Positions 1 to 64,000 of a DNA stretch of 64,000 bases are shown one piece after another. Numbering within the stretch: position 1 is the stretch's first letter; the number at the start of each line of letters is the position of its first letter. Below the pieces are notes generated by a model. That model saw only the letters and a program-made list of their open reading frames with translations. It was not told the origin of the DNA and ran no database searches. The stretch covers positions 310,001 through 374,000 of the forward strand of contig NZ_JAENII010000001.1 in NCBI RefSeq assembly GCF_016595525.1, in the 5' to 3' direction. A program made the translations under genes and the position numbers. The stretch comes from Haloferula rosea (lineage in GTDB: Bacteria; Verrucomicrobiota; Verrucomicrobiia; Verrucomicrobiales; Akkermansiaceae).

Positions 1-306
1 CGCCGCAAGGTCGCCGGCACTGCCGAACGCCCACGCCTCGCCGTGCACTACTCGAATCAGCACATCTACGCCCAGGTCATCGACGATGCCAGCGGCAACA
101 CGGTGGTTTCCGCTTCGACGCTCGACAAGAGCGTGGAGAAGGGGGCATCGAACGTGGCTTGTGCGACCTCCGTCGGCAAACTGCTTGCCGAACGGGCCAA
201 GGAAGCCAATGTCAGCGCCGTGGTCTTCGACCGTGGCGGTCATCTCTATCACGGAAAAATCAAAGCTCTGGCTGACGCTGCGCGTGAAGCTGGTCTGCAA
301 TTCTAA
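1..306 (+). CDS. rplR: 50S ribosomal protein L18, 5' end cut by window
   Basis: This is the C-terminal 101 codons of ribosomal protein L18, which binds 5S rRNA in the large subunit. The reading frame is open from base 1 and ends at TAA 304-306. Recognisable L18 features are the [20 protein letters not shown] strand near the cut start, the [11 protein letters not shown] helix, and the C-terminal [19 protein letters not shown] segment with its glycine-rich turn. About 20 N-terminal residues are missing relative to typical bacterial L18. rpsE follows 18 bases later, the usual spc-operon order, so identification is secure. Confidence 0.95.
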
Positions 307-324
307 TCTCTCGCGCATATCGTC

Positions 325-1026
325 ATGGTGACAAGCAACGAATCAGCTCCCGCTCCGAAGTCCGACTCCACTCCAGCACCCGCCGGTGACAACAAGGCCA
401 TTGGGCCCGTCGCAGGCAGCGGTGGTTATGGAGGTCCAGGAGGCCCGGGTGGCGGACGTGGACAAGGCGGACGTGGACAAGGTGGACGTGGAGGCGGACG
501 GGGTCGTGGACCACGCCGTGAGCCACGCGAGCCCGACATGATCGACGGTAAGGAAATCACCGAGAAGGTGGTCTTCATCAACCGTTGTGCGAAGGTGGTC
601 AAAGGTGGTCGTCGTTTCAGCTTCTCCGCCCTCGTGGTGGTGGGTGACAAGGACGGCAAGGTCGGACTTGGTTTCGGCAAGGCCAACGAGGTCGCAGACT
701 GCATCCGCAAGGCCAGCGAGTATGGCAAAAAGGAGCTGGTGAAGATGAATCTTGCCGATGGCACGATTCCTCACGAGATCTACGCTGAATTCGGTGGTGG
801 CAAGGTGCTGCTCAAGCCGGCATCTCCGGGAACGGGGATCATCGCCGGTGGTGGTGTCCGCGCCGTCTGCGAAGCGGTCGGTATCCGCGACGTGCTCGCC
901 AAATCACTTGGATCGCAGAACCACGCAAATGTGGTGAAGGCGACCCTCAAGGCACTTTCCGAACTCCGGACCCGCGATCAGGTGCTCTCCGCCCGCGGCA
1001 AAAAGAAGAAGGACAAGTCCATCTAA
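325..1026 (+). CDS. rpsE: 30S ribosomal protein S5 with Gly/Arg-rich N-terminal extension
   Basis: S5 of the small ribosomal subunit, involved in decoding accuracy. The conserved core begins near residue 74 and shows [19 protein letters not shown], the GFGKANEV region and the [18 protein letters not shown] signature. At 233 residues it is well above the usual length of about 165. The surplus is an N-terminal extension of about 70 residues: a Ser/Pro/Ala-rich part, then a Gly/Arg/Gln-rich part at about 31-62 with repeated GGRGQ units. An internal ATG at 538 would give a standard-length S5, but the frame is open from ATG 325 and this start fits the short spacing to rplR. No clear Shine-Dalgarno sequence precedes 325. 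Confidence 0.95.
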
Positions 1027-1034
1027 GGAACTCT

Positions 1035-1069
1035 GAACGTCGAACGTCGAAAATCGAAATTCGAATACT
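1035..1069 (+). repeat. Five tandem 7-base units in the rplO leader
   Basis: The spacer between rpsE and rplO ends in five consecutive heptamers: GAACGTC twice, then GAAAATC, GAAATTC and GAATACT. The last base lies directly before the rplO ATG. Every unit begins with GAA. The spacer has no recognisable Shine-Dalgarno sequence. rpmD (L30), often found between rpsE and rplO, is absent. Whether the repeat acts in translation is unknown. Confidence 0.7.
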
Positions 1070-1525
1070 ATGAAACTTCACACACTCAAGCCCAACAAGG
1101 GTGCCAAGCACCGCATCAAGCGACTTGGCTGCGGCGAAAGCTCCGGTCTCGGCAAGACATCGGGCAAAGGCCACAAGGGACAGAAGGCCCGCTCCGGCGG
1201 ATCCGTCCGTCCTGGTTTCGAAGGTGGCCAGATGCCCCTTCACCGTCGTCTCCCGAAGAAGGGATTCAACAACAAGGACTTCAAGACGACCGTGTCTGTG
1301 GTGAACCTTGCTCAACTCGAGAAGCACTTCTCCGACGGTGATACCGTCAATGAGGAGATCCTTCGCGAGAAGAACATCGTCAATCGCAACAGCGACATCG
1401 TCAAGGTGCTGGGCCAGGGCAACATCACCAAGAAGCTCACGATCGCCGTGGATGCCATCAGTGGCTCCGCTCGCGAGAAGATCGAGAAGGCTGGTGGCAC
1501 GGTGGAAGCACCGACTGCTGGTTGA
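1070..1525 (+). CDS. rplO: 50S ribosomal protein L15
   Basis: L15, an assembly protein of the large subunit. The N-terminal half shows the basic glycine-rich rRNA-binding pattern (LKPNKGAKHRIKRLGCGESS, then GKTSGKGHKGQKARSGG and the GFEGGQMPLHRRLPKKGF signature), and the C-terminal half ends in a short globular domain. Its length of 151 residues is normal. It follows rpsE directly without an intervening rpmD and is followed by secY, as expected for the spc operon. A strong hairpin lies between this gene and secY. Confidence 0.95.
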   Translation: MKLHTLKPNKGAKHRIKRLGCGESSGLGKTSGKGHKGQKARSGGSVRPGFEGGQMPLHRRLPKKGFNNKDFKTTVSVVNLAQLEKHFSDGDTVNEEILREKNIVNRNSDIVKVLGQGNITKKLTIAVDAISGSAREKIEKAGGTVEAPTAG

Positions 1526-1562
1526 GCTTTCGTCCCTCCATTACCGGAATGATTCCGATTTG

Positions 1563-1590
1563 TTGAGGAAGCGCTTGCTCGCTTCCTCAA
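1563..1590 (+). terminator. Perfect 11-bp hairpin between rplO and secY
   Basis: TTGAGGAAGCG at 1563-1573 and CGCTTCCTCAA at 1580-1590 are perfect complements around a 6-base loop. There is no U-run immediately after the stem; the nearest T-rich tract is at about 1610-1616. It may be a partial terminator, attenuator or processing site that sets secY expression apart from the ribosomal genes. It is a weak candidate for a full terminator. Confidence 0.45.
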
Positions 1591-1634
1591 CGCGTTTAAA
1601 AGAGCGCCGCTTTTTCTCCCACTTCTAACGACCC

Positions 1635-3143
1635 ATGATTTCCGCTTTCGCGAACACCTGGAAGGTTCCTGAACTCCGCGACCGCATTCTCTTCACCCTC
1701 GCGATGATCGTGATCGTGCGCCTCGGCGTCCACGTCACGCTTCCGGGAGTGGACGCCACCGTCATCGACGCGTGGATGGAGTATGCGAAGAAGAACCAAG
1801 ATGCCACCCAAGGTGGCGGCTTGCAGGCCATCCTCGGGATTTTCTCGGGGGGTGCCCTTCAGCAGGCGGGCGTCTTCGCCCTTGGCATCATGCCCTACAT
1901 CTCGGCATCGATCATGATGCAGCTGATGACGGCGGTGGTGCCGAAGTTGTCCCGTCTTTCCCGTGAAGATGGCGGCCGCCAGAAGATCACCCAGTTCACC
2001 CGCTACCTGACGATTGCGATTGCGCTGGTGCAGGGCTTCTTCGTCGCCAAGTCGCTGATGAATCCTGCCTCGATCCCCTACATGGGAGGCATCGATGTCG
2101 TGATGGGCGAGTTGGGGCGTGACCTGGTTCCGAATCCGACGGTCCTGTGGCAGATCCTTACGGTGCTGACCATCGTCAGCGGCACGCTCTTCCTGATGTG
2201 GATCGGTGACCAGATGACCGAGCGCGGTATCGGCAACGGTACGTCGATCATCATCACAGTCAACATCATCGCCGCGCTTCCAGGTGCCTTGTTCCAGACT
2301 TGGCAGCACTTTGTGGCTCGCGAGGGGGCAAGCTCCTTTGAAGTGATGATGCTGGTGGTCATGATCGCCATGCTCCTGCTGGTCATCGCCGGAACGATTT
2401 CCATCACCCAGGCGCAGCGCCGGATCGCGATCCAGTATGCGAAGCGCGTGGTCGGTCGGAAGCAGTTCGGAGGTCAGACCCAGTATCTTCCCCTCAAGGT
2501 GAACTACGCGGGTGTGATGCCGATCATCTTCGCCAGTGCGGTGCTTTCGCTGCCGACCATCATCCTGAGCCAGATCTTTCCCGAAGCGGGTTGGTCGCGT
2601 GCTCTTCAGGAAGCCCTGCTTGGTGGTACTTGGTATTACGTGCTCGGCGCGATTTTCATCTTCTTCTTCTCCTATTTCTGGGTGGCGACGATGTTCCAGC
2701 CTTCGCAGATCTCGGAAGACCTGAAGCGTAACGGAGGATACATCCCGGGTGTGCGCCCCGGTAAGCCGACTTCGGACTTCCTCGACTTCACGATGACCCG
2801 CCTGACCTTTGCAGGTGCGATCTTCCTGACCCTGATTTTCATTCTGCCGGTCGCCATCGGCAAGATCGTCGGACTTCCTCCGGGATCGATGGTTCTCCAG
2901 TTCTTCGGCGGCACCAGCTTGCTGATTCTCGTGGGTGTGGTGCTTGACGTGATGCGTCAGGTGGAAACCCACCTGCTGCAGCGCCACTACGATGGCTTCC
3001 TCCGCAAGGGCAAGCTGAAGGGTCGCTACGACCGCCTGTCGCAGAACAGCCAGGGGCCGACTTCGAGCACCGCGATTGTCTACCTCTGGGTATTCATCGG
3101 CATCCTTCTGGTGGTCGGCGCCGTGGCTTACTTCGCCAAGTAA
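1635..3143 (+). CDS. secY: Preprotein translocase subunit SecY
   Basis: SecY forms the protein-conducting channel of the inner membrane with SecE and SecG. The N-terminus (ISAFANTWKVPELRDRILFT) and the segments GIMPYISASIMMQLMTAVVP, GIGNGTSIIITVNIIAALP and YFGG-like FFGGTSLLILVGV are typical. About ten hydrophobic helices can be seen. With 502 residues it is longer than E. coli SecY (443), mainly through longer loops in the first half and a basic C-terminal stretch around RKGKLKGRYDRLSQ. It lies between rplO and adk, the classical position. No Shine-Dalgarno sequence is evident at ATG 1635. Confidence 0.96.
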   Translation: MISAFANTWKVPELRDRILFTLAMIVIVRLGVHVTLPGVDATVIDAWMEYAKKNQDATQGGGLQAILGIFSGGALQQAGVFALGIMPYISASIMMQLMTAVVPKLSRLSREDGGRQKITQFTRYLTIAIALVQGFFVAKSLMNPASIPYMGGIDVVMGELGRDLVPNPTVLWQILTVLTIVSGTLFLMWIGDQMTERGIGNGTSIIITVNIIAALPGALFQTWQHFVAREGASSFEVMMLVVMIAMLLLVIAGTISITQAQRRIAIQYAKRVVGRKQFGGQTQYLPLKVNYAGVMPIIFASAVLSLPTIILSQIFPEAGWSRALQEALLGGTWYYVLGAIFIFFFSYFWVATMFQPSQISEDLKRNGGYIPGVRPGKPTSDFLDFTMTRLTFAGAIFLTLIFILPVAIGKIVGLPPGSMVLQFFGGTSLLILVGVVLDVMRQVETHLLQRHYDGFLRKGKLKGRYDRLSQNSQGPTSSTAIVYLWVFIGILLVVGAVAYFAK

Positions 3144-3157
3144 GCTGGAGCAGGACC

Positions 3158-3820
3158 ATGGCGCTTCATCTGATCCTGCTGGGACCCCCTGCCTCAGGCA
3201 AGGGGACACAGGGTCGGAGGCTCGCCGAACGCGAGGAACTTGCCTACCTGAGCACTGGAGCGCTTCTGCGCGAAGTGCTCCGGAACGGTGGGCCGGTTGC
3301 TGACGAGGTGCGGCCGACGCTCGCCGTGGGCGGCTATGTTTCGGATTCGCTGATGTGCGACATCCTGGAGGACTGGCTGGCCCGCCATGAGGACGGCTGG
3401 GTCCTCGATGGGTTTCCCCGGACCGTGGCGCAGGATGACTTCCTGAAGCACTGGCTCGCTGCGAAAGGTCAAGCGGTCGATGGGGCCCTGGCCCTTGAGG
3501 TTCCGAAGGCCGAACTGGTGCAACGCATCGAGGAGCGCGTCGAATGCCCCTCCTGCGGTTGGTCAGGTCAAACGAATCAACTCAAGGAAGGTTTCCAGTG
3601 CCCGTCCTGCGGCGAGAAAGCAGCTCGCCGGGACGATGACAGTCTGGAAAATTTCATGCACCGTTTCGAGGAATACAAGGAGCACACCGTCCCAGTGATC
3701 GAGCGATACCGCGCGCTCGGGATGCTGGCACCCGTCGATGCCTCCGAGCCGATCGACGTGGTTTCGAAATGCGTGGAACAAGCGGTGAACCAACTCAAAT
3801 CAGATGGCCAGAAGGCATAA
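3158..3820 (+). CDS. adk: Adenylate kinase with zinc-type lid
   Basis: Interconverts ATP plus AMP with two ADP in the cytosol. The P-loop GPPASGKGT is at residues 9-17, the AMP-binding region follows LSTGALLRE, and DGFPRT is at 84-89. The lid carries four cysteines (130, 133, 148, 151) in two CPSC pairs, indicating the zinc-binding long form. Its length of 220 residues fits. A purine-rich GGAGCAGGA lies just ahead of ATG 3158. Its 3' end overlaps map by 17 bases, so the two are probably translated together. Confidence 0.95.
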   Translation: MALHLILLGPPASGKGTQGRRLAEREELAYLSTGALLREVLRNGGPVADEVRPTLAVGGYVSDSLMCDILEDWLARHEDGWVLDGFPRTVAQDDFLKHWLAAKGQAVDGALALEVPKAELVQRIEERVECPSCGWSGQTNQLKEGFQCPSCGEKAARRDDDSLENFMHRFEEYKEHTVPVIERYRALGMLAPVDASEPIDVVSKCVEQAVNQLKSDGQKA

Positions 3821-4604
3821 GATCAAGATCAAGAATGCCCGCGAGATTGACCTCATGCGGGTCGCGGGACAGACGGCCAGCGAGATCCTCCAGACCGTGG
3901 CCAAGGCCGTGACGCCTGGGATCACCACGGGGGAACTCGACCAGATGGCGGCTGAGCTGATGAAGGAGCGCAACTGCAAGAGCGCGTTCCTCGGCTATCG
4001 TGGGTTTCCGGGCTACACCTGTCTTTCGGTCAATGAAGAGGTGGTTCACGGCATCGGAGGCAAGCGCAAGCTCCAGATGGGCGACATCATCAAGATTGAT
4101 GTCGGTGTGGTCGTGAACGGCTGGATCGGCGACAACGCAACCACCGTGCCGGTGGGCGATGTCAGCGAGGAGATCAAACGCCTGATGGCCGCCACCGAGC
4201 AGTCGCTCTACGAGTCCATCGACAAGGCCCGTGCAGGCCTTCGCCTGGCTGAGCTGTGTGGTGCGGTCGAAGCCCACGTGAAACCTCTCGGGTTCACCGT
4301 GGTGCGCGAATTTGTCGGCCACGGCGTGGGTCGTGACCTGCACGAAGAGCCGCAGGTTCCGAACTACCGACCGCAGGGCAAGACCCCGATTCTCGAGCCC
4401 GGCATGGTGCTGGCCATCGAACCCATGGTGAATGCCGGCACGGGGGCGGTGAAGTTCCTCGAGGATGGCTGGACGGTCATTACGGCAGATGGTGCGCCTT
4501 CCTCACACTTTGAGCACACGGTGCTGATCACCGATGGAGATCCCGAGCTCCTGACCGCACGGCCGCGCGAGGCCACCCCGGAGATTCTGGGCATCCAGGC
4601 GTAG
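3804..4604 (+). CDS. map: Methionine aminopeptidase, type I
   Basis: Removes the initiator methionine from new proteins. The five metal ligands of the pita-bread fold can be seen: Asp99 (IDVG), Asp110 (GDNATT), His173 (GHGVGRDLHEEP), Glu206 (AIEPM) and Glu237 (FEHTV); His82 in VVHGIGG matches the substrate-contacting histidine. It has 266 residues and no N-terminal zinc-finger extension, so it is type I. It starts inside the end of adk. The secY-adk-map order is the usual one; infA and rpmJ do not follow here. Confidence 0.95.
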   Translation: MARRHKIKIKNAREIDLMRVAGQTASEILQTVAKAVTPGITTGELDQMAAELMKERNCKSAFLGYRGFPGYTCLSVNEEVVHGIGGKRKLQMGDIIKIDVGVVVNGWIGDNATTVPVGDVSEEIKRLMAATEQSLYESIDKARAGLRLAELCGAVEAHVKPLGFTVVREFVGHGVGRDLHEEPQVPNYRPQGKTPILEPGMVLAIEPMVNAGTGAVKFLEDGWTVITADGAPSSHFEHTVLITDGDPELLTARPREATPEILGIQA

Positions 4605-4620
4605 GTAAGGATTCGCCTTT

Positions 4621-5298
4621 CTACAACTTGGGTAGCTCGGGCGTGGCGAAGTATTTGGTCGGGTCCTCGAGACCGGCAAGCATGAAGGCCTCGCGTCGTT
4701 CGACGCAGGTGCCACAGGTGCCGCAGTGGATGTCGCCGCCCTTGTAGCAGGACCAGGTTTCGGCGAAATCGATGCCGAGTTCGGCTCCACGTCTGGCGAT
4801 GCCGGTCTTGTCCATGTCGATGAAGGGTCGCAGGAGCTCGATCTTCTCGTAGGTCCCTTCCCGCATGGCGTCAGCCATGCCCTGCATGAAGGGTTCACGG
4901 CAGTCGGGGTAGATGGCGTGGTCGCCCGAGTGGGCGGCAATCGCGAGGGCCTGCGCCTCCTTGCTTTCGGCGAAGCCACAGGCGATGGCGAGCATGATGC
5001 CGTTGCGGAAGGGGACAACGGTACGCTTCATGTTCTCCTCGGCGTAGTGCCCGTCGGGAATGTCTCCTCCGCTTTTCAGCAGGTCGGAGGTGAAGTGCTG
5101 GTTGATGAAATCCAGCGGAATGGTCTGGTGCGGAACGCCGGCCCGCTCGGCGTGAAGCCTGGCGAACGGGATCTCGCAGGCATTGTGCTTGGAGCCGTAA
5201 TCGAACGATAGCGCCGCCACGACTTCGTGGCTACGAAGGATCTCGTAGAAGGCGACGGTGGAGTCCATGCCGCCGCTGAGCAGGACGACCGCTTTCAT
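4621..5298 (-). CDS. queC: 7-cyano-7-deazaguanine synthase QueC
   Basis: Makes preQ0 from 7-carboxy-7-deazaguanine using ATP and ammonia, in queuosine biosynthesis. The PP-loop motif SGGMDS is at residues 8-13, and the C-terminal zinc-binding cysteines appear in WSCYKGG and HCGTCGTC. The frame extends to an upstream ATG at 5322, but 5298 is preferred because this ATG overlaps the queF stop as ATGA and places MKAVVLLSGG at the N-terminus, as in the family. It converges with map across a 16-base gap. Confidence 0.93.
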   Translation of the reverse strand: MKAVVLLSGGMDSTVAFYEILRSHEVVAALSFDYGSKHNACEIPFARLHAERAGVPHQTIPLDFINQHFTSDLLKSGGDIPDGHYAEENMKRTVVPFRNGIMLAIACGFAESKEAQALAIAAHSGDHAIYPDCREPFMQGMADAMREGTYEKIELLRPFIDMDKTGIARRGAELGIDFAETWSCYKGGDIHCGTCGTCVERREAFMLAGLEDPTKYFATPELPKL

Positions 5299-5699
5299 TG
5301 GTTCGGGTGGCTGGCGGAACAAGTGAGCTGGATGCCACCCCGCGAACCGAACTTGCCTTCAATGTGCAGTTCCTGCGGGTTCATCGCGGCGACAAGATCG
5401 TCGAGGATGCGGTTGACAACTTCCTCGTTGAAGGCGGGAAGGTTGCGGAAGGAGGCGAGGTAGAACTTGAGCGACTTGGTTTCCACGCAACTCTCGTCGG
5501 GCACGTAGCGGATGACGATGTGCGCGGTGTCGGGCTGGCCGGTGACCGGGCACAGCGAGGAGAACTCCGGGCAGTCGAGGGTGATCCAGAATTTCCGGCC
5601 GGGCCGGCAGTTCGGGAAGGTCTCGAGCTTGGCTTCCTCCGGAGAAGCGGGCAGTCGGTTCTCGGAGTGGCCGAGAAGTGTCAGGTCGGGGTCAGTCAC
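5295..5699 (-). CDS. queF: NADPH-dependent preQ0 reductase QueF, short type
   Basis: Reduces the nitrile of preQ0 to preQ1, the next step after QueC. The nucleophilic Cys50 sits in SSLCPVTGQPD with Asp57, and the ETKSLKFYLASFRN motif matches the QueF substrate-binding signature. At 134 residues it is the short, unimodular type. Its stop overlaps the queC start (ATGA), so the pair is a two-gene unit for consecutive steps. No riboswitch fits in the 42-base space upstream. Confidence 0.94.
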   Translation of the reverse strand: MTDPDLTLLGHSENRLPASPEEAKLETFPNCRPGRKFWITLDCPEFSSLCPVTGQPDTAHIVIRYVPDESCVETKSLKFYLASFRNLPAFNEEVVNRILDDLVAAMNPQELHIEGKFGSRGGIQLTCSASHPNQ

Positions 5700-5741
5700 G
5701 CCGTGAAGTTAGCGTTCGCGCGCGTGGCTGTCGATTCCTGC

Positions 5742-8700
5742 CTACGGGCGACTTGCAACGACGCGGACGAGGCAACGGGTGAGATTGCCAATGACTCCAT
5801 CAACCCCATCCATGACCGATTTATCGAGGACTTCGTTGAGGATGCTGCCGCTGCCCTGATGTTCGGAGTACAGATGCCATGTTGATAGGTCGCTGGTCCA
5901 GTAGACCTCATACTGTCTGTTCTCAAGACTTGGCCAGGAGATGCTGAAACCAGTGGGAGTGTCTGCGGTTTCAAGGACTTTGAAGGTCGAGGCAGCGAGG
6001 TTGGGGTCGGTGCCGGCGATGAATTCATCGAGGTTGCTCTGTCCGTCGCCATCGGCGTCCTGATTTGCGTCTTTTGGACTGTCAGGGTCCAGCTCGTGGA
6101 CGAGTTCGAAGGAGTTCGGCATGCCATCCGCATCATTGTCGGGGCGTCGGGGGAAAAGCGTGGAGGTTGTTGTTGTGCGGTAGTTGTCGAGCACCGCGAG
6201 GAGATCGCTGCCGGTCAGGGAGGCGAGATTGCTGCGTATCTGGGAGGTGTCTGTTAGTTCAGAGATCAGGTTGTTGTCCTCTCCGAGGTCGACTGACTGC
6301 CGGAAGAGCTGTTTCGGTACCCCTTGGTCGGTGCCCAAGGGGTTGGAGATTGACGCGTTGGATGAGTCCCAGGAGACGGAGTTTCCTCCGCCACCGGTGG
6401 AGTCGATCAGTTTCCATCCGTCGATGGTCTTGAGTGCCAGGTCTCCGCGGTTTCCGGAGACGACGATCGAGTCTCGGTGGGGTGAGGGTTTCTGCTGCCC
6501 TCGGAGGACGTTCAGGAAACTTTCTCCATCGGGTGCGACATCATCGGGAAGCTCTTGGCCAAGGAAGGCAGCGACGGTGGCGAATACATCCCCCTGCCAG
6601 ATGAGTTCATTTGTTTTCATTCCGGCGGCGGCCTGGCCAGGCCAGCGCACGATGAAGGGGACGCGGATTCCGCCGTCCCAGACGTCGCGCTTGTTGCCGC
6701 GTAGGGGGCCGTTCGGGTCCTTTCCACGGGAGAGGCTTTGCGACATTGCGATGTCTTCTGGGCCGTTGTCCGAGCTGAGAATGACGAGGGTGTTGTCGTG
6801 GAAACCGTTGTTGTCGATTGCGTCGATCACACGGCCAATGCGGTGGTCGACCTCGCGCATCCAGTCCGCGTAGTAGAATCCGTTGGCGCTGTCCGAGCCG
6901 ATGAAGGGGTCGGTGAGAGCCCAGGGAAGGTGAGGACAGTAGAGGGATACGTAGGCGAAGAACGGATCAGGATCGCCAACGCGATCCGCCATGTAATCCT
7001 CGACCTGAGTGATCATGAAGGGGCCAGCATCGACCTGGCGGTAGGAAGGGTCGCCCAAACCACTACTCGATCCCTTGCCTCCGACGACCGTGGAGTTCAA
7101 TTCCGATGTGGTGAAGAAGTGCATGGTGTCGCTGTTCGTTGCGTCCCGGAAGGCTCCTGATCCGCCGTTGAGAGATGCATCCCAGATCTGACTCCGGTCA
7201 TCCTTGAGGTAGACGTAGGGGCCGAGGTTGATGGAGACCGAAAGGCCTCGGAAAAGGTCGAATCCGTGGGCGGTCGCGTGGTTCTCCACAGGACGCGCCC
7301 AATCGACAGCTGACGAATTGCTGGGGTTGCCGGTGATGCGGGTGTCCGAACCCGGGGCGAACCAGGAACCGCCGAGGTGCCATTTGCCAAAGGCTGCGGT
7401 GTCGTAGCCCTGCGTCTTGAGGAACTCGGCGATGGTGGTGTCGCTCAGGAGAGGGACTTCGTCCATTCCGGGGTTGGTCTGGTAGCCGTAGCGATGTGAG
7501 AAACCGTTGAAGAGCCGCCAGTTGTATTTTCCTGTTAGAAGGGCGTATCGGCTGGCGGTGCAGACGCCGTTGCTTGAGTGAGCTTGGGTGAAGAGAACCC
7601 CTTGGTCGGCGAGCCCGTCCATTCGCGGAGTGACGGCGGGACTGGAGATTCCGAACAGGTCTCCGTAGGCGGACATGTCGCCAAAACCGAGATCATCGGC
7701 GTAGATGATGACGATATTGGGTTTGCTGGGATTGGGGGAGTGGTCCGGACAGGAATCCGGGTCGTCGGGGCCACTGCCGAAGGAAATCTCAGCACCGTCA
7801 CTGTAGAGGTCGCCATCGCTGTCGATGAAGGTGAAAACAGGCCCGTTCGCGGGCGGCAATGCATTCGGATCCGAACTGCTGATGACTTCACTCAGGTCGT
7901 TCACTCCGTCGCCGTCTGAGTCTGCAGCATTAGGGTTGGTAGGATCCCCAGGTGCCGAGCCCGGCTGGCCAGAAGTCCATGGATTGAGAGCACCTGTCAG
8001 CTCATCCATGTCCATGATGCCGTCGTTGTCACTGTCGGCCCTACCCGACAGAGTTTGTCCGAAGCCCGAGGGACTGCTGGTTGAGTCATTTCCTTCAAAC
8101 TCCTGAAGGTTCGTCAGTCCGTCGAGATCACGGTCCAGCATGGCATCATCGAACTCAGGATCCGTGCCGTTGGCGGACTCGTATTCGTCGCTCATACCGT
8201 CTCCGTCGGTGTCTGTGGTAGGAGAGGGGACGACGGTGAACTCCAGGAGGTTGATGGCCCCCCCGCCGGATCCGGTGGGGGTGCTGATGACCATCGCGAT
8301 GTTCCCTTGGTCGTTCGCAACCAAGCCCGTGGCTTTCGGGGCGTGGGTTGCGTTGTCCAAGGTGTTGGCGATATTGAGGGGGGTGTTGCCGTTGCGATCG
8401 GTGATCACATAGTTGCAGGAGGTGCCATTGTTTCCGCGGGCCCCGTAGACCATCAGGTCGTAGGTGGCTCCTCCGGTAAGCCCTTCAAAGGTCATGCTGA
8501 TCGAGCCGGTTGCATTGGTGAAGAAGGAGTCGGAGATGGCGCTGTCGGGAAAGGTGCTGATGGGGTCAGGGTAGCCACCTTCATAGTCGGCACCGCTGCC
8601 GGCAGCCGATGCTGAAGCGACGTAGCTCAGGTTCAGGGCGATGCCTGTCGAATCGCCGTTGAGATCGATCAGATCATCGATCCGTGCCGTGTTAGAACTG

Positions 8701-10616
8701 AGGTTTCCCACTTCGGCAGTGACGTTATTCCAGCCTGGGGCTGTGGTGGGTTGGCCGGCGTCGATCCGTCCGAAATCAATGCGGATGGTGTGGGGAGTGG
8801 CACCTTCATCGACGGGCACCACGTCGAATCCCAGCCGATTTGAAGCGGCGTTCGGATTACCGTCGGCATCAATGGCGGCTGCTTCGGGCAGGTGAACACT
8901 GAGAGCGCCCTCGGTGGTGCGGGTCACGGTGACGGTCCACTGGGTTCCGCTGCCGCTGAGGTTGGAGGCACTGCCATTGGTGATGGCAAATTCATTGGCG
9001 TGAAGATGCTCAACGGGTTCGTTGAATGTGGCGGTGACCTCGAATGGTCCGGGTCCCTCGGTCCCCGGGCAGGAAAGGATCACTTTGGGTCGAGAGGAAT
9101 GGATGAAGGGCATGTCGGTGTCGACCGAGGTGCGCCAAGCATCGTACTCGTCGAGCATCTCCTGGTAGACCTGCTGGATGGCTGCTGACTTGGTGCCGAT
9201 GTCGGACTCGGTAGCGAGTGGTGTTTCCTCGGGTTCCTCACCCGTGGGAGTGTTGATGAGGTCGTAGAGTTCCCAACCGCTTCCCTTGTTGATCAACTTG
9301 TAGCGATCGTTGACCCATGAGCGGTCATCGTTGATGAGGAAACCAATAGGGCTGGTTCGTTCGGTGGCGGTGCCCTCGATCAATGGACGAAGCGAGATGC
9401 CGTCGATCGGCTTCTGGTCGGGCACGGCAAGTTGAAGGAAGTCGAGAATTGTCGGGTAGTAGTCGGATGTCACCGCTGGGAACTCCGTGACCCGTGCGGC
9501 CGGGACGCCATCGGGCCATTCGAGGATGCCCGGTACCCGAACACCTCCTTCGTGGAGGCTTCGCTTTCGTGCAAGGTATCGGCCGGACCGGATCGAGCGC
9601 AGCGTGCTTGTTTCGTTGAAGGAATTGCTGCCATCTTCCGGGCCATTATCACTGGTGAGCCAGAACATGGTATTGTCCTGAATCATGCGCGTGGCGAGTT
9701 CGTTGCGCAGGCGCCCGAGGGCGGTGTCCATGTCCTCGATGGAATCGCGAAGTGCATCACTCGAGTCCAGTCCGCTGGACTGCCCGGGGTCGGTGACGGG
9801 CTTGTGAGGAGTATGGAACCAGAGAACGAGAAAGAAGGGTTTGCCTGCCCCATTGGCCTCTTCGATGAATTCGATGGCTTGGTCGACGATGAGCTTTGAG
9901 CTGTCGCCATCCGTCGGGTTGTTGACGTCCTCCACTGGAACGATCAGGCCTTCGCCGCTCAGAGTGTTCCAAGTCGAAGGCATACGCCAGAAGTAGGTGC
10001 CGTAGAAATTGGGGTCTGTGAAGCTCGTGGGGAGCGGCAGGTTGTTGTTGGTGTTCCGGTAGGGATGATAGGTTGGCACCTTGGACTCGGTGGCGAAGCA
10101 GGTGTCGTAGCCGTGGTGCCAGGGTGCGGAATAGACACTGGCATCGCCACCCCGGTTCGAGTCGGCTCTCAGGGTGGTCATGGAGCCGAGGTGCCACTTC
10201 CCGAAGTGGCCGCAATGGTAGCCGGCTGCGGAGAGGACTTCCGAGAGCGGGGTTTCGTCGAACCCGAGTCGACCCAGATTGGCAAACGGGATGCCGACTC
10301 GGAATGGGTTCCGCCCCGTCAGGCAGCTGGCCCGTGTCGGTGAACATACGGCGGATGCCGAGTAGAACCGATCGAAGCGCAGTCCGTTGGCGGCCATGGC
10401 ATCCATTGTCGGAGTGCTGATCCATCCTTGGTCCGGATGGGGTGATCCGTCCGGGAAAGTGACACCATTGCTGTAGCAGGACGGGTCGCCCCAGCCCATG
10501 TCATCTGCCATGGCAAGAATGATGTTCGGCCGTGGCGGGGAAGAGGCGAAGGTCCAAGAGGTGATCGGCAGAAGGCACGCGAGGGCAACCTTGAGGGTAG
10601 ATCGATTTTTCATCAT
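5742..10616 (-). CDS. Secreted protein with two sulfatase domains and calcium repeats
   Basis: A 1624-residue exported protein with two complete formylglycine-type sulfatase domains. Numbering from ATG 10616: signal peptide 1-25; sulfatase 1 about 28-505 with PNIILAMADDMGWGD and CSPTR (Cys91); an Ig-like segment about 511-600; a domain of about 190 residues (608-797) shared with the next two upstream proteins; Asp-rich thrombospondin-type-3 repeats about 800-960; sulfatase 2 from about 965 with KPNIVIIYADDLGFGD and CTASR (Cys1019); more Asp-rich repeats and a small C-terminal domain. The frame runs to ATG 10661, but 10616 or 10613 gives a signal peptide. Substrate is probably a sulfated polysaccharide; specificity cannot be read from sequence. 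No sulfatase-maturing enzyme is in the window. Confidence 0.88.
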   Translation of the reverse strand: MMKNRSTLKVALACLLPITSWTFASSPPRPNIILAMADDMGWGDPSCYSNGVTFPDGSPHPDQGWISTPTMDAMAANGLRFDRFYSASAVCSPTRASCLTGRNPFRVGIPFANLGRLGFDETPLSEVLSAAGYHCGHFGKWHLGSMTTLRADSNRGGDASVYSAPWHHGYDTCFATESKVPTYHPYRNTNNNLPLPTSFTDPNFYGTYFWRMPSTWNTLSGEGLIVPVEDVNNPTDGDSSKLIVDQAIEFIEEANGAGKPFFLVLWFHTPHKPVTDPGQSSGLDSSDALRDSIEDMDTALGRLRNELATRMIQDNTMFWLTSDNGPEDGSNSFNETSTLRSIRSGRYLARKRSLHEGGVRVPGILEWPDGVPAARVTEFPAVTSDYYPTILDFLQLAVPDQKPIDGISLRPLIEGTATERTSPIGFLINDDRSWVNDRYKLINKGSGWELYDLINTPTGEEPEETPLATESDIGTKSAAIQQVYQEMLDEYDAWRTSVDTDMPFIHSSRPKVILSCPGTEGPGPFEVTATFNEPVEHLHANEFAITNGSASNLSGSGTQWTVTVTRTTEGALSVHLPEAAAIDADGNPNAASNRLGFDVVPVDEGATPHTIRIDFGRIDAGQPTTAPGWNNVTAEVGNLSSNTARIDDLIDLNGDSTGIALNLSYVASASAAGSGADYEGGYPDPISTFPDSAISDSFFTNATGSISMTFEGLTGGATYDLMVYGARGNNGTSCNYVITDRNGNTPLNIANTLDNATHAPKATGLVANDQGNIAMVISTPTGSGGGAINLLEFTVVPSPTTDTDGDGMSDEYESANGTDPEFDDAMLDRDLDGLTNLQEFEGNDSTSSPSGFGQTLSGRADSDNDGIMDMDELTGALNPWTSGQPGSAPGDPTNPNAADSDGDGVNDLSEVISSSDPNALPPANGPVFTFIDSDGDLYSDGAEISFGSGPDDPDSCPDHSPNPSKPNIVIIYADDLGFGDMSAYGDLFGISSPAVTPRMDGLADQGVLFTQAHSSNGVCTASRYALLTGKYNWRLFNGFSHRYGYQTNPGMDEVPLLSDTTIAEFLKTQGYDTAAFGKWHLGGSWFAPGSDTRITGNPSNSSAVDWARPVENHATAHGFDLFRGLSVSINLGPYVYLKDDRSQIWDASLNGGSGAFRDATNSDTMHFFTTSELNSTVVGGKGSSSGLGDPSYRQVDAGPFMITQVEDYMADRVGDPDPFFAYVSLYCPHLPWALTDPFIGSDSANGFYYADWMREVDHRIGRVIDAIDNNGFHDNTLVILSSDNGPEDIAMSQSLSRGKDPNGPLRGNKRDVWDGGIRVPFIVRWPGQAAAGMKTNELIWQGDVFATVAAFLGQELPDDVAPDGESFLNVLRGQQKPSPHRDSIVVSGNRGDLALKTIDGWKLIDSTGGGGNSVSWDSSNASISNPLGTDQGVPKQLFRQSVDLGEDNNLISELTDTSQIRSNLASLTGSDLLAVLDNYRTTTTSTLFPRRPDNDADGMPNSFELVHELDPDSPKDANQDADGDGQSNLDEFIAGTDPNLAASTFKVLETADTPTGFSISWPSLENRQYEVYWTSDLSTWHLYSEHQGSGSILNEVLDKSVMDGVDGVIGNLTRCLVRVVASRP

Positions 10617-10633
10617 GGGTTGGGGAAAGGACA

Positions 10634-10658
10634 GCCCCGCCTCACAAGGAGGTGGGGC
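10634..10658 (-). terminator. GC-rich hairpin downstream of the calcium-repeat gene
   Basis: GCCCCGCCTC at 10634-10643 pairs with GAGGTGGGGC at 10649-10658 (one G-U pair) around a 5-base loop. On the minus strand it follows the stop of the 10680-12947 gene by about 20 bases and is followed by a short pyrimidine stretch. It may act as a partial terminator that lowers expression of the downstream sulfatase, or as a processing stem. Its position also argues against the 10661 start for the sulfatase. Confidence 0.5.
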
Positions 10659-10679
10659 CATGAGATTGGGTTGTTTGGT

Positions 10680-12947
10680 TTAGGGTGTGACCAGAACCTC
10701 TTCCAAACGGTAGAACCCTTGCTCAGTGGGAGGACTGCTGTCCTCAAAGATATCAGAAGTGCCCGCAGGGAGTCTCGGCCCATCTACAATGGTTGGGAAT
10801 CCATCTGCGAGGTTCTCGGAGCGGACCAGTTGATACTGGGTGCCCGTGTCCAAACCCGTCGCCTGAATTTGGAAGGCTCCGGCATCGAAGCCGAGCACCG
10901 AGATGGTGAAACCTGCGGGAGCCTCTGCTTCGCGAACCTGAATGAAGGGAATCTGAGTTCCTGAGTAGGTGCCGTCCGACAGGTTGTGGCCGTGGCTGAA
11001 GCCTTGGACGGTGGAGGTGGCGGTGAACGTCCCGGTCATCAGGATGGTGGGATTCGTGCTCCCTCCATAGATCGTGTTGGTCGGGCCGACCGGGTCTACA
11101 GCGGTGTCACCTCCCAAATCATCGATGAAGAACCAGCGACCGGGGATGGTTCCGGCGTCGCGGTCGTCGGCGCGTGCCATCTGCACCACGTAGGTCTTTC
11201 CCGGGGTCAGGCCGGTGATGGCGATGTTGTTCTTCAGAGGGTCGCCTCCGTTGAACCACACGGTTTCGAGTAAGCCGGACAGCTCGGGGACCGCATCGTT
11301 GTAGATCGAGCTGTCGTTGGCTTGGGATGCCATGGTGGTCTGGACTTCAGGCGAGGCCTTCACCGATCCGGCCACCGTCATCTCCGCGAAGGTCACTCCG
11401 TTTACGACCGTTTCGCTCCCATTGAAGTTCTGGGCGTAGAGAGATGTTCCGGTGTTGATGATTTGAGCTGTGCTGGTCAGCGCGTCGAGTTCCCATGAGA
11501 CCGGGGCGAAGGCGGGGAGCGAGAGCTCATCATCGGGATCCAAGCCCGCCAGCACTTCGATGTTGTCCCGGTGGCCGTCGGAGTCGGTGTCGATAAGCAA
11601 CGGATCGGTTAGGTGGACCAGCACTTCATCCCCATCTTCAAGGAAATCGCCATCGGAGTCGGGGAGCAATGGGTTGCTTATGTATACGTTGACTTCGTCA
11701 CCATCGAGGAGGTCATCATCATCCGAGTCCGGGTCCTGGGGATGAGTGCCGATCGACAGCTCGGCACTGTTGACCAGGTTATCCATGTCCGGATCTCCGC
11801 TGGCTCCATCGTCACCTGTGCCAACCGCGGGATCGAGCCCGTTGGCCACCTCGTAGGCGTCGGGCAAATCATCGAGGTCACTGTCGCCGAAGTTGGGGTC
11901 AGTATTATAGGTGAGAATCTCTTCTCCATCGGTCAGGGTGTCGTCGTCACTGTCGCTGTCATGGGGATCGGTGGGAAGACCTGGTGGGCCGTCTGGAAAG
12001 CCGAACTCGTCCCATACATTGAGCGCTCCATCGACCTCATCACCATCGTTGACATTGTCGCTGTCGGAGTCTGCCGTCCCGGAGAGGGTTTGGCCGTAGC
12101 CGCTGGAAACTCCGCTGCTGTTCTGCCCGAGGAATTCTTGCAGATTCGTCAGGCCATCGGAATCGAAGTCCCCGAGTGCGCCATTCGGACCATCCTTGGC
12201 ACCGGGGGATGTTTCACCCACCGTGCCGTCGTCATTCGGATCGGTGCCGTTCTCGGTTTCGTAGCGATTCGGCATCCCGTCGTTGTCGTCGTCGGGTGGC
12301 AGCGAGCCAGTGAGGATGATGGCATTGAGGGCGCCACTGCTCTGCTGGGCGGTGTTGCTGCCTGACCCGTTCTCGCTGAAGACCCCGGTAACCACCACGG
12401 TGATTTCATTGGCGGTGTCGGGGACGAGCTCGCTGAAGGTCGCGACGTTGGTCGCGTTCTGGTAGTTGTCCACCAGTTGGACAGGCAGGGTTCCAGTCTC
12501 GTCAGTGACTGTGAACTGCGTGGCTCCTCCGTTGTTTCCCCGTGCGCCATAGCAAGCAATCTCGTAGACGAGACTGGGATCCAGTCCCGACAGCGTGAAC
12601 GTGGTGCTGGCGGGTTCACGAATGAACAGGGAGTCATCGGTGGCTGTGGCCGGGGGAGTGTCGAAGGGGGCTGGCTTGGTTCCCGAGTAGTCGGCTCCCG
12701 ACCCGGCCCATGACCCCCCGCTGCTGAAGTCCGTGTTCAGTGTGTAGGCGGTCGGATCACCTTGATCGTCGATCAGAGCGATGGACGGAGTACTCAGAAC
12801 CTGCCCATTGGGGCCGTGCACATTGTTCCAGTTGCCGGCGGTTTGATTGTCACTTCGACCGAAGTCGATCTGAACCGTCTGACCCGCGAGCGGGGCCAGC
12901 GTCATAAGCGGAGTAAGAGAAGCGAGTCGGGCGATTGATCGGATCAT
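10680..12947 (-). CDS. Large secreted protein with shared N-terminal domain and calcium repeats
   Basis: A 755-residue exported protein of unknown function. Residues 1-22 form a signal peptide ending near LAGQ. Residues about 24-215 are a domain also found in the PEP-CTERM protein upstream and in the double sulfatase downstream, with hallmarks DFGRSDNQ, GNWNNVHGP, GSGADY and YGARGNNGG. Residues about 217-475 hold many DxDxDG-type repeats of the thrombospondin-3 kind, which normally bind calcium. Residues about 490-690 look like a beta-rich domain with RADDRDAG and GFSHGHNLSDG. The C-terminal 70 residues resemble short beta-sandwich tails of verrucomicrobial exported proteins. It lacks a PEP-CTERM tail. 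It lies between the two relatives on the same strand, probably in one operon. Confidence 0.8.
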   Translation of the reverse strand: MIRSIARLASLTPLMTLAPLAGQTVQIDFGRSDNQTAGNWNNVHGPNGQVLSTPSIALIDDQGDPTAYTLNTDFSSGGSWAGSGADYSGTKPAPFDTPPATATDDSLFIREPASTTFTLSGLDPSLVYEIACYGARGNNGGATQFTVTDETGTLPVQLVDNYQNATNVATFSELVPDTANEITVVVTGVFSENGSGSNTAQQSSGALNAIILTGSLPPDDDNDGMPNRYETENGTDPNDDGTVGETSPGAKDGPNGALGDFDSDGLTNLQEFLGQNSSGVSSGYGQTLSGTADSDSDNVNDGDEVDGALNVWDEFGFPDGPPGLPTDPHDSDSDDDTLTDGEEILTYNTDPNFGDSDLDDLPDAYEVANGLDPAVGTGDDGASGDPDMDNLVNSAELSIGTHPQDPDSDDDDLLDGDEVNVYISNPLLPDSDGDFLEDGDEVLVHLTDPLLIDTDSDGHRDNIEVLAGLDPDDELSLPAFAPVSWELDALTSTAQIINTGTSLYAQNFNGSETVVNGVTFAEMTVAGSVKASPEVQTTMASQANDSSIYNDAVPELSGLLETVWFNGGDPLKNNIAITGLTPGKTYVVQMARADDRDAGTIPGRWFFIDDLGGDTAVDPVGPTNTIYGGSTNPTILMTGTFTATSTVQGFSHGHNLSDGTYSGTQIPFIQVREAEAPAGFTISVLGFDAGAFQIQATGLDTGTQYQLVRSENLADGFPTIVDGPRLPAGTSDIFEDSSPPTEQGFYRLEEVLVTP

Positions 12948-13016
12948 GAAGCGATGAGTGTTGGAATTCTGGAAGCGTCCTTGCAGGGAAGCGTCAGGAG
13001 AAGGGTGCCGTGGGTT

Positions 13017-13733
13017 TCAACGACGGCGGCGAAGAAGGGTGGTGCAAGCCAGGGCCGCCAGCATGACTGTGGACGGCTCCGGGATGTTGGAAGTGATCTG
13101 GAGGGCGTTGAAGGCTCCGCTGCTTTGCTGGTTGGTGTTGATTCCTGTGCCTGTCGAACTGAAGACACCTTGGAAAACGATGGTGATCTCACCCGAGCCA
13201 TCGGGTACCAGACCGGTGAATGATGCGACTGCCGAGTCGTTCTCAAAGACGTCGAAGGACTGGAGCGGCTTGGCACCGCTGTTGTCGGTGACGACGAATG
13301 TCGAAGCGCCGCCGTTGTTTCCCCGGGCGCCATAGAAGACGAGGTCGTAGGTCTCGCTGGCACTCAGTCCCGTCAAGGTGATGGTAGTGTCGGCAGGAGT
13401 CCGAACGAAGAGAGAGTCTCCTGTAGCTGTTGTAGGGGCTCCAGCGAAAGGAGCGGGCTTGGTTCCCGTGCTATAGTCAGCCCCAGATGCGGCCCAAGAT
13501 CCACCATCGTCGAAGTTGGTGACAAGGGTGTAGTCAGTGGCATTGCCCTGATCATCGATCAGGTCAACGGAGGGGGTGGTCAAGGTCGTAGTCCCGCTTG
13601 GCCCATGGACATTGTTCCAGTTGCCGGAGGTCTGATTGTCTGTGCGACCGAAGTCGACGAGCATGGTGGCTGCTTGGAGGTGGGCCGAAAGGCTGACGAT
13701 GGCGAGGGCGCCGGTGAGGGAGGATCGGAACAT
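13017..13733 (-). CDS. PEP-CTERM sorted surface protein
   Basis: A 238-residue exported protein with an N-terminal signal peptide (about 1-21, ending LQAA) and a classic PEP-CTERM tail: the motif PEPS, a short hydrophobic helix (TVMLAALACTTLL) and a terminal RRRR cluster. Such tails direct proteins to exosortase for cleavage and attachment to the surface. No exosortase gene is in this window. The body (about 22-215) is the stand-alone form of the shared domain, with DFGRTDNQ, GNWNNVHGP, ASGADY and YGARGNNGG. It is the first gene of a minus-strand run with 10680-12947 and 5742-10616. A GTCCC/GGGAC dyad lies about 90 bases upstream. Confidence 0.88.
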   Translation of the reverse strand: MFRSSLTGALAIVSLSAHLQAATMLVDFGRTDNQTSGNWNNVHGPSGTTTLTTPSVDLIDDQGNATDYTLVTNFDDGGSWAASGADYSTGTKPAPFAGAPTTATGDSLFVRTPADTTITLTGLSASETYDLVFYGARGNNGGASTFVVTDNSGAKPLQSFDVFENDSAVASFTGLVPDGSGEITIVFQGVFSSTGTGINTNQQSSGAFNALQITSNIPEPSTVMLAALACTTLLRRRR

Positions 13734-13823
13734 GGTGCTTCAGTGGTGTTCGTGGTTCGTGCGAGTCCGTAGGTCGAGTCATCGCGGAAAGACTACTTTG
13801 GAGTCTTCTCACATGGATTCGTC

Positions 13824-13844
13824 GGTCCCCGGAGTTTTGGGACA
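13824..13844 (-). promoter_or_regulatory. GTCCC-N9-GGGAC dyad upstream of the PEP-CTERM operon
   Basis: On the minus strand this reads TGTCCC, then AAAACTCCG, then GGGAC, followed by CGACGAA. The same arms, the same 9-base spacing and similar flanks occur at 20209-20228 ahead of the prepilin-like/sigma/kinase operon. It lies about 90 bases before the PEP-CTERM start at 13733. It could be an ECF-type promoter or a repressor site; the sequence alone does not separate these. Confidence 0.5.
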
Positions 13845-13866
13845 CTCACCAAGAAAAAATCTCGGG

Positions 13867-15933
13867 TCACCGCTGGCCGGGCGTCCGGATCAGCTTCAGT
13901 TCTCGTCGGCTCTGAATCTGCCGGAGCCACTCCTGTGGAAAATCCTGTTTCTCACTGAGTTCGATGGTTTCAAGCATCGGCAGCGAAATGGGGCGGGAGA
14001 GCCTGAGGTCCGCACAATCCTTCAAATTGAGGCGGTGGATGTCAGCCTGATCGAGAGTGGCAAGATCAAAGGGCTCGGAGAGATCCAGTCGGAGCAAGTC
14101 GGTGGGGAGGAACCTCAGGAATGATTTGCCGGAGTAGCCTTTGACCACCGGACGGCGGAGATGGACGGATTGATCCGACCAGATGAACAGAGAGCGTTCT
14201 TTCGATTGGTAGGCGGCGATGATGTGCTCAGGGCCCCCATGAAGGTATTCCAGGAAGGCAATCGCAGGCTCGGCGTTTCTGAAATCGCGTCGCGCTGCCA
14301 CATCGTAAGATAGAATCCGCTCCATCAATGGGCCGCGCCTGGGATTGATCTCCCGGGCACGGCGGAAGAAGTCTGCGAGCATTGCCGGTGAAGGGCGCAG
14401 GCCCCGGTCGTAGTTGAAGCGGGGAAATGCTTCTGCAAACTGCAGGTAATCCCCGAATCGATGTTCTGCGCTGGGCGGGCTCTTCAAGGCCGATGAGAAA
14501 TCGAGTTTGAGGCAGTTCAAGGAGAACAGTTGGAAGATCGCTTCTTGGTTCTGCGGGTCGAATGCGAGGGCAAGTTCGGTCAGTTGGGCAGATTCTTCGA
14601 TGCTGCTGACGGGGGTATCGAAAATTCCGAGGTTCTTGAGACGAATGGCGGAGGAACTCAACTGCTCTGCCAGTTCCTTGCTGGAGCGCCCCGCACGTGC
14701 AGCTTCCTCACGCAGTCGGTCCGCCATCTGACTGGCTTCTCCTTCCAAGCGCTCCGCACGCTGGGCCTGCGCCGCCGTAGCACGACGCTGGTCATTGAGG
14801 CCCTGGATGAAGAGTACGCTGATGACGCTGATTGCCACGGTGGCGATCAGCCCGACCGCCGCAGGTAGGCGGTGTCGGCGGAGAAACAGGATGGATGCCT
14901 TGTAGAAGCTGGGCTCCTCAGCTTCGGTGGCGAATCCCGCGAGGTGTTTTCGAATGTCATCCGCCATCTCAGTGGCCGAGGGGTAGCGTGCGTTCGGCTC
15001 AAGTGAGCAGGCCTTCAGGATAATGGCATCCAGGCTGTCCGGGATCATCTTCTCGGGAAACCGAAGCCGTGGCGGAGGAAAGCACCCGAGTCCCGTCTTT
15101 CTGATGATTTCCTCCTGGGTGGTTCCCGTGATGGGAGGAAGGCCCGTGAGAATGCAGTGAAGGAGGCAACCCAACGCGAACACATCGGTCCGCTGGTCCT
15201 TGGCGGCCCCCGGGCGCAGTTGCTCCGGCGCCATGAAACCCGGTGTGCCCTTGACCTCGCCGTGGATGGTCATGTTTCCGATCGACTCTGTTTGGCCCGG
15301 AAACGGGAGTTCGTCTTCATCGGTTCCGCTATCGGACATCGTCTTGGCGAGGCCCCAATCGCAGACAAGCACCTCGCCGAATCGCTCGGCCTGAATGTTC
15401 TCGGGTTTCAGGTCGAGATGGAGAATGCCCTCGGTGTGGGCGTAGGCGATGGCGTCGCAAACCTTCAGGAACGCATCGATGAGGCGCGGGCGTTCCTCCA
15501 TTCCATGCATCCTTATCAGATCAGCGAGGGTGGACTTGCCCTTCAGATCCATCGTGAAGTAGGGCCGTTTGTCTTCATCGACGCCGACATCGTAGACCTT
15601 GATGATATTCGGATGGCTGAGGGACGATGTGATCCATGCCTCGTTGACGAAAAGGTCGTAGAACTCCGGCCCGCGGTCTTCGCGAAGACGGGCAAAGGCG
15701 ACGCGCCGTCGGGTGCTCGCATCCCAGACGCTCGAAACTTCCTTCAGCGAGCCAAGCCCGAGTGGTGATTCATCGTGGTAGCGTTGCCCTGACTGCGCCT
15801 CGGACAACGTGACAAAGGATGGGCAGAGGGCTTCGAGTCCGTTGTCATCGAGTTCGTTGGCTTCGAAGTAGGCATCCGCGAGGCGGTGGTCTACGGTGAA
15901 GGTCTGGAATTCCCGGTCCTCTGGGGCACTCAT
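13867..15933 (-). CDS. Membrane-anchored Ser/Thr protein kinase, atypical ATP site
   Basis: A 688-residue kinase of the Hanks type. The kinase domain spans about 58-335. HLDLKPEN (172-179), DWG (192-194, for DFG) and APE (235-237, in GTPGFMAPEQ) are present. The strand that normally carries the catalytic lysine (VAxK) reads VAFAR at 78-82, so lysine is replaced by alanine with an arginine next to it, and the glycine loop (GLGSLKEV, 59-66) is degenerate. A single hydrophobic helix lies at about 357-377, followed by a coiled coil (about 381-430) and an unassigned, probably periplasmic, C-terminal region. Its ATG overlaps the stop of the sigma factor gene (ATGA), so it is probably its regulator. 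Confidence 0.85.
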   Translation of the reverse strand: MSAPEDREFQTFTVDHRLADAYFEANELDDNGLEALCPSFVTLSEAQSGQRYHDESPLGLGSLKEVSSVWDASTRRRVAFARLREDRGPEFYDLFVNEAWITSSLSHPNIIKVYDVGVDEDKRPYFTMDLKGKSTLADLIRMHGMEERPRLIDAFLKVCDAIAYAHTEGILHLDLKPENIQAERFGEVLVCDWGLAKTMSDSGTDEDELPFPGQTESIGNMTIHGEVKGTPGFMAPEQLRPGAAKDQRTDVFALGCLLHCILTGLPPITGTTQEEIIRKTGLGCFPPPRLRFPEKMIPDSLDAIILKACSLEPNARYPSATEMADDIRKHLAGFATEAEEPSFYKASILFLRRHRLPAAVGLIATVAISVISVLFIQGLNDQRRATAAQAQRAERLEGEASQMADRLREEAARAGRSSKELAEQLSSSAIRLKNLGIFDTPVSSIEESAQLTELALAFDPQNQEAIFQLFSLNCLKLDFSSALKSPPSAEHRFGDYLQFAEAFPRFNYDRGLRPSPAMLADFFRRAREINPRRGPLMERILSYDVAARRDFRNAEPAIAFLEYLHGGPEHIIAAYQSKERSLFIWSDQSVHLRRPVVKGYSGKSFLRFLPTDLLRLDLSEPFDLATLDQADIHRLNLKDCADLRLSRPISLPMLETIELSEKQDFPQEWLRQIQSRRELKLIRTPGQR

Positions 15934-16523
15934 GGCTCCATTCTTGCAGTCAGGGCACGGATTTCGAGGTAGAGGCGTTTCTTGACCCTTTTCCGGAGGG
16001 TGTAGACGGAGGCCACGGTAAGCCCGGTCTTGTCGGCAATTCGTTCAGTGCTCATCCCGTCGAGGCTCATCTGAAAAATCTCCACGGCATTGCCGCGAAA
16101 AGTCTGGCGAACCCGCTCCATGGCCATTCCCGAGATGTAGGCAGCCCATTCGTGTTCGATGAGGCGGTCGAGGGCACTTTCACCGCATGTGGGATCTTCA
16201 AAGAGCTCCGGGCGACCCGAGGTTTCGAATCGGTTCTTGTAGCGGTTGAGTTTTCGATGGTGTGAGAACGCCGTGTTCCGGATGATCGTGCTCAGCCAAG
16301 TCCGGAACTTCGCTCGCTTGCGGTCATAGTTGGGCAGGCTTTGAGTGAGGGTGAAGAGGACTTGTTGACTGAGGTCATCGATGTCCGCTCGGTCAATATT
16401 GAGCTGATGAAGAATGTGAAAAATGAAGCGGTGGTAGGTTTCCACCAATTCTTCCCACGCGCCGTCACTTCCAGTGTCGACAGCACGCTCCAAGAGGGTG
16501 TAGCGGGTGCCATTGGTGACCAT
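15930..16523 (-). CDS. ECF-family sigma-70 factor
   Basis: A 197-residue RNA polymerase sigma factor. Region 2 includes ELVETYHRFIFHILHQLN and the DIDDLSQQVLFTL core; region 4 has the helix-turn-helix MSTERIADKTGLTVASVYTL followed by RKRVKKRLYLE. The frame extends upstream to ATG 16673, which overlaps the stop of the prepilin-like gene (ATGA). The extra 50 residues are Arg/Pro-rich and unlike sigma factors, so ATG 16523 is preferred, though 16673 cannot be excluded. The downstream gene is a Ser/Thr kinase; sigma/kinase pairs are known in which phosphorylation controls the sigma factor. Target promoters are unproven. Confidence 0.85.
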   Translation of the reverse strand: MVTNGTRYTLLERAVDTGSDGAWEELVETYHRFIFHILHQLNIDRADIDDLSQQVLFTLTQSLPNYDRKRAKFRTWLSTIIRNTAFSHHRKLNRYKNRFETSGRPELFEDPTCGESALDRLIEHEWAAYISGMAMERVRQTFRGNAVEIFQMSLDGMSTERIADKTGLTVASVYTLRKRVKKRLYLEIRALTARMEP

Positions 16524-16557
16524 TCTGCCCAGAATGCAGATTTCGTGCCGTACGGCA
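16521..16557. promoter_or_regulatory. Two dyads at the sigma factor start
   Basis: CATTCTG-CC-CAGAATG at 16521-16536 is a perfect 7-base inverted repeat covering the preferred start codon. Ten bases further is the 12-base palindrome TGCCGTACGGCA at 16546-16557. If translation begins at 16523, these lie in a leader inside the operon and could be protein-binding sites or an RNA hairpin limiting translation. If 16673 is the true start they are coding sequence and may be chance. Confidence 0.3.
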
Positions 16558-16669
16558 AGGCAACGCCGTCCAGGCAAGGGCCGACGACCATGGAACTCGG
16601 TGAGCACCGGGCCGGATTTTCTTCTGGGAAGGTGGTTCGAAGGGGGATGAAAGGCGACTCTGATGGATC

Positions 16670-19600
16670 TCATGTTTCCTGGGGGGACAGCCAGCGGAAG
16701 CTGAGGACTTCGAAGCGTCGGCCCAATCGAGCATTGATGTCGCTTGAGTCGAGATCCCGAGGGTGGGTGCTCGGGGCGATGGAGGAGTCCAGGTAGGCAG
16801 GTGTGCGCTGGAGGGTGGCCTCACACCAGGCGCGAGCCACATTCGTTCCTGAACCGGCTTCTCCATAAGCGCGAATGACAAAGGTGTCGGACCGCACGGT
16901 GATCAGGGGAGCAAGCGGAGTCAGCAAGTCGGCTTGATTGATTACTGCCGGAGCACCATCTCCACTGGTGCCGATACTCGCTTCCGGGAAGGCGGCACCT
17001 GGATCCGCAGCCACTGGCGTGGCACCTGCGAGCGCATCGGAATTGATGCTGGTGCGGTCAATGGCGGATTGAATGGCCCCACTGACTCCGAGTTCTCCAT
17101 TTTCCAAGCGACGGTTGACGAATTCCGAGGTCGATTGGAATGGTCCGCGGAGTCGGATCTGGCGAACCAGTTCTTCAGCAAGCTCTGAGATCTGGTAGTC
17201 GGAAAGACGCCGATGACCTTGCCATACCAGTCGCTCTTTCTGTTCAGGGTCGCTGGCGCTGTCGAGTTGATCTTCAAGCGGGGGAACGTGTCGGCTTACC
17301 AATGTGCCTGTTCCACCTGTCTTGGCGAGAAGGCCTGTGGCGGTCGCGATGCGACGAACGTCGCCCGGCTGAAGGCTTGCAAGAACGGCTTCCCATGCAG
17401 CGACGGAGGTCGAGTTCACATTGAATGCTCCGTGGATCCCCAAGTGTGCGGCGATCTCCTTGTAGCCGACTTCAGGATTTGTGATCGCGGATGCTTCGGG
17501 GGTCTTCACTCCTCGCACCTTGAAGCGCTTCATCCTTGGGTTTGGCAGGCTGGATGATCCTTGGAGAAAGTCGGTGGTGACCTGAAGGAGTGATCGTTCC
17601 GTGCCGAAGGTTTGCTGCGTCTGGCTGGACAAGCTGGAGAAGAAGTATTGGTCGAACAATCGGTGATTGGCGAGGAACGAGTGGTCGAGAAAGGTGCGGC
17701 TTCCCATCGGAGAACGCACGGCTGTGGCCGAGATCAGTGGATGGGCCAGTGAGTTGCCGACGGCCTGGGACTGCAGGGGGATCTGTCCTCCCGTGTTGAT
17801 GGGTGCGTGGCGCAGTTGTGCCATTGAAGTCAATGGAGCAAGCGGGATGCTTGAGAATGGAGCATTGGTCTGCCCGGTCTGTGCGTAGATTCCGGATGCG
17901 CCGAATCCACGGTTGCTGGGATCGATCTCAATGGTTGGAGAGCTGGTCCAATCGGTCATCGCTTCCCAGCTGAACTCGTACTGGTGGTATCTCTCAGCCT
18001 CATCCTGATCGATCCCTGCGGAGGCGTAGAGGTTGGTCGGGCTGTTGTGCAGCCAACTCCTGGAGGGTTCTCTGGAGTCCAGTGCTGTTTTCAGGTGCAT
18101 GGATGCCAGCAGGAACGGCTCCTTGTGACGGCAGTTCGGAGGAGGTGGTGACTTGCTGCTGTCCCCTTGAATGTTGGTCATTCCCCCGGGAACGGTTATC
18201 CACGGAAGATCGCGCGGGGAGTAGGAAGGTAGGAGTTGATTCTCATCGGAACCATAATCGAGTTCGATCGCGCCAACGAGAGGTGGCTCGCTACCCTGGG
18301 TCTGGCCGTCACTTTCGACGTAGTATTTCAGGTAAGAGGTGATCTCCTCGCCATTGGTTTCCCTCAGCTTGTCGATGTTCGCATTGGCGGGTGAGACGGA
18401 TAGCCCGATGGTATCCCCCGCCTTTACTGGAACCACACGGGTGGTGACGCCATTGATCCTTCCCGAGTCCCTGCCAGCGGAGTCGACGCAAAGATTGAGG
18501 CTGGAAACGCCGCCGACGTGCGGGTCGCTGGATTCACCGGCTGGAGCGTTCCAGCCCGGACGCAGGTCGACCCCTTCGAGCATGTAGCGCTGGAGGTAGT
18601 GGGGCATGTGGTTGTGGGCAGTGAACACGAGGTGTTCTCCCGGTTTCATGACGATCTTGTCCGTCGCAGTGCCGCTGGTGTCCAGGCCGGGGAGGATGTT
18701 CAGGCGATAGTATTTTTCGGCCCGTGAGTTGAAGTCACCAGGAAGGTAGGAATTGGCGAACAGGGTGGGATTCGGCGAGACGCTTTGCCCGTTGCGATAG
18801 ATCTGGAACGCAAGAGGTACCCGGTGCAGGTCGACACGGGCACGCTCGAAAGACAGGGAGACATCGTAGGGATTCCACAGGGTGATGACGGGGTCGGTGA
18901 TCAGCCATGCCACCCAATCTTCGCCATCTTTCTGGGCATCTTCAGTGCCCCCCCGCGCCTGTCTCGGAGAGGCACCGAAGCCGATGCTGAAAACGAACTG
19001 GGCCTTGGCAATTACTGGAGCGATCTGCTGCTCGTTGAAGTGGGGATGGAAGATGGTTCGGACCGCAGGCAGCCCGGCCTGTGGACGTTCATTGACCCGG
19101 GTTCCTATTGTTGGCTCGGAGTTCACATTGCGCACCTCGCGATGAAGGCGGGCATGGGAGTGGAGCAGATCCCAGCTTGGATCGGGGGTGGGTATGACAT
19201 GGGCTCCAGAGAATCGGGATGCCGGGTTGACGAGGGGGCGGTTTCCATCGGCATAGAGAAACTTCCTTTCAAACTCGCTGGGCAACGAGTCGTGCTCGAA
19301 GGCGAGGCTGAGGTCTCTGGCTAGACCGCCGTTGGCGACATCAATCGGGATGGCGGTCGAGTAAGCTGTGAGGTGGTGGAAATTCCGGATGTCAGGTTCC
19401 GCTCCGACCAAGGGGATTTGTCCGATGGAGATCAGCTTGAGCCGATCATCGCCAGCACTTTTCAGACTGCTCCAGTTGAGTCCCTCCGCGGTCACCGATC
19501 CAAATCCCGGGCTGGCAGGAGCCGTTTGCAGGGCAAGCTCATCACCCAGGGTCGAAGCCTCGACATCGGGTAGGGTCATGCAGGCTTTCTGGCCTTGATC

Positions 19601-20185
19601 GAGCACGACCCAAGCACCTTGACCCTCATCATCGGATCCGATGGGGAAGGGCTCGGCAAGGACTTGATTTGACCCGAACTCATCACCGGGCACCATCGTG
19701 ATGGCGTCTGAGGAGGGCAAGTTGAGGGCGAAGTCCGGGTCTTCGACGGCGTCATTGTCTGGGCTGGAGACCAGCCAGCCGAGGAAGTCCGACTCCTTAC
19801 GGGTGGCGTAGTCAGGCGTTTGTTGCATGTCCCACTTCCAACTCTTCCACACACCGGTGAGATGGGGACGGGCGGAGGAAGCAACTGAGGCATCAGGGTC
19901 GGCGAGAATTCCCGAACTGGCTGTAATCCTCTGGTCGGCGCCGGCAAGCTCCTGCAACCGGCCGATCGCGAGATTGAGCGAGAGGCGGGCGTTGCTACGA
20001 GCCAAGGCCGCAAGCTCTCCATTGCTGCTTGCCCGGAGCGAGACTGTCGAAAGCGAGAGCATCCCAACGGCCAGAATGGACAGGAGCACCATCAGGATGA
20101 TGGTGATCACGAGGGCGAAGCCTGATCGGACAGTGCGTTTGGTGCGCGGGGTCTTGTGGGGACGGAAGGGAATCAAGAGTAGCAT
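16670..20185 (-). CDS. Giant prepilin-like exported protein (verrucomicrobial type)
   Basis: A 1171-residue protein with a type IV pilin-like N-terminus: basic residues, then SGFALVITIILMVLLSILAV at about 21-40. The glutamate usually found five residues after the cleavage site is absent, as in PilX/GspK-type minor pseudopilins. The region after it (LARSNARLSLNLAIGRLQEL, then GADQRITASSGI) resembles the large prepilin-like proteins of Verrucomicrobia, possibly the family called Verru_Chthon cassette protein A; other cassette members are not seen here. The rest is a large domain without a fold I can name. It is the first gene of a run with the sigma factor and kinase. A GTCCC/GGGAC dyad lies 24 bases before ATG 20185. 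Confidence 0.72.
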   Translation of the reverse strand: MLLLIPFRPHKTPRTKRTVRSGFALVITIILMVLLSILAVGMLSLSTVSLRASSNGELAALARSNARLSLNLAIGRLQELAGADQRITASSGILADPDASVASSARPHLTGVWKSWKWDMQQTPDYATRKESDFLGWLVSSPDNDAVEDPDFALNLPSSDAITMVPGDEFGSNQVLAEPFPIGSDDEGQGAWVVLDQGQKACMTLPDVEASTLGDELALQTAPASPGFGSVTAEGLNWSSLKSAGDDRLKLISIGQIPLVGAEPDIRNFHHLTAYSTAIPIDVANGGLARDLSLAFEHDSLPSEFERKFLYADGNRPLVNPASRFSGAHVIPTPDPSWDLLHSHARLHREVRNVNSEPTIGTRVNERPQAGLPAVRTIFHPHFNEQQIAPVIAKAQFVFSIGFGASPRQARGGTEDAQKDGEDWVAWLITDPVITLWNPYDVSLSFERARVDLHRVPLAFQIYRNGQSVSPNPTLFANSYLPGDFNSRAEKYYRLNILPGLDTSGTATDKIVMKPGEHLVFTAHNHMPHYLQRYMLEGVDLRPGWNAPAGESSDPHVGGVSSLNLCVDSAGRDSGRINGVTTRVVPVKAGDTIGLSVSPANANIDKLRETNGEEITSYLKYYVESDGQTQGSEPPLVGAIELDYGSDENQLLPSYSPRDLPWITVPGGMTNIQGDSSKSPPPPNCRHKEPFLLASMHLKTALDSREPSRSWLHNSPTNLYASAGIDQDEAERYHQYEFSWEAMTDWTSSPTIEIDPSNRGFGASGIYAQTGQTNAPFSSIPLAPLTSMAQLRHAPINTGGQIPLQSQAVGNSLAHPLISATAVRSPMGSRTFLDHSFLANHRLFDQYFFSSLSSQTQQTFGTERSLLQVTTDFLQGSSSLPNPRMKRFKVRGVKTPEASAITNPEVGYKEIAAHLGIHGAFNVNSTSVAAWEAVLASLQPGDVRRIATATGLLAKTGGTGTLVSRHVPPLEDQLDSASDPEQKERLVWQGHRRLSDYQISELAEELVRQIRLRGPFQSTSEFVNRRLENGELGVSGAIQSAIDRTSINSDALAGATPVAADPGAAFPEASIGTSGDGAPAVINQADLLTPLAPLITVRSDTFVIRAYGEAGSGTNVARAWCEATLQRTPAYLDSSIAPSTHPRDLDSSDINARLGRRFEVLSFRWLSPQET

Positions 20186-20208
20186 TCGTTACCCTGATGT
20201 CTTCGATC

Positions 20209-20228
20209 GTCCCGGGCGTCTTGGGACA
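20209..20228 (-). promoter_or_regulatory. GTCCC-N9-GGGAC dyad upstream of the prepilin/sigma/kinase run
   Basis: On the minus strand: TGTCCC, AAGACGCCC, GGGAC, then GATCGAAG. It matches the dyad at 13824-13844 in both arms, in spacing (9 bases) and in part of the spacer and downstream flank. It is 24 bases before the start codon, so if it is a promoter the leader is very short. Shared use by the sigma factor's own operon and the PEP-CTERM operon would fit autoregulation, but this is inference. Confidence 0.5.
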
Positions 20229-20323
20229 GATGAGTGGGGAAAAGTTCTGAATTTGTGCCTCTGTCATCTTCCGGAGTATGCTGCGGGACGGCTCGGGAGA
20301 ACCTTGTTGTCGTCCGAGAAGAC

Positions 20324-21811
20324 CTATTTGAGTCGTGGAGCGGTGTGCCCACGCTTCTGGTCTTCTGAGAGGGCCTTTTGCATGGCGGCGACCCGTTCGG
20401 GGTGTTTGGTGGCGAGGTTGTTCTTTTGCCCGATGTCCTCGGCGAGGTTGTAGAGTTCGACCGCAGAGCCGTCGTCCTTGGGCTGGTTGTGTTTCTCATT
20501 CCACTCCTTCGGTGCCTGGCGGAGGTAGCCGGTTTTGGCGTCGATGAGGAGCCAATCACCGTCGCGGTAGGCGTAGTGGTCTTTCTTGGTGTTGTGCACC
20601 ATGGAGTCCCGTGGGCCTGTCTCGGAGTTGCCTCTCAAGTAGGGCAGGAAGTCGTGGGAGTCATGGGCGGAGTCATCCGGCAATTCGAAGCCGACGGCGG
20701 CGGCAAGGGTGGCCATGAAATCAACTTGTGAGATCAATTCGGGCGAGACGGAGCCGGGTTTCGTCAGTCCGGGCCAACGGATGAGGAAGGGGACATGGTG
20801 CCCGCCTTCGTAGATGTCGCGCTTCAGGCCGCGGAGTGGAGCCGGGGACCAGTGGTCGTATTTCTGATCGCGGGCGAAGGCGTAGTATTCGGGTCCGTTG
20901 TCGGCGGTGAAGATGACGATGGTGTTGTCGGCATGTCCTGACTCTTCAAGGGCCTTGAGAATACGGCCGCAGGAGTCGTCGGTCTGGTGAACGAAGTCGC
21001 CGTAGGGGCCGGCCTTGGAGGTGCCGTCGAATTCATCGTTCGGGATGATGGGTGCGTGGGGTGACGGGAAGGGGACGAAGAGGAAGAAGGGTTGGGTGTT
21101 GCCCTTCCTGCCCTCGACGTAGCGGACCGCTTTTTTGGTGAGAGTGGGCAGGACCTGGTAGAAATCCCAATCGTCCATGGCCGGACCGGGTCGGCACTCC
21201 CAGTTTCCTTCCTTGGTCTCCGCGGCGGGTTTCCGGAGGGTGGTATTGGGCGCGGTGACAAGCTTGTCGTCCTCGATCCATGCGTAGGGCGGGAAGTTGA
21301 TGACGGTGTCACCGAAGTAGTGATCGAAGCCGTGGTCGAGAGGGCCGCCGGGAACGGGCTTGGACCAGTCGAAGTGTTGATGGTCGATCGACTTCTTCGG
21401 GGTGCCAGGTTTGCGAATGGCGTCCCAGTCCCAGCCCAGATGCCATTTGCCGATGCAGGCGGTGGCGTAGCCCTTTTCCTGCAGCATCTGTGGAAGGGTC
21501 AGTTGGTCTTTCTTGAAGACCGACTTGCCCAACGCGTTGACGATGCCATGGAAGTCGCGCCAGTGGTGGCGCCCGGTCAGCAGTGCGTAGCGTGAGGGAG
21601 TGCAGATGCCTGAAGAGGAGTGGCCGTCGGTGAATCGCATGCCTGAGGCCGCCAACTTGTCGAGGTGGGGAGTGGGGATCTTGCTGTCCGGATTGTAGCA
21701 GCCCAGGTCGCCGTATCCGAGGTCATCGGCATAGAGGATGACAATGTTTGGTTGGGCGGCTTGAGTTGGGACCCAGAAGGCGAGCGCTACGAGAGCAGCT
21801 GGAAGTTTCAT
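20324..21811 (-). CDS. Secreted sulfatase
   Basis: A 495-residue formylglycine-dependent sulfatase. A signal peptide (about 1-19, ending TQAA) is followed by [15 protein letters not shown] with the first calcium-binding aspartates, then the CTPSR motif with Cys70, the residue normally converted to formylglycine. Other signatures are [11 protein letters not shown] (about 120) and the [11 protein letters not shown] segment. Length and architecture match arylsulfatase A-like enzymes acting on carbohydrate sulfates. It begins 57 bases downstream of the next sulfatase gene on the same strand, so the pair may be co-transcribed. The substrate is not known from sequence. Confidence 0.92.
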
Positions 21812-21867
21812 GATGTCCTTTTACCCCATGAACCATCTTCACCTATCACCCGGTGAGGGACTCGTGA

Positions 21868-24800
21868 TCACGGGGTGAGGACCACTCGGTAGAATCTGCG
21901 ACCGGGCAGGGAGATGCCCGGATCTGCAAGGTCCGCGGCTGTGGTGCTCGCACCTCCGGAGGGCACGTCCGTGGCGAGGGGACTCCAGCTACCGAGGCCA
22001 TCGGAAACCTCGATGTCATAGGAAAAACCGGCTTCGCTGTTCCAGGTCAAGGTCACGGTCTTGGCCGACAGGTCGACGGAGGAGGCGGTGATGTGGAAGG
22101 TCTGCCCGAATGGGACGACGACGTCCGCAACGTCCGGACCGGGGTAATCGACTTCGGCACCCGTGGATCGAAGGGTGAGCTTGTGGGCTTCCCAATCCGG
22201 ATCCGGCTGGGTGAGCCAATCATCCATTTGAGAGGCCATCTGGTCGGCGATGTCGCCGTAAAGCAGATGATTCGAGTAGCTGCCGTCGATGAGGTCAGTG
22301 GTTTCCGAAATGTCCGAGCTGAACTTGAACAACTGCCATGGATCACCAAGTGGATCGAGTCCTTCCTGCTGGTCTTCTGTGGATGACGGGTTGCCGGTGT
22401 AGGTGAGGTCGTAGTTGTAGATCAGTTTGTAGTCCTCTCCATCGATCCTTGCGATGGCGACGTCCACGGGGCGTGCCCGCTGATCGAGGTAGCCCGGGAA
22501 GTGATAGAAGATCGGGCTTCGCTTGCGCGGTGTACCGACCGGGTCGGTCATGTGGGCTGCGAAGGATTCCCCGTCGAAGGTGATGCCCGCCGGCATGGAT
22601 ACGCCGGCGTGTTCAAGTAGGGTGGGGTAGATGTCGACCGCGTGGACGAGGGTATCCGTCTGACTGGCGGCTGGCACTGTGCCCGGCTGACGAAGGATCA
22701 TCGGCACGCGAAGCCCGCCATTCCAGAACGATCCCTTGCGGTGGCGGAGCGGGTCGTTGTCGGTCGGTCCGATGTGACCTCCATTGTCGGAGATGAAGAC
22801 GATCAGGGTATTGTCAGCGATGGAATCGGATGGATCGCCGTCACCATTGGGGTCGTCGAGGCGGTCGAGGATCCGCCCGATGTTCTGATCCATGCCCTCG
22901 ACGAGGCCCGCGTAGTCGACGTTGTCATGGGTGGCGCTGGGTGTGATGCCGGTGGCATATTTCGTGGTGAGATCCGGGCGGTCCTGGATGGGGGTGTGGA
23001 CGGCGTAAAAGTGGACCTGCATGTAGAGCGGCCGGTCAGCAAGGTTACCGGTGGTGTGATCACGAATGAAGGCGGTGGCGGCATCTCCCATGGCATCGGT
23101 GAGGTGCTTGTTGTCGTTACCGAGTACGTCGGGATCGTTGGGCTTCTCCTGGGGGAAAATCAGAGGGTAGTTGCTGGCCCGGTCATTGAGCGGATTGCTG
23201 GGCGGAGCCTTGAGAACCGTGTCGATGTAGCTCTGGTCGTAAGGGGCGGCGTAGGAAGCCAGACCGGGGCCGATTGCCGTGTTCCAGACACCACTACTGG
23301 CGAAGAAGTTGCCCGGGTTGCCGTTCTCCTTGCCGCCGAAATTGAAATCAAAGCCCTGGTTCTCGGGCATCGAGGCAAGTCCGGTTTCGTGGTTGGCGAC
23401 GTGGTATTTGCCAAGATGGGCGGTGACGTAGCCCGCCTCCTGAAGTGCCTCGGGTGAAATGACATGGGCGACGGGGATGTCTTCGTTCTGGGATGGACCG
23501 AGATAGGTCGTGCCGCTTCCCCCGCGATTGAGGCTGTCGACATGATAGACGCCATTGCCGGAACGCGAGGGGTACTGTCCGGAAAGCAGGGCAGCCCGTG
23601 TCGGGGCGCAGTTCGGATGCACGAAGGTGTGCGTGAATGAGAGTCCTTCCGTGGCGAGTCGAGCGAGGTTGGGCGTCTGATAGAAGCTGGTTCCGTGGTT
23701 GGTGCCGTTGATGACATTCGGTCCGGTTGGGCCGCATTGGATGTCGGTCCAGCCGAGGTCATCCGCGAGGATGAATACGATGTTGGGCTTGCCTGTGGGT
23801 ACCGGTGGCGATGCTTCCTGCGTGCCGATGACGGCGAACAGGAGGTCGGCATCGGGGTTGTTCAGTGGGCGCCATCCAAGTGCGCTGTTGTTGCGTGCTC
23901 CGGCACCGGTGGGGTAGAGCGGGTCTTCGGAGAAGCGTAGGGGAAAGCTGGTCGATCCGAGGCCTTCGAGTGTGATGATGTAACTTCCCCGCTTGAGTTC
24001 CACGGCGGTGGGCAGGGTAATCTGGAATCGGTCGCCGGCAACGAGTCCGGATGGAAGCGAGGCGATGCCGGAAACGATCGGATCCAGCAGCCACGGGATG
24101 CCATCCATGGCTTGATGCAGTGCGATCTTGAAGTCCCCGGGGGTGGCGACTCCACCGGACTCGAAGACGAAGCTCCCGATGGTTGCGGGTGCGCCGAGTG
24201 AGAAACTCTGACCCTTCTGATTTCCAGCGGCCACGATGGTGATACCCACGTTGGTTGCCGGGTTGGGATTCTCCGTGAGGACGGGAGTCGGTGGGGTGGT
24301 GACAATGGAGGCCTGAAGCGTGGGGGAGACGCTGAACTCGTTGAGCAATACGTCATTTCCACCACCTGAGATGGTCAGTTCGAGCACGGTGTTCGCCTGG
24401 ATGATGCTGATCCCTCCGGTGACGATGGGATCGCTGGACAGGAGAATGTCGTAGGCCGGGCCTTGGTTGCCATCCCCTGTGATGGAAAGTGAACTTCCCG
24501 AGGTGAATGGGTTCACCCCGGAGACGAAGCTGAGCACGGCGGTTTCACCATTGCTGAAATTTCCGAAGCGAAGGGAATCAAGTAGGACGTCCTGACCGAA
24601 GCTGAACTGGATGGATTCTCCCTTGTCGCCTTCCAATCGGGTTTCATTAGCACCGGATTCATTGTCGGTGCTGACGCCGAAGCCCTGGCCATTGGCGCCG
24701 ATCTCCGCGGCGCCGCTGGTTGAGAGGGCGGTCAGGCTGAGCGCGACACCGTCGATGGTGGCGGTGGTGGAAGGGACCGATGCATCGCTCACGTTGACAT

Positions 24801-24927
24801 TGCCCGACGCCCCCTGGCTGTTGTTGCCCGAGGTGCTGCCTGTTTCTGAGAAGTCGAAAACTGCGGCGTGGGATGAAAGCGCGGAGGATACGAGGATCGG
24901 GAGTAGGAGACTGGGTCGTGGCATCAT
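21868..24927 (-). CDS. Large secreted sulfatase with N-terminal beta-sandwich domains
   Basis: A 1019-residue exported sulfatase. From ATG 24927: signal peptide 1-22; a beta-rich domain about 23-203 starting VFDFSETGS; a second beta-rich segment about 210-372; the sulfatase domain from about 379 with GKPNIVFILADDLGWTD and CAPTR (Cys440, predicted formylglycine), later HLGKYH and FISDNGGH. The C-terminal 90 residues resemble the short beta-sandwich tails found in many verrucomicrobial exported proteins. The frame is open to ATG 25011, but the signal peptide places the start at 24927 (or 24924). The N-terminal domains may bind carbohydrate or the cell surface; this is inference. Confidence 0.87.
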   Translation of the reverse strand: MMPRPSLLLPILVSSALSSHAAVFDFSETGSTSGNNSQGASGNVNVSDASVPSTTATIDGVALSLTALSTSGAAEIGANGQGFGVSTDNESGANETRLEGDKGESIQFSFGQDVLLDSLRFGNFSNGETAVLSFVSGVNPFTSGSSLSITGDGNQGPAYDILLSSDPIVTGGISIIQANTVLELTISGGGNDVLLNEFSVSPTLQASIVTTPPTPVLTENPNPATNVGITIVAAGNQKGQSFSLGAPATIGSFVFESGGVATPGDFKIALHQAMDGIPWLLDPIVSGIASLPSGLVAGDRFQITLPTAVELKRGSYIITLEGLGSTSFPLRFSEDPLYPTGAGARNNSALGWRPLNNPDADLLFAVIGTQEASPPVPTGKPNIVFILADDLGWTDIQCGPTGPNVINGTNHGTSFYQTPNLARLATEGLSFTHTFVHPNCAPTRAALLSGQYPSRSGNGVYHVDSLNRGGSGTTYLGPSQNEDIPVAHVISPEALQEAGYVTAHLGKYHVANHETGLASMPENQGFDFNFGGKENGNPGNFFASSGVWNTAIGPGLASYAAPYDQSYIDTVLKAPPSNPLNDRASNYPLIFPQEKPNDPDVLGNDNKHLTDAMGDAATAFIRDHTTGNLADRPLYMQVHFYAVHTPIQDRPDLTTKYATGITPSATHDNVDYAGLVEGMDQNIGRILDRLDDPNGDGDPSDSIADNTLIVFISDNGGHIGPTDNDPLRHRKGSFWNGGLRVPMILRQPGTVPAASQTDTLVHAVDIYPTLLEHAGVSMPAGITFDGESFAAHMTDPVGTPRKRSPIFYHFPGYLDQRARPVDVAIARIDGEDYKLIYNYDLTYTGNPSSTEDQQEGLDPLGDPWQLFKFSSDISETTDLIDGSYSNHLLYGDIADQMASQMDDWLTQPDPDWEAHKLTLRSTGAEVDYPGPDVADVVVPFGQTFHITASSVDLSAKTVTLTWNSEAGFSYDIEVSDGLGSWSPLATDVPSGGASTTAADLADPGISLPGRRFYRVVLTP

Positions 24928-25086
24928 GGGGAGGGGAGGGACGCTGGGGAATCGGCGGTTGGCGCTCAGGCACGGAATCAGGTCATCATCTGGGAGGGTC
25001 CATTCAAGCAAAGAAATCGCAGAAAAAGGCAGAGAAATACTGAAAAATACCGAAATAAAGACGATTGGGGCGGCGTTTTGGGAGCA
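24928..25086. promoter_or_regulatory. Divergent intergenic region with phased A-tracts
   Basis: This space separates the minus-strand sulfatase from the plus-strand three-gene run. Between 25010 and 25060 it holds A-tracts centred at about 25025, 25036, 25045 and 25054, roughly one helical turn apart, a pattern associated with bent DNA or UP elements. A GGGAG ribosome-binding sequence precedes ATG 25087. No clear -35/-10 pair was identified. Confidence 0.4.
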
Positions 25087-27369
25087 ATGAGATTTTGGAC
25101 ACTAGCAATGGTGATGGGGGCATGGCTGCCTGTCGGGGCGACGCCGCTGGAGGTGAAGCCGCTTTCTGTCGAGCGGGGGTGGTTTCTGCCCGGCGGGGAG
25201 AGCGGTGCGGCACTGGCACCGGGCGAGTCGGTCGTCGGTGATGTCGAGGTGCCGGAGCTTTCTGAAAAAGAGGCGGGTTTGCCGGGCGCGTGGCGCGGCG
25301 TGCTGGCGCTGGATGTTTACGGAACGTCCGGGAATGGGTCCGGTCGGGTGAAGCTGGAGGCGATTGATCCGGCATCGGGTGAGGCTTTTGCGAAGGCTGA
25401 GGCGGAGGTATCGGGGCCGGCGCCGCGGGCGGTTTGGGCAGCCATTGCTTCTTCAGCCCAAGGTGGATCGGACGTTTCCAAGGTGTTTGATCGGAATCCG
25501 AAGACCGACTGGCACTCAAGGTACGGGAAGGACCAGCCGAAGCCGCCACATTGGATCGGGGTGGAGTTCGGACAGGCCACGGTGATCGAGGGGGTGCGCT
25601 ATCTACCTCGCCAGGGAGGTTTCACCAATGGTGTCGCCAAGGACTACCGGGTGGAGGTTCGCCGTGCCGGTCGGGCTGACTGGGAGGTGATGGAGGAAGG
25701 CACGAGCGATCGGGTGTCGGTGGCGGACAAGCGCGGTCCGATCGAGGTGCGTTTCGAGAAGCCCATGGCGGTGGAGGCATTCCGCTTTGTGGTCGTGAGT
25801 GACTGGAGCGGTGGAGGCTTCGGCACTGCGGCGGAGCTTGAGGCGATTGGGTTGAAGTTGCCCGAGCGCGAGGAAACGGTTGAGGCCTCCGAGAGGGCGT
25901 GGCTTGAAGTTCCAGCAGAGTTGCTCGAATCGTTGACTGGCAAGCGCTTTGGCTTGCGTGTCGTTTCGGCCGGTGGAGCGACTGTCGTGGTCGGGACTCC
26001 ACGGTGGTGTCGGATCCACGAAGCTCCGACGGGTAAGCTGTTCGGTCGCTCGAATGGGGGCCTTGGTCCGGACAAGCTTGGGGCGGGTCTGCTCGGGTTC
26101 GATGGAATGACCGAGCACAAGCAGACGGTGCTCTCCGTGATGAAGGTTCGCGAGGGCGGCCCTGCCGCGAAGGCGGGCTTGGTGGTCGGAGACGCGATTG
26201 TCTCGGCGAGTGGATCGCCGCTGCCGGTGAACGATCTGAATCCGGGATGGGAGTGGTTTCAGCGAAGTCACGAGGCGGTTCTCGGTCGGGCGACGGAGGC
26301 GGTTCTTGCGGCAGGCGGCACGACGCTTGATCTCGGCGTGCTGCGCGACGGGAAGGTTCAGACCTTGAAGGTGAAACTTCCACGGATGAAGGCCTTCACG
26401 ACCATGAACCCCGAGACCGATCCGGTCGCTGCCGAGCTGTTGGAAGACTCCCTGAACTGGGTGCGTGAGAACCAGAGGCCCGACGGATCCTGGTCGGGTG
26501 ACATGAAGCGGACGACCTTCGCCGGATTGGCTTTGCTTGCGACAGGGGAGAAGCGCGATGTCGAGCAGGTGAAGAGGGCGATCGATTGGGGTTTGGAAAA
26601 GTTCCCGTCGCCCGAGAAGCACGGGAACCTTGGGTTCTGGGCGGGATCGTACATGGGCATCCTCTACAGTGAATGGTATCTCCGCACGGAGGATGACCGG
26701 GTGCTCGCCCATCTCGAACTCATGCGGGACTGGGCTTACGAAGGTCAGCACAACTGCAAGTGGGATGTTCCGGCCCTTGGCCACGGGCCCAGTGGCCTAC
26801 CGTATGGAGAGAAGGCCTTGGTGGCCCCGGCCTGCCACCTGCTGGTCTTCGAGGCACTGGCACAGCGCTGCGGTATGGAATCGAAGCTGTGGGAACTATT
26901 GATGCCGTACATGGAGATGTCCTGGTCCGATCCGAAGGAAGGGGGCCATGGAGCCATGGGCTACAACCGATCCTACAAGGACCTCGGAGAATTCTGGTCG
27001 AGGAGTGGTCTGTTCGCGACGGCCGCCCATCTGCGGGGTGAACGTCAGGACATGGAGAAGTCGATGACCAAGATCATGGTCGAGCGCCACTCGTGGTTCC
27101 GCAACAGCCACGCCTACGGGGAGCCCGGAGGCGGGCTTGGCTTGCTGGCCTTGAATCTGTGCGATCCTGAAAACTACTCAAAGGTCATCAAGGACTACGC
27201 CTGGTGGTTCTCCCTGGCTTGGGAGCCGGACTACGGACTGCGTTTCACGACTCCTCACATGGGTGCTCCCTACATGGGCGAGGATGATCTGATGAATGTG
27301 GTTTACGCTCTGGTGCTCCAGGGGCCGAAGCAATCCCTGCATCTGACCGGTAAGACGTCGAAGCCATGA
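25087..27369 (+). CDS. Exported discoidin-PDZ-toroid protein
   Basis: A 760-residue exported protein. The preferred ATG 25087 has GGGAG seven bases upstream and gives a signal peptide ending PVGA; the frame also has an upstream TTG at 25078. Domains in order: a beta-rich region; an F5/8 type C (discoidin) domain at about 120-260 with VFDRNPKTDWHSRYG and GVEFGQATVIEGVRYLPR; a PDZ domain at about 345-430 with GGPAAKAGLVVGDAIVSASG; and an alpha/alpha-toroid-like domain from about 455 with NQRPDGSWSGDMKRTTFAGL, similar to squalene-cyclase-like folds. It may belong to the DUF6288 group; I am not sure. It overlaps the next gene by ATGA. Function is unknown; binding of carbohydrate and peptide ligands is plausible. 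Confidence 0.78.
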   Translation: MRFWTLAMVMGAWLPVGATPLEVKPLSVERGWFLPGGESGAALAPGESVVGDVEVPELSEKEAGLPGAWRGVLALDVYGTSGNGSGRVKLEAIDPASGEAFAKAEAEVSGPAPRAVWAAIASSAQGGSDVSKVFDRNPKTDWHSRYGKDQPKPPHWIGVEFGQATVIEGVRYLPRQGGFTNGVAKDYRVEVRRAGRADWEVMEEGTSDRVSVADKRGPIEVRFEKPMAVEAFRFVVVSDWSGGGFGTAAELEAIGLKLPEREETVEASERAWLEVPAELLESLTGKRFGLRVVSAGGATVVVGTPRWCRIHEAPTGKLFGRSNGGLGPDKLGAGLLGFDGMTEHKQTVLSVMKVREGGPAAKAGLVVGDAIVSASGSPLPVNDLNPGWEWFQRSHEAVLGRATEAVLAAGGTTLDLGVLRDGKVQTLKVKLPRMKAFTTMNPETDPVAAELLEDSLNWVRENQRPDGSWSGDMKRTTFAGLALLATGEKRDVEQVKRAIDWGLEKFPSPEKHGNLGFWAGSYMGILYSEWYLRTEDDRVLAHLELMRDWAYEGQHNCKWDVPALGHGPSGLPYGEKALVAPACHLLVFEALAQRCGMESKLWELLMPYMEMSWSDPKEGGHGAMGYNRSYKDLGEFWSRSGLFATAAHLRGERQDMEKSMTKIMVERHSWFRNSHAYGEPGGGLGLLALNLCDPENYSKVIKDYAWWFSLAWEPDYGLRFTTPHMGAPYMGEDDLMNVVYALVLQGPKQSLHLTGKTSKP

Positions 27370-29408
27370 GAAGCAATCATCGTTGGAGTGCTCTCGTCCT
27401 CGCTCTGCTCGTCGGGTTGACGGGAGTACACGCGGCCGAGGAGTCGGGGAATCCGGCCTTGGACGAACTCAGGCGTACGATCGGGGAGTCCGAGTGGGAA
27501 ACCTGGGTGGCCGCACCCGACCACCGGAGGTTTCTCGCCGAACTGAAGAATCCCGACGGATGGTTGGACGAGCTCATGCATTCCGGCCCATTGCCGGATG
27601 ATCCGGCGAAGATGCTGTCGCTTGCGGCTGCGCTGTGGAAGAGCGATGCCTCCGGGCTGCGCGACCGTTATGAGTTGACCACGGCTGCTGCGGTGGCACT
27701 GACCTTCGGACAAAAATCGTGGCCGGGTGAGGAGGAAGCGATGAGTCGCTACGTGTATTTCAGGGATTCCCGCAGGCAGGGGCTCCTGCATCCGATGTTC
27801 GACCAGCTTGAGACATGGGAGAAACGCTTTGTGGTCTCTGCTGGCAACAATGGTCGGTGGGGCGACAAGGGTGGCTGGGGAGACGACTCGCTGGTATGGC
27901 TCCGTGATCATGTGAAACTTCCCGTTTCGGCCTATGTCGGTGCCTGCTGGCAGGCGCCCTACCGGCTGCACAATGTCTTTGGCGATTCGATCCATGGCAG
28001 GAACTACTATGCTCCCTTTAGTGACATGATTCATGCCGAGCGTGTCCGTGATGTCGGTGGGGTCTGTGGCTCGCTGTCCCACTACGGGGCCACGGCGGCG
28101 CGTGCCAACGGCATCCCGGCGATCACGATGGGGGAGCCGGGTCACTGTGCCTATGCGGTGCGCGTAGCACGGGGAGAGTGGACGCCTGCCTACAGCTTGT
28201 CGTGGAAGCGTGGCCTGCATACTTCGCTGTGGGGGAGAACATGGACGCAGCTGCTCCTCCAGGAGAAGGTGATGACCGACAGCGAGGCCACACGCCGAAG
28301 CACGGAGGAACTCTGGGAAGCCCGGTCCCACCTCGGAGGAGATCCGAAGAAGGTGGCTGACGCCTATCGGCGGGCGATTGCCGCCCAGCCCCTTGCTCAT
28401 CCGACCTGGTTGGAATTCGCCAAGTGGCAGTTGGACGTGGCGAAACCTTCGTTGATCGAGTGGAAGCAGTTTCATGACGAGGTCCTGGTGGCCTTCGCCG
28501 ACTATCCGGAAGCGGCGTGGGATGTGCTCAAGGTGTTCATGCCTTCGATTCTCCCGCAGGTTCCCGCCGAGGAACGGATGCCCTTCCTGGTGGCGTTTCA
28601 TGATGCGATTGCGGATCACCCGGGTCCGGTGATGTGGAACATCGAGGCGGCGCTCAACGAGCAGGCCACCATGTTGGGTGGAGACACGGCGACGCAGCTT
28701 GAGTTCTTCGAACAGGTGGTTGCCATGCAGCTTCGCTCCGAGCGGTGGCTGGCACCCTTGGTAGCTTGGGGGCGGAACCGGTTTGTGAAGGAAGGAGAGG
28801 ATGCGAACGCATTCTTCAACGCGCTCACGGCGGGTCTTGCGTCTGGGGGTGAGGGAAGTGAGTCGCTCGGGAAGGTGCTGAGACCGGTCATCCTGGCGGC
28901 GGCCGAAAGTGGGAATGCGGATGCGTTTCAAGGCTTGAGTCAGCTGAGATCTTCGGCTGAGACCGAGGCCCCGGATTACGAGCCCTTCGATGGGGAGCTT
29001 TTGTCGGCAGGAGGGATCCTGACGGTTTCAACGACGAGCCGCTGGGACCGCCCGGAGGAACACGCCGCCCTGCTCGGTCCGGGCATCGGCTTCTTCCACA
29101 CGAATGCCGAGGTGCGGCCCCATGCCATCGTGCAACTTTCGAAGCTGGGGGAACTCAGTGGCCTGGTTGTGATCGAAAACTCCTGGGGTCACAACGCGAA
29201 CCGAATCATGCCGTTCAAGGTTTCCGTGTCGGAGGATGGGGAGACATGGACGGAAGTGGGGCGCTTGGAGAAGCACGAGAAGGTGTGGCGATTGCCGCTG
29301 GATGAACGTGCGGCTCGGGTTGCGTATGTGAAGATCGAACGCGATGACGATCGCAAGGAGGTCTTCCACCTCCATGGGATTCACGTATTTGGAAGGAGGC
29401 TCCAATGA
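27366..29408 (+). CDS. Exported transglutaminase-like protein with C-terminal discoidin-like domain
   Basis: A 680-residue exported protein with a signal peptide (about 1-24, ending VHAA). The middle contains a transglutaminase/papain-like core: GGVCGSLSHYGATAARANGI with a candidate catalytic cysteine at about residue 235, then GEPGHCAYAVRV with a candidate histidine. The C-terminal 150 residues resemble a discoidin domain (ELSGLVVIENSWGHNANRIM, then SEDGETWTEVG). It overlaps both neighbours by ATGA, so the three genes are probably made together. It may crosslink or cleave peptides or amidated sugars; the activity cannot be read from sequence. Confidence 0.72.
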   Translation: MRSNHRWSALVLALLVGLTGVHAAEESGNPALDELRRTIGESEWETWVAAPDHRRFLAELKNPDGWLDELMHSGPLPDDPAKMLSLAAALWKSDASGLRDRYELTTAAAVALTFGQKSWPGEEEAMSRYVYFRDSRRQGLLHPMFDQLETWEKRFVVSAGNNGRWGDKGGWGDDSLVWLRDHVKLPVSAYVGACWQAPYRLHNVFGDSIHGRNYYAPFSDMIHAERVRDVGGVCGSLSHYGATAARANGIPAITMGEPGHCAYAVRVARGEWTPAYSLSWKRGLHTSLWGRTWTQLLLQEKVMTDSEATRRSTEELWEARSHLGGDPKKVADAYRRAIAAQPLAHPTWLEFAKWQLDVAKPSLIEWKQFHDEVLVAFADYPEAAWDVLKVFMPSILPQVPAEERMPFLVAFHDAIADHPGPVMWNIEAALNEQATMLGGDTATQLEFFEQVVAMQLRSERWLAPLVAWGRNRFVKEGEDANAFFNALTAGLASGGEGSESLGKVLRPVILAAAESGNADAFQGLSQLRSSAETEAPDYEPFDGELLSAGGILTVSTTSRWDRPEEHAALLGPGIGFFHTNAEVRPHAIVQLSKLGELSGLVVIENSWGHNANRIMPFKVSVSEDGETWTEVGRLEKHEKVWRLPLDERAARVAYVKIERDDDRKEVFHLHGIHVFGRRLQ

Positions 29409-30289
29409 ATCGTTGGCTGAGTGTTTGGATCGCGTTGCTGTTGCCGCTGCTGGGCGTCGAGCGTGCCGCCGACTTTACGGAGGCGCTTGAGTTGGCCAAG
29501 GCCGGGGGCAAGGACATCGCGGTTCTCTACCACGGATCCGAGTGGTGCGTGCCGGGACGACCGCTGGCGGAGCGATGGGAGTCGGATGGTTTTGAGAAAG
29601 CACTGGGCGCGGATCTCATCCTGGTCGGGATCGATACGAAGGAGCACCCGACGGAAGCCGAGGCGGAGTTGGGCAAGCGGAATGACCGGTGTCCGGTGAA
29701 ACCCCGGAGCTATCCGGCGGTGATGCTTTTCGACTCCGAGGGGCGGCTTGTGGCGCGGCGCGATGGAGTGTCGGAGATCAAGGCGATGGGGGTCCTGGAG
29801 ACGGCGCTTGAGCGGGCGGTTGAAGTCCGCAAGCAGCGCGACATGCATTGGGCTGAAGCTGAAGCGGCGGAAGGACAGCGTGCTGCCAGGCTTTTCGGTG
29901 AAGGACTGGACCTCATGAATCTCGGGCTCGGCCCGAAGAACATCTACAAGCCCGTCCTGGACAAAATGAAGGCCGCCGATCCCGATGATCAGTCGGGCTT
30001 CGCTGCGCGCTACGAGTTTCCTGGCATGGGGCTCGTGGGTCAGTCGACGAAGTTGGCAGGCGAGAAGAAGTTTGAGGAAGCGGATGCCGAGATTTCGAAG
30101 TGGCTGAGCAAGAAACGGCTGACGGATGATCAGAAGCAAGTCGCCTGGTCGGCAAGGTTCGCGCTCTATCAGCGATGGCCCGAACGCAAGGAGAAGGTGC
30201 CGGATGTGCTGAAAGCGCTGCAACGGGTGGACCCGGATTCCGACATGGGAAAGGCGGCTGCCCAGTATCTCAAGATGCTGGAGCAGTGA
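29405..30289 (+). CDS. Exported thioredoxin-like protein
   Basis: A 294-residue protein with a signal peptide (about 1-21, ending VERAA) and a thioredoxin-fold domain (about 24-140): KDIAVLYHGSEWCVPGRPLA, where a normal CxxC is reduced to a single cysteine (WCVPG), and SYPAVMLFDSEGRLVAR, the cis-proline strand. A helical C-terminal part (about 150-290) looks like a TPR-type scaffold. It is the last gene of the run that starts at 25087 and overlaps the previous stop by ATGA. A single active-site cysteine argues against a disulfide oxidoreductase and for thiol-linked binding or a degenerate role. Confidence 0.7.
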   Translation: MNRWLSVWIALLLPLLGVERAADFTEALELAKAGGKDIAVLYHGSEWCVPGRPLAERWESDGFEKALGADLILVGIDTKEHPTEAEAELGKRNDRCPVKPRSYPAVMLFDSEGRLVARRDGVSEIKAMGVLETALERAVEVRKQRDMHWAEAEAAEGQRAARLFGEGLDLMNLGLGPKNIYKPVLDKMKAADPDDQSGFAARYEFPGMGLVGQSTKLAGEKKFEEADAEISKWLSKKRLTDDQKQVAWSARFALYQRWPERKEKVPDVLKALQRVDPDSDMGKAAAQYLKMLEQ

Positions 30290-30902
30290 CGGGAAGTCTG
30301 ATGGCCAATGCCGCCAACCGGCCCTTGTTTCTGCCGCCGCTTGGTTCTTCCAGAAGCTGGGAACGAATGACTTCGAATCCAGCACCTTGCAGCTCAGCAG
30401 GGAGTTGATCGGGAGGGTGGGCGTCGTAGTGGAACTCGACGTTCCACATGGTGTCACTGAATGGTTCCTGCGGAGACCCGCCTGAGGTGAACAGGAAGGG
30501 CGCGCCGGGCAAAAGTGAAGCGGCAAGGCGGTGGAACAGAGCGGTTTGATCGCCTCTCTCAAGGTGGAACAGGGAATCCCATGCGATCACTCCATCCAGC
30601 CCCGCCGGAATCTGGTAGTGCTTCAAATCGGCAAGCTCGGAGGTGCCGCGGGGGACGTGAGCGCGGGCGCGTGCGAGAAGCTCGCCTGATGCGTCGATTC
30701 CATGCCAGGTGAGCCCGGCCCGGGTGAGGTAGGCTCCATTGGGACGCCCGGTTCCACAGCCCAGATCGAGGACCCGTCCGCCGCTGGGAAGGAGTTCGAC
30801 GAAAGCTTCAAGGAAGGTTTCCTCCCCAGGCCGGAAACCTGACCGTGTGGCGTCCCACTGCTTGGCGATGAGGTCGTAGGGTGAATGCTGGGAAGCGGGC
30901 AT
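30270..30902 (-). CDS. SAM-dependent methyltransferase, class I
   Basis: A class I methyltransferase of about 210 residues (from ATG 30902). The SAM-binding motif GRVLDLGCGTGRPNG is followed by the acidic-end strand LTWHGIDASGELLARAR and DLKHYQIPAGLDGVIAWDSLFHL, as in ubiquinone/menaquinone-type or small-molecule methyltransferases. The start is uncertain: in-frame ATGs at 30968, 30989 and 31091 exist, but the residues they add are not family-like. The 3' end overlaps the convergent thioredoxin-like gene by 20 bases. The substrate is unknown. Confidence 0.82.
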   Translation of the reverse strand: MPASQHSPYDLIAKQWDATRSGFRPGEETFLEAFVELLPSGGRVLDLGCGTGRPNGAYLTRAGLTWHGIDASGELLARARAHVPRGTSELADLKHYQIPAGLDGVIAWDSLFHLERGDQTALFHRLAASLLPGAPFLFTSGGSPQEPFSDTMWNVEFHYDAHPPDQLPAELQGAGFEVIRSQLLEEPSGGRNKGRLAALAIRLPVTAPAS

Positions 30903-31013
30903 GGGGGAGGATCCGTGATTTTCCGACAGACTGGCGCTGTGGGTGATGGGGGCAAGCAGGAAGGTCATCGGGAGTTGTCTTGAGTCCATCCGGCCCGTGT
31001 GGTGTGTTAGGTC

Positions 31014-31634
31014 ATGGCAAGGATCGGTCCGAATAGCTGGTTGGTCGTGATAGTCCTGCCATTGACGCTTTGGTCGGCGTGGCATCCGCATGACCGGGTG
31101 ACTTGGTGGTTGGAGGTGGTTCCGGTTTTCATTGGTTTGCTGGCGCTATGGATTGCCGGGCGCAAAGGATGGGTGCTGTCGAACTTCGCGCTTTTCTGGG
31201 CGGGAGTGCATATGGCGGTGTTGCTCATCGGTGGGCACTACACCTATGCGCTGGTGCCGATCGGGGAATGGGCGAGGGAGGCGTTCGGGTGGCCGAGGAA
31301 TCACTACGATCGTCTGGGCCACATCCTGCAGGGTCTGGTTCCTGCGGTGATCTGCCGCGAGGTCCTGATCCGGAATCGGGTGATCCAGAAGCGGGGGTGG
31401 CTGGGCTTCCTCGTGGTCTGTTTCAGTATGGCCGTGAGTGCCTGCTATGAACTGATCGAGTGGGCGGCGGCGGAGGTCTCCGCTGAGGCGGCAGAGTCGT
31501 TCCTCGGGACTCAGGGCGACGTCTGGGATACCCAGAAAGACATGGCCTGTGCGCTGGTCGGTGCGCTCGTGGCGGTGATGGCCCTCCGATCCCCCCACGA
31601 CCGGTCGGTTCGACGACGGGTCCCGGCACTCTAA
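31014..31634 (+). CDS. DUF2238 (YjdF-like) membrane protein
   Basis: A 206-residue inner-membrane protein with about five hydrophobic helices. The segment FLGTQGDVWDTQKDMACAL and the earlier YDRLGHILQGLVPAVICREV and ACYELIEWAAA are signatures of the DUF2238/YjdF group, whose function is not established. It is divergent from the methyltransferase and followed 48 bases later by another membrane protein on the same strand. Confidence 0.85.
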   Translation: MARIGPNSWLVVIVLPLTLWSAWHPHDRVTWWLEVVPVFIGLLALWIAGRKGWVLSNFALFWAGVHMAVLLIGGHYTYALVPIGEWAREAFGWPRNHYDRLGHILQGLVPAVICREVLIRNRVIQKRGWLGFLVVCFSMAVSACYELIEWAAAEVSAEAAESFLGTQGDVWDTQKDMACALVGALVAVMALRSPHDRSVRRRVPAL

Positions 31635-31682
31635 CGGACCAATGCTGCTGACAAGCCTGTGATGGTGTGATAGGTGTTCGGG

Positions 31683-32420
31683 ATGAATGGATCCCTCGTC
31701 GCCTTGCAACGTCGCCGACTGCTCGTCGTTGGTCTCGCCATTCTGCTCGTGTTGAATGTCGGAAACGCGGCTTCCATCTACGCGCTGTGTATCCTGGAGA
31801 AGGACTTCGCCTTCGGGATCGTGCCGCTGTTCAATTTTGATACCGAGGGAAATTTCCCGACTCTCTTCAATGGGGTTCTCTTGGCGTTCGGCAGTTTCCT
31901 CGGCTTTTCGATCAGTCGTTCGCTGAGTTCCGGTGGAGGGTCGTCCCTCGTGTCTTCGTGGAAGGCGGTGGGCATCGTTCTCGGATTCATGTGTCTGGAC
32001 GAACTTTGCCATATTCATGAAGCCATTGGCTGGATCTTGATGACGAGGGTCGAAACGGATGGTGCTCTGAGTTGGCCCTGGGTGATTCCTTATGCCTTGC
32101 TGACTTTGGGCGTTGTGGCCTTCTTCGCTCGGTTCTTCTTCCGCTTGGAGAGGAAGTATCAGGTCTATCTGGCCGTGGCGGGAGGGCTTTATGTGTTCGG
32201 TGCCATTGGCCTTGAGATGTTTGAAGCCAAGCATGTTGAGGGAGTATTGGCCGCCGGTGAGAGCGACAAGCACGGGAAAGATTCACTCGGTTTCTGCATT
32301 CTCTACACCATCGAGGAGAACCTCGAGATGATCGCCGTCATGATCGCGAATTCGGGATTCATGGCCTACGCCATGGAGCACTGCAACGGGCTCAACATGA
32401 AGGTCCGAGTCGAGCCCTAG
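31683..32420 (+). CDS. Multipass membrane protein of unknown function
   Basis: About 245 residues with six or seven hydrophobic segments. The frame also has a GTG three codons upstream (31674); ATG 31683 is preferred. Conserved-looking acidic and histidine residues lie within or beside membrane helices: LDELCHIHEAIG (about 110-121), GAIGLEMFEAKH and LYTIEENLEMIAV. Such a set could bind metal, as in membrane hydrolases, but I recognise no family. It follows DUF2238 and ends two bases before the RND transporter gene on the opposite strand. Confidence 0.7.
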   Translation: MNGSLVALQRRRLLVVGLAILLVLNVGNAASIYALCILEKDFAFGIVPLFNFDTEGNFPTLFNGVLLAFGSFLGFSISRSLSSGGGSSLVSSWKAVGIVLGFMCLDELCHIHEAIGWILMTRVETDGALSWPWVIPYALLTLGVVAFFARFFFRLERKYQVYLAVAGGLYVFGAIGLEMFEAKHVEGVLAAGESDKHGKDSLGFCILYTIEENLEMIAVMIANSGFMAYAMEHCNGLNMKVRVEP

Positions 32421-32421
32421 T

Positions 32422-35400
32422 TCATGCCGGTGATGGCTGCGGGTCGCGCTTCCGGCAAAGGAGAAGTCGGTAGGCGGCGGGCACGAAGAGGAAGGCGAGA
32501 AGGGTCGATCCAATCACGCCCCCTGCGAGCACGACTGCAAGCGGTGGCCAGAAGTCACCACCGATCAGGAGCAGAAGGGGAAGGAAGGATCCCATGGTCG
32601 TTAGGGTGGTGGAAGTCAGGTGTCGCCCGTTTGATGCAACCTGTGCGGCAATCGCATGGGGGGCCCCGGCTCGCGCCTTGGGGTTGGCCCGGATGCCCGA
32701 GAGCACCACGATGCTGTCGTTGAAGGCCAGACCGATGAGTCCAAGTGAGCCGAGGATGGTATTGAAACTGAGGGGTAGGCCCCAGAACTTCGTGGCCAGC
32801 AGCCCGTATCCAACGGAGAGACCACCGACGGCGATCAGAATGGCTGCCATGCGTACGCTGCGGAAGGAGAGGATGAGGATGCCGATCGTGAGCAGGACCA
32901 GAACCGGGAGGTAGAGCCCAAGGTTGCCAATGGCTTCGTTCTGGTTCTCGGACTCACCTCCAACCTCCAGGGTGTAGCCGACGGGTAGAGCAAGTTGTTC
33001 CACTGCGGCCGTCACAGAGCGGGTGATTTCGATGGGCAGGGACCCTTCGCGGGCAAAACCGAGGATGTTGTTGGTCCTGACGCCATCCCGGCGCGTGATG
33101 CTTCCCACTTCGGGCATCAATTCCAAGGTGCCAAGTGCGCTCAACGGTGCCCATCCGGTGGCTCCCTCGGCAGCTTGGAAGTTGATTCTGCGCACCCCGG
33201 TGACGGAGTCCCGGTCTTCGTCGGAGTAGCGGACGGTGACCGGCATGGTTTCCACTCCTTCGATCATGGATCCGGCCTGCTGGCCGCGCAGGGAACTCTC
33301 AAGTTGCTCTGCCAGCACTCCGGGGCTCAAACCCGCAGCACGTGCCAGATCTTCGTCGGCCTGATACCAGAGCTTCGGTTCATCGCGATTGATGCTGGTG
33401 GTGGCATGAAGGATTTCGGGATGCCGAGCAACCTCACGGCGGACTTCTTCGCCGAGCTCGCGCAGGACGTCGGTGCTCGGGCCTGATAGACGGAATTCCA
33501 CATCCGCTGCGATCGGTGGTCCTTGGGCGAATTTCTTCACCAGCATCCGGGCCTCCGGGAAACTTTGATCGAACTCGTCCTGAAGTTCGACCACCAGACG
33601 GGCCACGTCGTCCGCCCGCTCGGCTTTAAGGAAGGCTTGGGCGAAGTTCGCGGCCCCATCGTTCTGCATGAGGTGGTTGTAGTAGACGCTCGGGATACTT
33701 CCGCCGATCAACCAGTTGCGGTGGGTGATGTCCGGGTGGCTCTCGAGTCGGGCATCGATCGCTCTTGTGAGCGCGGCGGTGTGGTCGATGCGGGTATGGC
33801 TTGGAAGGGTCACTTCCAGTACGAACATGTCGCGGTCGGTCCGCGGAAAGAACTGACTTCCCAAGGTGCTGGCCAGACCGAACCCGACGAGGGAAAGCAC
33901 CGCCGTCATGGAAATGCCGAGCAGGGGTTTGGCGGTCGTGATCGTAAGGAAGCGGGTCGTGGCTTGAGTCAGTCCGGGTCCACCCAGTCCATGGCGAAGG
34001 AAGCGGGGAAGTCGGTCTTCCCACGGACGATTGGCTCCGAGTCGCCCGGCGAGTGCCGCGATCAGCGTCAGGGAAAGCACCAGGGACGAGGCCAAGGCGA
34101 TGACGACACTGGTGCCGATGCTGCCGACGAAGTCGCCGGTGCTACCGGGTAGCAGCATGATGGGCATGAAGGCGAAGATCGACGTGAGGGTGGACGAGAG
34201 CAGGGGAACGAAGAGATGACGCAGGGTGGCTCCCACGGCGTCTGCAGCCTTCATCCCGGCCGCCATGTGCTTGCGGACTTCGTCGGTGACCACGATGGCG
34301 TTGTCGATCAGCAGACCGAGAGCGATGATCATCCCGAAGATGGACATCTGGTGTAGCTCCCCGCCACCTCGTGCGAAAAGGAAGAGGGTCATGGCTGCGG
34401 TGAGGGGGAGAGCGAAGCTGATGACCAACGAGGAGCGCCATCCCATCGTAAGCACGACGACGGCCATGACGACCAAGGCTCCAAGGAACAGGTTGCCGCC
34501 AAGTTCGCCAAGCCGCGCGCTGGTATAGACCTCCTGATCAAATACCACGTCGGCCCGCATCCCACGGCCCAACTCCGGCTGAAAGCGTTCGACGGTTTCG
34601 CGGGCCTTGTCGGACCAGAGGTCGACCCGCTGATCGGCTGAGACACGCGCCGCGACGAACACCGTGGGAGCACCGTCACTGAGCCCCAGACTCGAGACGG
34701 GTGTTTGCATGGACCGCGAGACCTCGGCCACGTCCCCAACGCGCACACTCAGGCCGTCCTTTTGGACGAGTGGAATCTCGCGGATCCGGGCAGCCGTTGT
34801 GAAACTGCCGCTCACCTCGATCTGCAATTCATGGCGCTTGCCGAACACCGCCCCTGCGGCCTGCTTGCTGTCACTGATGCGCAGGGCGCGGGCGACATCA
34901 CCGAGAGTCAGTCCGAGTGCAGTGAGTTCGGCATCATCCACGGTGACCGTCCATTCCTCCTCGGCTTCGCCATAGACACGGACGATGTCGGTTCCCGGGA
35001 CGTTGCGCAGGCGATCGGCCAGTTCTTCGGCTTGGCGGGAAAGCAGTGCTGTCGTCGGTTGCGCGTCGTCGTCTCCCCGGACCGCGGCGATCAGGGTGAA
35101 CGCGACTGCACCGCGGCGGCCGTCGAAGATGGGCTCATCCGCACCCGAGGGGAGCAGTCGGGAGGCTTCACCGATCTTGTCACGGATGCGGGAGAAGAAT
35201 TGCTCCTTGGTGTCGGCGTTGACCTCATCCGCCAGTTCGATCGCCAGCACGGAGATTCCCGCGCGCGACGTCGACTCCACGTGCTTGATCTCGGCGATCT
35301 CCTTGAGGGCGGTCTCGAGGGGTTCGGTGACCTGGGCTTCCACTCGCTCGGCGGAGGCACCGGGGAAGTAGGTCAGGACCATGGGGTCCCGGTTCGTGAT

Positions 35401-35538
35401 GACCGGATCTTCGGTTCGTGGAAGTGCCTGGTAGGACGCCCATCCTGCCGCAGCGATCAGGACAAGGGTGACTCCGAGAAGGTACCGGTTGTGGAAGAAG
35501 AGCAGATACCACGGCTGCTTCTGGCGATCCTCACTCAT
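32422..35538 (-). CDS. RND efflux transporter, AcrB/HAE1 type
   Basis: A 1038-residue proton-driven efflux pump of the resistance-nodulation-division family. The N-terminal helix, two large periplasmic loops (after the first and seventh helices) and twelve helices are evident. The fourth helix reads GLLIDNAIVVTDEV, conserving the first of the two proton-relay aspartates (the second is Asn, a common variant). Motifs RTEDPVITNRDPMVL, YFPGASAERVEAQVTEPLE and GSQFFPRTDRDMFVLEVTLP fit the family. It overlaps the upstream fusion-protein gene by ATGA. Exported compounds are unknown. No outer-membrane channel gene is present. Confidence 0.93.
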   Translation of the reverse strand: MSEDRQKQPWYLLFFHNRYLLGVTLVLIAAAGWASYQALPRTEDPVITNRDPMVLTYFPGASAERVEAQVTEPLETALKEIAEIKHVESTSRAGISVLAIELADEVNADTKEQFFSRIRDKIGEASRLLPSGADEPIFDGRRGAVAFTLIAAVRGDDDAQPTTALLSRQAEELADRLRNVPGTDIVRVYGEAEEEWTVTVDDAELTALGLTLGDVARALRISDSKQAAGAVFGKRHELQIEVSGSFTTAARIREIPLVQKDGLSVRVGDVAEVSRSMQTPVSSLGLSDGAPTVFVAARVSADQRVDLWSDKARETVERFQPELGRGMRADVVFDQEVYTSARLGELGGNLFLGALVVMAVVVLTMGWRSSLVISFALPLTAAMTLFLFARGGGELHQMSIFGMIIALGLLIDNAIVVTDEVRKHMAAGMKAADAVGATLRHLFVPLLSSTLTSIFAFMPIMLLPGSTGDFVGSIGTSVVIALASSLVLSLTLIAALAGRLGANRPWEDRLPRFLRHGLGGPGLTQATTRFLTITTAKPLLGISMTAVLSLVGFGLASTLGSQFFPRTDRDMFVLEVTLPSHTRIDHTAALTRAIDARLESHPDITHRNWLIGGSIPSVYYNHLMQNDGAANFAQAFLKAERADDVARLVVELQDEFDQSFPEARMLVKKFAQGPPIAADVEFRLSGPSTDVLRELGEEVRREVARHPEILHATTSINRDEPKLWYQADEDLARAAGLSPGVLAEQLESSLRGQQAGSMIEGVETMPVTVRYSDEDRDSVTGVRRINFQAAEGATGWAPLSALGTLELMPEVGSITRRDGVRTNNILGFAREGSLPIEITRSVTAAVEQLALPVGYTLEVGGESENQNEAIGNLGLYLPVLVLLTIGILILSFRSVRMAAILIAVGGLSVGYGLLATKFWGLPLSFNTILGSLGLIGLAFNDSIVVLSGIRANPKARAGAPHAIAAQVASNGRHLTSTTLTTMGSFLPLLLLIGGDFWPPLAVVLAGGVIGSTLLAFLFVPAAYRLLLCRKRDPQPSPA

Positions 35539-36641
35539 CGGTTGGAGGCGGTATGGTCGTGGTCAGATGAGGCGGCCTCGATTTTCTGTCCGGGCACCAG
35601 TCGGTGCAGTCCCTTGGCGACGAGTTTTGGCTCTTCGGGAAGGGGGGCACGGACGAAGGCGCGCTCTCCTTCCAGATGCAGGATTTCGAGGTTCACCCGG
35701 TTCACTCTCAAAGCGCCATGGCCATCTTGCTCCGCGAGGTAGCCAGCCCAGAGGCCGCGGTGGCTCTCCGCGAGTGCGGCGAGAGGAAGCCAGAAGCCTG
35801 ACTCGTTGATTTCCCGCGAAACGGCGATGTGCACGAGATCGCCATCCCGAAGAAGTGGGGTGTCCGGGCCGGCTTCGAGGATGACGTCGACGGTTCGGAC
35901 CGAGGCATTCAGGGCGGGAAGGATGCGGCGGATCACGGCGGTGCCGATGCTCTCCCCGTTTCGATGGAGTTCCACCTCCTTGCCGACCTCGCCCACCGCA
36001 TGGGTCGGCATGCCCGCCCGGATCTCAAGCTGATGGGACTCCAACAGGTGAAGGATGGGCTGGCCGGCAGAGACGGCGGATCCCGGGTCCTGACTGCGTC
36101 TGGCAACAATGCCGTCGTACGGTGCCCGTAGTATTGATTTGTCGAGGTCCACCTCCACGCGGTCGAGTTCGGCCTTGGCGCGGCGCAGTGAGGCGGCTGC
36201 GGTGTCCCGTTTCTGCAGGGCTTGATCGAGTTGCTGGGCGGAGACGGCTCCGGATGTCTTGGCGGACTCATTGCGGTCGAGAGTGGCCTCCGTGAGGGAA
36301 AGAAGGGCTTCGGCTTGAGCGACTGAAGCCTCCGCCTCGCGGCGGCTCGCTTCCAGACGGGTGGTGTCGAGTTCGGCAAGCGGATCACCCATGGCCACGG
36401 CGTCCCCCTCATTGCTGAGTACCGTGACCAAGGTACCGGGAATCTCGAACCCAAGATCGCTGTGCCTTGCCGCTTCCACTCGTCCGAGCGCGAACTCCTG
36501 CACTTCGTAGGAGGCTTGGGATTGCGGCGCGATGAGGTCGACCGTCATCGCTCGTTCGTCCGTGGGAGGGGCTGGCTTCCGGCAGCTCATCAGCCCGAGA
36601 AACAGGGAAACAGAGAGTCGTGATAGGAGAGTGGTCGTCAT
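35535..36641 (-). CDS. RND efflux membrane-fusion lipoprotein
   Basis: The periplasmic adaptor for the transporter downstream, 368 residues from ATG 36641. A lipobox-like LMSC ends the signal peptide, so it is probably a lipoprotein. The barrel-sandwich halves (ALGRVEAARHSDLGFEIPGT and DKSILRAPYDGIVARRSQDP) flank a coiled-coil hairpin at about 80-145, the normal order. The frame is open to ATG 36686, but that start would run through the operator-like dyad at 36673-36685 and lacks the lipoprotein N-terminus. Confidence 0.92.
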   Translation of the reverse strand: MTTTLLSRLSVSLFLGLMSCRKPAPPTDERAMTVDLIAPQSQASYEVQEFALGRVEAARHSDLGFEIPGTLVTVLSNEGDAVAMGDPLAELDTTRLEASRREAEASVAQAEALLSLTEATLDRNESAKTSGAVSAQQLDQALQKRDTAAASLRRAKAELDRVEVDLDKSILRAPYDGIVARRSQDPGSAVSAGQPILHLLESHQLEIRAGMPTHAVGEVGKEVELHRNGESIGTAVIRRILPALNASVRTVDVILEAGPDTPLLRDGDLVHIAVSREINESGFWLPLAALAESHRGLWAGYLAEQDGHGALRVNRVNLEILHLEGERAFVRAPLPEEPKLVAKGLHRLVPGQKIEAASSDHDHTASNR

Positions 36642-36672
36642 GAGAAAGTGAAAAGGTTTCGGGGTCAAAAAA

Positions 36673-36685
36673 TGACTGGGAGTCA
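36673..36685. promoter_or_regulatory. Operator-like dyad between tetR and the efflux genes
   Basis: TGACT-GGG-AGTCA, a perfect 5-base inverted repeat with a 3-base centre. The same arms and spacing occur at 37445-37457 upstream of the TetR-type gene. It lies 32-44 bases ahead of the fusion-protein ATG, a suitable place for repression of the efflux genes by the TetR protein. Confidence 0.62.
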
Positions 36686-36713
36686 AAATGAATGCAGCAA
36701 AAGATCAGGGGTT

Positions 36714-37418
36714 TCAGGATGTGCCGAAGAACTGGCGGAAGCGTTCGTCGTAGGTTTCGATATTCTGATCTCCGAACAGGGCCTGCCAGCCGAGGGAATC
36801 GAGGTAGAACTCCTGGTATTCCCGGATGAAACGTTTGGAGTCCTCGATTCCCGCCATCCGAACCAACTCACACTCCTCGCCCATGATATGGCTTCCCATG
36901 GTGAGGGAGGCGAGGCTGAAGGAGATTTTTTCGGCGCTGAACCGGCTCTCCGGGAGTTCCTTGAGAGCGAGTGCCTGGTGAATGATGGTATTCATCGAGC
37001 GGAAGCACCGGGAACCTTGAATCTGGTGGTTCTCCTTTCGGGAATCACTGCTCTTTTCCCAAAAGCTGGCGGACTTGAGCATCATTTCGATATGGAAATA
37101 GTCCGGGTGCTGCTCAGCGAACTGCACGCAGCTGAAACCGATCGCAGAAATCCGCTCGCGGGTGCTTCCTTCGAAGTTCGACGCCTTTTCAAAGGCATCC
37201 GCCCGGCTACGAAGCGCCCGGGTGGCGACGGCCAGAACCAGGTCCTCCTTGGTCGCAAAGTGTTGGTAAACCGTGCCTTTTGAGTATTCCACCTCGGCCG
37301 CGACATGGTCCATGCTCAGCTGCTGGAAGCCCTTCTCCAGAAGCTGTTGCTGCGCAGCATCAACCATCAGCTCCTCCCGCTGAGCCAGTTCCCGCTGCTT
37401 TCGTGTCGCCGTGGACAT
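36714..37418 (-). CDS. TetR-family repressor of the efflux operon
   Basis: A 234-residue TetR-type regulator. The N-terminal helix-turn-helix is at about 20-65 (AAQQQLLEKGFQQLSMDHVA, then VEYSKGTVYQHFATKEDL). The ligand-binding half is helical. The position directly upstream of the fusion protein and RND genes, on the same strand, and two identical-spacing dyads on either side of it suggest that it represses itself and the pump. The inducing compound is unknown. Confidence 0.92.
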   Translation of the reverse strand: MSTATRKQRELAQREELMVDAAQQQLLEKGFQQLSMDHVAAEVEYSKGTVYQHFATKEDLVLAVATRALRSRADAFEKASNFEGSTRERISAIGFSCVQFAEQHPDYFHIEMMLKSASFWEKSSDSRKENHQIQGSRCFRSMNTIIHQALALKELPESRFSAEKISFSLASLTMGSHIMGEECELVRMAGIEDSKRFIREYQEFYLDSLGWQALFGDQNIETYDERFRQFFGTS

Positions 37419-37434
37419 GGGTGAATTTATGCTG

Positions 37435-37460
37435 AGTCAAGTTTTGACTTCAAGTCAAAA
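37435..37460 (-). promoter_or_regulatory. tetR promoter-operator region
   Basis: TTTTGACTTCAAGTCAAAA (37442-37460) is a 19-base palindrome with a one-base centre; its core is TGACT-TCA-AGTCA, the same as the dyad at 36673. A third half-site AGTCAA lies at 37435-37440. On the minus strand a TTGACT here could be a -35 element with CATAAA downstream, so a bound repressor would block the promoter. It ends 17 bases before the tetR start. Confidence 0.65.
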
Positions 37461-37704
37461 ATGATTCCTAGGTCCAATCGATGAGAGGGTGGCTCGGCCC
37501 CCTTTCTTTCGGAAAGGTATCTTGTTCGATCGCCTCTTTGTGTGCGAGGAGTCTGGCCGGAGTCGGGAAGAGAACGCATTGATTCGAGAGTTTGAGGAGA
37601 TGAAGGATGCGGTCGCTGGGTGTTTGGATGGAAGTCGATCTAGTTACATTTTTTGGACCGACCCTAGCGGAACTCGTGAAGGGACTGTTGAGCGCTGTCA
37701 AAAA

Positions 37705-37734
37705 AAACACCCCGGCCTCTCGGCCGGGGTGTTT
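37705..37734 (-). terminator. Rho-independent terminator of pckG
   Basis: A 13-base stem, AAACACCCCGGCC with GGCCGGGGTGTTT, has a 4-base loop and is followed on the minus strand by a run of about eight T (37700-37707). It begins 28 bases after the pckG stop. The rest of the 37461-37690 stretch shows no gene I can support. Confidence 0.93.
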
Positions 37735-37761
37735 GGAATCAGAAGTCCTGTGGAACCTGGA

Positions 37762-39597
37762 TCAGCTCAGTCGAGCGGCCAGCAGTTGTTGCTGGAAGAC
37801 GAGTTCCTTCGGCATCAGGTCGTAGAGCTTCAGGAACAGGTTGCCTTGGTCGACCAACTCGGCGGTCCATTCGTCGGCATTGTATTCCATGCACTTGTCG
37901 AACTGTTCTTCGGTGAAGCCTTCGAGTCCCTCGAGATTGAAGTCCTCGATGTGTGGCGTCCATCCGATGGGGGTTTCGTGGCCGGCGACGCCGCCTTTGC
38001 AGCGGTTCACGATCCACTCAAGCACCCGCATGTTCTGACCGAAGCCGGGCCACAGGAACTTGCCGTCTTCGTCGAGGCGGAACCAGTTCACGTGGAAGAA
38101 GCGTGGCAGATCCTTGATCTGGTCGCGCATGTCGAGCCAGTGGTGGAAGTATTCGGCCATGTTGTATCCGCAGAAGGGCAGCATGGCCATCGGGTCGCGG
38201 CGGACGCCGGCCTTGAGGCCGATGGCAGCTGCGGTGACTTCCGAGCCCATGGTGGCACCGACGTAGACACCGTGCGACCAGTTGAAGGCCTGATAGACCA
38301 GGGGCATCGTCGTCGGGCGGCGACCGCCGAAGATGATGGCTGAGATCGGGACCCCGTCGGGGTTCTGCCAGTCCGGGTCGATGGTCGGGCATTGCTCGGC
38401 CGGGGCCGTGAAGCGGGCGTTCGGGTGAGCGGCGAGTTCGCCGCAGTCCGGTGTCCAGTCGTTGCCTTTCCAATCGATGGCGTGGGCCGGTGGATCGCCG
38501 TCCATTCCTTCCCACCATACGTCGCCGTCGTCGGTGAGCGCACAGTTGGTGAAGATCGCGTTCTCGGTCATCGAGTCCATCGCGATCGGGTTGGTCTTGT
38601 AGGAGGTGCCTGGTGCGACGCCGAAGTATCCGGTTTCCGGGTTGATGGCGTGCAGTTTGCCGTCCTCGTGGCCCCACATCCATGCGATGTCATCGCCGAT
38701 GATGGTGGTTTTCCAGCCTTTGTCCGCATACTCCTTGGGCGGAATGAGCATGGCGAGGTTGGTCTTTCCGCAAGCACTTGGGAAGGCGGCGGCGACGTAG
38801 GTCTTTTCCTTTTCAGGTGACTCGAGTCCGAGCAGGAGCATGTGCTCTGCCATCCAGTCGTGTTCGCGGGCGATGTTCGAAGCGATCCGCAGTGCGAGGC
38901 ATTTCTTGCCGAGAAGGGCGTTGCCGCCGTAGCCGGAGCCGTATGACCAGATCTCGCGGGTTTCAGGGAAGTGGCAGATGTATTTCGTCTCGTTGTTGCA
39001 TGGCCAAGGGACGTCCTCCTGGCCGGGCTCAAGCGGAGCGCCCACGGTGTGGATGCAGGGAACGAAGTAGCCGTGTCCGTCGCGCTTCTTTTCGATCTCG
39101 CCGGCGTTTTCGGCCTCGAGTTGATCGAGGACCTTTTTCCCCATGTGGGTCATGATCCTCATGTTGACGACGACGTAGGCACTGTCGGTGATTTCGACGC
39201 CGATCTTGGCGAGTGGTGAATCGAGGGGTCCCATGCAGAATGGGATCACATACATGGTGCGGCCCTTCATGCAGCCGTTGAAGAGTGGCTGAAGGGTCTC
39301 TTTCATTTCCTTCGGGTCGGCCCAGTTGTTGGTGCCGCCGGCTGCGCCCTTGCGGCGGGTGCAGATGTAGGTGCGGTCTTCAACGCGGGCGACGTCGGAA
39401 GGCGTCGACCGTGCGAGGAAGGAATTGGGGCGCTTCTCGGGATTGAGACGTGTAAAGGTTCCAGCGTCGACCAGCAGTTGGGTCAGGCGGTCCCATTCTT
39501 CCTGGGATCCATCTGCCCATTCGACATTGTCAGGCTGGCAGAGAGCGGTCATTTCCTCGACCCACTTGGCGAGTTCTTCGTGTTTCGTTTTGCTCAT
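37762..39597 (-). CDS. pckG: Phosphoenolpyruvate carboxykinase, GTP type
   Basis: Converts oxaloacetate plus GTP to phosphoenolpyruvate plus GDP and CO2, in gluconeogenesis. Signatures are the P-loop-like [13 protein letters not shown], the metal-binding GDDIAWM, and the N-terminal [20 protein letters not shown] and [12 protein letters not shown]. From ATG 39597 it has 611 residues, normal for the GTP form; the frame is open to 39720 but the extra 41 residues are not family-like. It has its own strong terminator and is divergent from the rhomboid gene, so it is probably monocistronic. Confidence 0.95.
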
Positions 39598-39782
39598 GGC
39601 GGTGACAGATAAGCCGGAATCGTGTTCCAAGGGCAACCTCATCAGAGGATACGAGGGAAATCTGACGGATTCGGCGCACCTTCGTGAAAGCATGTTCGCG
39701 TTTCCTGCTATGGGCATCAATCCATGCGGATTTTCCGGGTGCCTTGCGGGATGTCACGGGCCGTGCTAATGCCGGGGCGCAG

Positions 39783-40682
39783 ATGGGATTCAATGACCGA
39801 GATTACGCGCGGACGATGCGCCAGGGCCCGCCGCCGATGCCCCGGGTTTCCAAGACCCTACTGATCGCGAACATCGTCATCTTCCTGTTGGATCTGCTGA
39901 CCCGGGCACCGGGTCAGGAATCGGGGAGGCTCAATGATTTCGGGGCGTTCACGATTGGTGAGGGGCTGCTCGGGGGGCATGTGTGGCAGTTTCTCACGTT
40001 CCAGTTCATGCACCACTCGGTCGGGCACATCCTGTTCAACTCGATCGGGATGTATTTCTTCGCGCCGATCGTGGAGCGGGCGTTCGGTGCGCGGAGGTTT
40101 CTTGCCTACTACTTGATTTGTGGTGCCGGGGGGGCGGTGTTCTACTCGCTTCTCTATTTCATCGGGCTCATGCCGACAAGTTCCCCGGCGACCCATCTTG
40201 TCGGTGCCTCGGCCGGATTGTTCGGTCTCTTCTACGCGGTCTATCGGCTTTCTCCGGATGTGAAGGTGAGCCTTCTGTTTCCACCGGTGACCCTTTCGCT
40301 CAGTCGTCTCGCGCTGTTCGTGGCGGGCTATGCGGTGGTCATGATTCTTGGGGGCTGGTTGTTTCCGACGGCTCCGCTGTTCTGGAACAGTGGGGGTGAA
40401 GCGGGACACCTCGGGGGGATTCTTGCGGGCGTGGTCCTGATGAAGTTCCCGCAGCTGCTGTCGTGGTCCGATGGGAAGGGAGGCAAGGTGATCCGACCGA
40501 AGCAGTTCAGGAAGAAGCGGGTCAAGCCGCAGTCGCCCAAGGTCCGGCCACGGACGAGCGTGGATCTGGCGACCGAAGATGAGGTGGACCGCATTTTGGA
40601 CAAGATCAACGAGAAGGGAAGCGGGAGTCTAACAAAGAGCGAACGCAAGGTGCTGGAGGAGGCAACCAAACGGAACAAGTGA
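39783..40682 (+). CDS. Rhomboid-family intramembrane serine protease
   Basis: A 299-residue membrane protease from ATG 39783. The catalytic pair is visible: Ser143 in LVGASAGLFGLF and His209 in GGEAGHLGGILAG, with the HHSVGHILFN motif at about 77-86. About six hydrophobic helices precede a basic, proline-rich cytosolic tail (about 225-299) whose end, ILDKINEKGSGSLTKSERKV, resembles a small helical tail domain of other rhomboids (DUF6576-like). An upstream in-frame start at 39684 adds a non-family stretch. The stop overlaps the mazG start (TGATG). Confidence 0.9.
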   Translation: MGFNDRDYARTMRQGPPPMPRVSKTLLIANIVIFLLDLLTRAPGQESGRLNDFGAFTIGEGLLGGHVWQFLTFQFMHHSVGHILFNSIGMYFFAPIVERAFGARRFLAYYLICGAGGAVFYSLLYFIGLMPTSSPATHLVGASAGLFGLFYAVYRLSPDVKVSLLFPPVTLSLSRLALFVAGYAVVMILGGWLFPTAPLFWNSGGEAGHLGGILAGVVLMKFPQLLSWSDGKGGKVIRPKQFRKKRVKPQSPKVRPRTSVDLATEDEVDRILDKINEKGSGSLTKSERKVLEEATKRNK

Positions 40683-41485
40683 TGAACGATCAGGAGATGA
40701 TGGAGTGTGTCGGCAAGGAACACCAACTGGAGCGGTTGCGTGCGATCATGCATCGACTGAGGGCGCCGGGAGGATGCCCGTGGGATGCGGAGCAGACCCA
40801 CGAAAGCCTGATCCCCAACCTGATCGAGGAAGCTTATGAGACGGTGGATACCATTCGTCGTGGTGACAGGGAGCACTTGAAGGAGGAACTGGGCGACCTG
40901 CTGTTGCAGGTGGTCTTCCACAGCGAGTTGGCGGAGGAGGACGGGGTATTCGACATGGATGAGGTGGCGCGGGGGATCAGTGAGAAGTTGATCCGACGTC
41001 ATCCCCATGTATTCGGACAGAGCGATGCCGAGGGGTCGGAAGCGGTGCTGAAGCAGTGGGACGAGATCAAGCGCGCGGAGAAGGGTGATGAGGATGAGGT
41101 CTATCTGCACGGTGTGGGCAAGGGGTTGCCGGCGCTGATGAGGGCGGCCAAGCTGCAGAAGAAGGCGTCCAAGGTCGGCTTCGATTGGCCCGATGAAGAG
41201 GGGGTTTTTGAAAAGGTGAGCGAGGAAATCGTGGAGATCGCCGATGCCTTGGAGAATGGCAGTGATGAGGATGTGGCGGAGGAGATCGGGGACCTGATGT
41301 TTTCGGTCGTGAATCTGGCGAGGGTGAGGAAGCTCGATCCCGAGGTGCTGATGGCGGCTGCCAATGCGAAGTTCGAGAAGCGCTTCGCCGCGATGGAGCA
41401 TGCCTTGAAGGAGAGAGGGCAAGGTTTGGAGGAAGCTTCCCTGGATGAGATGGAAGCCGAATGGCAGGCGGCGAAAGCGAGGTGA
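40682..41485 (+). CDS. mazG: Nucleoside triphosphate pyrophosphohydrolase MazG
   Basis: Hydrolyses NTPs and dNTPs to monophosphates and pyrophosphate, cleaning non-canonical nucleotides. Two MazG repeats are visible: CPWDAEQTHESLIPNLIEEAYE with the ELGDLLLQVVFH metal-binding helix, and a second half with EIGDLMFSVVNLARV. It has 267 residues. ATG 40682 overlaps the rhomboid stop (TGATG); a GTG at 40679 is an alternative. The pair is probably one transcript. Confidence 0.94.
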   Translation: MNDQEMMECVGKEHQLERLRAIMHRLRAPGGCPWDAEQTHESLIPNLIEEAYETVDTIRRGDREHLKEELGDLLLQVVFHSELAEEDGVFDMDEVARGISEKLIRRHPHVFGQSDAEGSEAVLKQWDEIKRAEKGDEDEVYLHGVGKGLPALMRAAKLQKKASKVGFDWPDEEGVFEKVSEEIVEIADALENGSDEDVAEEIGDLMFSVVNLARVRKLDPEVLMAAANAKFEKRFAAMEHALKERGQGLEEASLDEMEAEWQAAKAR

Positions 41486-41647
41486 GGCTCTGAGAGCGCC
41501 CCCAGTGCCAATGGTGCGACGTCGCTGCTGGGGGAGGAACCGCGGTGGGGAAGGGGACCCGGGATTGCGGGTGTCGGTGGACCCTTGCTTTCGCAAAATA
41601 TGCACAGTTTCAGAGTGCGGGTGGGTAGCGGTCGGGATGGTGGCGGC

Positions 41648-41683
41648 TGATGATCGCGCCGGTCGAAAGAGAACCGGCCATCA
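41648..41683 (+). other. Leader hairpin before the beta-barrel gene
   Basis: GCCGGT (41658-41663) pairs with ACCGGC (41673-41678), and an outer TGATG/CATCA pair extends the stem across a 5-base bulge. It ends 21 bases before ATG 41705, so it would lie in the mRNA leader. A second weaker stem (CCCCCAG with CTGGGGG) lies at about 41503-41540. The rest of the 219-base space has no clear feature. Confidence 0.35.
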
Positions 41684-41704
41684 CCAACCATCCAAACTAC
41701 AGAA

Positions 41705-42667
41705 ATGAAACAAGCCCTAGCCTCCACAGTGACAGGTCTCCTCGGTGCCTGCGCAGCGACCGCTCTCGCGGGAACCGTAGCCGTCGAACCGGCTGTGCTG
41801 GAAACCACGACTTCAGGATTCGAGAAGGCACGTCGCCCGATTACGAATCCGACGCTGTTCGACAACGCTCTGCCTCAGACGAACGTCCACCCGATTTTCA
41901 TGTATCACAACCTGCCCGCTCAAGCGAGCATCATCGGGGGCGGCAAAGTCCCGATGGGAGGTCACGTTGAGATCTATGCGCTTCAATTCGAGTATGCCTT
42001 CAACGAACGTCTTTCCCTGGTTGCGACCAAGGATGGTTACGTGCGTTTCCGGCCGGATACGCCGGGCCTTTGGTCGGCGCAGAGTGGCTTCGCCAACATC
42101 GCGGCGGGTTTGAAGTATGCCTTCATCTATGACCCGGTGAATTCGTTCGTGATGAGCGGCACGGCGACCTATGAGTTCCCTCTTGGCAATCACGATGTGT
42201 TCCAGGGGGAAGGCAACGGGGTGCTGAACCTCATTGTTTCCGGACTCAAGGTGTGGGACCGGTTCCAGTTGGCCGGCGGTGGTGGTCTTCGCCTTCCGTT
42301 CGACGGACAGCAGTCGACCAACAGCTTTGTGAGTGCCCATGCCAGCTATGAAGTGGTGCCGTGGTTCATCCCTCTGGTGGAAGTGAACTGGCACCATGTG
42401 CTTTCCGCAGGCAATGGTCGCCCGAACTACTTCACTCAGGCAGGTGGATTGGTGCCGGTGGTGGCCACTTTCGAAGGTAATGATCTTCTCAACTTCGGCA
42501 CGGCGAACGCCACCGAGAACCGGGATCTTGTGACGGCTGCCGTGGGTTTCCGTTCGCGCATCACCGAGAGTATCGATCTTGGTTTCGCCTATGAGATCCC
42601 TCTGACCGATGAGGAGAATGGGATCATCGACGATCGTTTTACCGTGGACCTGGTTTGGAGGTTCTAA
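41705..42667 (+). CDS. Outer-membrane beta-barrel protein of unknown function
   Basis: A 320-residue exported protein. The signal peptide (about 1-22) is followed by alternating hydrophobic strands and a terminal aromatic signature (DLVWRF), typical of outer-membrane barrels recognised by the assembly machinery. Sequences such as HVEIYALQFEYAFNERLSL and GFRSRITESIDLGFAYEI have the strand pattern of outer-membrane transporter/porin-like proteins. No substrate can be inferred. It has its own leader and a strong terminator, so it is likely transcribed alone and perhaps abundant. Confidence 0.75.
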   Translation: MKQALASTVTGLLGACAATALAGTVAVEPAVLETTTSGFEKARRPITNPTLFDNALPQTNVHPIFMYHNLPAQASIIGGGKVPMGGHVEIYALQFEYAFNERLSLVATKDGYVRFRPDTPGLWSAQSGFANIAAGLKYAFIYDPVNSFVMSGTATYEFPLGNHDVFQGEGNGVLNLIVSGLKVWDRFQLAGGGGLRLPFDGQQSTNSFVSAHASYEVVPWFIPLVEVNWHHVLSAGNGRPNYFTQAGGLVPVVATFEGNDLLNFGTANATENRDLVTAAVGFRSRITESIDLGFAYEIPLTDEENGIIDDRFTVDLVWRF

Positions 42668-42706
42668 GGTGTAAACTGGAGTAGTTTTCTCTGGGCTACT
42701 TCAGCT

Positions 42707-42743
42707 CCCCGGGCAGGTGCGCATCCTGTCCGGGGATTTTTTT
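42707..42743 (+). terminator. Rho-independent terminator
   Basis: CCCCGGGCAGG pairs with CCTGTCCGGGG (one G-U pair) around a 7-base loop, followed by A and seven T (42737-42743). It lies 40 bases after the beta-barrel gene stop. Confidence 0.93.
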
Positions 42744-42802
42744 GTCCTGACGGAGTGGGTTTCCCGCTTGGCGGGGTGGTCGCGCTGGCTAGCCTTTCGC
42801 CC

Positions 42803-43882
42803 ATGAAAGACAAGGCGCTGTCACTGCTGAAGGAACTCACTGAAGCCCACGGAGTCCCCGGCAACGAAGGAGAGGTGCGTGAGATCTTCGCGCGCGAGCT
42901 GGCCGGGACGGGTGAGCTTTCGTGCGATGGGAATGGCTCGGTGATTTGTGATGCGGGTGGAGACGGCCCGCGTGTGATGATTGCCGGCCACATGGATGAG
43001 GTGGGTTTCCTGGTCCAGAACATCACCGTCGATGGGTTTCTCCAGTTCGTCACGGTGGGGGGATGGTGGCCACACAGCCTGCTTTCCCAGCGGGTCGAAG
43101 TGAAGACGCGGGCCGGGCGGAAAATTGTCGGGGTGGTGGCGTCCATGCCGCCGCATTTCCTGCCTCCGGCGCAGCGCAAGCAGGTGATGGAAGTCGATCA
43201 GATGTTCATCGATGTGGGTGCGAGCTCGCGGCAGGAGGCGATGGAGGATTTCGGGATCTCATTGGGTGACCCGATCGCGCCGGTCAGTGAGTTCACGCCG
43301 ATGGCCAAGGAGGACACATACATGGCCAAGGCATTCGACAACCGGGTGGGGATGGCCGGGGCGATTCAGGCGGGCCTGCTGGTCGGCAAGGAAGCTCGGG
43401 GGAACCAACTGCTGCTTGCCGGAACGGTGCAGGAGGAAATGGGGCTGCGCGGCGCACGGTCGGCGGCGAATTTCGCGAAGCCGGATGCGGTGGTGGTGCT
43501 GGAGGGCCCGCCGGCCGATGACACTCCGGGATTTGTCCGTGTGGACTCGCAGGGTCGGCTTGGAGGTGGGGTGCAGATTCGTTTGTTCGACAGCAGCGCG
43601 ATTGGCAATCCCGAGTTCGCGCACTTCGCGATCGACACGGCCAAGGCGGAGGGGATTCCCCATCAGGTGACCGTCCGTCGCAGTGGTGGCACCGATGCCG
43701 GGGCCTTCCACATTGCCAACGAGGGCATCCCCTGTGTGGTGCTCGGTGTGCCGGCGCGCTACATCCATTCGCACAATGCGGTCATCGACCTGAATGACTA
43801 CCTTCACATGGTGTCACTGAGTGCGGCTCTGGCGCGTCGCCTGAATGCGGAGGCCGTGGACGGGCTCACGCGATACCTGTGA
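42803..43882 (+). CDS. M42-family aminopeptidase
   Basis: A 359-residue dinuclear-metal aminopeptidase of the M42 (glutamyl aminopeptidase/FrvX) family. Metal ligands and catalytic glutamates can be seen in IAGHMDEVGFLVQ (His), KAFDNRVGM (Asp), TVQEEMGLRGA (Glu-Glu) and the C-terminal GVPARYIHSHNAVID (His). ATG 42803 is preferred over the frame's upstream ATG 42755, which runs into the terminator region. It degrades peptides in the cytosol. Its stop is 28 bases before lgt. Confidence 0.92.
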   Translation: MKDKALSLLKELTEAHGVPGNEGEVREIFARELAGTGELSCDGNGSVICDAGGDGPRVMIAGHMDEVGFLVQNITVDGFLQFVTVGGWWPHSLLSQRVEVKTRAGRKIVGVVASMPPHFLPPAQRKQVMEVDQMFIDVGASSRQEAMEDFGISLGDPIAPVSEFTPMAKEDTYMAKAFDNRVGMAGAIQAGLLVGKEARGNQLLLAGTVQEEMGLRGARSAANFAKPDAVVVLEGPPADDTPGFVRVDSQGRLGGGVQIRLFDSSAIGNPEFAHFAIDTAKAEGIPHQVTVRRSGGTDAGAFHIANEGIPCVVLGVPARYIHSHNAVIDLNDYLHMVSLSAALARRLNAEAVDGLTRYL

Positions 43883-43910
43883 GGTCGCGCTTGCTGGAGA
43901 GGGGGAATTC

Positions 43911-44945
43911 ATGTCAGCTCCGCCCGTGCTAGCCACCTACGTTCACGACCTGAACCCGGTCATTTTCCGCATCAATGATGCGATCGCCCTGCGGTGGTAT
44001 GGCTTGGCCTATCTCGCGGCCTTCCTCGTGGGTGCCTACCTGCTCAATGTGCTTTCGAAGCGCAAGCTGTGGGTGCTGCCACCGGGATCGGCGGCGGACT
44101 TCATCGCGGCGGCGGCGATCTTCGGTGTCTTCATCGGCGGGCGGCTGGGCTACATGCTTTGGTATTACCCTCGGGCGCATGGTTGGTCCTGGATCACTGA
44201 AGATCCGTTGTTGATTTTCAAGGTCTGGGAAGGTGGCATGGCGAGCCATGGGGGCATCCTTGGACTGGTGGTGTTCACCTGGTTCTACGCGCGCAAAAAG
44301 AAGGTCTCGTGGTTCGGCCTCGGTGACGGGCTGTGCGTGGTGGCTCCGCTGGGGGTGATGTTCGGGCGGCTGGCGAACTTCATCAATGGTGAGCTCTATG
44401 GGCGGGTCGCGGAAGGCGTGGCCTGGGCGATGAAGTTCCCCAATACCCTGTTCGATGAAAAGATGGAGGAATTCGATTTCCGAGGCACGGCTCTGGCTGC
44501 CGCCGCGGAGGCTGATCCAGACCTGGAGGCACGCTTCGCGGAGTGGCCGGACCTCCCGCTGGGCGTGCAGTTCGAGTGGATGAAGGAAGCGCAGCGCTCC
44601 AACCCGGCGATCAGTGAAGCAATTGCCCCGCTGCTGGAGCCCCGTCATCCGTCGCAACTCTATCAGGCGGCATTGGAAGGGCTGATGCTCTTCGTGATCC
44701 TCTGGACGGTCCGTGTGAAGTTTCCCAAGGCGTCTCACGGGCTGCTCACGGGGCTGTTCTTCATCTTCTACGCCGTGTTCCGGATCATCGGGGAGGCGTT
44801 TCGTGAGCCGGACTCCAAGCTGGTGCTGAATGGCATGCTGACGAGCGGTCAGTTCCTGTCGCTGTTCATGATCGTCGGCGGTGGCGTGTTCATTGCGATT
44901 GCGGTGAAACGCGGCAAGGCCGAGGCGATCAGCGGGGAATCTTGA
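43911..44945 (+). CDS. lgt: Prolipoprotein diacylglyceryl transferase with loop insertion
   Basis: Transfers diacylglycerol to the lipobox cysteine of prolipoproteins at the inner membrane. Hallmarks are SHGGILGL (His113), the FGRLANFINGELYGR signature (about 151-165) and EPRHPSQLYQAALEG (about 243-257). Between WAMKFP and PRHPSQLY, where E. coli Lgt has only a few residues, there is an acidic, Ala-rich insertion of about 60 residues. ATG 43911 has GAGAGGGGG just upstream and is preferred over 43845. The protein has 344 residues. It overlaps the convergent LysM gene end by 17 bases. Confidence 0.94.
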   Translation: MSAPPVLATYVHDLNPVIFRINDAIALRWYGLAYLAAFLVGAYLLNVLSKRKLWVLPPGSAADFIAAAAIFGVFIGGRLGYMLWYYPRAHGWSWITEDPLLIFKVWEGGMASHGGILGLVVFTWFYARKKKVSWFGLGDGLCVVAPLGVMFGRLANFINGELYGRVAEGVAWAMKFPNTLFDEKMEEFDFRGTALAAAAEADPDLEARFAEWPDLPLGVQFEWMKEAQRSNPAISEAIAPLLEPRHPSQLYQAALEGLMLFVILWTVRVKFPKASHGLLTGLFFIFYAVFRIIGEAFREPDSKLVLNGMLTSGQFLSLFMIVGGGVFIAIAVKRGKAEAISGES

Positions 44946-45384
44946 GGCGCTGACCGATCCGGATTACCGATCCGCGAATGCCATTGGCACTCTGGATCTT
45001 TCCGACCGTGGTGCCGTAGCGTTTGGACAGGCCGTAGAGCGTGTCGCCTTTGCGCACCGTGTGGTAGCGGGTCGAAGGCTTGGGCTTCGGCTTGGGTTTG
45101 GGCTTCGGCTTGACCACGGGCGCGGGTCTCGGGCTGGCTTGCACCACGGGAGGGGAGTCGTTCTTGGCGACCTGTGTGGGTTGCGTCGGCTGGGGCTTCG
45201 GCTCGGTCGTGGTGGGGACCGAGCGGCCGTTCCATTTCGACGGGTTGTCGGCCCAGGCTTCGACGTAGTTGCCACGCGAATCAAATGGACCCGTGCCGGT
45301 CGGATGGGTGCCGGAGTAGCCGCCGCACCCGACCACCGCGAGGACAAAGGCCCCGGTGAGGAAGTAGTGTGGCAGTGGCAACAT
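44929..45384 (-). CDS. LysM-domain lipoprotein
   Basis: A 151-residue lipoprotein. The lipobox VVGC (Cys20) is followed by a low-complexity linker with a run of Pro-Lys pairs at about 92-103 and a C-terminal LysM domain (about 107-150) with YHTVRKGDTLYGLSKRYG and IRIGQRLKIPR. LysM binds peptidoglycan, so it is probably anchored to a membrane and to the cell wall. A DSRGNYVEAWADNPSKWNG segment near residue 40 is of unknown role. It is convergent with lgt. Confidence 0.88.
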   Translation of the reverse strand: MLPLPHYFLTGAFVLAVVGCGGYSGTHPTGTGPFDSRGNYVEAWADNPSKWNGRSVPTTTEPKPQPTQPTQVAKNDSPPVVQASPRPAPVVKPKPKPKPKPKPSTRYHTVRKGDTLYGLSKRYGTTVGKIQSANGIRGSVIRIGQRLKIPR

Positions 45385-45566
45385 GGCCGGATTATGCCGC
45401 TTCTACGCAGGTTGGCAACGTATGTTTAGGGTTTCCGAAATAATTTCATGCGTCAGAGGCGGACGCCCGGGATGGATTGGCGGGGGTGCCGGCGCGGACG
45501 TCAGAGACCAATCATGGCCCGTTCCCGATGGCTTTCTGTTGGAAAACCTTGGAGCGGGGTGGTGGG

Positions 45567-46052
45567 TCATGCGTCTCGTTCGGGAAGGAAGGCACGCCAA
45601 GCATCGGATTCGGCCATGGTCTTGAGCTCTTGATTCCGGGTGGTCAGGAACCGTTGCAGGTGGCGGGTGATGAACAGCCGCGCGGCGCATCGACCGAGTA
45701 TGCCGAGGGGGGCGGTGAAGTGAAACTCGTCCTGCATGCGCGTGCCGCCTTGGTGCGGGTGGAATGCGTGGATGTGACGCATTGAGGCAAAGGGTCCTGA
45801 GATCATGTGGTCTTCGAATCGGTGAGGGGGGTGGAGTTCGACCATCTTGACGGTGAGGTGCTGGCGGATGCCAAAGTGGCAGGCTTCCCAAGTGACCGAT
45901 TCGTCGAGCTCGAGGAGTCCGGAGGTGCGGCCTGCGATGGCGCGTTCTGATGAATGACCTGCGCTGGCCACATGGGCGTCGATGCTGCGCGCGAGATCGA
46001 AGACCCGCTCAACGGGGGCATGGATGTCGGTCTGGATGTGGATGCAGGCCAT
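45567..46052 (-). CDS. SRPBCC (START-like) ligand-binding protein
   Basis: A 161-residue single-domain protein of the polyketide-cyclase/START-like fold. Diagnostic stretches are IHAPVERVFDLARSIDAH, ESVTWEACHFGIRQHLTVKM and the ISGPFASMRHIHAF segment, which I recall from a cyclase-like family in several phyla. It probably binds a hydrophobic ligand; no ligand can be named. The frame is open to 46103 but ATG 46052 gives the family N-terminus. It is divergent from the MFS gene. The 182 bases after its stop hold nothing I can support. Confidence 0.8.
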   Translation of the reverse strand: MACIHIQTDIHAPVERVFDLARSIDAHVASAGHSSERAIAGRTSGLLELDESVTWEACHFGIRQHLTVKMVELHPPHRFEDHMISGPFASMRHIHAFHPHQGGTRMQDEFHFTAPLGILGRCAARLFITRHLQRFLTTRNQELKTMAESDAWRAFLPERDA

Positions 46053-46203
46053 GATGATCTCGTGAAGTGAGTCTGCGCTTTTCCCGTGCTTCAGACAATG
46101 CACGAAGGTGGAGGAGTGCTTCCGATGAAAGGTGCGCGGGGTTCCCTCTGGACCAAGGGGAGGCGTTGTCCCACCTTGCGTGGGTCAGCAAGACGAAGGG
46201 GGA

Positions 46204-47427
46204 ATGGCCGAACTGGATAAGTCACAAAAGCGCGATGCGCGGCGGATGATCACCGCCTTGACCTGCACGAAGCTGGGCGATGCGCTGATCAATCCGAAGA
46301 CCGTGCTGACGTGGATGCTGACGCAGTTGGGCACATCGAGTGCGGTGGTGTCGCTGCTGGTGCCGATCCGCGAATCGGGCTCGATGCTGCCCCAGTTGTT
46401 CATCTCCGACTGGGTGAAGCGGGCCCCACGGCGCAAACATGTGTTCGTGGCTGGTGCCTTGATGCAGGCGGTCGCGGTGGTGGCGATGGGCGCGGTGGCT
46501 TTGCTTCTGCCGCCGACGACAGCGGGACTGGTCATGCTTGCGGCGGTGGCGGTGTTTTCCGGGGCGCGGGCATTCTGCTCGATCAGTGCGAAGGATGTGC
46601 TTGGGAAGACGATTCCGAAGGGCGCGCGCGGCCGGGTCACTGGATTGGCGGCGACGATTTCCGGGGTGGTGGCCACTGCGGCGGCGCTCGCCCTGATGGT
46701 GATCAAGGAAGACTCGGCGGCGCGGACGCTTGCATGGGTGGTGGTCGGTGCTTCGCTGCTCTGGCTGTTGGGCTCCTTTTTCTACGGCCGCATCGATGAA
46801 CCCGAGGACGACCCTGCGGACAACGAGGCCTCGGCGGATCTGATGGGGAGGCTGCGGCTTGTGAGGGATGATGGGTTGTTTCGTCGTTTCATCGTGGCGA
46901 GAAGTCTGCTGCTGGGAAGTGCCCTGGCGTCACCCTTGCTCGTGGTGTTGGCGGGGAAGCAGGGGAGTTCGATGCTGGCGCTCGGGGCATTTGTCATCGC
47001 CTCGGGGTTGGCGACCGCGACGAGTTCGTTCCTCTGGGGCAAGCTGGCGGACCGGGCTTCCCATCTGACGATGGCGCTGGGTGGTTTCATCACGGCGTTG
47101 GTGGGGGTTGCGGCCCTGGCGATCGGGTGGTGGGGTCCTGACTGGGCGCAGCGACCACTGGTGTGGCCGGCGATCTTCCTCTTGTTCAATCTGGGATACG
47201 CGGGGGTGCGTTTGGGGCGTTCGACCTGGGTGGTCGATGCGGCTGAAGGGGATCGCCGGACGGATTACGTGTCGGCTTCCAACACGATCATTGCGGTGGT
47301 CATCCTCTTGTTTGGTGCGTTGGCCGCACCCCTTCAGGCGTTGTCACCCTTGGTCCCCTTGGGCGGCTACTCGGTGCTCTGCGTGGTTGGTGGAGTGGTT
47401 GCCCTGAAGGCCGATCCCGATCGTTAG
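46204..47427 (+). CDS. Major facilitator superfamily transporter
   Basis: A 407-residue inner-membrane transporter with about twelve hydrophobic helices in two halves. The loop after the second helix reads SDWVKRAPRRKHVFVAGAL, a variant of the MFS signature, and the second half has KLADRASHLTMALGG. ATG 46204 has AAGGGGGA directly upstream and is preferred over 46132. The substrate is unknown. It converges with and overlaps the end of the large TPR-like lipoprotein gene by 4 bases. Confidence 0.85.
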   Translation: MAELDKSQKRDARRMITALTCTKLGDALINPKTVLTWMLTQLGTSSAVVSLLVPIRESGSMLPQLFISDWVKRAPRRKHVFVAGALMQAVAVVAMGAVALLLPPTTAGLVMLAAVAVFSGARAFCSISAKDVLGKTIPKGARGRVTGLAATISGVVATAAALALMVIKEDSAARTLAWVVVGASLLWLLGSFFYGRIDEPEDDPADNEASADLMGRLRLVRDDGLFRRFIVARSLLLGSALASPLLVVLAGKQGSSMLALGAFVIASGLATATSSFLWGKLADRASHLTMALGGFITALVGVAALAIGWWGPDWAQRPLVWPAIFLLFNLGYAGVRLGRSTWVVDAAEGDRRTDYVSASNTIIAVVILLFGALAAPLQALSPLVPLGGYSVLCVVGGVVALKADPDR

Positions 47428-50400
47428 ATCCTGGACTCGATCCATGGAATCAGCGGTCGCAGACGGGAGAGGCAGGTGTCCCCGTGGGCGAGCTTCTTGA
47501 GAGGAATGATCGAGTCCGGGGTCTGTTGGATCGCGACGAGCAACTCAGGACGCCGGGACGGATCCAGCAGTCGTTCCATCAGCTGAGCGAAGTAGAGGGA
47601 CGCATCGCCGAGAAGTTCGGGATGGTCGGTATCGGCGAGGATGGTGGTGAGGGACTTGAGTGCCCGCGCCGTTTCCCCATTCCACGAGTCGCAGGCGGCC
47701 TGGAGCAGGTCGATGTCCCGATGATAGCGTCCGTTCGGGAAGCGCGTGCGATGCTCTTCGATTGCCTGCACGGCTTCGCCGAGCTTGGCGGGGTCGGGTC
47801 GGCTGTGGAGTTGCTTGTAGCCATTGGCAATGGGAGCTGCGGGAAAGTGGAACGCCCGGACATGGGGAATGGGAGCTGCATGTCGAACGAGGATGCGGGC
47901 CCGACGCAGGGAAGCGGCTTCGCATTTGGGGCTCTTCGGGTAGGTCTCGATGAACTTCTGCCACCTCGCCGGGCTTTGCCGGGTTACTTCGTTGCCATTG
48001 GGCAGGGGCCGGATCAGCGAGAGGAATTCGTAGAACGAAACCAGCGGTGAGTCGCTCGGCGGCTCTCCAACCGGGGAAGTGGATGACAGTCTCAGGGCGG
48101 CGTATTCGCCGAGCTGCTCCACCGTGACTCCGGGTGTGTGGGCGGCGGCGTGGAGGTCGTCGAGATTGTCAACCAAACGTAGTAGTTCATGGGCTTCGAG
48201 GTGGCTTCGGATCAATTCGAATTCGTGAGTCGCCTCGGTGAGGTCACCCCGGATTTCCTTCATCGTCTGATCGCTGTGTGGGAGGAAATGGAGACTGGCG
48301 AGGATGGCTTGGTAGCGCTGGTTGACGGCCTCGTCGGTTCCCCGGTCATTACCGGCCTCGAGCTCGGCGGCAATGGCGGCGTCGGCATTGCCGGGATTGT
48401 AGTCACCGGGCATCCAGTGGCCGAGAATGTCGGGTGGGACGAAGGTGAAGCGGACGGCGCGGGCGGTTTCAGGGCGGTCCGGGAAGTCGGATTCCAAGCG
48501 GTCGACCAATTCGTTCGACAGGCGGGTGGCGTCGGTTTCCACCGCGCGGGAGCACCGATAGAGAGAGAACTCGGCGAGTTTGAAAAGCACTTCGTTGGCG
48601 CCTTCCAACGCAGGTGCTGCGATCTCTGGATGAGTGGACCCGGCGGCGGCAAGGTAGTGGTCGAGCGCGTGGCTCAACTCATCCCGTGAGTCGAGTTCGG
48701 CGACGATCTCCTGATCGCTGATGCCGAGCATCCGGCCGTTGGTGCGGCGCAGTTGATCGAGCTTCGGGGATTCGCTGGCGGAGTAGTCGAACACGCTGAG
48801 CAGGGGGAGGGTGAGATGGCCGCGAAGGGCTTCCCACTGGCGGGCGTGACGAAGATGGGCGGCGGCCAGTCCGGGGTCGCGGGGGCTGGCCAGACGGATG
48901 GCTCGAGCGGTGTTCCGCAGCGATTTGAACTCGTCCTTCCAGCGCTCGGGGGTCAGGTGGATTTGGCGATGACCATTCCAGCGGCGGCCGAACTGATGGA
49001 TGGGGAAAGCGGGCTGATCGGCCTCATCGAGGTGTTTTCCCGCCAGCGCGAAGTCTTCCTGGCAGAGGGCGCGGCTGCGGACGAGCGCACGGAGGATCCG
49101 GGTGCGGGGATCACCAGCCGGGAGGCGATCGAGCGGGCGTCGGATTTCATCGATCGGGGCAAACTGGGCGAGGGTGTCAATCCACTGGATGGCTTCGTGA
49201 TCGGGATGAAGCATCATGTCCGGACGCTCCCGGTGCTCGGGATCGTAGAAACCGTCGAGGTCGAGAAGGATCAGGATCGCTTCGCCGGCCTCTCCGGCCC
49301 GCTGAAGCGCGAGGGCGTGATCGAAGCGCGATGGTCCGGTCAGCGGGCTGTCGGGGAAGGCTTTGTTGAGTTCGGCGTAGGCATCCGCACTGGCTTGGTA
49401 GTGTTCCTGTCTGGAGAGGGCAATGGCTCGGGCGTGGATCAATTCATCCGTCCTGGCGAGGGTGAGGCCGCGATCGAAGAGGGATAGTGCCTGGGCGGGG
49501 TCATCGTTCCTGAGCGCTGACCATCCGAGGATGAGGTGGGACGTGGCATCGAGGGCGATGTCCCTTTCGATGATGGTTCGTCCGAGTTCCTTCAGGGCGA
49601 GCCGGGAAAACGGGGAGGTCTTGAGGATACGTCGTTCGAGGAAGTGCAGGGTGCCCCGGTCACCCGTTTCGTTCGAGTAGTGGATGGGAAGGTGGACCTG
49701 ATAGGCGGGGTCGACCGCGTGGAAAAGGAACAGGCGGGCGACGTCGGGATGGGAGGCGAGCAGCTCGAAATCGGGCATGGTTCCGAAGTAGCTGTGGTCT
49801 TCGTCCCAGAAGTCCTGGTCGAGGGCGCGGTCGTAGAGGCGAGCGAACAACTGATCCAATTCGCGCAGGGCGGAGGACATGACTTCGCGGGTCTGTTGGA
49901 TTTCGAGACGGGCAAGCTGGCGGTCGATGGCGAGTCCGAGCTGGTTCTGGTCCGCGGCGACCGCGCCCAGCCAGCCATAGGCATCATCGGTGAAGCGTCC
50001 CTCGGGAAAGGTTTCGAGGTATTTGGCGAACTCCGTCTCGACGAGGTCGTATTGGTTGCGCTGGAGTCGGTGTTCTTCCGGAGTGCGATGGGGCATGGCC
50101 CGGGTAATGGCGAGCGAACAACGGCCCAGCATGAACGCGGCCACCTCACCACGTGGGTGGGCGGGGAATTCGGCCGAAGTTTCGACGAACAGGCGGTGAG
50201 CCCCACCGAATTCACCGAGTCGCATGAGCAAGGCGGCGTGGCGAACCAGATGGTTCGGGCGTAGGCCTTCAGGAGATGTTTTCAGCTTGTGCTGGGATAT
50301 CCTCAGCAAGCTGGCGAGCTTGCGCTGGTGTGCTTGTCGAAGCTGTTTGATCTCATCGTCATCAAGATTCCAGTCCTTGACGGGTGCCTTGGGGAAGGTG

Positions 50401-50819
50401 CGGGTCAAGTCCGCCGAGCGCTCCCTGAGGTAGTCTTCGAATCCCGGTGTGGGCGCGTCGAGGAGCTCACCGCATTCAACGAGAAGATTGCCGATGGCCG
50501 GCTGATAGCGGGTGGCGCGGTTTTGCTCGATGAGTACCTGAAGTCGGGCTCGGCGGGTGGTTTCGTCGAGCTCTGGAAATGCTTCGAAGAACTCCGTGGT
50601 GGCTTGCAGGACCTGCTTGCGCGATTCACCACTTGAGGGTTTCGACTCGGCAAGCAGCTGCTGCCATGTCTTCCCCGCGGTGCGTTCCGGATAGCGGGCG
50701 AGCGGTGGGGGTGCCTGATAAAAGTGGGGTCCGCACGCAATGACCAGCGGGCTGAGCGCGATGAGGGTTCTCCTCAGGATCAGCGTGATGCGATGAGGGA
50801 GGTGGATGCGGCGGGTCAT
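47424..50819 (-). CDS. Large TPR-like lipoprotein
   Basis: An 1131-residue exported protein. The start at ATG 50819 overlaps the stop of the upstream DUF3142-like gene by ATGA and is preferred over 50840. A signal peptide ends in LVIAC, a lipobox, so it is probably anchored to a membrane. The remainder is rich in short helical repeats with TPR-like pattern (for example KYLETFPEGRFTDDAYGWLG, HARAIALSRQEHYQASADAY and FIETYPKSPKCEAASLRRAR). No enzymatic motif is seen. A scaffold role at the envelope is plausible. Confidence 0.75.
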   Translation of the reverse strand: MTRRIHLPHRITLILRRTLIALSPLVIACGPHFYQAPPPLARYPERTAGKTWQQLLAESKPSSGESRKQVLQATTEFFEAFPELDETTRRARLQVLIEQNRATRYQPAIGNLLVECGELLDAPTPGFEDYLRERSADLTRTFPKAPVKDWNLDDDEIKQLRQAHQRKLASLLRISQHKLKTSPEGLRPNHLVRHAALLMRLGEFGGAHRLFVETSAEFPAHPRGEVAAFMLGRCSLAITRAMPHRTPEEHRLQRNQYDLVETEFAKYLETFPEGRFTDDAYGWLGAVAADQNQLGLAIDRQLARLEIQQTREVMSSALRELDQLFARLYDRALDQDFWDEDHSYFGTMPDFELLASHPDVARLFLFHAVDPAYQVHLPIHYSNETGDRGTLHFLERRILKTSPFSRLALKELGRTIIERDIALDATSHLILGWSALRNDDPAQALSLFDRGLTLARTDELIHARAIALSRQEHYQASADAYAELNKAFPDSPLTGPSRFDHALALQRAGEAGEAILILLDLDGFYDPEHRERPDMMLHPDHEAIQWIDTLAQFAPIDEIRRPLDRLPAGDPRTRILRALVRSRALCQEDFALAGKHLDEADQPAFPIHQFGRRWNGHRQIHLTPERWKDEFKSLRNTARAIRLASPRDPGLAAAHLRHARQWEALRGHLTLPLLSVFDYSASESPKLDQLRRTNGRMLGISDQEIVAELDSRDELSHALDHYLAAAGSTHPEIAAPALEGANEVLFKLAEFSLYRCSRAVETDATRLSNELVDRLESDFPDRPETARAVRFTFVPPDILGHWMPGDYNPGNADAAIAAELEAGNDRGTDEAVNQRYQAILASLHFLPHSDQTMKEIRGDLTEATHEFELIRSHLEAHELLRLVDNLDDLHAAAHTPGVTVEQLGEYAALRLSSTSPVGEPPSDSPLVSFYEFLSLIRPLPNGNEVTRQSPARWQKFIETYPKSPKCEAASLRRARILVRHAAPIPHVRAFHFPAAPIANGYKQLHSRPDPAKLGEAVQAIEEHRTRFPNGRYHRDIDLLQAACDSWNGETARALKSLTTILADTDHPELLGDASLYFAQLMERLLDPSRRPELLVAIQQTPDSIIPLKKLAHGDTCLSRLRPLIPWIESRI

Positions 50820-52213
50820 GGGGTGGGGTGGACGGACCAAGTGAGTTGGTCGGGATCGGTCAGATGAAGGAAGCGGTTCGCGGTGGAGAGGGATTCACCA
50901 CTGTGGAGCTTGGCGAACTCCAACTCGAGGCGCTGGATCGTCTCCGGATGATTCAGCGAAGCCCCCGGTGCATGTTTCCTGAGAAAGTGATCCGGGCCGC
51001 CGTGGCCGAAGCTTCCGGGTGGGGCCTCGATGATGAGTTTGAACGGCCTGCCGGTGGGATGCATGATTAGATCCCCGGGGCCTTCGTTGATGAGTCGCAG
51101 GGTTCCGGCGGGGCGGATCTGGATCGTGAGTTTCGGGCTTGGCTTGGATCCCGCCTGGATTGCGGCGAGGTGAGGCACCGAATGCCATGCCTTGGACGGC
51201 GATGCCGGGTGGGCGAACCAGACAATCCCTCGTGCCCCCGCGGTGCGCGCCGCCTCGATGGCTTGGCGGGTGGTTGTCTCGTCGGGTTGTCGCCAGACCA
51301 GCGTTTGCTTTCTGGAGATCCGCGTGCCTGCCAGGCTGCCATTGGCAGTGACCTGATAGAGGCGCATCTGGTCGGGCTGCTGGGCGAGCGGCTCGATCGC
51401 AGGATGGGTAATCAGCCCGTTGATCGACCACTTGCGGTGGTGTCCGACGAGTGATCCGTCCTCATTGAAAAACGTCAGGCGCTGGTAGTTGGGCAGGCCG
51501 GCGCGCCACGGGGTGGAGCAAACCTTCCACTTGCGGATCCAAGTCACGGTGGAGGCATCGATGAGGGGATGCAGTTGTCCGTTGCGGACGTCGGCAGCAT
51601 CATCCTTCTCCAGGTCGTAGAACATCGGCACGAGTTCATCGGCGACCTTCTCGAGGGCATCGAATCCCGGGGCATCGATCCAACTGGCGAGCGCGGTGAC
51701 CGATAGGTGATCGAGTTCGAGGTCCTTCCGGAGTTTCTTCAGGCGTGCCGCGTACTGGGGAAGCAGGGAAGCGGGGCAATCGAAGTCGATCTGGAGTCTT
51801 CCGTGAAGCATGTAGCGGTCGAAGATGGTGATCTTGGCGGGGACCCCGCTTTTCGACGGACGGAGGAGGGTCCAGCAGTGATCCTGGAGGACGGTTTCCG
51901 CGCCGGGTGGAAAGCGGATGACCGGGCAGTAGTCCTGCAATTCGTAGTCCCGAATGCCTCCCGGTATCGGGAAGTTTGTCTGCATGTCCTCCATCAACCA
52001 GTAGAGCTGGGAACTGCCCAATTCCTGGAGTTCCTCAAGATCGTCCGGCCGGAAGGCGGTGCGGTCCCAAACCCAGAAAGCCGGGGCGGGGTCCCAGGTG
52101 GACTCGTCTGCGGCCGTCTCTTGGGAAGGCGTGGGCGGGGTCGGAGCATCGGTTTGGGACCTGCCGATGCAGACGCCGAGTCCGACGCATAGAAGGACGA
52201 GAAATCGAGCCAT
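50816..52213 (-). CDS. DUF3142-like exported protein
   Basis: A 465-residue exported protein with a signal peptide (about 1-20). FWVWDRTAF near residue 47, LQIDFDCPASLLPQYAARLK (about 140-160) and LSVTALASWIDAPGF resemble DUF3142, a family of unknown function that looks like a TIM-barrel hydrolase. The C-terminal 130 residues are beta-rich and unassigned. It overlaps the downstream TPR-like lipoprotein by ATGA, so the two probably act together. Confidence 0.7.
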   Translation of the reverse strand: MARFLVLLCVGLGVCIGRSQTDAPTPPTPSQETAADESTWDPAPAFWVWDRTAFRPDDLEELQELGSSQLYWLMEDMQTNFPIPGGIRDYELQDYCPVIRFPPGAETVLQDHCWTLLRPSKSGVPAKITIFDRYMLHGRLQIDFDCPASLLPQYAARLKKLRKDLELDHLSVTALASWIDAPGFDALEKVADELVPMFYDLEKDDAADVRNGQLHPLIDASTVTWIRKWKVCSTPWRAGLPNYQRLTFFNEDGSLVGHHRKWSINGLITHPAIEPLAQQPDQMRLYQVTANGSLAGTRISRKQTLVWRQPDETTTRQAIEAARTAGARGIVWFAHPASPSKAWHSVPHLAAIQAGSKPSPKLTIQIRPAGTLRLINEGPGDLIMHPTGRPFKLIIEAPPGSFGHGGPDHFLRKHAPGASLNHPETIQRLELEFAKLHSGESLSTANRFLHLTDPDQLTWSVHPTP

Positions 52214-52381
52214 GACTCGCCGAGCCTAAGTGATGCTCGGGGCGATGGGAATACGGAATGACCACGGACGAAGTGGCTCTGTTCCGCGGTCCGGGGGCGC
52301 GGGCCGTCGGGCCATCCCGTGCCTGGGGCGCGGGCATGGATGGATCTCTTGGCAGGATCCCGGAGTTGAGGAATCCAGACG

Positions 52382-53521
52382 CTAGGACTCGCCGAGGAAG
52401 CCTGCCTTCAGGCCTTCCGCACGGCTCAGGCAGTCCTCGACATCCGGTCCGAGCAGGTTGGCGTGTCCCATTTTCCGGCGTCCGGCAGCGCGGCGTTTGC
52501 CGTAGAGATGGAGGCTGGTTCCTCCATCGGCAAAGAGGGGCGTCCAGTCGGGAGCGGTGGTCTCCTCCGGCCACATGTCACCCAGGAGGTTGAGCATGAC
52601 GACGGGAGAAAGGAGCCGGGTCGAGCCCAGGGGAAGTCCGCAGACGGCACGCACCTGTTGCTCGAACTGTGAGGTGGCGCAGGCATTCAGCGTGTGGTGT
52701 CCGCTGTTGTGCGGGCGTGGAGCCATCTCGTTGACGATGAGCTCGCCGCCGGGGAGTTGGAAGAATTCCACTCCCATGATGCCACGGTAATTGAGTGCCT
52801 CGGCCACCGTCTTTGCCAGCTCGCGTGCGTCCTCGGCGTGTTCCTCGGGAATGCGGGCGGGGACGATGGAGACATCGAGGATGTGGTGGCGATGACGGTT
52901 CTCCGCCGGATCATAGACCGCGGTGTTTCCCTTGCCGTCGCAGGCGACCATCACGGAGATCTCGCGTTCGAAGGGGATGAATGCCTCGAGGACGGCTCGC
53001 GCGCCATCGAAGTCTTTCCACACTTCCTCGGGATCTTCTCCGCCTTCGAGCTTGCGCTGGCCTTTGCCGTCGTAGCCGAAGGCCGCGGTCTTCAGCACCG
53101 AGGGAGTGCCGATGCTGCGCATGGCGGCGGCGAGTTCCTCGGCGTTGCTGACGACTTCGAAGTTGGCGCAGGGGATCCCGTTGGAGCGGAGGAATGCTTT
53201 TTCCCGTTCCCGGTTCTGACAGATGGTCAGTGCTTCCGGGGACGGATGCAGCGGGACTTCGGAGGCCACGGCTTCGAGGGTTTGGCGTGGGATGTTCTCG
53301 AACTCGACGGTTGCGATTTCGACCCGTGAGGCAAACTCGGCGAGGGCTTCCGTGCTGTCGAAAGGAGCGTCGATCGCTTCATCCGCCACGGCCATGGCCG
53401 GAGCCTCGAGGCCGCCGGTCCAGACGAGCGTGCGGTAGCCCATCTGACGGGCCGCGGTGCAGAACATCCGGCCAAGCTGGCCGCCGCCGATGATGCCGAT
53501 CAAGGTGCCGGGAGGCTTCAT
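52382..53521 (-). CDS. purK: 5-(carboxyamino)imidazole ribonucleotide synthase
   Basis: ATP-dependent carboxylation of AIR to N5-CAIR in purine synthesis. An ATP-grasp enzyme of 379 residues: the N-terminal [12 protein letters not shown], the [17 protein letters not shown] region, [16 protein letters not shown], and [18 protein letters not shown] at about 260-277 are family signatures. It follows purE with ATGA overlap. The 168 bases after its stop contain no gene I can support. Confidence 0.96.
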
Positions 53522-54018
53522 GCGTCGGTAAGTGGAGGGAGTTCGGCGGCCTTCACGGTGTCGCGCTGGTTGCGGCGGAAGGCTTCCAGTTTCTCGAGCA
53601 GCGCGGGGTCTTCACCGGCGATCATCGATACGGCGAAAAGCGCGGCATTGATGGCGCCTGCCTTGCCGATGGCAAAGGTGGCGGTGGGGATGCCGCCGGG
53701 CATCTGGACGATGGAAAGGAGTGAATCCATGCCTTTGAGAGCTTTCGACTCCACGGGAACTCCGAGGACGGGAAGGTCGGTGATGGCAGCGGTCATGCCT
53801 GGGAGGTGGGCGGCGCCACCTGCTCCCGCGATGATGCACTTGAGGCCCCGGGAACGGGCGGACTCCGCATAGCTGTAGAGCTTGTCGGGAGTGCGGTGAG
53901 CGCTCACGACTTCGGCTTCCCACGCCAGCCCGAAGTCCTCAAGGGTCCGGGCCGCGTGCTCCATGGTGGGCCAGTCGGATGTGCTGCCCATGATGATCCC
54001 AACGCTTGCGTCTGCCAT
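53518..54018 (-). CDS. purE: N5-carboxyaminoimidazole ribonucleotide mutase
   Basis: Rearranges N5-CAIR to CAIR, the step after Pur[28 protein letters not shown] and [14 protein letters not shown] are the class I PurE signatures. From ATG 54018 it has 166 residues; the frame is open to 54039. Its stop overlaps the purK start by ATGA, so purE-purK form one unit. Confidence 0.96.
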
Positions 54019-54066
54019 GCGCGGAGCGTGGGGGATCAAAAACCGATATCCAACAAGGAATTTTCA

Positions 54067-54157
54067 GGATCCGCAGGTGAAATTCCCAGCGCCTGCGGAT
54101 CCCGCGGACCGGGTTTCCCGGGCGCTCATGGGATCGGGCAAGGGTGCACCGCCCGGG
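54067..54157 (-). other. Two strong hairpins between the rhamnosidase and purE
   Basis: GGATCCGCAGG (54067-54077) and CCTGCGGATCC (54092-54102) are perfect 11-base complements; CCCGGGCG (54117-54124) and CGCCCGGG (54150-54157) are perfect 8-base complements. Both follow the rhamnosidase stop on the minus strand and precede purE. Neither has a clear T-run, so they may be a Rho-dependent end, a processing site or a leader structure. Confidence 0.4.
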
Positions 54158-54161
54158 TCGT

Positions 54162-55997
54162 CTACCTGACCTCGAGCTCGACTGTGCCGCTCATCGTCTC
54201 GGCGAGGATCCAGCGGTCGTTCCGGCGCTCCGCTTTCACCTGACTGCCATTCACGAACACCGAGGTTCCGGCTTTCCCTGCGGGAAGACTGACTCGAGCG
54301 GGCATGCCGGTCGGGAGCTTGAGGGAAAGCTTGAACGCATCGCCATTCGTCCAATCAATCAGGATCGGGCCACGGGGCGTGGGGACCTTGCCTTTGGCGT
54401 GCTTGAGGTCTCCGGTGTGGGGTTCGATCGAGGCGAGTTCCCATCCGGGAGCGGCAGCCTCGGCGCCGAGGATGTAGCGTGGGAACAGGTTCGCCGGAGC
54501 GGCGCCCCAGGCGTGGTTCCAGTCCTGGTTGGGCTTGTATTTCTGGTCCCAGGCTTCCCATGAGATGGTCGTGCCACTGTTGACCATGTGTTTCCAGCTG
54601 CGGTCGTTGTCCGCGGTGATGAGCTGCAGGGCGGCATCCGATTGTCCGTATTCGAACAGCCCCTCCATGAAATACTGGGCGGCGTAGACCGAGCACCTCA
54701 TGCCCCGTCCAGCCATCCATTTCGCCAGAGCGCGTTCCTTGCCCTCCGGAGCGAGGCCGAATGCGAGGGGAAAGAGGCTGGCATGGAGTGATGCGTGATC
54801 GGTGCCGATCCCGTCGCGGTAGATGCCGCGCTTGGCGTCAAAGAAGGTCTGTTGGAACTTCTTGTGCGAGGCCTTGGCCTTGGCTTCGAAGTCTTTGGCT
54901 TCGTTCTCCAATTTCAGAGCCCGCGCCATTTCAGCCATCATTTGCAGGGCGCGGATGTGGAAGGCGTTGACCACCGTGTTGCGCGGAGTGAAGACATAGC
55001 CATCCCGCTCCTTCTGGGGCCAATCGACGATGTCCGTCCTCTTGATGTCCTGCGGTCCACTCTCGACGAGGTTGTCCTTGCCCCGTCGGTTCATGAGGGT
55101 CTTGGACTTGAGCGCTTCGTAGCGTCCGGCCATCCAGCCGAGGTCACCGGTGTGCATGTAGTCGGCATGCACCATGAAGACCATGTGCGGAGCCCACTCG
55201 GTGGGCCAGGTGCCATTGAGCAGGAGGTGGTCGATGGTGTCGCGGGCAATCTCGAGATCGTTGTCGGTGTAGTAGTGGCTGAGTTGATTCAGGTAGGCGT
55301 CCGCTTCGTAGGGGATGCGTTCCCGGTCACCATCGACGTAGAGCCCGGCGAAGGTGGTCGCCTTGATCGAGTAGTGGCAGAGGTCCCAGATTCGATTGAT
55401 GGTTTCGTCCGAAGTCTTGAACGAGGCGGCGTCGTCATCCCAGGCGGCGAGGAACGAGGCGCGGCGGGTGATCTGCTCCGGCTTGAGCTCACCGGGCCAT
55501 CCTTCGATTTCCACCCAGCGGAACGGGAGCAGGACGCCCCATTCCGCCGGGGTGAGGATGGCGGGCGGTGGCGGCGTGCGAGGCGTGCGGGGAGTCTTGC
55601 TCCAATCCTCGTACTTCATCGTCGTGGGATCCCAGGTGTTGCGCACGTCGGCGGGCGGTGCGGCGATGACGGTCGACTTGCCCTTCGGATCGACGGTGGT
55701 CAGGTTGTAGCGAACTGTGCCGGGTGGTTTGCGGTCGATTCTGCCGTCCTTCATCGACTCTCCGAAGTGGATGGTGATGGGTTTCGTGGCGCCGTCGGGC
55801 AGCTGCAGTTCGAGGTTGCCGAAGGCGACTTTCTCGAAGTCGACGAGCACGGTATTGTCGTCGAGCCGCTTGATCTTGAGAGGGGCTTGTTCGACCAATT
55901 TCACAGGTGCTGCATCGCAGGTCAGCAGGGTGACCCAAAGGCAGGTGGAGGCGACGAATCCTTTGGCCACGACGGGCAGGGGCTTTAATAGGTTCAT
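54162..55997 (-). CDS. Alpha-L-rhamnosidase-like glycoside hydrolase (GH78 type)
   Basis: A 611-residue exported enzyme. The signal peptide (about 1-30) is followed by beta-rich segments and an alpha/alpha-barrel whose DGDRERIPYEADAYLNQLSH segment matches the GH78 general-acid region and whose WNHAWGAAPANLFPRYILG matches the C-terminal barrel signature. GH78 enzymes release L-rhamnose from glycans. ATG 55997 is preferred over 56033. With nearby sulfatases it may help degrade sulfated rhamnose-containing polysaccharides. The exact specificity is not certain; related families such as GH106 are less likely. Confidence 0.82.
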   Translation of the reverse strand: MNLLKPLPVVAKGFVASTCLWVTLLTCDAAPVKLVEQAPLKIKRLDDNTVLVDFEKVAFGNLELQLPDGATKPITIHFGESMKDGRIDRKPPGTVRYNLTTVDPKGKSTVIAAPPADVRNTWDPTTMKYEDWSKTPRTPRTPPPPAILTPAEWGVLLPFRWVEIEGWPGELKPEQITRRASFLAAWDDDAASFKTSDETINRIWDLCHYSIKATTFAGLYVDGDRERIPYEADAYLNQLSHYYTDNDLEIARDTIDHLLLNGTWPTEWAPHMVFMVHADYMHTGDLGWMAGRYEALKSKTLMNRRGKDNLVESGPQDIKRTDIVDWPQKERDGYVFTPRNTVVNAFHIRALQMMAEMARALKLENEAKDFEAKAKASHKKFQQTFFDAKRGIYRDGIGTDHASLHASLFPLAFGLAPEGKERALAKWMAGRGMRCSVYAAQYFMEGLFEYGQSDAALQLITADNDRSWKHMVNSGTTISWEAWDQKYKPNQDWNHAWGAAPANLFPRYILGAEAAAPGWELASIEPHTGDLKHAKGKVPTPRGPILIDWTNGDAFKLSLKLPTGMPARVSLPAGKAGTSVFVNGSQVKAERRNDRWILAETMSGTVELEVR

Positions 55998-56037
55998 GGA
56001 ATGGATCAAGGAGGCAAGGGTTGGGGAGTGCAACTAA

Positions 56038-56129
56038 AAGCCCGCTGAGCGTTCGCTCAGCGGACTTAAAGCCCCGGAACAACCCAATTAAGTTCCGGGC
56101 TCTCCAGACCAACCCATATCGCTCTGGAG
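56038..56129 (-). terminator. Three tandem hairpins upstream of the rhamnosidase
   Basis: Stem 1 (56038-56067) pairs CCGCTGAGC with GCTCAGCGG and on the minus strand is followed by TTTT, so it can terminate minus-strand transcripts. Stem 2 (56071-56100) pairs CGGAAC with GTTCCG and further G-C pairs around a bulge. Stem 3 (56102-56129) pairs CTCCAGA with TCTGGAG. Together they suggest the 3' end of a structured RNA on the minus strand, or a leader structure. Confidence 0.45.
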
Positions 56130-56133
56130 AAAA

Positions 56134-56462
56134 TCTGTTGGGTCCCCTGACGGGGCATGAAAGTAAGTGAGGTGGAATCGGGGTTTCTCGCAGGAGGGCT
56201 CGGCATCATACCAGCGATGCTCAAGCTTATCGGAGGCTAGCGTTTCGCCGATGCCTGTCATGTCCCGGCTTTCAGGGACAGCCCGTCCACGGCCGGAGCT
56301 CATCCGCGGAGTCCCAAGAGGTCGGGCCTGCTGAGCGAGCATCAACCGGTGAAAATCGATGGCGACAAGCAGGGTCCCTGCGAGCCGCTCGGAGGGCACA
56401 GGTGCGGCAGAATGCTGTCGATGAAGGTCGCTAGATCGCAACCCTTGGAATTGTCGCATGCA
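56134..56462. other. Stretch without a supported gene
   Basis: No convincing gene. A 128-codon minus-strand frame at 56088-56474 crosses it, but I do not support it because it runs through the tandem hairpins. TGTCCC-N8-GGGACA is a perfect 6-base inverted repeat at 56261-56280, resembling the dyads at 13824 and 20209 but with an 8-base centre. No tmRNA, RNase P or SRP RNA signature was recognised. Confidence 0.4.
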
Positions 56463-56493
56463 TGCACATTGCAATCAAGGATTGCAATGTGCA
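56463..56493. promoter_or_regulatory. Perfect 14-base inverted repeat upstream of the response regulator
   Basis: TGCACATTGCAATC and GATTGCAATGTGCA are perfect complements separated by AAG. Each arm itself contains the palindrome ATTGCAAT. The outer TGCAC/GTGCA resembles NtrC-type half-sites but with wider spacing. It lies about 100 bases ahead of the sigma-54 response regulator start, so it may be an activator-binding site, possibly of that protein. Confidence 0.55.
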
Positions 56494-56595
56494 ACAAATG
56501 TTCATTGCGGGAATGGGCATCATGTGCTCTGGCTAGGGGGATAGGCGTGCCGCACGGCGGGCACGGTTTGAGCTGGAGACTGCTGACAATTGCCC

Positions 56596-57969
56596 ATGGA
56601 CATCCTGATTATTGACGACGAAGAGAGCATCCGTACCGCCACGCGACTGGCCGTCGAATCGGAGGGGCACTACGTCGAGACCGCCGAGAACTCGAAAACC
56701 GCGATGATGCGGGTGCGTGAGGAGAACTGGGACCTGATCTTCCTCGACGTCCGCTTGGGCGAGGAGGACGGGCTCGAGTTGCTCGCCAAGATCCTCAAGA
56801 AGCGGCCCGACCAGCTCGTGGTCATCTTCACCGCCTACTCGTCGGTCGAGATTGCCATCAAGGCGACCCAGGAAGGCGCCTTTGACTATCTGGAAAAGCC
56901 CTTCACCCCCGATCGTGTGCGCGGGATCCTGCTGAAGGCCCGGAAGGCACTGGCCGATGGCAACGAGATCCGGACCTTGAGAAATACGGTGACCGAATTG
57001 AAGACCCAGGTGGAGAGCTCAGGACCTCCGACCCGGTTCTCGTCCGAGGATCCGATGATGCAGGGAGCGCTCGACACCTTGTTCAGGGCGGCGAAGACGC
57101 CAGCCTCGATTCTATTGCTGGGCGAAAGCGGAACGGGCAAGAGCGTGATTGCCAAAACGATCCACGAAAACAGCGACATCGCGCAGAAGCCTTTCGTCAC
57201 CGTGAGTTGCCCGAGTCTCTCGAAACAACTGCTCGAAAGTGAACTCTTCGGACACGTGAGGGGAGCCTTCACGGGCGCAGTGAAGGACCAGTGGGGCAAA
57301 GTCCATGCCGCCGATGGAGGAACGCTGTTTCTTGATGAGATCGGTGAGCTTCCCATGGAAATCCAGCCGAAGCTTCTGCGACTTCTTCAGGAGCGGGAGT
57401 ATGAGCGCGTCGGTGAGAACAAGACCCGCGCCGCCAATGTCCGGATCATCGCTGCGACCAACAGAAATCTGAAGGCGAGCATTGAGAAGGGCGAGTTCCG
57501 TGAAGACCTATATTACCGCATCAACGTGATCTCGGTGGAGCTGCCACCTTTGCGGGCGAGGACGGGTGACCTGCTGGCTTTCGCGGATGACTACCTCACC
57601 CATTTCAGCAAACAGATCGGTCGCAACATCAAGGGATTCTCTCCAGCCGCGCGCGAGTTCGTATCCTCCTACCCGTGGCCCGGTAACCTGAGGGAACTCC
57701 GCAATGCGATCGAGCGGGCGACCATCCTCGCCCGCGACGAGTACATCGAACCTCAGGACCTTCCCAATCGGGCGGCGGGTGCCATCGGGACTCCAGGGGC
57801 CGAGGAAAACAAGATCGTGCCCGGCGCGGATCTCACCATTCAGGAACTGGAGGAGGAGCACATCAGGCGCGTGCTTGAACGAATCAAGAGTCAGCAGCAG
57901 GCGGCGAAGATCCTCGGGATCGACAAGGCCACCCTTTACCGGAAACGGAAGCGTTATGATATCGCTTGA
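56596..57969 (+). CDS. Sigma-54-dependent response regulator (NtrC family)
   Basis: A 457-residue transcription activator. Receiver domain 1-120 with phospho-acceptor Asp51 in LIFLDVRLGEEDG; AAA+ domain about 145-385 with P-loop GESGTGKS (176-183), the sigma-54-contacting GAFTGA (223-228) and the Walker B GGTLFLDEIGELP; C-terminal Fis-type helix-turn-helix (QQAAKILGIDKATLYRKRKR). ATG 56596 is preferred over TTG 56590. The orphan HisKA protein and hybrid kinase follow, so one of them could be its partner. Targets are unknown; no clear sigma-54 promoter was found near it. Confidence 0.95.
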   Translation: MDILIIDDEESIRTATRLAVESEGHYVETAENSKTAMMRVREENWDLIFLDVRLGEEDGLELLAKILKKRPDQLVVIFTAYSSVEIAIKATQEGAFDYLEKPFTPDRVRGILLKARKALADGNEIRTLRNTVTELKTQVESSGPPTRFSSEDPMMQGALDTLFRAAKTPASILLLGESGTGKSVIAKTIHENSDIAQKPFVTVSCPSLSKQLLESELFGHVRGAFTGAVKDQWGKVHAADGGTLFLDEIGELPMEIQPKLLRLLQEREYERVGENKTRAANVRIIAATNRNLKASIEKGEFREDLYYRINVISVELPPLRARTGDLLAFADDYLTHFSKQIGRNIKGFSPAAREFVSSYPWPGNLRELRNAIERATILARDEYIEPQDLPNRAAGAIGTPGAEENKIVPGADLTIQELEEEHIRRVLERIKSQQQAAKILGIDKATLYRKRKRYDIA

Positions 57970-58056
57970 ATCCATGAATCAGTTTGAACCGCAGGTCTGG
58001 CTTCGGCATGGTGTCGGGGGAGTTCCTTCGCGTCTCAACAAGAGAAGAGTGAAACC

Positions 58057-58257
58057 ATGAGTGAAGAGTCCGATCCTGAATTGTCATCCGTGAGTCACGA
58101 TATGAAATCTCCTCTAACAGGGATTCAGATGATGCTTCATTTGCTTCAGGAGCAGAAGGTCGGTCCTCTGAACGAAAAGCAGTTGATGATGGTGGAAAGG
58201 GCGAAAGCCGACTGCGACCGCTTGGTTCAGGTCATCAGCGATTACTTCAAGGATTAG
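58057..58257 (+). CDS. Orphan HisKA (dimerisation/phosphoacceptor) protein
   Basis: A 66-residue protein containing essentially only a histidine-kinase dimerisation domain: SSVSHDMKSPLTGIQMMLHL with the phospho-acceptor candidate His14, and a second helix (EKQLMMVERAKADCDRLVQV). It has no ATP-binding domain. An AAGAG-like sequence precedes its ATG. It lies between the response regulator and the hybrid kinase. It could be phosphorylated by another kinase or act as a phosphotransfer or inhibitor protein; it could also be a kinase remnant. Confidence 0.75.
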   Translation: MSEESDPELSSVSHDMKSPLTGIQMMLHLLQEQKVGPLNEKQLMMVERAKADCDRLVQVISDYFKD

Positions 58258-58277
58258 CCTGCATCCCAACTCCCCCC

Positions 58278-59879
58278 ATGCATCCACTTGCGGCCGCGAT
58301 CGCCAATTTCAGTAAATCTGTGACCATGCCGAATTCATCCGAAAGCGACTCAGCACAACAGACCGCGGATTCTCTTGAAGAGGAAGCCTTGCAACATGTT
58401 GCCGAAGTGCTTCCGCACATTGTCTGGACGGGGACACCGGAAGGGAGCGTCGATTTCATCAGTCCCCAACTGAGTGAATACACCGGGGTGCAACCGGATG
58501 ATGAGGGCTTTCTGGACTGGACGGGCTATGTGCATCCGGACGACTTGGAACTGGTGGTGAGTCGATGGTCTGAAGCTCGCGAGCGGAAGCAGACCTATTC
58601 GGCCGAGCAACGTCTTCGTTCCAAGCGAGGGGGTTACAAATGGTTCATTGCCCGGGCCGAGCCGGTCATCGGGGAGGACGGGGAAGTCACGAAGTGGTGT
58701 GGCACGCTCACCAGCATTCATGAGCACAAGGTTGCCGAACGGAAGCTGAAGTCTGCCTCCAGGCAGAAGGATGAATTCATCGCGATGCTCGGCCATGAGC
58801 TCCGGAATCCTCTCGCCGCCATCGCCGCGAGTCATCTGGCGCTCAGTAAGGAGGGGCTGGGGGAAGAGGACCGACGTGGTGCACTGAACATTCTCGGCCG
58901 GCAGATCAACCACCTGACTCGATTGGTGAATGATACCGTGGACGTGGCGCGGCTGTCCTTCGGCAAACTCCGGCTTGATACCCAACCTCTGGAACTCAAT
59001 CAACTGGTTGCGGACTGGGCGGAGGGCTATCGTTCGGTTGTCGAAGAGGGGGGCTATCGATTGAAAGTCGAGCTGGAGGCGGATGAGATATGGGTTGATG
59101 GCGACGCAGTCCGACTTTCCCAGTGCATCAACAACCTCGTCGGGAATGCGATGAAGTTCGCCGAGTCGGGAACCGAGGTGGTGGTGAGGACCACTTCCGA
59201 TCCGTCCGGCGATCATGCCGAGATCCGGGTCATCGATTCAGGGGTCGGCTTGGATGGTGAGGAGGTGGAGAATCTTTTCAAACGCTTCACCCAGGGGCGG
59301 GGTGCTGGTGTGCAGGACGTCGGGGGACTCGGCCTGGGTCTGTCGGTGGTTCGTGAGATCATGCAGATGCACGAGGGTGCGGTGGAGGGCTCGAGCAGGG
59401 GCAAGGGGCGTGGAGCAACCTTCACTCTCAAGATGCCGATCGGCAAGAAGCCTGACGTGGCAGCCGAAAGGGAGGAGGAGCAGAGTGAAGATCCGCAAGC
59501 CAAGAGCATCCTCCTGGTGGAGGACAATACCAGTGTTGCACGATCTCTTGAGTTATTTCTCCAGTTGGAAGGTCATTCGGTCACCCTGGCAGCGGACGGC
59601 AAGGAGGCGTTCGAGAAGCTTGCAACCGACCGCTTTGATCTGATCCTGAGTGATTTGACCCTACCGGGGGAAATCAGTGGATGGGATATCGCAAGCCGTG
59701 TGCAGCACGACTTTGCAAACACGCCGGATGATTTACCTTACCTGGTAGCTCTCTCCGGTCATGCGCTTCCCGAGCATGTGGAGAAGTCGAAGGCCGCTGG
59801 ATTCGAAGAACATATCGCGAAACCCCCGTCGCTCGACCAGTTGCGTGCGGTTCTCTCTCGCGCGTCGGGTCCGGCGTGA
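58278..59879 (+). CDS. Hybrid histidine kinase: PAS-HisKA-HATPase-REC
   Basis: A 533-residue soluble sensor kinase. PAS-type domain about 40-150 (VLPHIVWTGTPEGSVDFIS, WFIARAEPVIGEDGEVTKW); HisKA about 163-230 with His173 in IAMLGHELRNPLAAIAASHL; HATPase about 270-385 with INNLVGNAMKF, DSGVGLDG and GGLGLGLSVV; C-terminal receiver about 409-530 with Asp459 in LILSDLTLPG. There is no transmembrane helix, so it senses an internal signal. ATG 58326 is an alternative start. It follows the orphan HisKA gene by 20 bases. Confidence 0.95.
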   Translation: MHPLAAAIANFSKSVTMPNSSESDSAQQTADSLEEEALQHVAEVLPHIVWTGTPEGSVDFISPQLSEYTGVQPDDEGFLDWTGYVHPDDLELVVSRWSEARERKQTYSAEQRLRSKRGGYKWFIARAEPVIGEDGEVTKWCGTLTSIHEHKVAERKLKSASRQKDEFIAMLGHELRNPLAAIAASHLALSKEGLGEEDRRGALNILGRQINHLTRLVNDTVDVARLSFGKLRLDTQPLELNQLVADWAEGYRSVVEEGGYRLKVELEADEIWVDGDAVRLSQCINNLVGNAMKFAESGTEVVVRTTSDPSGDHAEIRVIDSGVGLDGEEVENLFKRFTQGRGAGVQDVGGLGLGLSVVREIMQMHEGAVEGSSRGKGRGATFTLKMPIGKKPDVAAEREEEQSEDPQAKSILLVEDNTSVARSLELFLQLEGHSVTLAADGKEAFEKLATDRFDLILSDLTLPGEISGWDIASRVQHDFANTPDDLPYLVALSGHALPEHVEKSKAAGFEEHIAKPPSLDQLRAVLSRASGPA

Positions 59880-60143
59880 TCAGAGTTCGGGCTGCTCCGC
59901 TTTGTTGATTCCCGGTTGCCGGGCCATCCACCGCTGGGTGGCCAGTCTCGCAACCGCGCCTATGGCGCCCGTCACGATTGCCCAGCGGGCAGCATCCTTG
60001 AACGAGGTGTCGGGATGGGCGGGGTGCTGTTCGCCGTCCCCCAATTTGGAGAGACCACGGTCGGCGGCCGACCTTGCCGCCTTGGCGGCAAGCGTCGGCA
60101 ACAGGGCCGCGGCGACAGCGAGTCCGAGTGCTTTGGAATTCAT
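59880..60143 (-). CDS. DUF4235-like small membrane protein
   Basis: An 87-residue protein with two hydrophobic helices. The second half, HPDTSFKDAARWAIVTGAIG followed by AVARLATQRWM, matches the PDTSW-type signature of DUF4235, a family of unknown function. ATG 60143 is preferred over 60179 because MNSKALGLAVAAALLPTLAA is the expected membrane start. It is convergent with the hybrid kinase and next to another small membrane protein. Confidence 0.8.
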   Translation of the reverse strand: MNSKALGLAVAAALLPTLAAKAARSAADRGLSKLGDGEQHPAHPDTSFKDAARWAIVTGAIGAVARLATQRWMARQPGINKAEQPEL

Positions 60144-60200
60144 GCCTCGATTCGTGGGTGCAGCGGGGGTGCGAACCACCCGCTGCTTGGAGAGCTATCG

Positions 60201-60347
60201 TTAGAGGAAAAAGCTGATGACCGCGATGATGAGGAACACCACGAGTAGGATCTTGGCGATGCCAGCGAACTGGCTCGCAACTCCGGTGAATCCAAAGATG
60301 GCAGCGATGAGGGCGAGGACGCCGAATATGATGGCAATGTGTAACAT
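60201..60347 (-). CDS. DUF1328-type small membrane protein
   Basis: A 48-residue protein, too short to be obvious. MLHIAIIFGVLALIAAIFGF, a GVASQFAGIAKILLVVF segment and a hydrophobic end match DUF1328, which is common among stress-related envelope proteins. The frame is open to 60473, but ATG 60347 gives the family's full length. Confidence 0.87.
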   Translation of the reverse strand: MLHIAIIFGVLALIAAIFGFTGVASQFAGIAKILLVVFLIIAVISFFL

Positions 60348-60663
60348 GGTTTTGGTTGTTGTGTTTGTTGGAGAGTCTTGGCTCTTCCCCTCCCTTCTTT
60401 GCAATCCGTGTTCCAACGGGATATCAAGGGATTTGGCAGAATTCAACGAGTCAAATCGTGCATCGTGCATCATCGGAGTGGCTTTCGGGTTGCGATATGA
60501 CTGCCAATCGGGCGGTTGGGTCTGATCGGGAGATCGGCAAGAAAGGGCGATTGGGAGGTTTCTTCAGTGCAGTAGGAGGAGAATGTGGGGAATCACCAGC
60601 AATCGACCGCTGAAACGAATTCCATGGGCGGCGTGGTTTCGGAATTGCTGAGTCAAACGGCCA
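60348..60663. promoter_or_regulatory. Divergent intergenic region
   Basis: A 316-base space between the DUF1328 gene and the FUSC-type gene, which are divergent, so it should hold two promoters. CGTGCAT is directly repeated at about 60459-60472. I see no reliable -35/-10 pair, terminator or RNA gene. A small plus-strand frame at 60585-61163 is a shadow of the downstream gene. Confidence 0.3.
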
Positions 60664-61716
60664 ATGATCAAGCGACTGAAGGAATCTTTCGACTTTTCGA
60701 AGCGACAGCTTCGCGACGCGACCCGTCTCGCTTTGCAAGCTGCGGCAGCGGCCTCATCGACCTTTCTCATCATGCAGGCACTGGGCATGGCGGAGGAATT
60801 CGTCGGCATTCTCTCTGCGGTCCTGGTGCTCAGTCCTGGCATTGGTGGCACCATTACCAGTGCTTGGAAAAGGTTGGCTGCCACGATCATTGGCGCCGCA
60901 GTGGGTGCGCTTTGCTTTTGGATCATTCCTGGCGGCTACGGGACCGCATTGGCGTTGTCGATTTCGATGCTGGTGATGAATGGGATCACGGGACTGTTCC
61001 CACAGTGGCGCTACGGAGTCGTGGCCGCCGTTGCACTCGCACTTGGCTCGGAGGACGATGTCATGGCCACGGCTCTGGACCGGAGCCTCTCGATTGCGCT
61101 TGGGGTGGTTGTCGGCATCGTGGTTTCGATCGGGGTGTGGCCAAGCAAGTCTTCGGCGCGTAGCAAGTCGTTCATCCGGGAGGCGCTTTCGTTGACGGCT
61201 GAGCGACTGGAGCTGGCTCTGTCACACACATCGAAGGATGTGACGGATGAGGCTTCCAAGGCTCTCGCGGATCTGGAGAATCGATACAGTTCCCTCATTT
61301 CTCATGCGCGGAGTGAGGCATCGAACGTGAATGTGGCCGACAATGAACGACTCCTGGAGCGTCTCGATGCTGCGGATCGGATTGATCACTCGGTCCGCCT
61401 GATTCACCGCGTGGCCACCGAAGAGGACCAGATCGAACATGAGGGAAACAAGATGGTGCAGACACTGGAGGAGGTCGGGCAGTCGATGCAGCAGATTCTG
61501 AGAGGAACCTCGTCCGACGAGCAGGATGAAGAACGGCCATCCATGCGTGCGCTGCATGATCGGATTGAGGAACTGAGGGGCGTCACGGGCGGGGACGAGT
61601 CGAAGGATGACTGGCATCATGTGAACCGAGTGGTGCTCGTCTTTGCCTTGGACGAGATTGTCGAAGCCATGGAGATACTGGGACGATCTGCCGAAAGCGG
61701 ATCATCGGGCGGGTAG
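60664..61716 (+). CDS. FUSC/aromatic-acid-exporter-like membrane protein
   Basis: A 350-residue membrane protein. The N-terminal half has six or so hydrophobic helices (ATRLALQAAAAASSTFLIMQ, FVGILSAVLVLSPG, WKRLAATIIGAAVGALCFW), followed by a long, charged, mainly helical cytoplasmic half. The pattern matches FUSC/ArAE-type proteins. Its substrate is unknown. The partner periplasmic and channel genes seen with some exporters are absent. Confidence 0.82.
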   Translation: MIKRLKESFDFSKRQLRDATRLALQAAAAASSTFLIMQALGMAEEFVGILSAVLVLSPGIGGTITSAWKRLAATIIGAAVGALCFWIIPGGYGTALALSISMLVMNGITGLFPQWRYGVVAAVALALGSEDDVMATALDRSLSIALGVVVGIVVSIGVWPSKSSARSKSFIREALSLTAERLELALSHTSKDVTDEASKALADLENRYSSLISHARSEASNVNVADNERLLERLDAADRIDHSVRLIHRVATEEDQIEHEGNKMVQTLEEVGQSMQQILRGTSSDEQDEERPSMRALHDRIEELRGVTGGDESKDDWHHVNRVVLVFALDEIVEAMEILGRSAESGSSGG

Positions 61717-61867
61717 GTGGGGCAAAATGCCTACCTGCAAGATTCAGCTAAGTGCAATCTGCCCTCGTGCAGGCTCGATGGATGGGTCTTGAATCTGTGG
61801 AAACGTCGTATTTCCAAGGGTCAAGGCCAGGGTCAGTGGATGGCATGGGGCGTGCGAAAAGGTTCCC

Positions 61868-62905
61868 ATGATGAAACTGCAAGGAAACCTCATTCCCTAC
61901 ATCGCTGCGAGCATGCTGCTGATCGCGGTGGATCTGACACTGGCAGGTCCGGGCATCGGAGAACCGGTGCGGAAGGCGCAGGCATTGTCTGAGGCCAGTT
62001 CGTCGCTCGAAGAGAGGATCAGCAGGTTTTTGAAGAACAGTGACCGCATGCAAGGTGCGGCAGTTGATATTCAGGTCCGCGACCACATTGCCATCGTGAC
62101 GGGAACGGTCGACAACCTCGACCAAGCTGAGTGGATTGCAGCCACCTGCTTTGCGACTGATGAGGTTTACGGAGCGGTTCAGCGGATCGAGATCGATGCT
62201 TCCCGGTATGATCAGAGCACCGCTCAAGAGTCGCTTCAACACATGCTCAATCACTCGCCTGCTCTGGAGGCCACCGAATTGGTGGTGACGGCGGCCGAGA
62301 CACCGGAGGTGATGATCACGGGTGAGGCAGGTGATCCTGATGAGATCGAGTTTGCGCGAGAGCTGGCCAGCAGGATCCCCGGTGTGCGGGCGATTCGAGT
62401 GAACGCCACGATCGATCCTCTGCGCTTCCGTTCCGACGAGGCGATCGAGGCGCAGCTCGGCTTCATGCTGCTGGATGACCCACTCACTGCCCATTTTCCG
62501 GTCAGGTTCCTGGTCACCGACGGCTTGTTGAGTATCGAAGGGAAGGTCGGGTCATCGGACGCGAAGCGCTACCTCGCCGAGAAGTTCATGGTGAGCGGTA
62601 TTCGCAACGTCGACCTGAGTGGCATCGAGACCGATCGCGACTTGAACCTGCCTGGGATGTCCGACAAGGGATACTTCCCTTCCGATGGATTGCGGGTGCT
62701 TGAGATGGCTTGCGACATGGATGCTCGCCTTGCCGAACTCGACCGTGAGTTCAGAGAGGATGCCGGGAGAATCTTTGTGGAAGCTCCGCGGATCACCCGT
62801 TCCGAGGCGGAGGCAATCATGGAGAATGCCCGTGGGCTTCCAGGGATCCGCGGGGTATTCCTGCCGGCCCCTACGGACGGAAACAAGGTACTGAGTCAGC
62901 GTTGA
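61868..62905 (+). CDS. Exported BON-domain protein
   Basis: A 345-residue exported protein with a signal peptide (about 1-27). At least two BON-type modules are visible: SLEERISRFLKNSDRMQGAA, DIQVRDHIAIVTGTVDNLDQ and, later, LLSIEGKVGSSDAKRYLAEK. BON domains bind membranes or small molecules and are typical of osmotic and envelope-stress proteins. Two adjacent ATGs (61868 and 61871) are possible starts. It is followed 23 bases later by a phospholipase-D/cardiolipin synthase-like gene. Confidence 0.8.
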   Translation: MMKLQGNLIPYIAASMLLIAVDLTLAGPGIGEPVRKAQALSEASSSLEERISRFLKNSDRMQGAAVDIQVRDHIAIVTGTVDNLDQAEWIAATCFATDEVYGAVQRIEIDASRYDQSTAQESLQHMLNHSPALEATELVVTAAETPEVMITGEAGDPDEIEFARELASRIPGVRAIRVNATIDPLRFRSDEAIEAQLGFMLLDDPLTAHFPVRFLVTDGLLSIEGKVGSSDAKRYLAEKFMVSGIRNVDLSGIETDRDLNLPGMSDKGYFPSDGLRVLEMACDMDARLAELDREFREDAGRIFVEAPRITRSEAEAIMENARGLPGIRGVFLPAPTDGNKVLSQR

Positions 62906-62928
62906 TCGCCAACAGCTCAGGATGCCGC

Positions 62929-64000
62929 ATGGACACTGATACAAGAGGTGGCGAGTTCGTCGGGGCCGAGGGATGGTTGGAGTCGGGTTTCCGCCCGGGG
63001 AACCAGGTGGAAGCGTTGGTCAATGGAGACGAGATCTTCCCGGCGATGCTCGAGGCCATTCGAGATGCGCAGCACTCGATCTGTCTGGAAACCTATATCT
63101 ACTGGAACGGCGAGATCGCGAAGGAGTTTGCCGATGCGCTTTCCCATGCTTCACGCCGCGGCGTGGAGGTGAGGGTCGTGCTCGATGATTATGGTTGTAG
63201 CCGGCTCGACGACCAATTGCTGGTGGAGATGCGCGATGCGGGAGTCGGGATCCACATGTATCGGCCCGTTCGTTGGCTGCAACTGCGGCGAAGCAATCAT
63301 CGCAGTCACCGCAAGCTCATGATCGTGGACCGGAGCGTTGGTTTCATTGGTGGGGTCGGCATTGCCGACGAGTGGAACGGCGACGCCAGGAATCGCTCCG
63401 AGTGGAGGGACAACCATTTCCGTGTCGCCGGCCCGGTCGTCCACGACATGGAGCGCGTGTTTGATCAGCACTGGCCGGGGGATGCTCTGGCTGTGGGTAG
63501 CGACTGCCCTGCCAACATGGAACCGAAGGGTTCACTTAGCGCCGGGGTTCTCGCATCCGAACCACTGCAAAACCACTACGAGGTGGCAATGGTGTTTGCC
63601 ACGGCACTGGACCGTGCGGAAGAGTCGGTCCATATCTGCTCTCCCTATTTCCTTCCGGATGATCGTCTCAAACGAGCGCTGCTCGCAGCCCGCGAGCGCG
63701 GGGTTAGCGTGGTGGTGGTCACAGCGGGGAAACATACCGACAAGCAGATCGTTCGGTGGGCTTCCAGGCACAACTGGGAAGATCTGCTGGAAGCGGGTGT
63801 GGAGATCCATGAGTTCGACCCGACGCTCATCCACGTGAAATCCATCGTCGTTGATCATCTTTTGACCATTGTCGGGAGCGCCAACTTCGACGTCCGCTCT
63901 GCGAGGTTGAATGATGAAGCCTGTCTTGTGGTGAAGGACCGTGGCTTTGCGGAGGAAGAGGAAAGGCGTATCGCGGAAGACCTGAAAAGGTGCAGCAGGG
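62929..64000 (+). CDS. Cardiolipin synthase-like phospholipase D protein, cut by window end
   Basis: The frame from ATG 62929 is open to the window end (357 codons). Two HKD motifs are present: HRKLMIVD (His127, Lys129, Asp134) followed by FIGGVG, and HVKSIVVD (His302, Lys304, Asp309) followed by GSANFD. These are the paired half-sites of the phospholipase D superfamily. No N-terminal membrane helices are seen, as in ClsB-like cardiolipin synthases. The stop codon lies outside the window. Confidence 0.9.
   Translation, partial: MDTDTRGGEFVGAEGWLESGFRPGNQVEALVNGDEIFPAMLEAIRDAQHSICLETYIYWNGEIAKEFADALSHASRRGVEVRVVLDDYGCSRLDDQLLVEMRDAGVGIHMYRPVRWLQLRRSNHRSHRKLMIVDRSVGFIGGVGIADEWNGDARNRSEWRDNHFRVAGPVVHDMERVFDQHWPGDALAVGSDCPANMEPKGSLSAGVLASEPLQNHYEVAMVFATALDRAEESVHICSPYFLPDDRLKRALLAARERGVSVVVVTAGKHTDKQIVRWASRHNWEDLLEAGVEIHEFDPTLIHVKSIVVDHLLTIVGSANFDVRSARLNDEACLVVKDRGFAEEEERRIAEDLKRCSR

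Follow-up and report, generated by a model that had tools for sequence, protein, structure and literature searches.

The inverted repeat GTCCC-N9-GGGAC stands ahead of two gene runs beside a sigma factor and kinase gene pair of Haloferula rosea, and the locus raises the question of what is recognised at these two places and by which protein. The window, a stretch of 64,000 nt, was taken from assembly GCF_016595525.1 (contig NZ_JAENII010000001.1, positions 310,001-374,000, forward strand). The dyad was found with zero mismatches at 13825-13843 and 20209-20227, inside both places given in the preliminary description (no strand being assigned to the symmetric sequence).

The two sites and their gene neighbourhood

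All genes in the neighbourhood of both sites (5742-21811) were found on the minus strand, in the order sulfatase, site 2, prepilin-like protein, sigma factor, kinase, site 1, PEP-CTERM protein, surface-type protein of 755 aa and double sulfatase of 1639 aa. When read on the minus strand, both sites were found to contain TGTCCCAA-N16-GAA[T/G]. Predicted promoter 1 (13817-13844), upstream of the PEP-CTERM gene, contained the -35-like TGTCCCAA at 13837-13844, followed by a 16-nt spacer and the -10-like GAAT at 13817-13820. Predicted promoter 2 (20201-20228) contained the -35-like TGTCCCAA at 20221-20228, followed by a 16-nt spacer and the -10-like GAAG at 20201-20204, and was separated by 15 nt from the ATG of the prepilin-like gene. 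No RNA family was found in an Rfam search of 13000-21000.

The sulfatase gene (20324-21811) stands before site 2, and the first gene of promoter 2 encodes the prepilin-like protein of 1171 aa (16670-20185). The similarity of this protein to Verru_Chthon cassette protein A was weak and confined to the N-terminus (22.6 bits, below the cut-off of 332.3 for membership), and its GspK-like similarity was likewise N-terminal and far below the family cut-off. The gene of the ECF sigma factor (15930-16673) was followed by that of a Hanks-type Ser/Thr kinase of 688 aa (13867-15933). The overlap of these two minus-strand genes by ATGA and the coincidence of the prepilin-like stop with a possible upstream sigma ATG (16670/16673) were both present as described before. 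Among the relatives, a prepilin-like gene adjoining the sigma gene was retained in the nearest one (L056) only.

The first gene of promoter 1 encodes a PEP-CTERM surface protein (13017-13733) with the C-terminus IPEPS...RRRR, and its Pfam PEP-CTERM score of 20.3 bits was marginally below the cut-off of 20.7. The features of a PEP-CTERM/exosortase system, a PEP-CTERM signal and two exosortases over the cut-off, were found in the H. rosea genome. The large surface-type protein (10680-12947) was found to contain an N-terminal domain 57% identical to the PEP-CTERM protein, and the run is closed by the protein of 1639 aa (5742-10661), which contained two sulfatase domains, Big_12 and TSP3 repeats.

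A two-box element among related loci

Homologous loci were fetched with the sigma protein from the same family and from named genomes, covering Roseibacillus and other Akkermansiaceae, Pontiellaceae (Kiritimatiellota), Lentisphaera and one Pirellulaceae MAG, and 68 sigma-kinase loci from PVC bacteria were obtained after the removal of duplicates. The kinase gene was found directly downstream of the sigma gene, on the same strand, in almost all of them. Every 8-mer in the 350 nt past the kinase stop codon was counted de novo. The top-ranked 8-mer was TGTCCCAA, present in 14 of the 25 closest loci, whereas the best 8-mer of 200 random-window sets from the same loci reached at most 6. All 14 occurrences were in the sense of the downstream gene and none of the 25 loci contained it in antisense. 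It was found after the kinase in 14/25 close versus 1/34 distant loci (Fisher 4e-6), with 0.44 close loci expected (binomial P ~1e-18); both P values overstate independence, since the boundary between close and distant was set after the pattern had first been seen and several loci are paralogues. The remaining 11 close loci did not contain TGTCCCAA in the 350 nt past the kinase, and some of these were found to contain it elsewhere or as a variant. After the kinase of the distant sigma relatives (G029, Lentisphaera) no common 8-mer was found, A/T runs only.

The intergenic copies of TGTCCYAA (n=35, from loci retrieved with the sigma protein alone) were found to be followed by [T/G][C/A]AT at an offset of exactly 24 from the motif start to the second box in 21 cases, compared with 0 or 1 of the 35 copies at any other offset. 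The consensus of the -35 and -10 boxes was TGTCC[C/T]AA-N16-[T/G][C/A]AT, and G was preferred at the position two bases ahead of the second box; the window boxes GAAT and GAAG belong to a minority form. An early guess, a CGRY -10 box with variable spacing, gave 14 matches in the own genome against 5 in the control and was replaced by the box at fixed offset 24. Directional two-box elements of fixed spacing are what sigma factors recognise. From its sequence and spacing, the element is predicted to be a directional two-box promoter.

Four Pontiellaceae/Kiritimatiellae genomes were found to contain 24 sites of the TCAT type, compared with 6 control matches, and many of the sites stand ahead of PEP-CTERM genes. 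The first genes behind the sites encode PEP-CTERM proteins, alpha-L-fucosidase (twice), a GH43 enzyme, CBM6 or Ig/PKD surface proteins and sulfatases. Prepilin-like proteins were found as the first gene product in the window and in L099, and the sigma gene itself was the first gene in L096. Sites both ahead of the sigma operon and behind the kinase were present in the window, L057, L090 and L096. Autoregulation would not be universal, since the prepilin gene of L056 was not preceded by such a site.

A sulfatase gene was found nearby in 15/25 close and 14/43 distant loci. This proximity proves little, since sulfatases are so common in the own genome (117 matches), and sulfatase adjacency is weak evidence by itself; the evidence lies in the predicted promoters. 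The preliminary description had also linked pilin-like secretion with the PEP-CTERM proteins and sulfatases. The part that holds is the tie between the prepilin/sigma/kinase and PEP-CTERM/sulfatase operons through the shared predicted promoter element, whereas the term pilin-like secretion is weakened by the low prepilin scores and by the gene placement kept in L056 only.

The sigma factor and its kinase

The window sigma factor was found to contain sigma2 and sigma4 only, as in ECF (group 4) factors, with scores above the family cut-offs for Sigma70_r2 (60.5; cut-off 24), r4_2 (26.8; 25.7) and TIGR02937 (66.1; 42.9). The score for TIGR02989 Sig-70_gvs1, the Rhodopirellula/Verrucomicrobium family, was 55.9 bits and thus below its cut-off of 124.55. 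Counted from the ATG at 16673, the N-terminal 50 residues lack conservation, since alignment with the homologues begins only near residue 51 (~16523). Region 2.2 contained DIDDLSQQ, of which the acidic pair was retained in nearly all orthologues, and the protein ends with sigma4.

A sigma tree of 66 rows was found to contain all 15 motif-bearing rows (a site within ~5 kb) inside one clade of 25 rows, and 14 of the 15 in its 22-row core (support 96/99), which spans Akkermansiaceae and Pontiellaceae (Kiritimatiellota). The recognition helix of sigma4.2, VYTL[RK]KRVK, was nearly invariant within the clade, whereas it was varied outside.

The kinase was found to contain a kinase domain at ~49-338, a membrane helix at ~355-376 and a C-terminal region for which a coiled coil with TPR-like and LRR-like parts is predicted at high confidence. 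The kinase domain (Pkinase 123.3 bits) contained the motifs HLDLKPEN and CDWG, and has the Hanks fold with its catalytic and metal-binding Asp; PknB 1mru was matched with Z 32.0 and rmsd 1.9 over 261 aligned residues. The canonical Hanks beta3 lysine (VAxK) was replaced, the window kinase having VAFA, and a lysine, K64, was found in the glycine-rich loop. The same loop lysine was present and the beta3 lysine replaced in 63 of the 63 readable partner kinases, with Ala at the replaced position in 61 of them. In the own genome, the relocated lysine was found in the two sigma-linked kinases only, whereas the other kinases with readable motifs were canonical. The C-terminal region modelled alone reached a pLDDT of 93, and a structure search with this model gave no significant match to a solved structure, with weak TPR-like matches only.

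Proposed regulation and comparison with known systems

Both window sites would thus be promoters of one ECF sigma factor, which drives the prepilin/sigma/kinase operon and the PEP-CTERM/sulfatase operon as a local, autoregulated module; to this reading a probability of about 0.83 is given. RNA polymerase with the window sigma would bind the two-box elements and start the prepilin-like/sigma/kinase operon, giving positive autoregulation, as well as the operon of the PEP-CTERM protein, the surface protein and the double sulfatase. The co-encoded transmembrane kinase would most likely sense an extracytoplasmic signal and most likely switch the sigma factor on by phosphorylation. The system would yield, from local genes, surface proteins anchored by exosortase and enzymes for sulfated polysaccharides.

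Which sigma factor acts at the sites was considered in the light of contig C69 of the own genome, which was found to encode another sigma factor of the motif-bearing clade, with its own paired kinase. This paralogue is 49% identical to the window sigma, with the same recognition helix, and a TGTCCCAA site stands before the divergent PEP-CTERM gene of the pair, so cross-talk is possible. The promoters might accordingly be served by the C69 pair, or by both pairs jointly, rather than by the adjacent sigma alone, which we regard as unlikely but worth weighing. The -10 at the C69 site was found to be GCAC, a difference by which some specificity is possible, and orthologous pairs (G039, G011) keep sites beside the pair; the two TCAT-type sites of the same-genus genome G039 both flank its own sigma/kinase pair. 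The own genome contained five matches to TGTCCCAA-N17-MAK, and the tighter KMAK form with TGTCCCAA was matched by the two window sites only. Each of the three other matches fell inside an ORF, which was on the same strand in one case and on the opposite strand in two.

The dyad itself could be the operator of a symmetric DNA-binding regulator, either a repressor or an activator, and the sigma factor would then act at other places. Its exact presence at both window sites, and at 7175 in L057 of the same genus, upstream of the sulfatase that precedes the sigma gene of that locus, speaks for an operator, as does the GGGAC arm found in the same register in three of the four sites examined in the genus. 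Among 31 gene-proximal sites, however, the GGGAC arm was found at the dyad position in two, both of them the window copies (the L057 site being a separate find). The relatives retained the left box TGTCCYAA and the second box 16 nt on and lost the arm; the nearest relative contained TGTCCCAAACGCGCACCGGGCGGCTCAT, in which both boxes are kept and the dyad is absent. Since the second box is kept while the arm is lost, neither the symmetry nor a repressor operator is needed. The element is also strictly directional, and no conserved gene of a non-sigma regulator was found in the neighbourhoods listed.

The dyad scan of the own genome, proposed as a check in the preliminary description, turned out against the dyad: the bare GTCCC-N9-GGGAC was found 5 times in the genome of 4.68 Mb versus 6 for a reversed control pattern, a chance frequency at which it is not rare and is uninformative as a genome-wide motif. 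The extended core TGTCCCAANNCNCCNGGGAC was matched exactly by the two window sites alone, 6.4 kb apart. An operator is accordingly held to be quite improbable. The functional unit is, as far as the compared sequences indicate, a putative asymmetric two-box promoter with incidental dyad symmetry. Of the earlier proposal of a promoter or operator for the sigma system, the promoter link stands by position, direction, fixed spacing, clade restriction and near-uniqueness, whereas the dyad and operator part falls with the loss of the GGGAC arm. A recent local duplication without a regulatory role, suggested by the window sites sharing most of 20 bases and by the N-terminal PEP-CTERM domain being itself duplicated within the run, has next to no probability and is refuted as a complete account by the recurrence of the element at corresponding places in two NCBI phyla, where the spacer bases are otherwise unrelated.

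A broader and more tentative reading, held at somewhat under even odds, is that the partner kinases form an undescribed bacterial family with a WNK-like relocated catalytic lysine, serving as dedicated activators of a PVC-wide class of ECF sigma factors. Under this reading, every sigma-kinase pair would act on its own two-box promoters and on nearby genes for PEP-CTERM proteins, sulfatases and glycosidases, and would form a module for sensing polysaccharides that differs from the known SusCD/anti-sigma systems. Planctomycetota and Verrucomicrobiota have many ECF sigma factors linked to kinases, and the predicted consensus and targets make their regulons searchable and testable. Exosortase-sorted surface proteins and enzymes for sulfated polysaccharides would thereby be tied to a kinase-sigma switch. 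The kinases have an unusual active site, and annotation based on the lysine would label them inactive.

The experimentally proven promoter of ECF41, TGTCACA-n16-CGTC, drives a single neighbouring transcript (PMC3426412). The window system is similar in its -35 of the TGTC type, in the equal distance between the boxes, a geometry that the predicted element shares, and in one local target operon adjoining the sigma gene (PMC3426412). ECF41 factors carry a large regulatory extension at the C-terminus, lack a partner kinase and use TGTCACA/CGTC boxes, whereas the window sigma has no such extension and its loci contain TGTCCYAA/TCAT, which places it outside ECF41.

In ECF43, represented by the pairs EcfP-PknT of Vibrio and EcfK-PknS of Xanthomonas, the acidic DxxD of sigma2.2 is absent and phosphorylation of a Thr there is the activating switch (PMC8999054, PMC13147305). 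The window system is similar in having an ECF sigma gene beside that of a transmembrane Hanks-type kinase with no anti-sigma, and an adjacent Ser/Thr kinase was found in nearly all loci. The window sigma differs in keeping DIDD where ECF43 has replaced DxxD, and since its sigma2.2 keeps the acidic residues, the proven ECF43 mode of kinase activation is not directly transferable. In the literature search, ECF43 members were the only kinase-linked ECF sigma factors found to have been experimentally tested. The planctomycete groups ECF59, ECF61, ECF62 and ECF217 (PMC8999054) likewise consist of ECF sigma factors linked to kinases in PVC bacteria, for which the same search found no promoter or target, and the window sigma may belong to, or near, one of them.

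Eukaryotic WNK kinases are defined by the same lysine relocation (PMC5346417), and a 2025 review of bacterial pseudokinase families names WNK solely as a eukaryotic comparison (PMC12599244). The window kinase resembles WNK in the absent beta3 lysine and the conserved lysine of the glycine-rich loop, but is closest in sequence and fold to bacterial PknB, and no kinship with WNK is claimed. Set beside these systems, the present one appears to be a kinase-linked ECF sigma factor with a local regulon, a defined predicted promoter and an unusual kinase.

Sigma-kinase pairs in relatives and in the same genome

The 2.7 Mb genome of Akkermansiaceae SS36427bin_12 was found to contain at least 18 pairs of ECF sigma factor and Hanks-type kinase genes of the family of the window pair (loci L037-L042 and L062-L074), several of which were adjoined by PEP-CTERM genes. 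The 8-mer TGTCCCAA, the -35-like box of the predicted promoter, was mostly missing at these pairs, and their promoters may have diverged. Locus L090 of Pontiellaceae B12227 (7968-18652) contained a tandem array of two pairs, with predicted TGTCCYAA promoters ahead of the first pair, between the pairs and behind the second pair; an alpha-L-fucosidase gene was present in the same run as the first pair.

A second pair was found in the H. rosea genome (L055, G000:C69:139300-141000), where TGTCCCAA precedes a divergent PEP-CTERM gene. The same contig also carries both exosortases of this genome.

Proteins of the predicted targets

The N-terminal domain of the window PEP-CTERM protein (13017-13733, -) was found to recur at 12297-12947 (-) in a 755-aa protein (57% identity) and at 8214-8822 (-) within a 1639-aa sulfatase (35%). 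The latter is encoded by one ORF (5742-10661, -) and contains two sulfatase domains, Big_12 and TSP3 repeats. A similar C-terminus of the AFYR[LIV]xxxxP type was shared by many predicted target proteins (window 10680-12947; targets in L057 and L167), and is possibly a common terminal domain or sorting signal.

Kinase active site

In the sigma-linked kinases, a lysine in the glycine-rich loop was invariant and the beta3 lysine was absent (window kinase 13867-15933, -, residues 59-81); the remaining readable kinases of the H. rosea genome contained canonical motifs. The placement of this lysine in the glycine-rich loop, without the beta3 lysine, resembles that of WNK kinases.

Follow-up and report, generated by a model that had tools for sequence, protein, structure and literature searches.

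A conserved gene pair encoding a remote transglutaminase-like protein and a thioredoxin-fold protein lacking CxxC in Haloferula rosea and related bacteria

The locus described here lies in a window of 64,000 nucleotides (the whole stretch of DNA that was analysed) from the 4.68 Mb genome of Haloferula rosea, and carries three consecutive genes whose products are referred to as P1, P2 and P3 (Table 1). The two ATGA overlaps that an earlier note on this DNA had proposed to join the three genes were confirmed, both from the gene coordinates and by reading the overlaps themselves. An alternative start for gene 1, a TTG at position 25078, would give a product of 763 aa. Signal peptides of the three products were judged by eye, and no sigma-70-like promoter was found at the locus (0 found for 1.0 expected). 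A convergent methyltransferase gene follows the trio, and divergent sulfatase genes lie upstream.

Table 1. Coordinates of the genes and features of the locus within the window
Feature	Position	Strand	Description
Gene 1 (P1)	25087..27369	+	760 aa from ATG 25087
ATGA stop/start overlap, genes 1/2	27366..27369	+	read in sequence
Gene 2 (P2)	27366..29408	+	680 aa
P2 parts	27366..29408	+	helical N-part ~30-160, transglutaminase-fold core, helical middle with TPR-like helices 306-530, discoidin-type jelly roll 540-680
Codons of G-G-V-C-G (residues 231-235)	28056..28070	+	presumed nucleophile motif
Codons of P-G-H-C (residues 258-261)	28137..28148	+	His-Cys motif
ATGA stop/start overlap, genes 2/3	29405..29408	+	read in sequence
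Gene 3 (P3)	29405..30289	+	294 aa
P3 parts	29405..30289	+	thioredoxin fold (W47, C48, cis-Pro104, no CxxC), then helical C-terminal domain

The discoidin, PDZ and toroid parts that had been read in P1 all find a counterpart in Pfam: a F5/8 type C domain (E = 1e-16, 61.6 bits for a cut-off of 28.2), a PDZ_2 domain (E = 3.3e-7) and, for the toroid, the family DUF6288 (PF19805; E = 3.1e-28, 99.5 bits for a cut-off of 26.3), together with weak squalene-cyclase matches. DUF6288 also scores above its cut-off at three more places in this genome, at one of them in two pieces. When a common set of 189 genomes of the order was searched with each of the three proteins, matches were obtained in 104 genomes for P1 (many via the discoidin domain only), in 64 for P2, and in 110 for P3 (many via general thioredoxin similarity). 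All three families were then mapped on 80 stretches fetched around homologues, 74 of P2 and 6 of P1. P1 adjoins P2 in four genomes of one genus, including that of the window; in two other genomes of the same genus it is not adjacent to the close P2-P3 pair, and both P2 and P3 are absent from the six other P1 loci (6 kb flanks). Since it stands beside P2 in four sampled genomes only, and alone elsewhere, P1 is a local companion, co-transcribed by position, and not a conserved partner; gene 1 is probably a recent local addition to the pair formed by genes 2 and 3. The idea of a conserved three-gene system, as put forward in the earlier note, is rejected on these grounds.

What survives of the co-made exported complex proposed for the trio is the part formed by genes 2 and 3, gene 1 falling outside it. 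A P2 alignment was used to scan named genomes, and the best 80 of 347 relatives were kept: in all of these 80, P3 lies directly downstream of P2 or is fused to it. Luteolibacter, Haloferula, Akkermansia, Rubritalea, Puniceicoccales, Kiritimatiellales and several Planctomycetota are among the taxa represented. A further scan of 387 genomes of the phylum provided 20 more stretches, in most of which a single reading frame holds P3 and P2. In the pooled set of 181 P2 proteins, 169 are distinct: P3 lies directly downstream in 144 of them and is fused in one frame, with P3 first, in 16, giving 160 of 169 adjacent or fused homologues, spread over Verrucomicrobiota, Kiritimatiellota and Planctomycetota. 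The nine others show neither state by the distance rule; two of them (the first copy of L189, and L324) do have P3 in a neighbouring or overlapping frame, and P3 was not found near the other seven, including one (L148) whose stretch runs off its contig. Because the loci were chosen by P2 alone, this pairing is not built into the sample, although P3 proteins of the first stretches did serve to make the P3 model itself. As a control, 10 loci were examined that carry related TG-like proteins not belonging to the couple, and none contained P3. A tree built from 68 of these 169 rows requires four changes of the fused state, at least three of them forced by well-supported branches. P2 and P3 form a conserved unit, and this is well supported. 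A literature search, which covered few subscription papers, returned no paper on DUF6288 and, among the papers listed, no description of the P2-P3 pair.

The P2 core is not matched by any Pfam or NCBIfam model above cut-off. Transglut_core (PF01841) is the sole Pfam family matching it in the window copy (E = 0.035; 14.8 bits, below the cut-off of 23), and among 23 TG-like rows, five match the same family at E up to 10. L265, a related protein of verrucomicrobial origin, is recognized both by the P2 profile (E = 8.6e-24) and by Transglut_core (5.1e-4). Aligned by hhalign with the canonical TG cores of this genome's relatives (22 cores), P2 scores a probability of 72% (E = 3.3e-5), the Cys, His and Trp of the one falling on those of the other. 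In searches of solved-fold libraries, discoidin and thioredoxin domains took up the lists of matches, which did not reach the core and exclude no fold family.

Val233, Cys234, Gly235, Gly249, Pro258, His260, Cys261 and Trp272 are invariant in the 169 distinct P2 proteins, and Cys194, present in 134 of them, could form a disulfide with Cys261. In the predicted model of the window P2 (pLDDT 90.3), Cys234 opens a helix (234-247) and His260 opens a strand (260-268), which is the transglutaminase layout. The catalytic geometry on which the earlier note had staked its reading of this core is thus kept in part, with an invariant Cys and His but no canonical Asp. At its site (column 276, four residues past the conserved Trp), P2 carries Tyr in 118 proteins, Phe in 32, Asn in 18 and Ile in 1 of 169, as against Asp in at least 90% of the canonical TG cores of relatives. 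Judging from these alignments and from the model, P2 is a remote transglutaminase-fold Cys-His protein that lacks the Asp and has a further invariant Cys right behind the His. That it acts as a thiol enzyme may be proposed with moderate confidence: because the third catalytic residue is not conserved, P2 could be weakly active, have an activity of a different kind, or be inactive.

P3 is matched by Thioredoxin_7 (E = 5e-4) and DsbH (3.1e-5), and DsbH is again the best structural match for the P3 portion of L188, a natural fusion (Z 14.8, rmsd 2.9, 122 aligned). The description of gene 3 as encoding a single-cysteine protein does not hold: the window copy contains two cysteines, at positions 48 and 96, neither of which is conserved, and it is the redox motif that is lost across the family. 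The cis-Pro104 is kept in all of the 159 distinct P3 linked to P2, and CxxC in none; the first Cys position of this motif is occupied by Asp (66), Asn (31), Cys (21), Ser (17), His (13) or other residues (11). CxxC is kept in 21 of 24 unlinked paralogues with the same two-domain layout. Since no linked copy has CxxC, there is a strong case that P3 is redox-dead, a thioredoxin fold predicted to be devoid of redox function, which offers a clear and testable example of a thioredoxin recruited as a non-redox subunit. A second structure model, of P3-P2, reached a pLDDT of 87.7 and a pTM of 0.84, and its P3-P2 arrangement is unreliable, about 80 C-terminal residues of 34 separate P3 rows being misplaced in the underlying alignment (A3).

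Several domains of the couple and its relatives resemble carbohydrate-binding modules. The discoidin-like domain attributed to gene 2 is borne out by the P2 model, where residues 540-680 form a clear discoidin/CBM32-like jelly roll, but not by the F5/8 type C score of the window copy, which stays under the Pfam cut-off (22.0 for 28.2 bits); several relatives are above it. Among the matches listed for this C-terminal domain, F-type lectins score up to Z 17.7 (3cqo, rmsd 2.0, 135 aligned), and several CBM32 structures follow (Z 13-14). The fucose motif of F-type lectins is HX24RXDX4(R/K) (PMC5712786). In its strict form it occurs in 0 of 169 P2 (a loosened pattern in 32 of 169), and a fucose-type lectin identity for P2 is rejected. 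Additional domains occur on P3: a second F5/8C domain in some relatives (as in L107) and, following P3 in the L188 fusion, a beta domain that matches the C-terminal part of 8pxu, the structure of a glycan-acting enzyme of A. muciniphila (Z 10.6, 105 aligned). Related TG-like proteins (L262, L260) carry ricin-type or F5/8C lectin domains. From this we infer that P2-P3 would be targeted to glycans.

The genomic neighbourhood gives little indication of the substrate. No recurrent third gene pointing to it was found among 1195 clustered neighbours from 173 loci, the neighbours reflecting mostly local synteny; scans of representatives identified an Mntp-family gene, FtsZ, an ABC transporter, a c-type cytochrome, a phosphoesterase, a sulfatase, a C39-type peptidase and a glutamyl-tRNA reductase. 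Sulfatases were considered as a clue, as three such genes lie upstream in the window and relatives occur near P2 in five other loci (L107, L199, L202, L206 and L212, of which L199 was not retained in a stricter search). This clue is rejected: because the genome of the window has 117 sulfatase matches, such a neighbourhood is uninformative.

P2 was found in all 26 sampled genomes of an Akkermansia-like genus (E = 1.2e-72 or better), often in several copies, so that the couple is probably of importance both to a major human gut commensal and to its free-living relatives. Two Akkermansia-like P2 proteins begin with a protein kinase domain. In L136, the kinase (Pkinase, E = 3.8e-39, residues 52-315) has intact HRDIKPVN and DFG motifs and is separated by a hydrophobic stretch from P2 (531-1191); in L143, the kinase (E = 4e-16) has lost HRD and DFG, and a membrane segment (345-363) lies between kinase and P2. 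In one Akkermansia copy, as far as the domain order indicates, P2 makes up the outer portion of a membrane Ser/Thr kinase, an arrangement that would suit sensing no less than catalysis.

Taken together, P2 and P3 are probably, with a confidence somewhat above even, two subunits of an exported, glycan-targeted thiol enzyme, hydrolase or acyltransferase, of which P3 would be an obligate redox-dead subunit. The two proteins may assemble into a physical complex. Cys234, at the start of its helix, would attack an amide or ester and be activated for this by His260, while the discoidin-type domain of P2 and the extra carbohydrate-binding-like domains found on the P3 of relatives would hold the enzyme on a glycan or glycoprotein. 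P3 would have given up redox chemistry to become an obligate binding or stabilising subunit. Outside the cytoplasm, a glycosylated protein or peptide would most likely be hydrolysed or serve in acyl transfer, the substrate being a guess. Could P2-P3 instead be a sensor module, which binds an extracellular glycan or glycopeptide, perhaps covalently via Cys234, and reports to a partner? This main rival is unlikely, if the least unlikely of those considered: it would account for the kinase domain and membrane segment carried on the same polypeptide by the two Akkermansia-like copies, and the missing Asp suits binding over turnover, but of the 77 P2 proteins in the first set (part of them scanned), just two are known to carry a kinase, most others look simply exported, and the strict invariance of Cys and His in 169 of 169 proteins, kinase copies included, exceeds the usual need of a binding role. 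A glycan-targeted amidase or acyltransferase is favoured.

That the pair is inactive and serves the envelope only as a structural element or lectin is a little less probable still. The loss of the third catalytic residue of P2, the inactive thioredoxin partner and the several carbohydrate-binding-like domains are all compatible with it, but a structural protein would not be expected to keep Cys234, His260 and Cys261 in every one of the 169 homologues across several phyla. The option favoured by the earlier note, a protein crosslinking transglutaminase fixing surface proteins, is very improbable: a transglutaminase-like core with Cys and His is indeed present, but the Asp of the catalytic triad is absent from P2, bacterial TG-core proteins are mostly peptidase-like, and no paired substrate gene recurs nearby. 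Redox upkeep of the catalytic Cys of P2 by P3, in the manner of DsbG, which keeps single-cysteine periplasmic enzymes reduced, would fit a thioredoxin-fold gene nearly always adjoining that of an exported Cys protein, and a window P3 with two cysteines, but is largely refuted and hardly credible, as the redox cysteines are lost in the linked P3 (no CxxC; Asp, Asn, Ser, His, Gln or another residue at the first Cys position in 138 of 159) whereas most unlinked paralogues keep CxxC.

The preferred reading makes the P2-P3 couple a candidate new glycoprotein-acting enzyme. In its boldest form, which we consider improbable, the couple would stand for an undescribed class of exported thiol enzyme or receptor made of two subunits, found widely in Verrucomicrobia and Planctomycetes and in every Akkermansia-like genome sampled. 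In this class, a transglutaminase-fold protein with Cys and His but no Asp would have a redox-dead thioredoxin as its obligate regulatory subunit, and the enzyme or receptor would read glycoproteins covalently and, in some species, signal via an attached Ser/Thr kinase.

Each part of the locus can be set beside a known system. P1 is a member of DUF6288, a family without link to the P2-P3 couple. The C-terminal domain of P2 is alike in fold to the jelly rolls of F5/8 type C, CBM32 and F-type lectin domains, but the fucose motif of the latter is missing. P3 shares the thioredoxin fold and the cis-Pro with DsbH and Thioredoxin_7, and differs from them by the absence of CxxC in linked copies and by an extra helical domain. 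With the transglutaminase-like superfamily (PF01841), P2 has in common a remote profile similarity and the same order of Cys (at a helix start), His (in the next strand) and Trp, but it falls below the Pfam cut-off, has Tyr, Phe or Asn for the Asp and an invariant Cys right after the His, and is nearly always coupled to P3. Finally, peptide:N-glycanase (Png1) combines, as P2 would, a transglutaminase fold and a carbohydrate-binding domain in one protein. This eukaryotic enzyme acts on glycoproteins, keeps the Asp, is cytosolic and has no thioredoxin partner, whereas P2 lacks the Asp, is predicted to be exported, and comes with a thioredoxin-fold partner.

Among the homologues of P2 (the exported transglutaminase-fold protein of gene 2), the two Akkermansia-like ones in the table carry their kinase domain N-terminal to the extracytoplasmic part, with HRD and DFG motifs in one and a degenerate domain in the other. 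In the natural P3-P2 fusions L162, L167 and L168, the thioredoxin domain of P3 is interrupted by an insert of about 220-240 residues.

Sister transglutaminase-like proteins occur in L257, L258, L259, L260, L262, L263 and L264, and show the motif GG[VIK]CG followed by GHC or GHA; in two of this set there is also a lectin domain, of ricin type or F5/8C. The stretches of about 10 kb around the seven sister proteins showed no adjacent P3.

A DUF6288 member elsewhere in the window's genome scores much above gene 1 and is immediately adjoined by two sulfatase matches. The genome holds 117 sulfatase matches, and one of the three sulfatase genes in the window has two sulfatase domains.

Positions of the features discussed
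Feature	Location	Strand
DUF6288 member (489 bits)	G000:C69:144336-145520	
Three sulfatase genes, sigma-70-type factor and Ser/Thr kinase gene, one stretch	window 5742-25011	minus
P2 homologue, N-terminal Ser/Thr kinase domain, Akkermansia-like	L136:4342-7923	
P2 homologue, N-terminal Ser/Thr kinase domain, Akkermansia-like	L143:4372-7926
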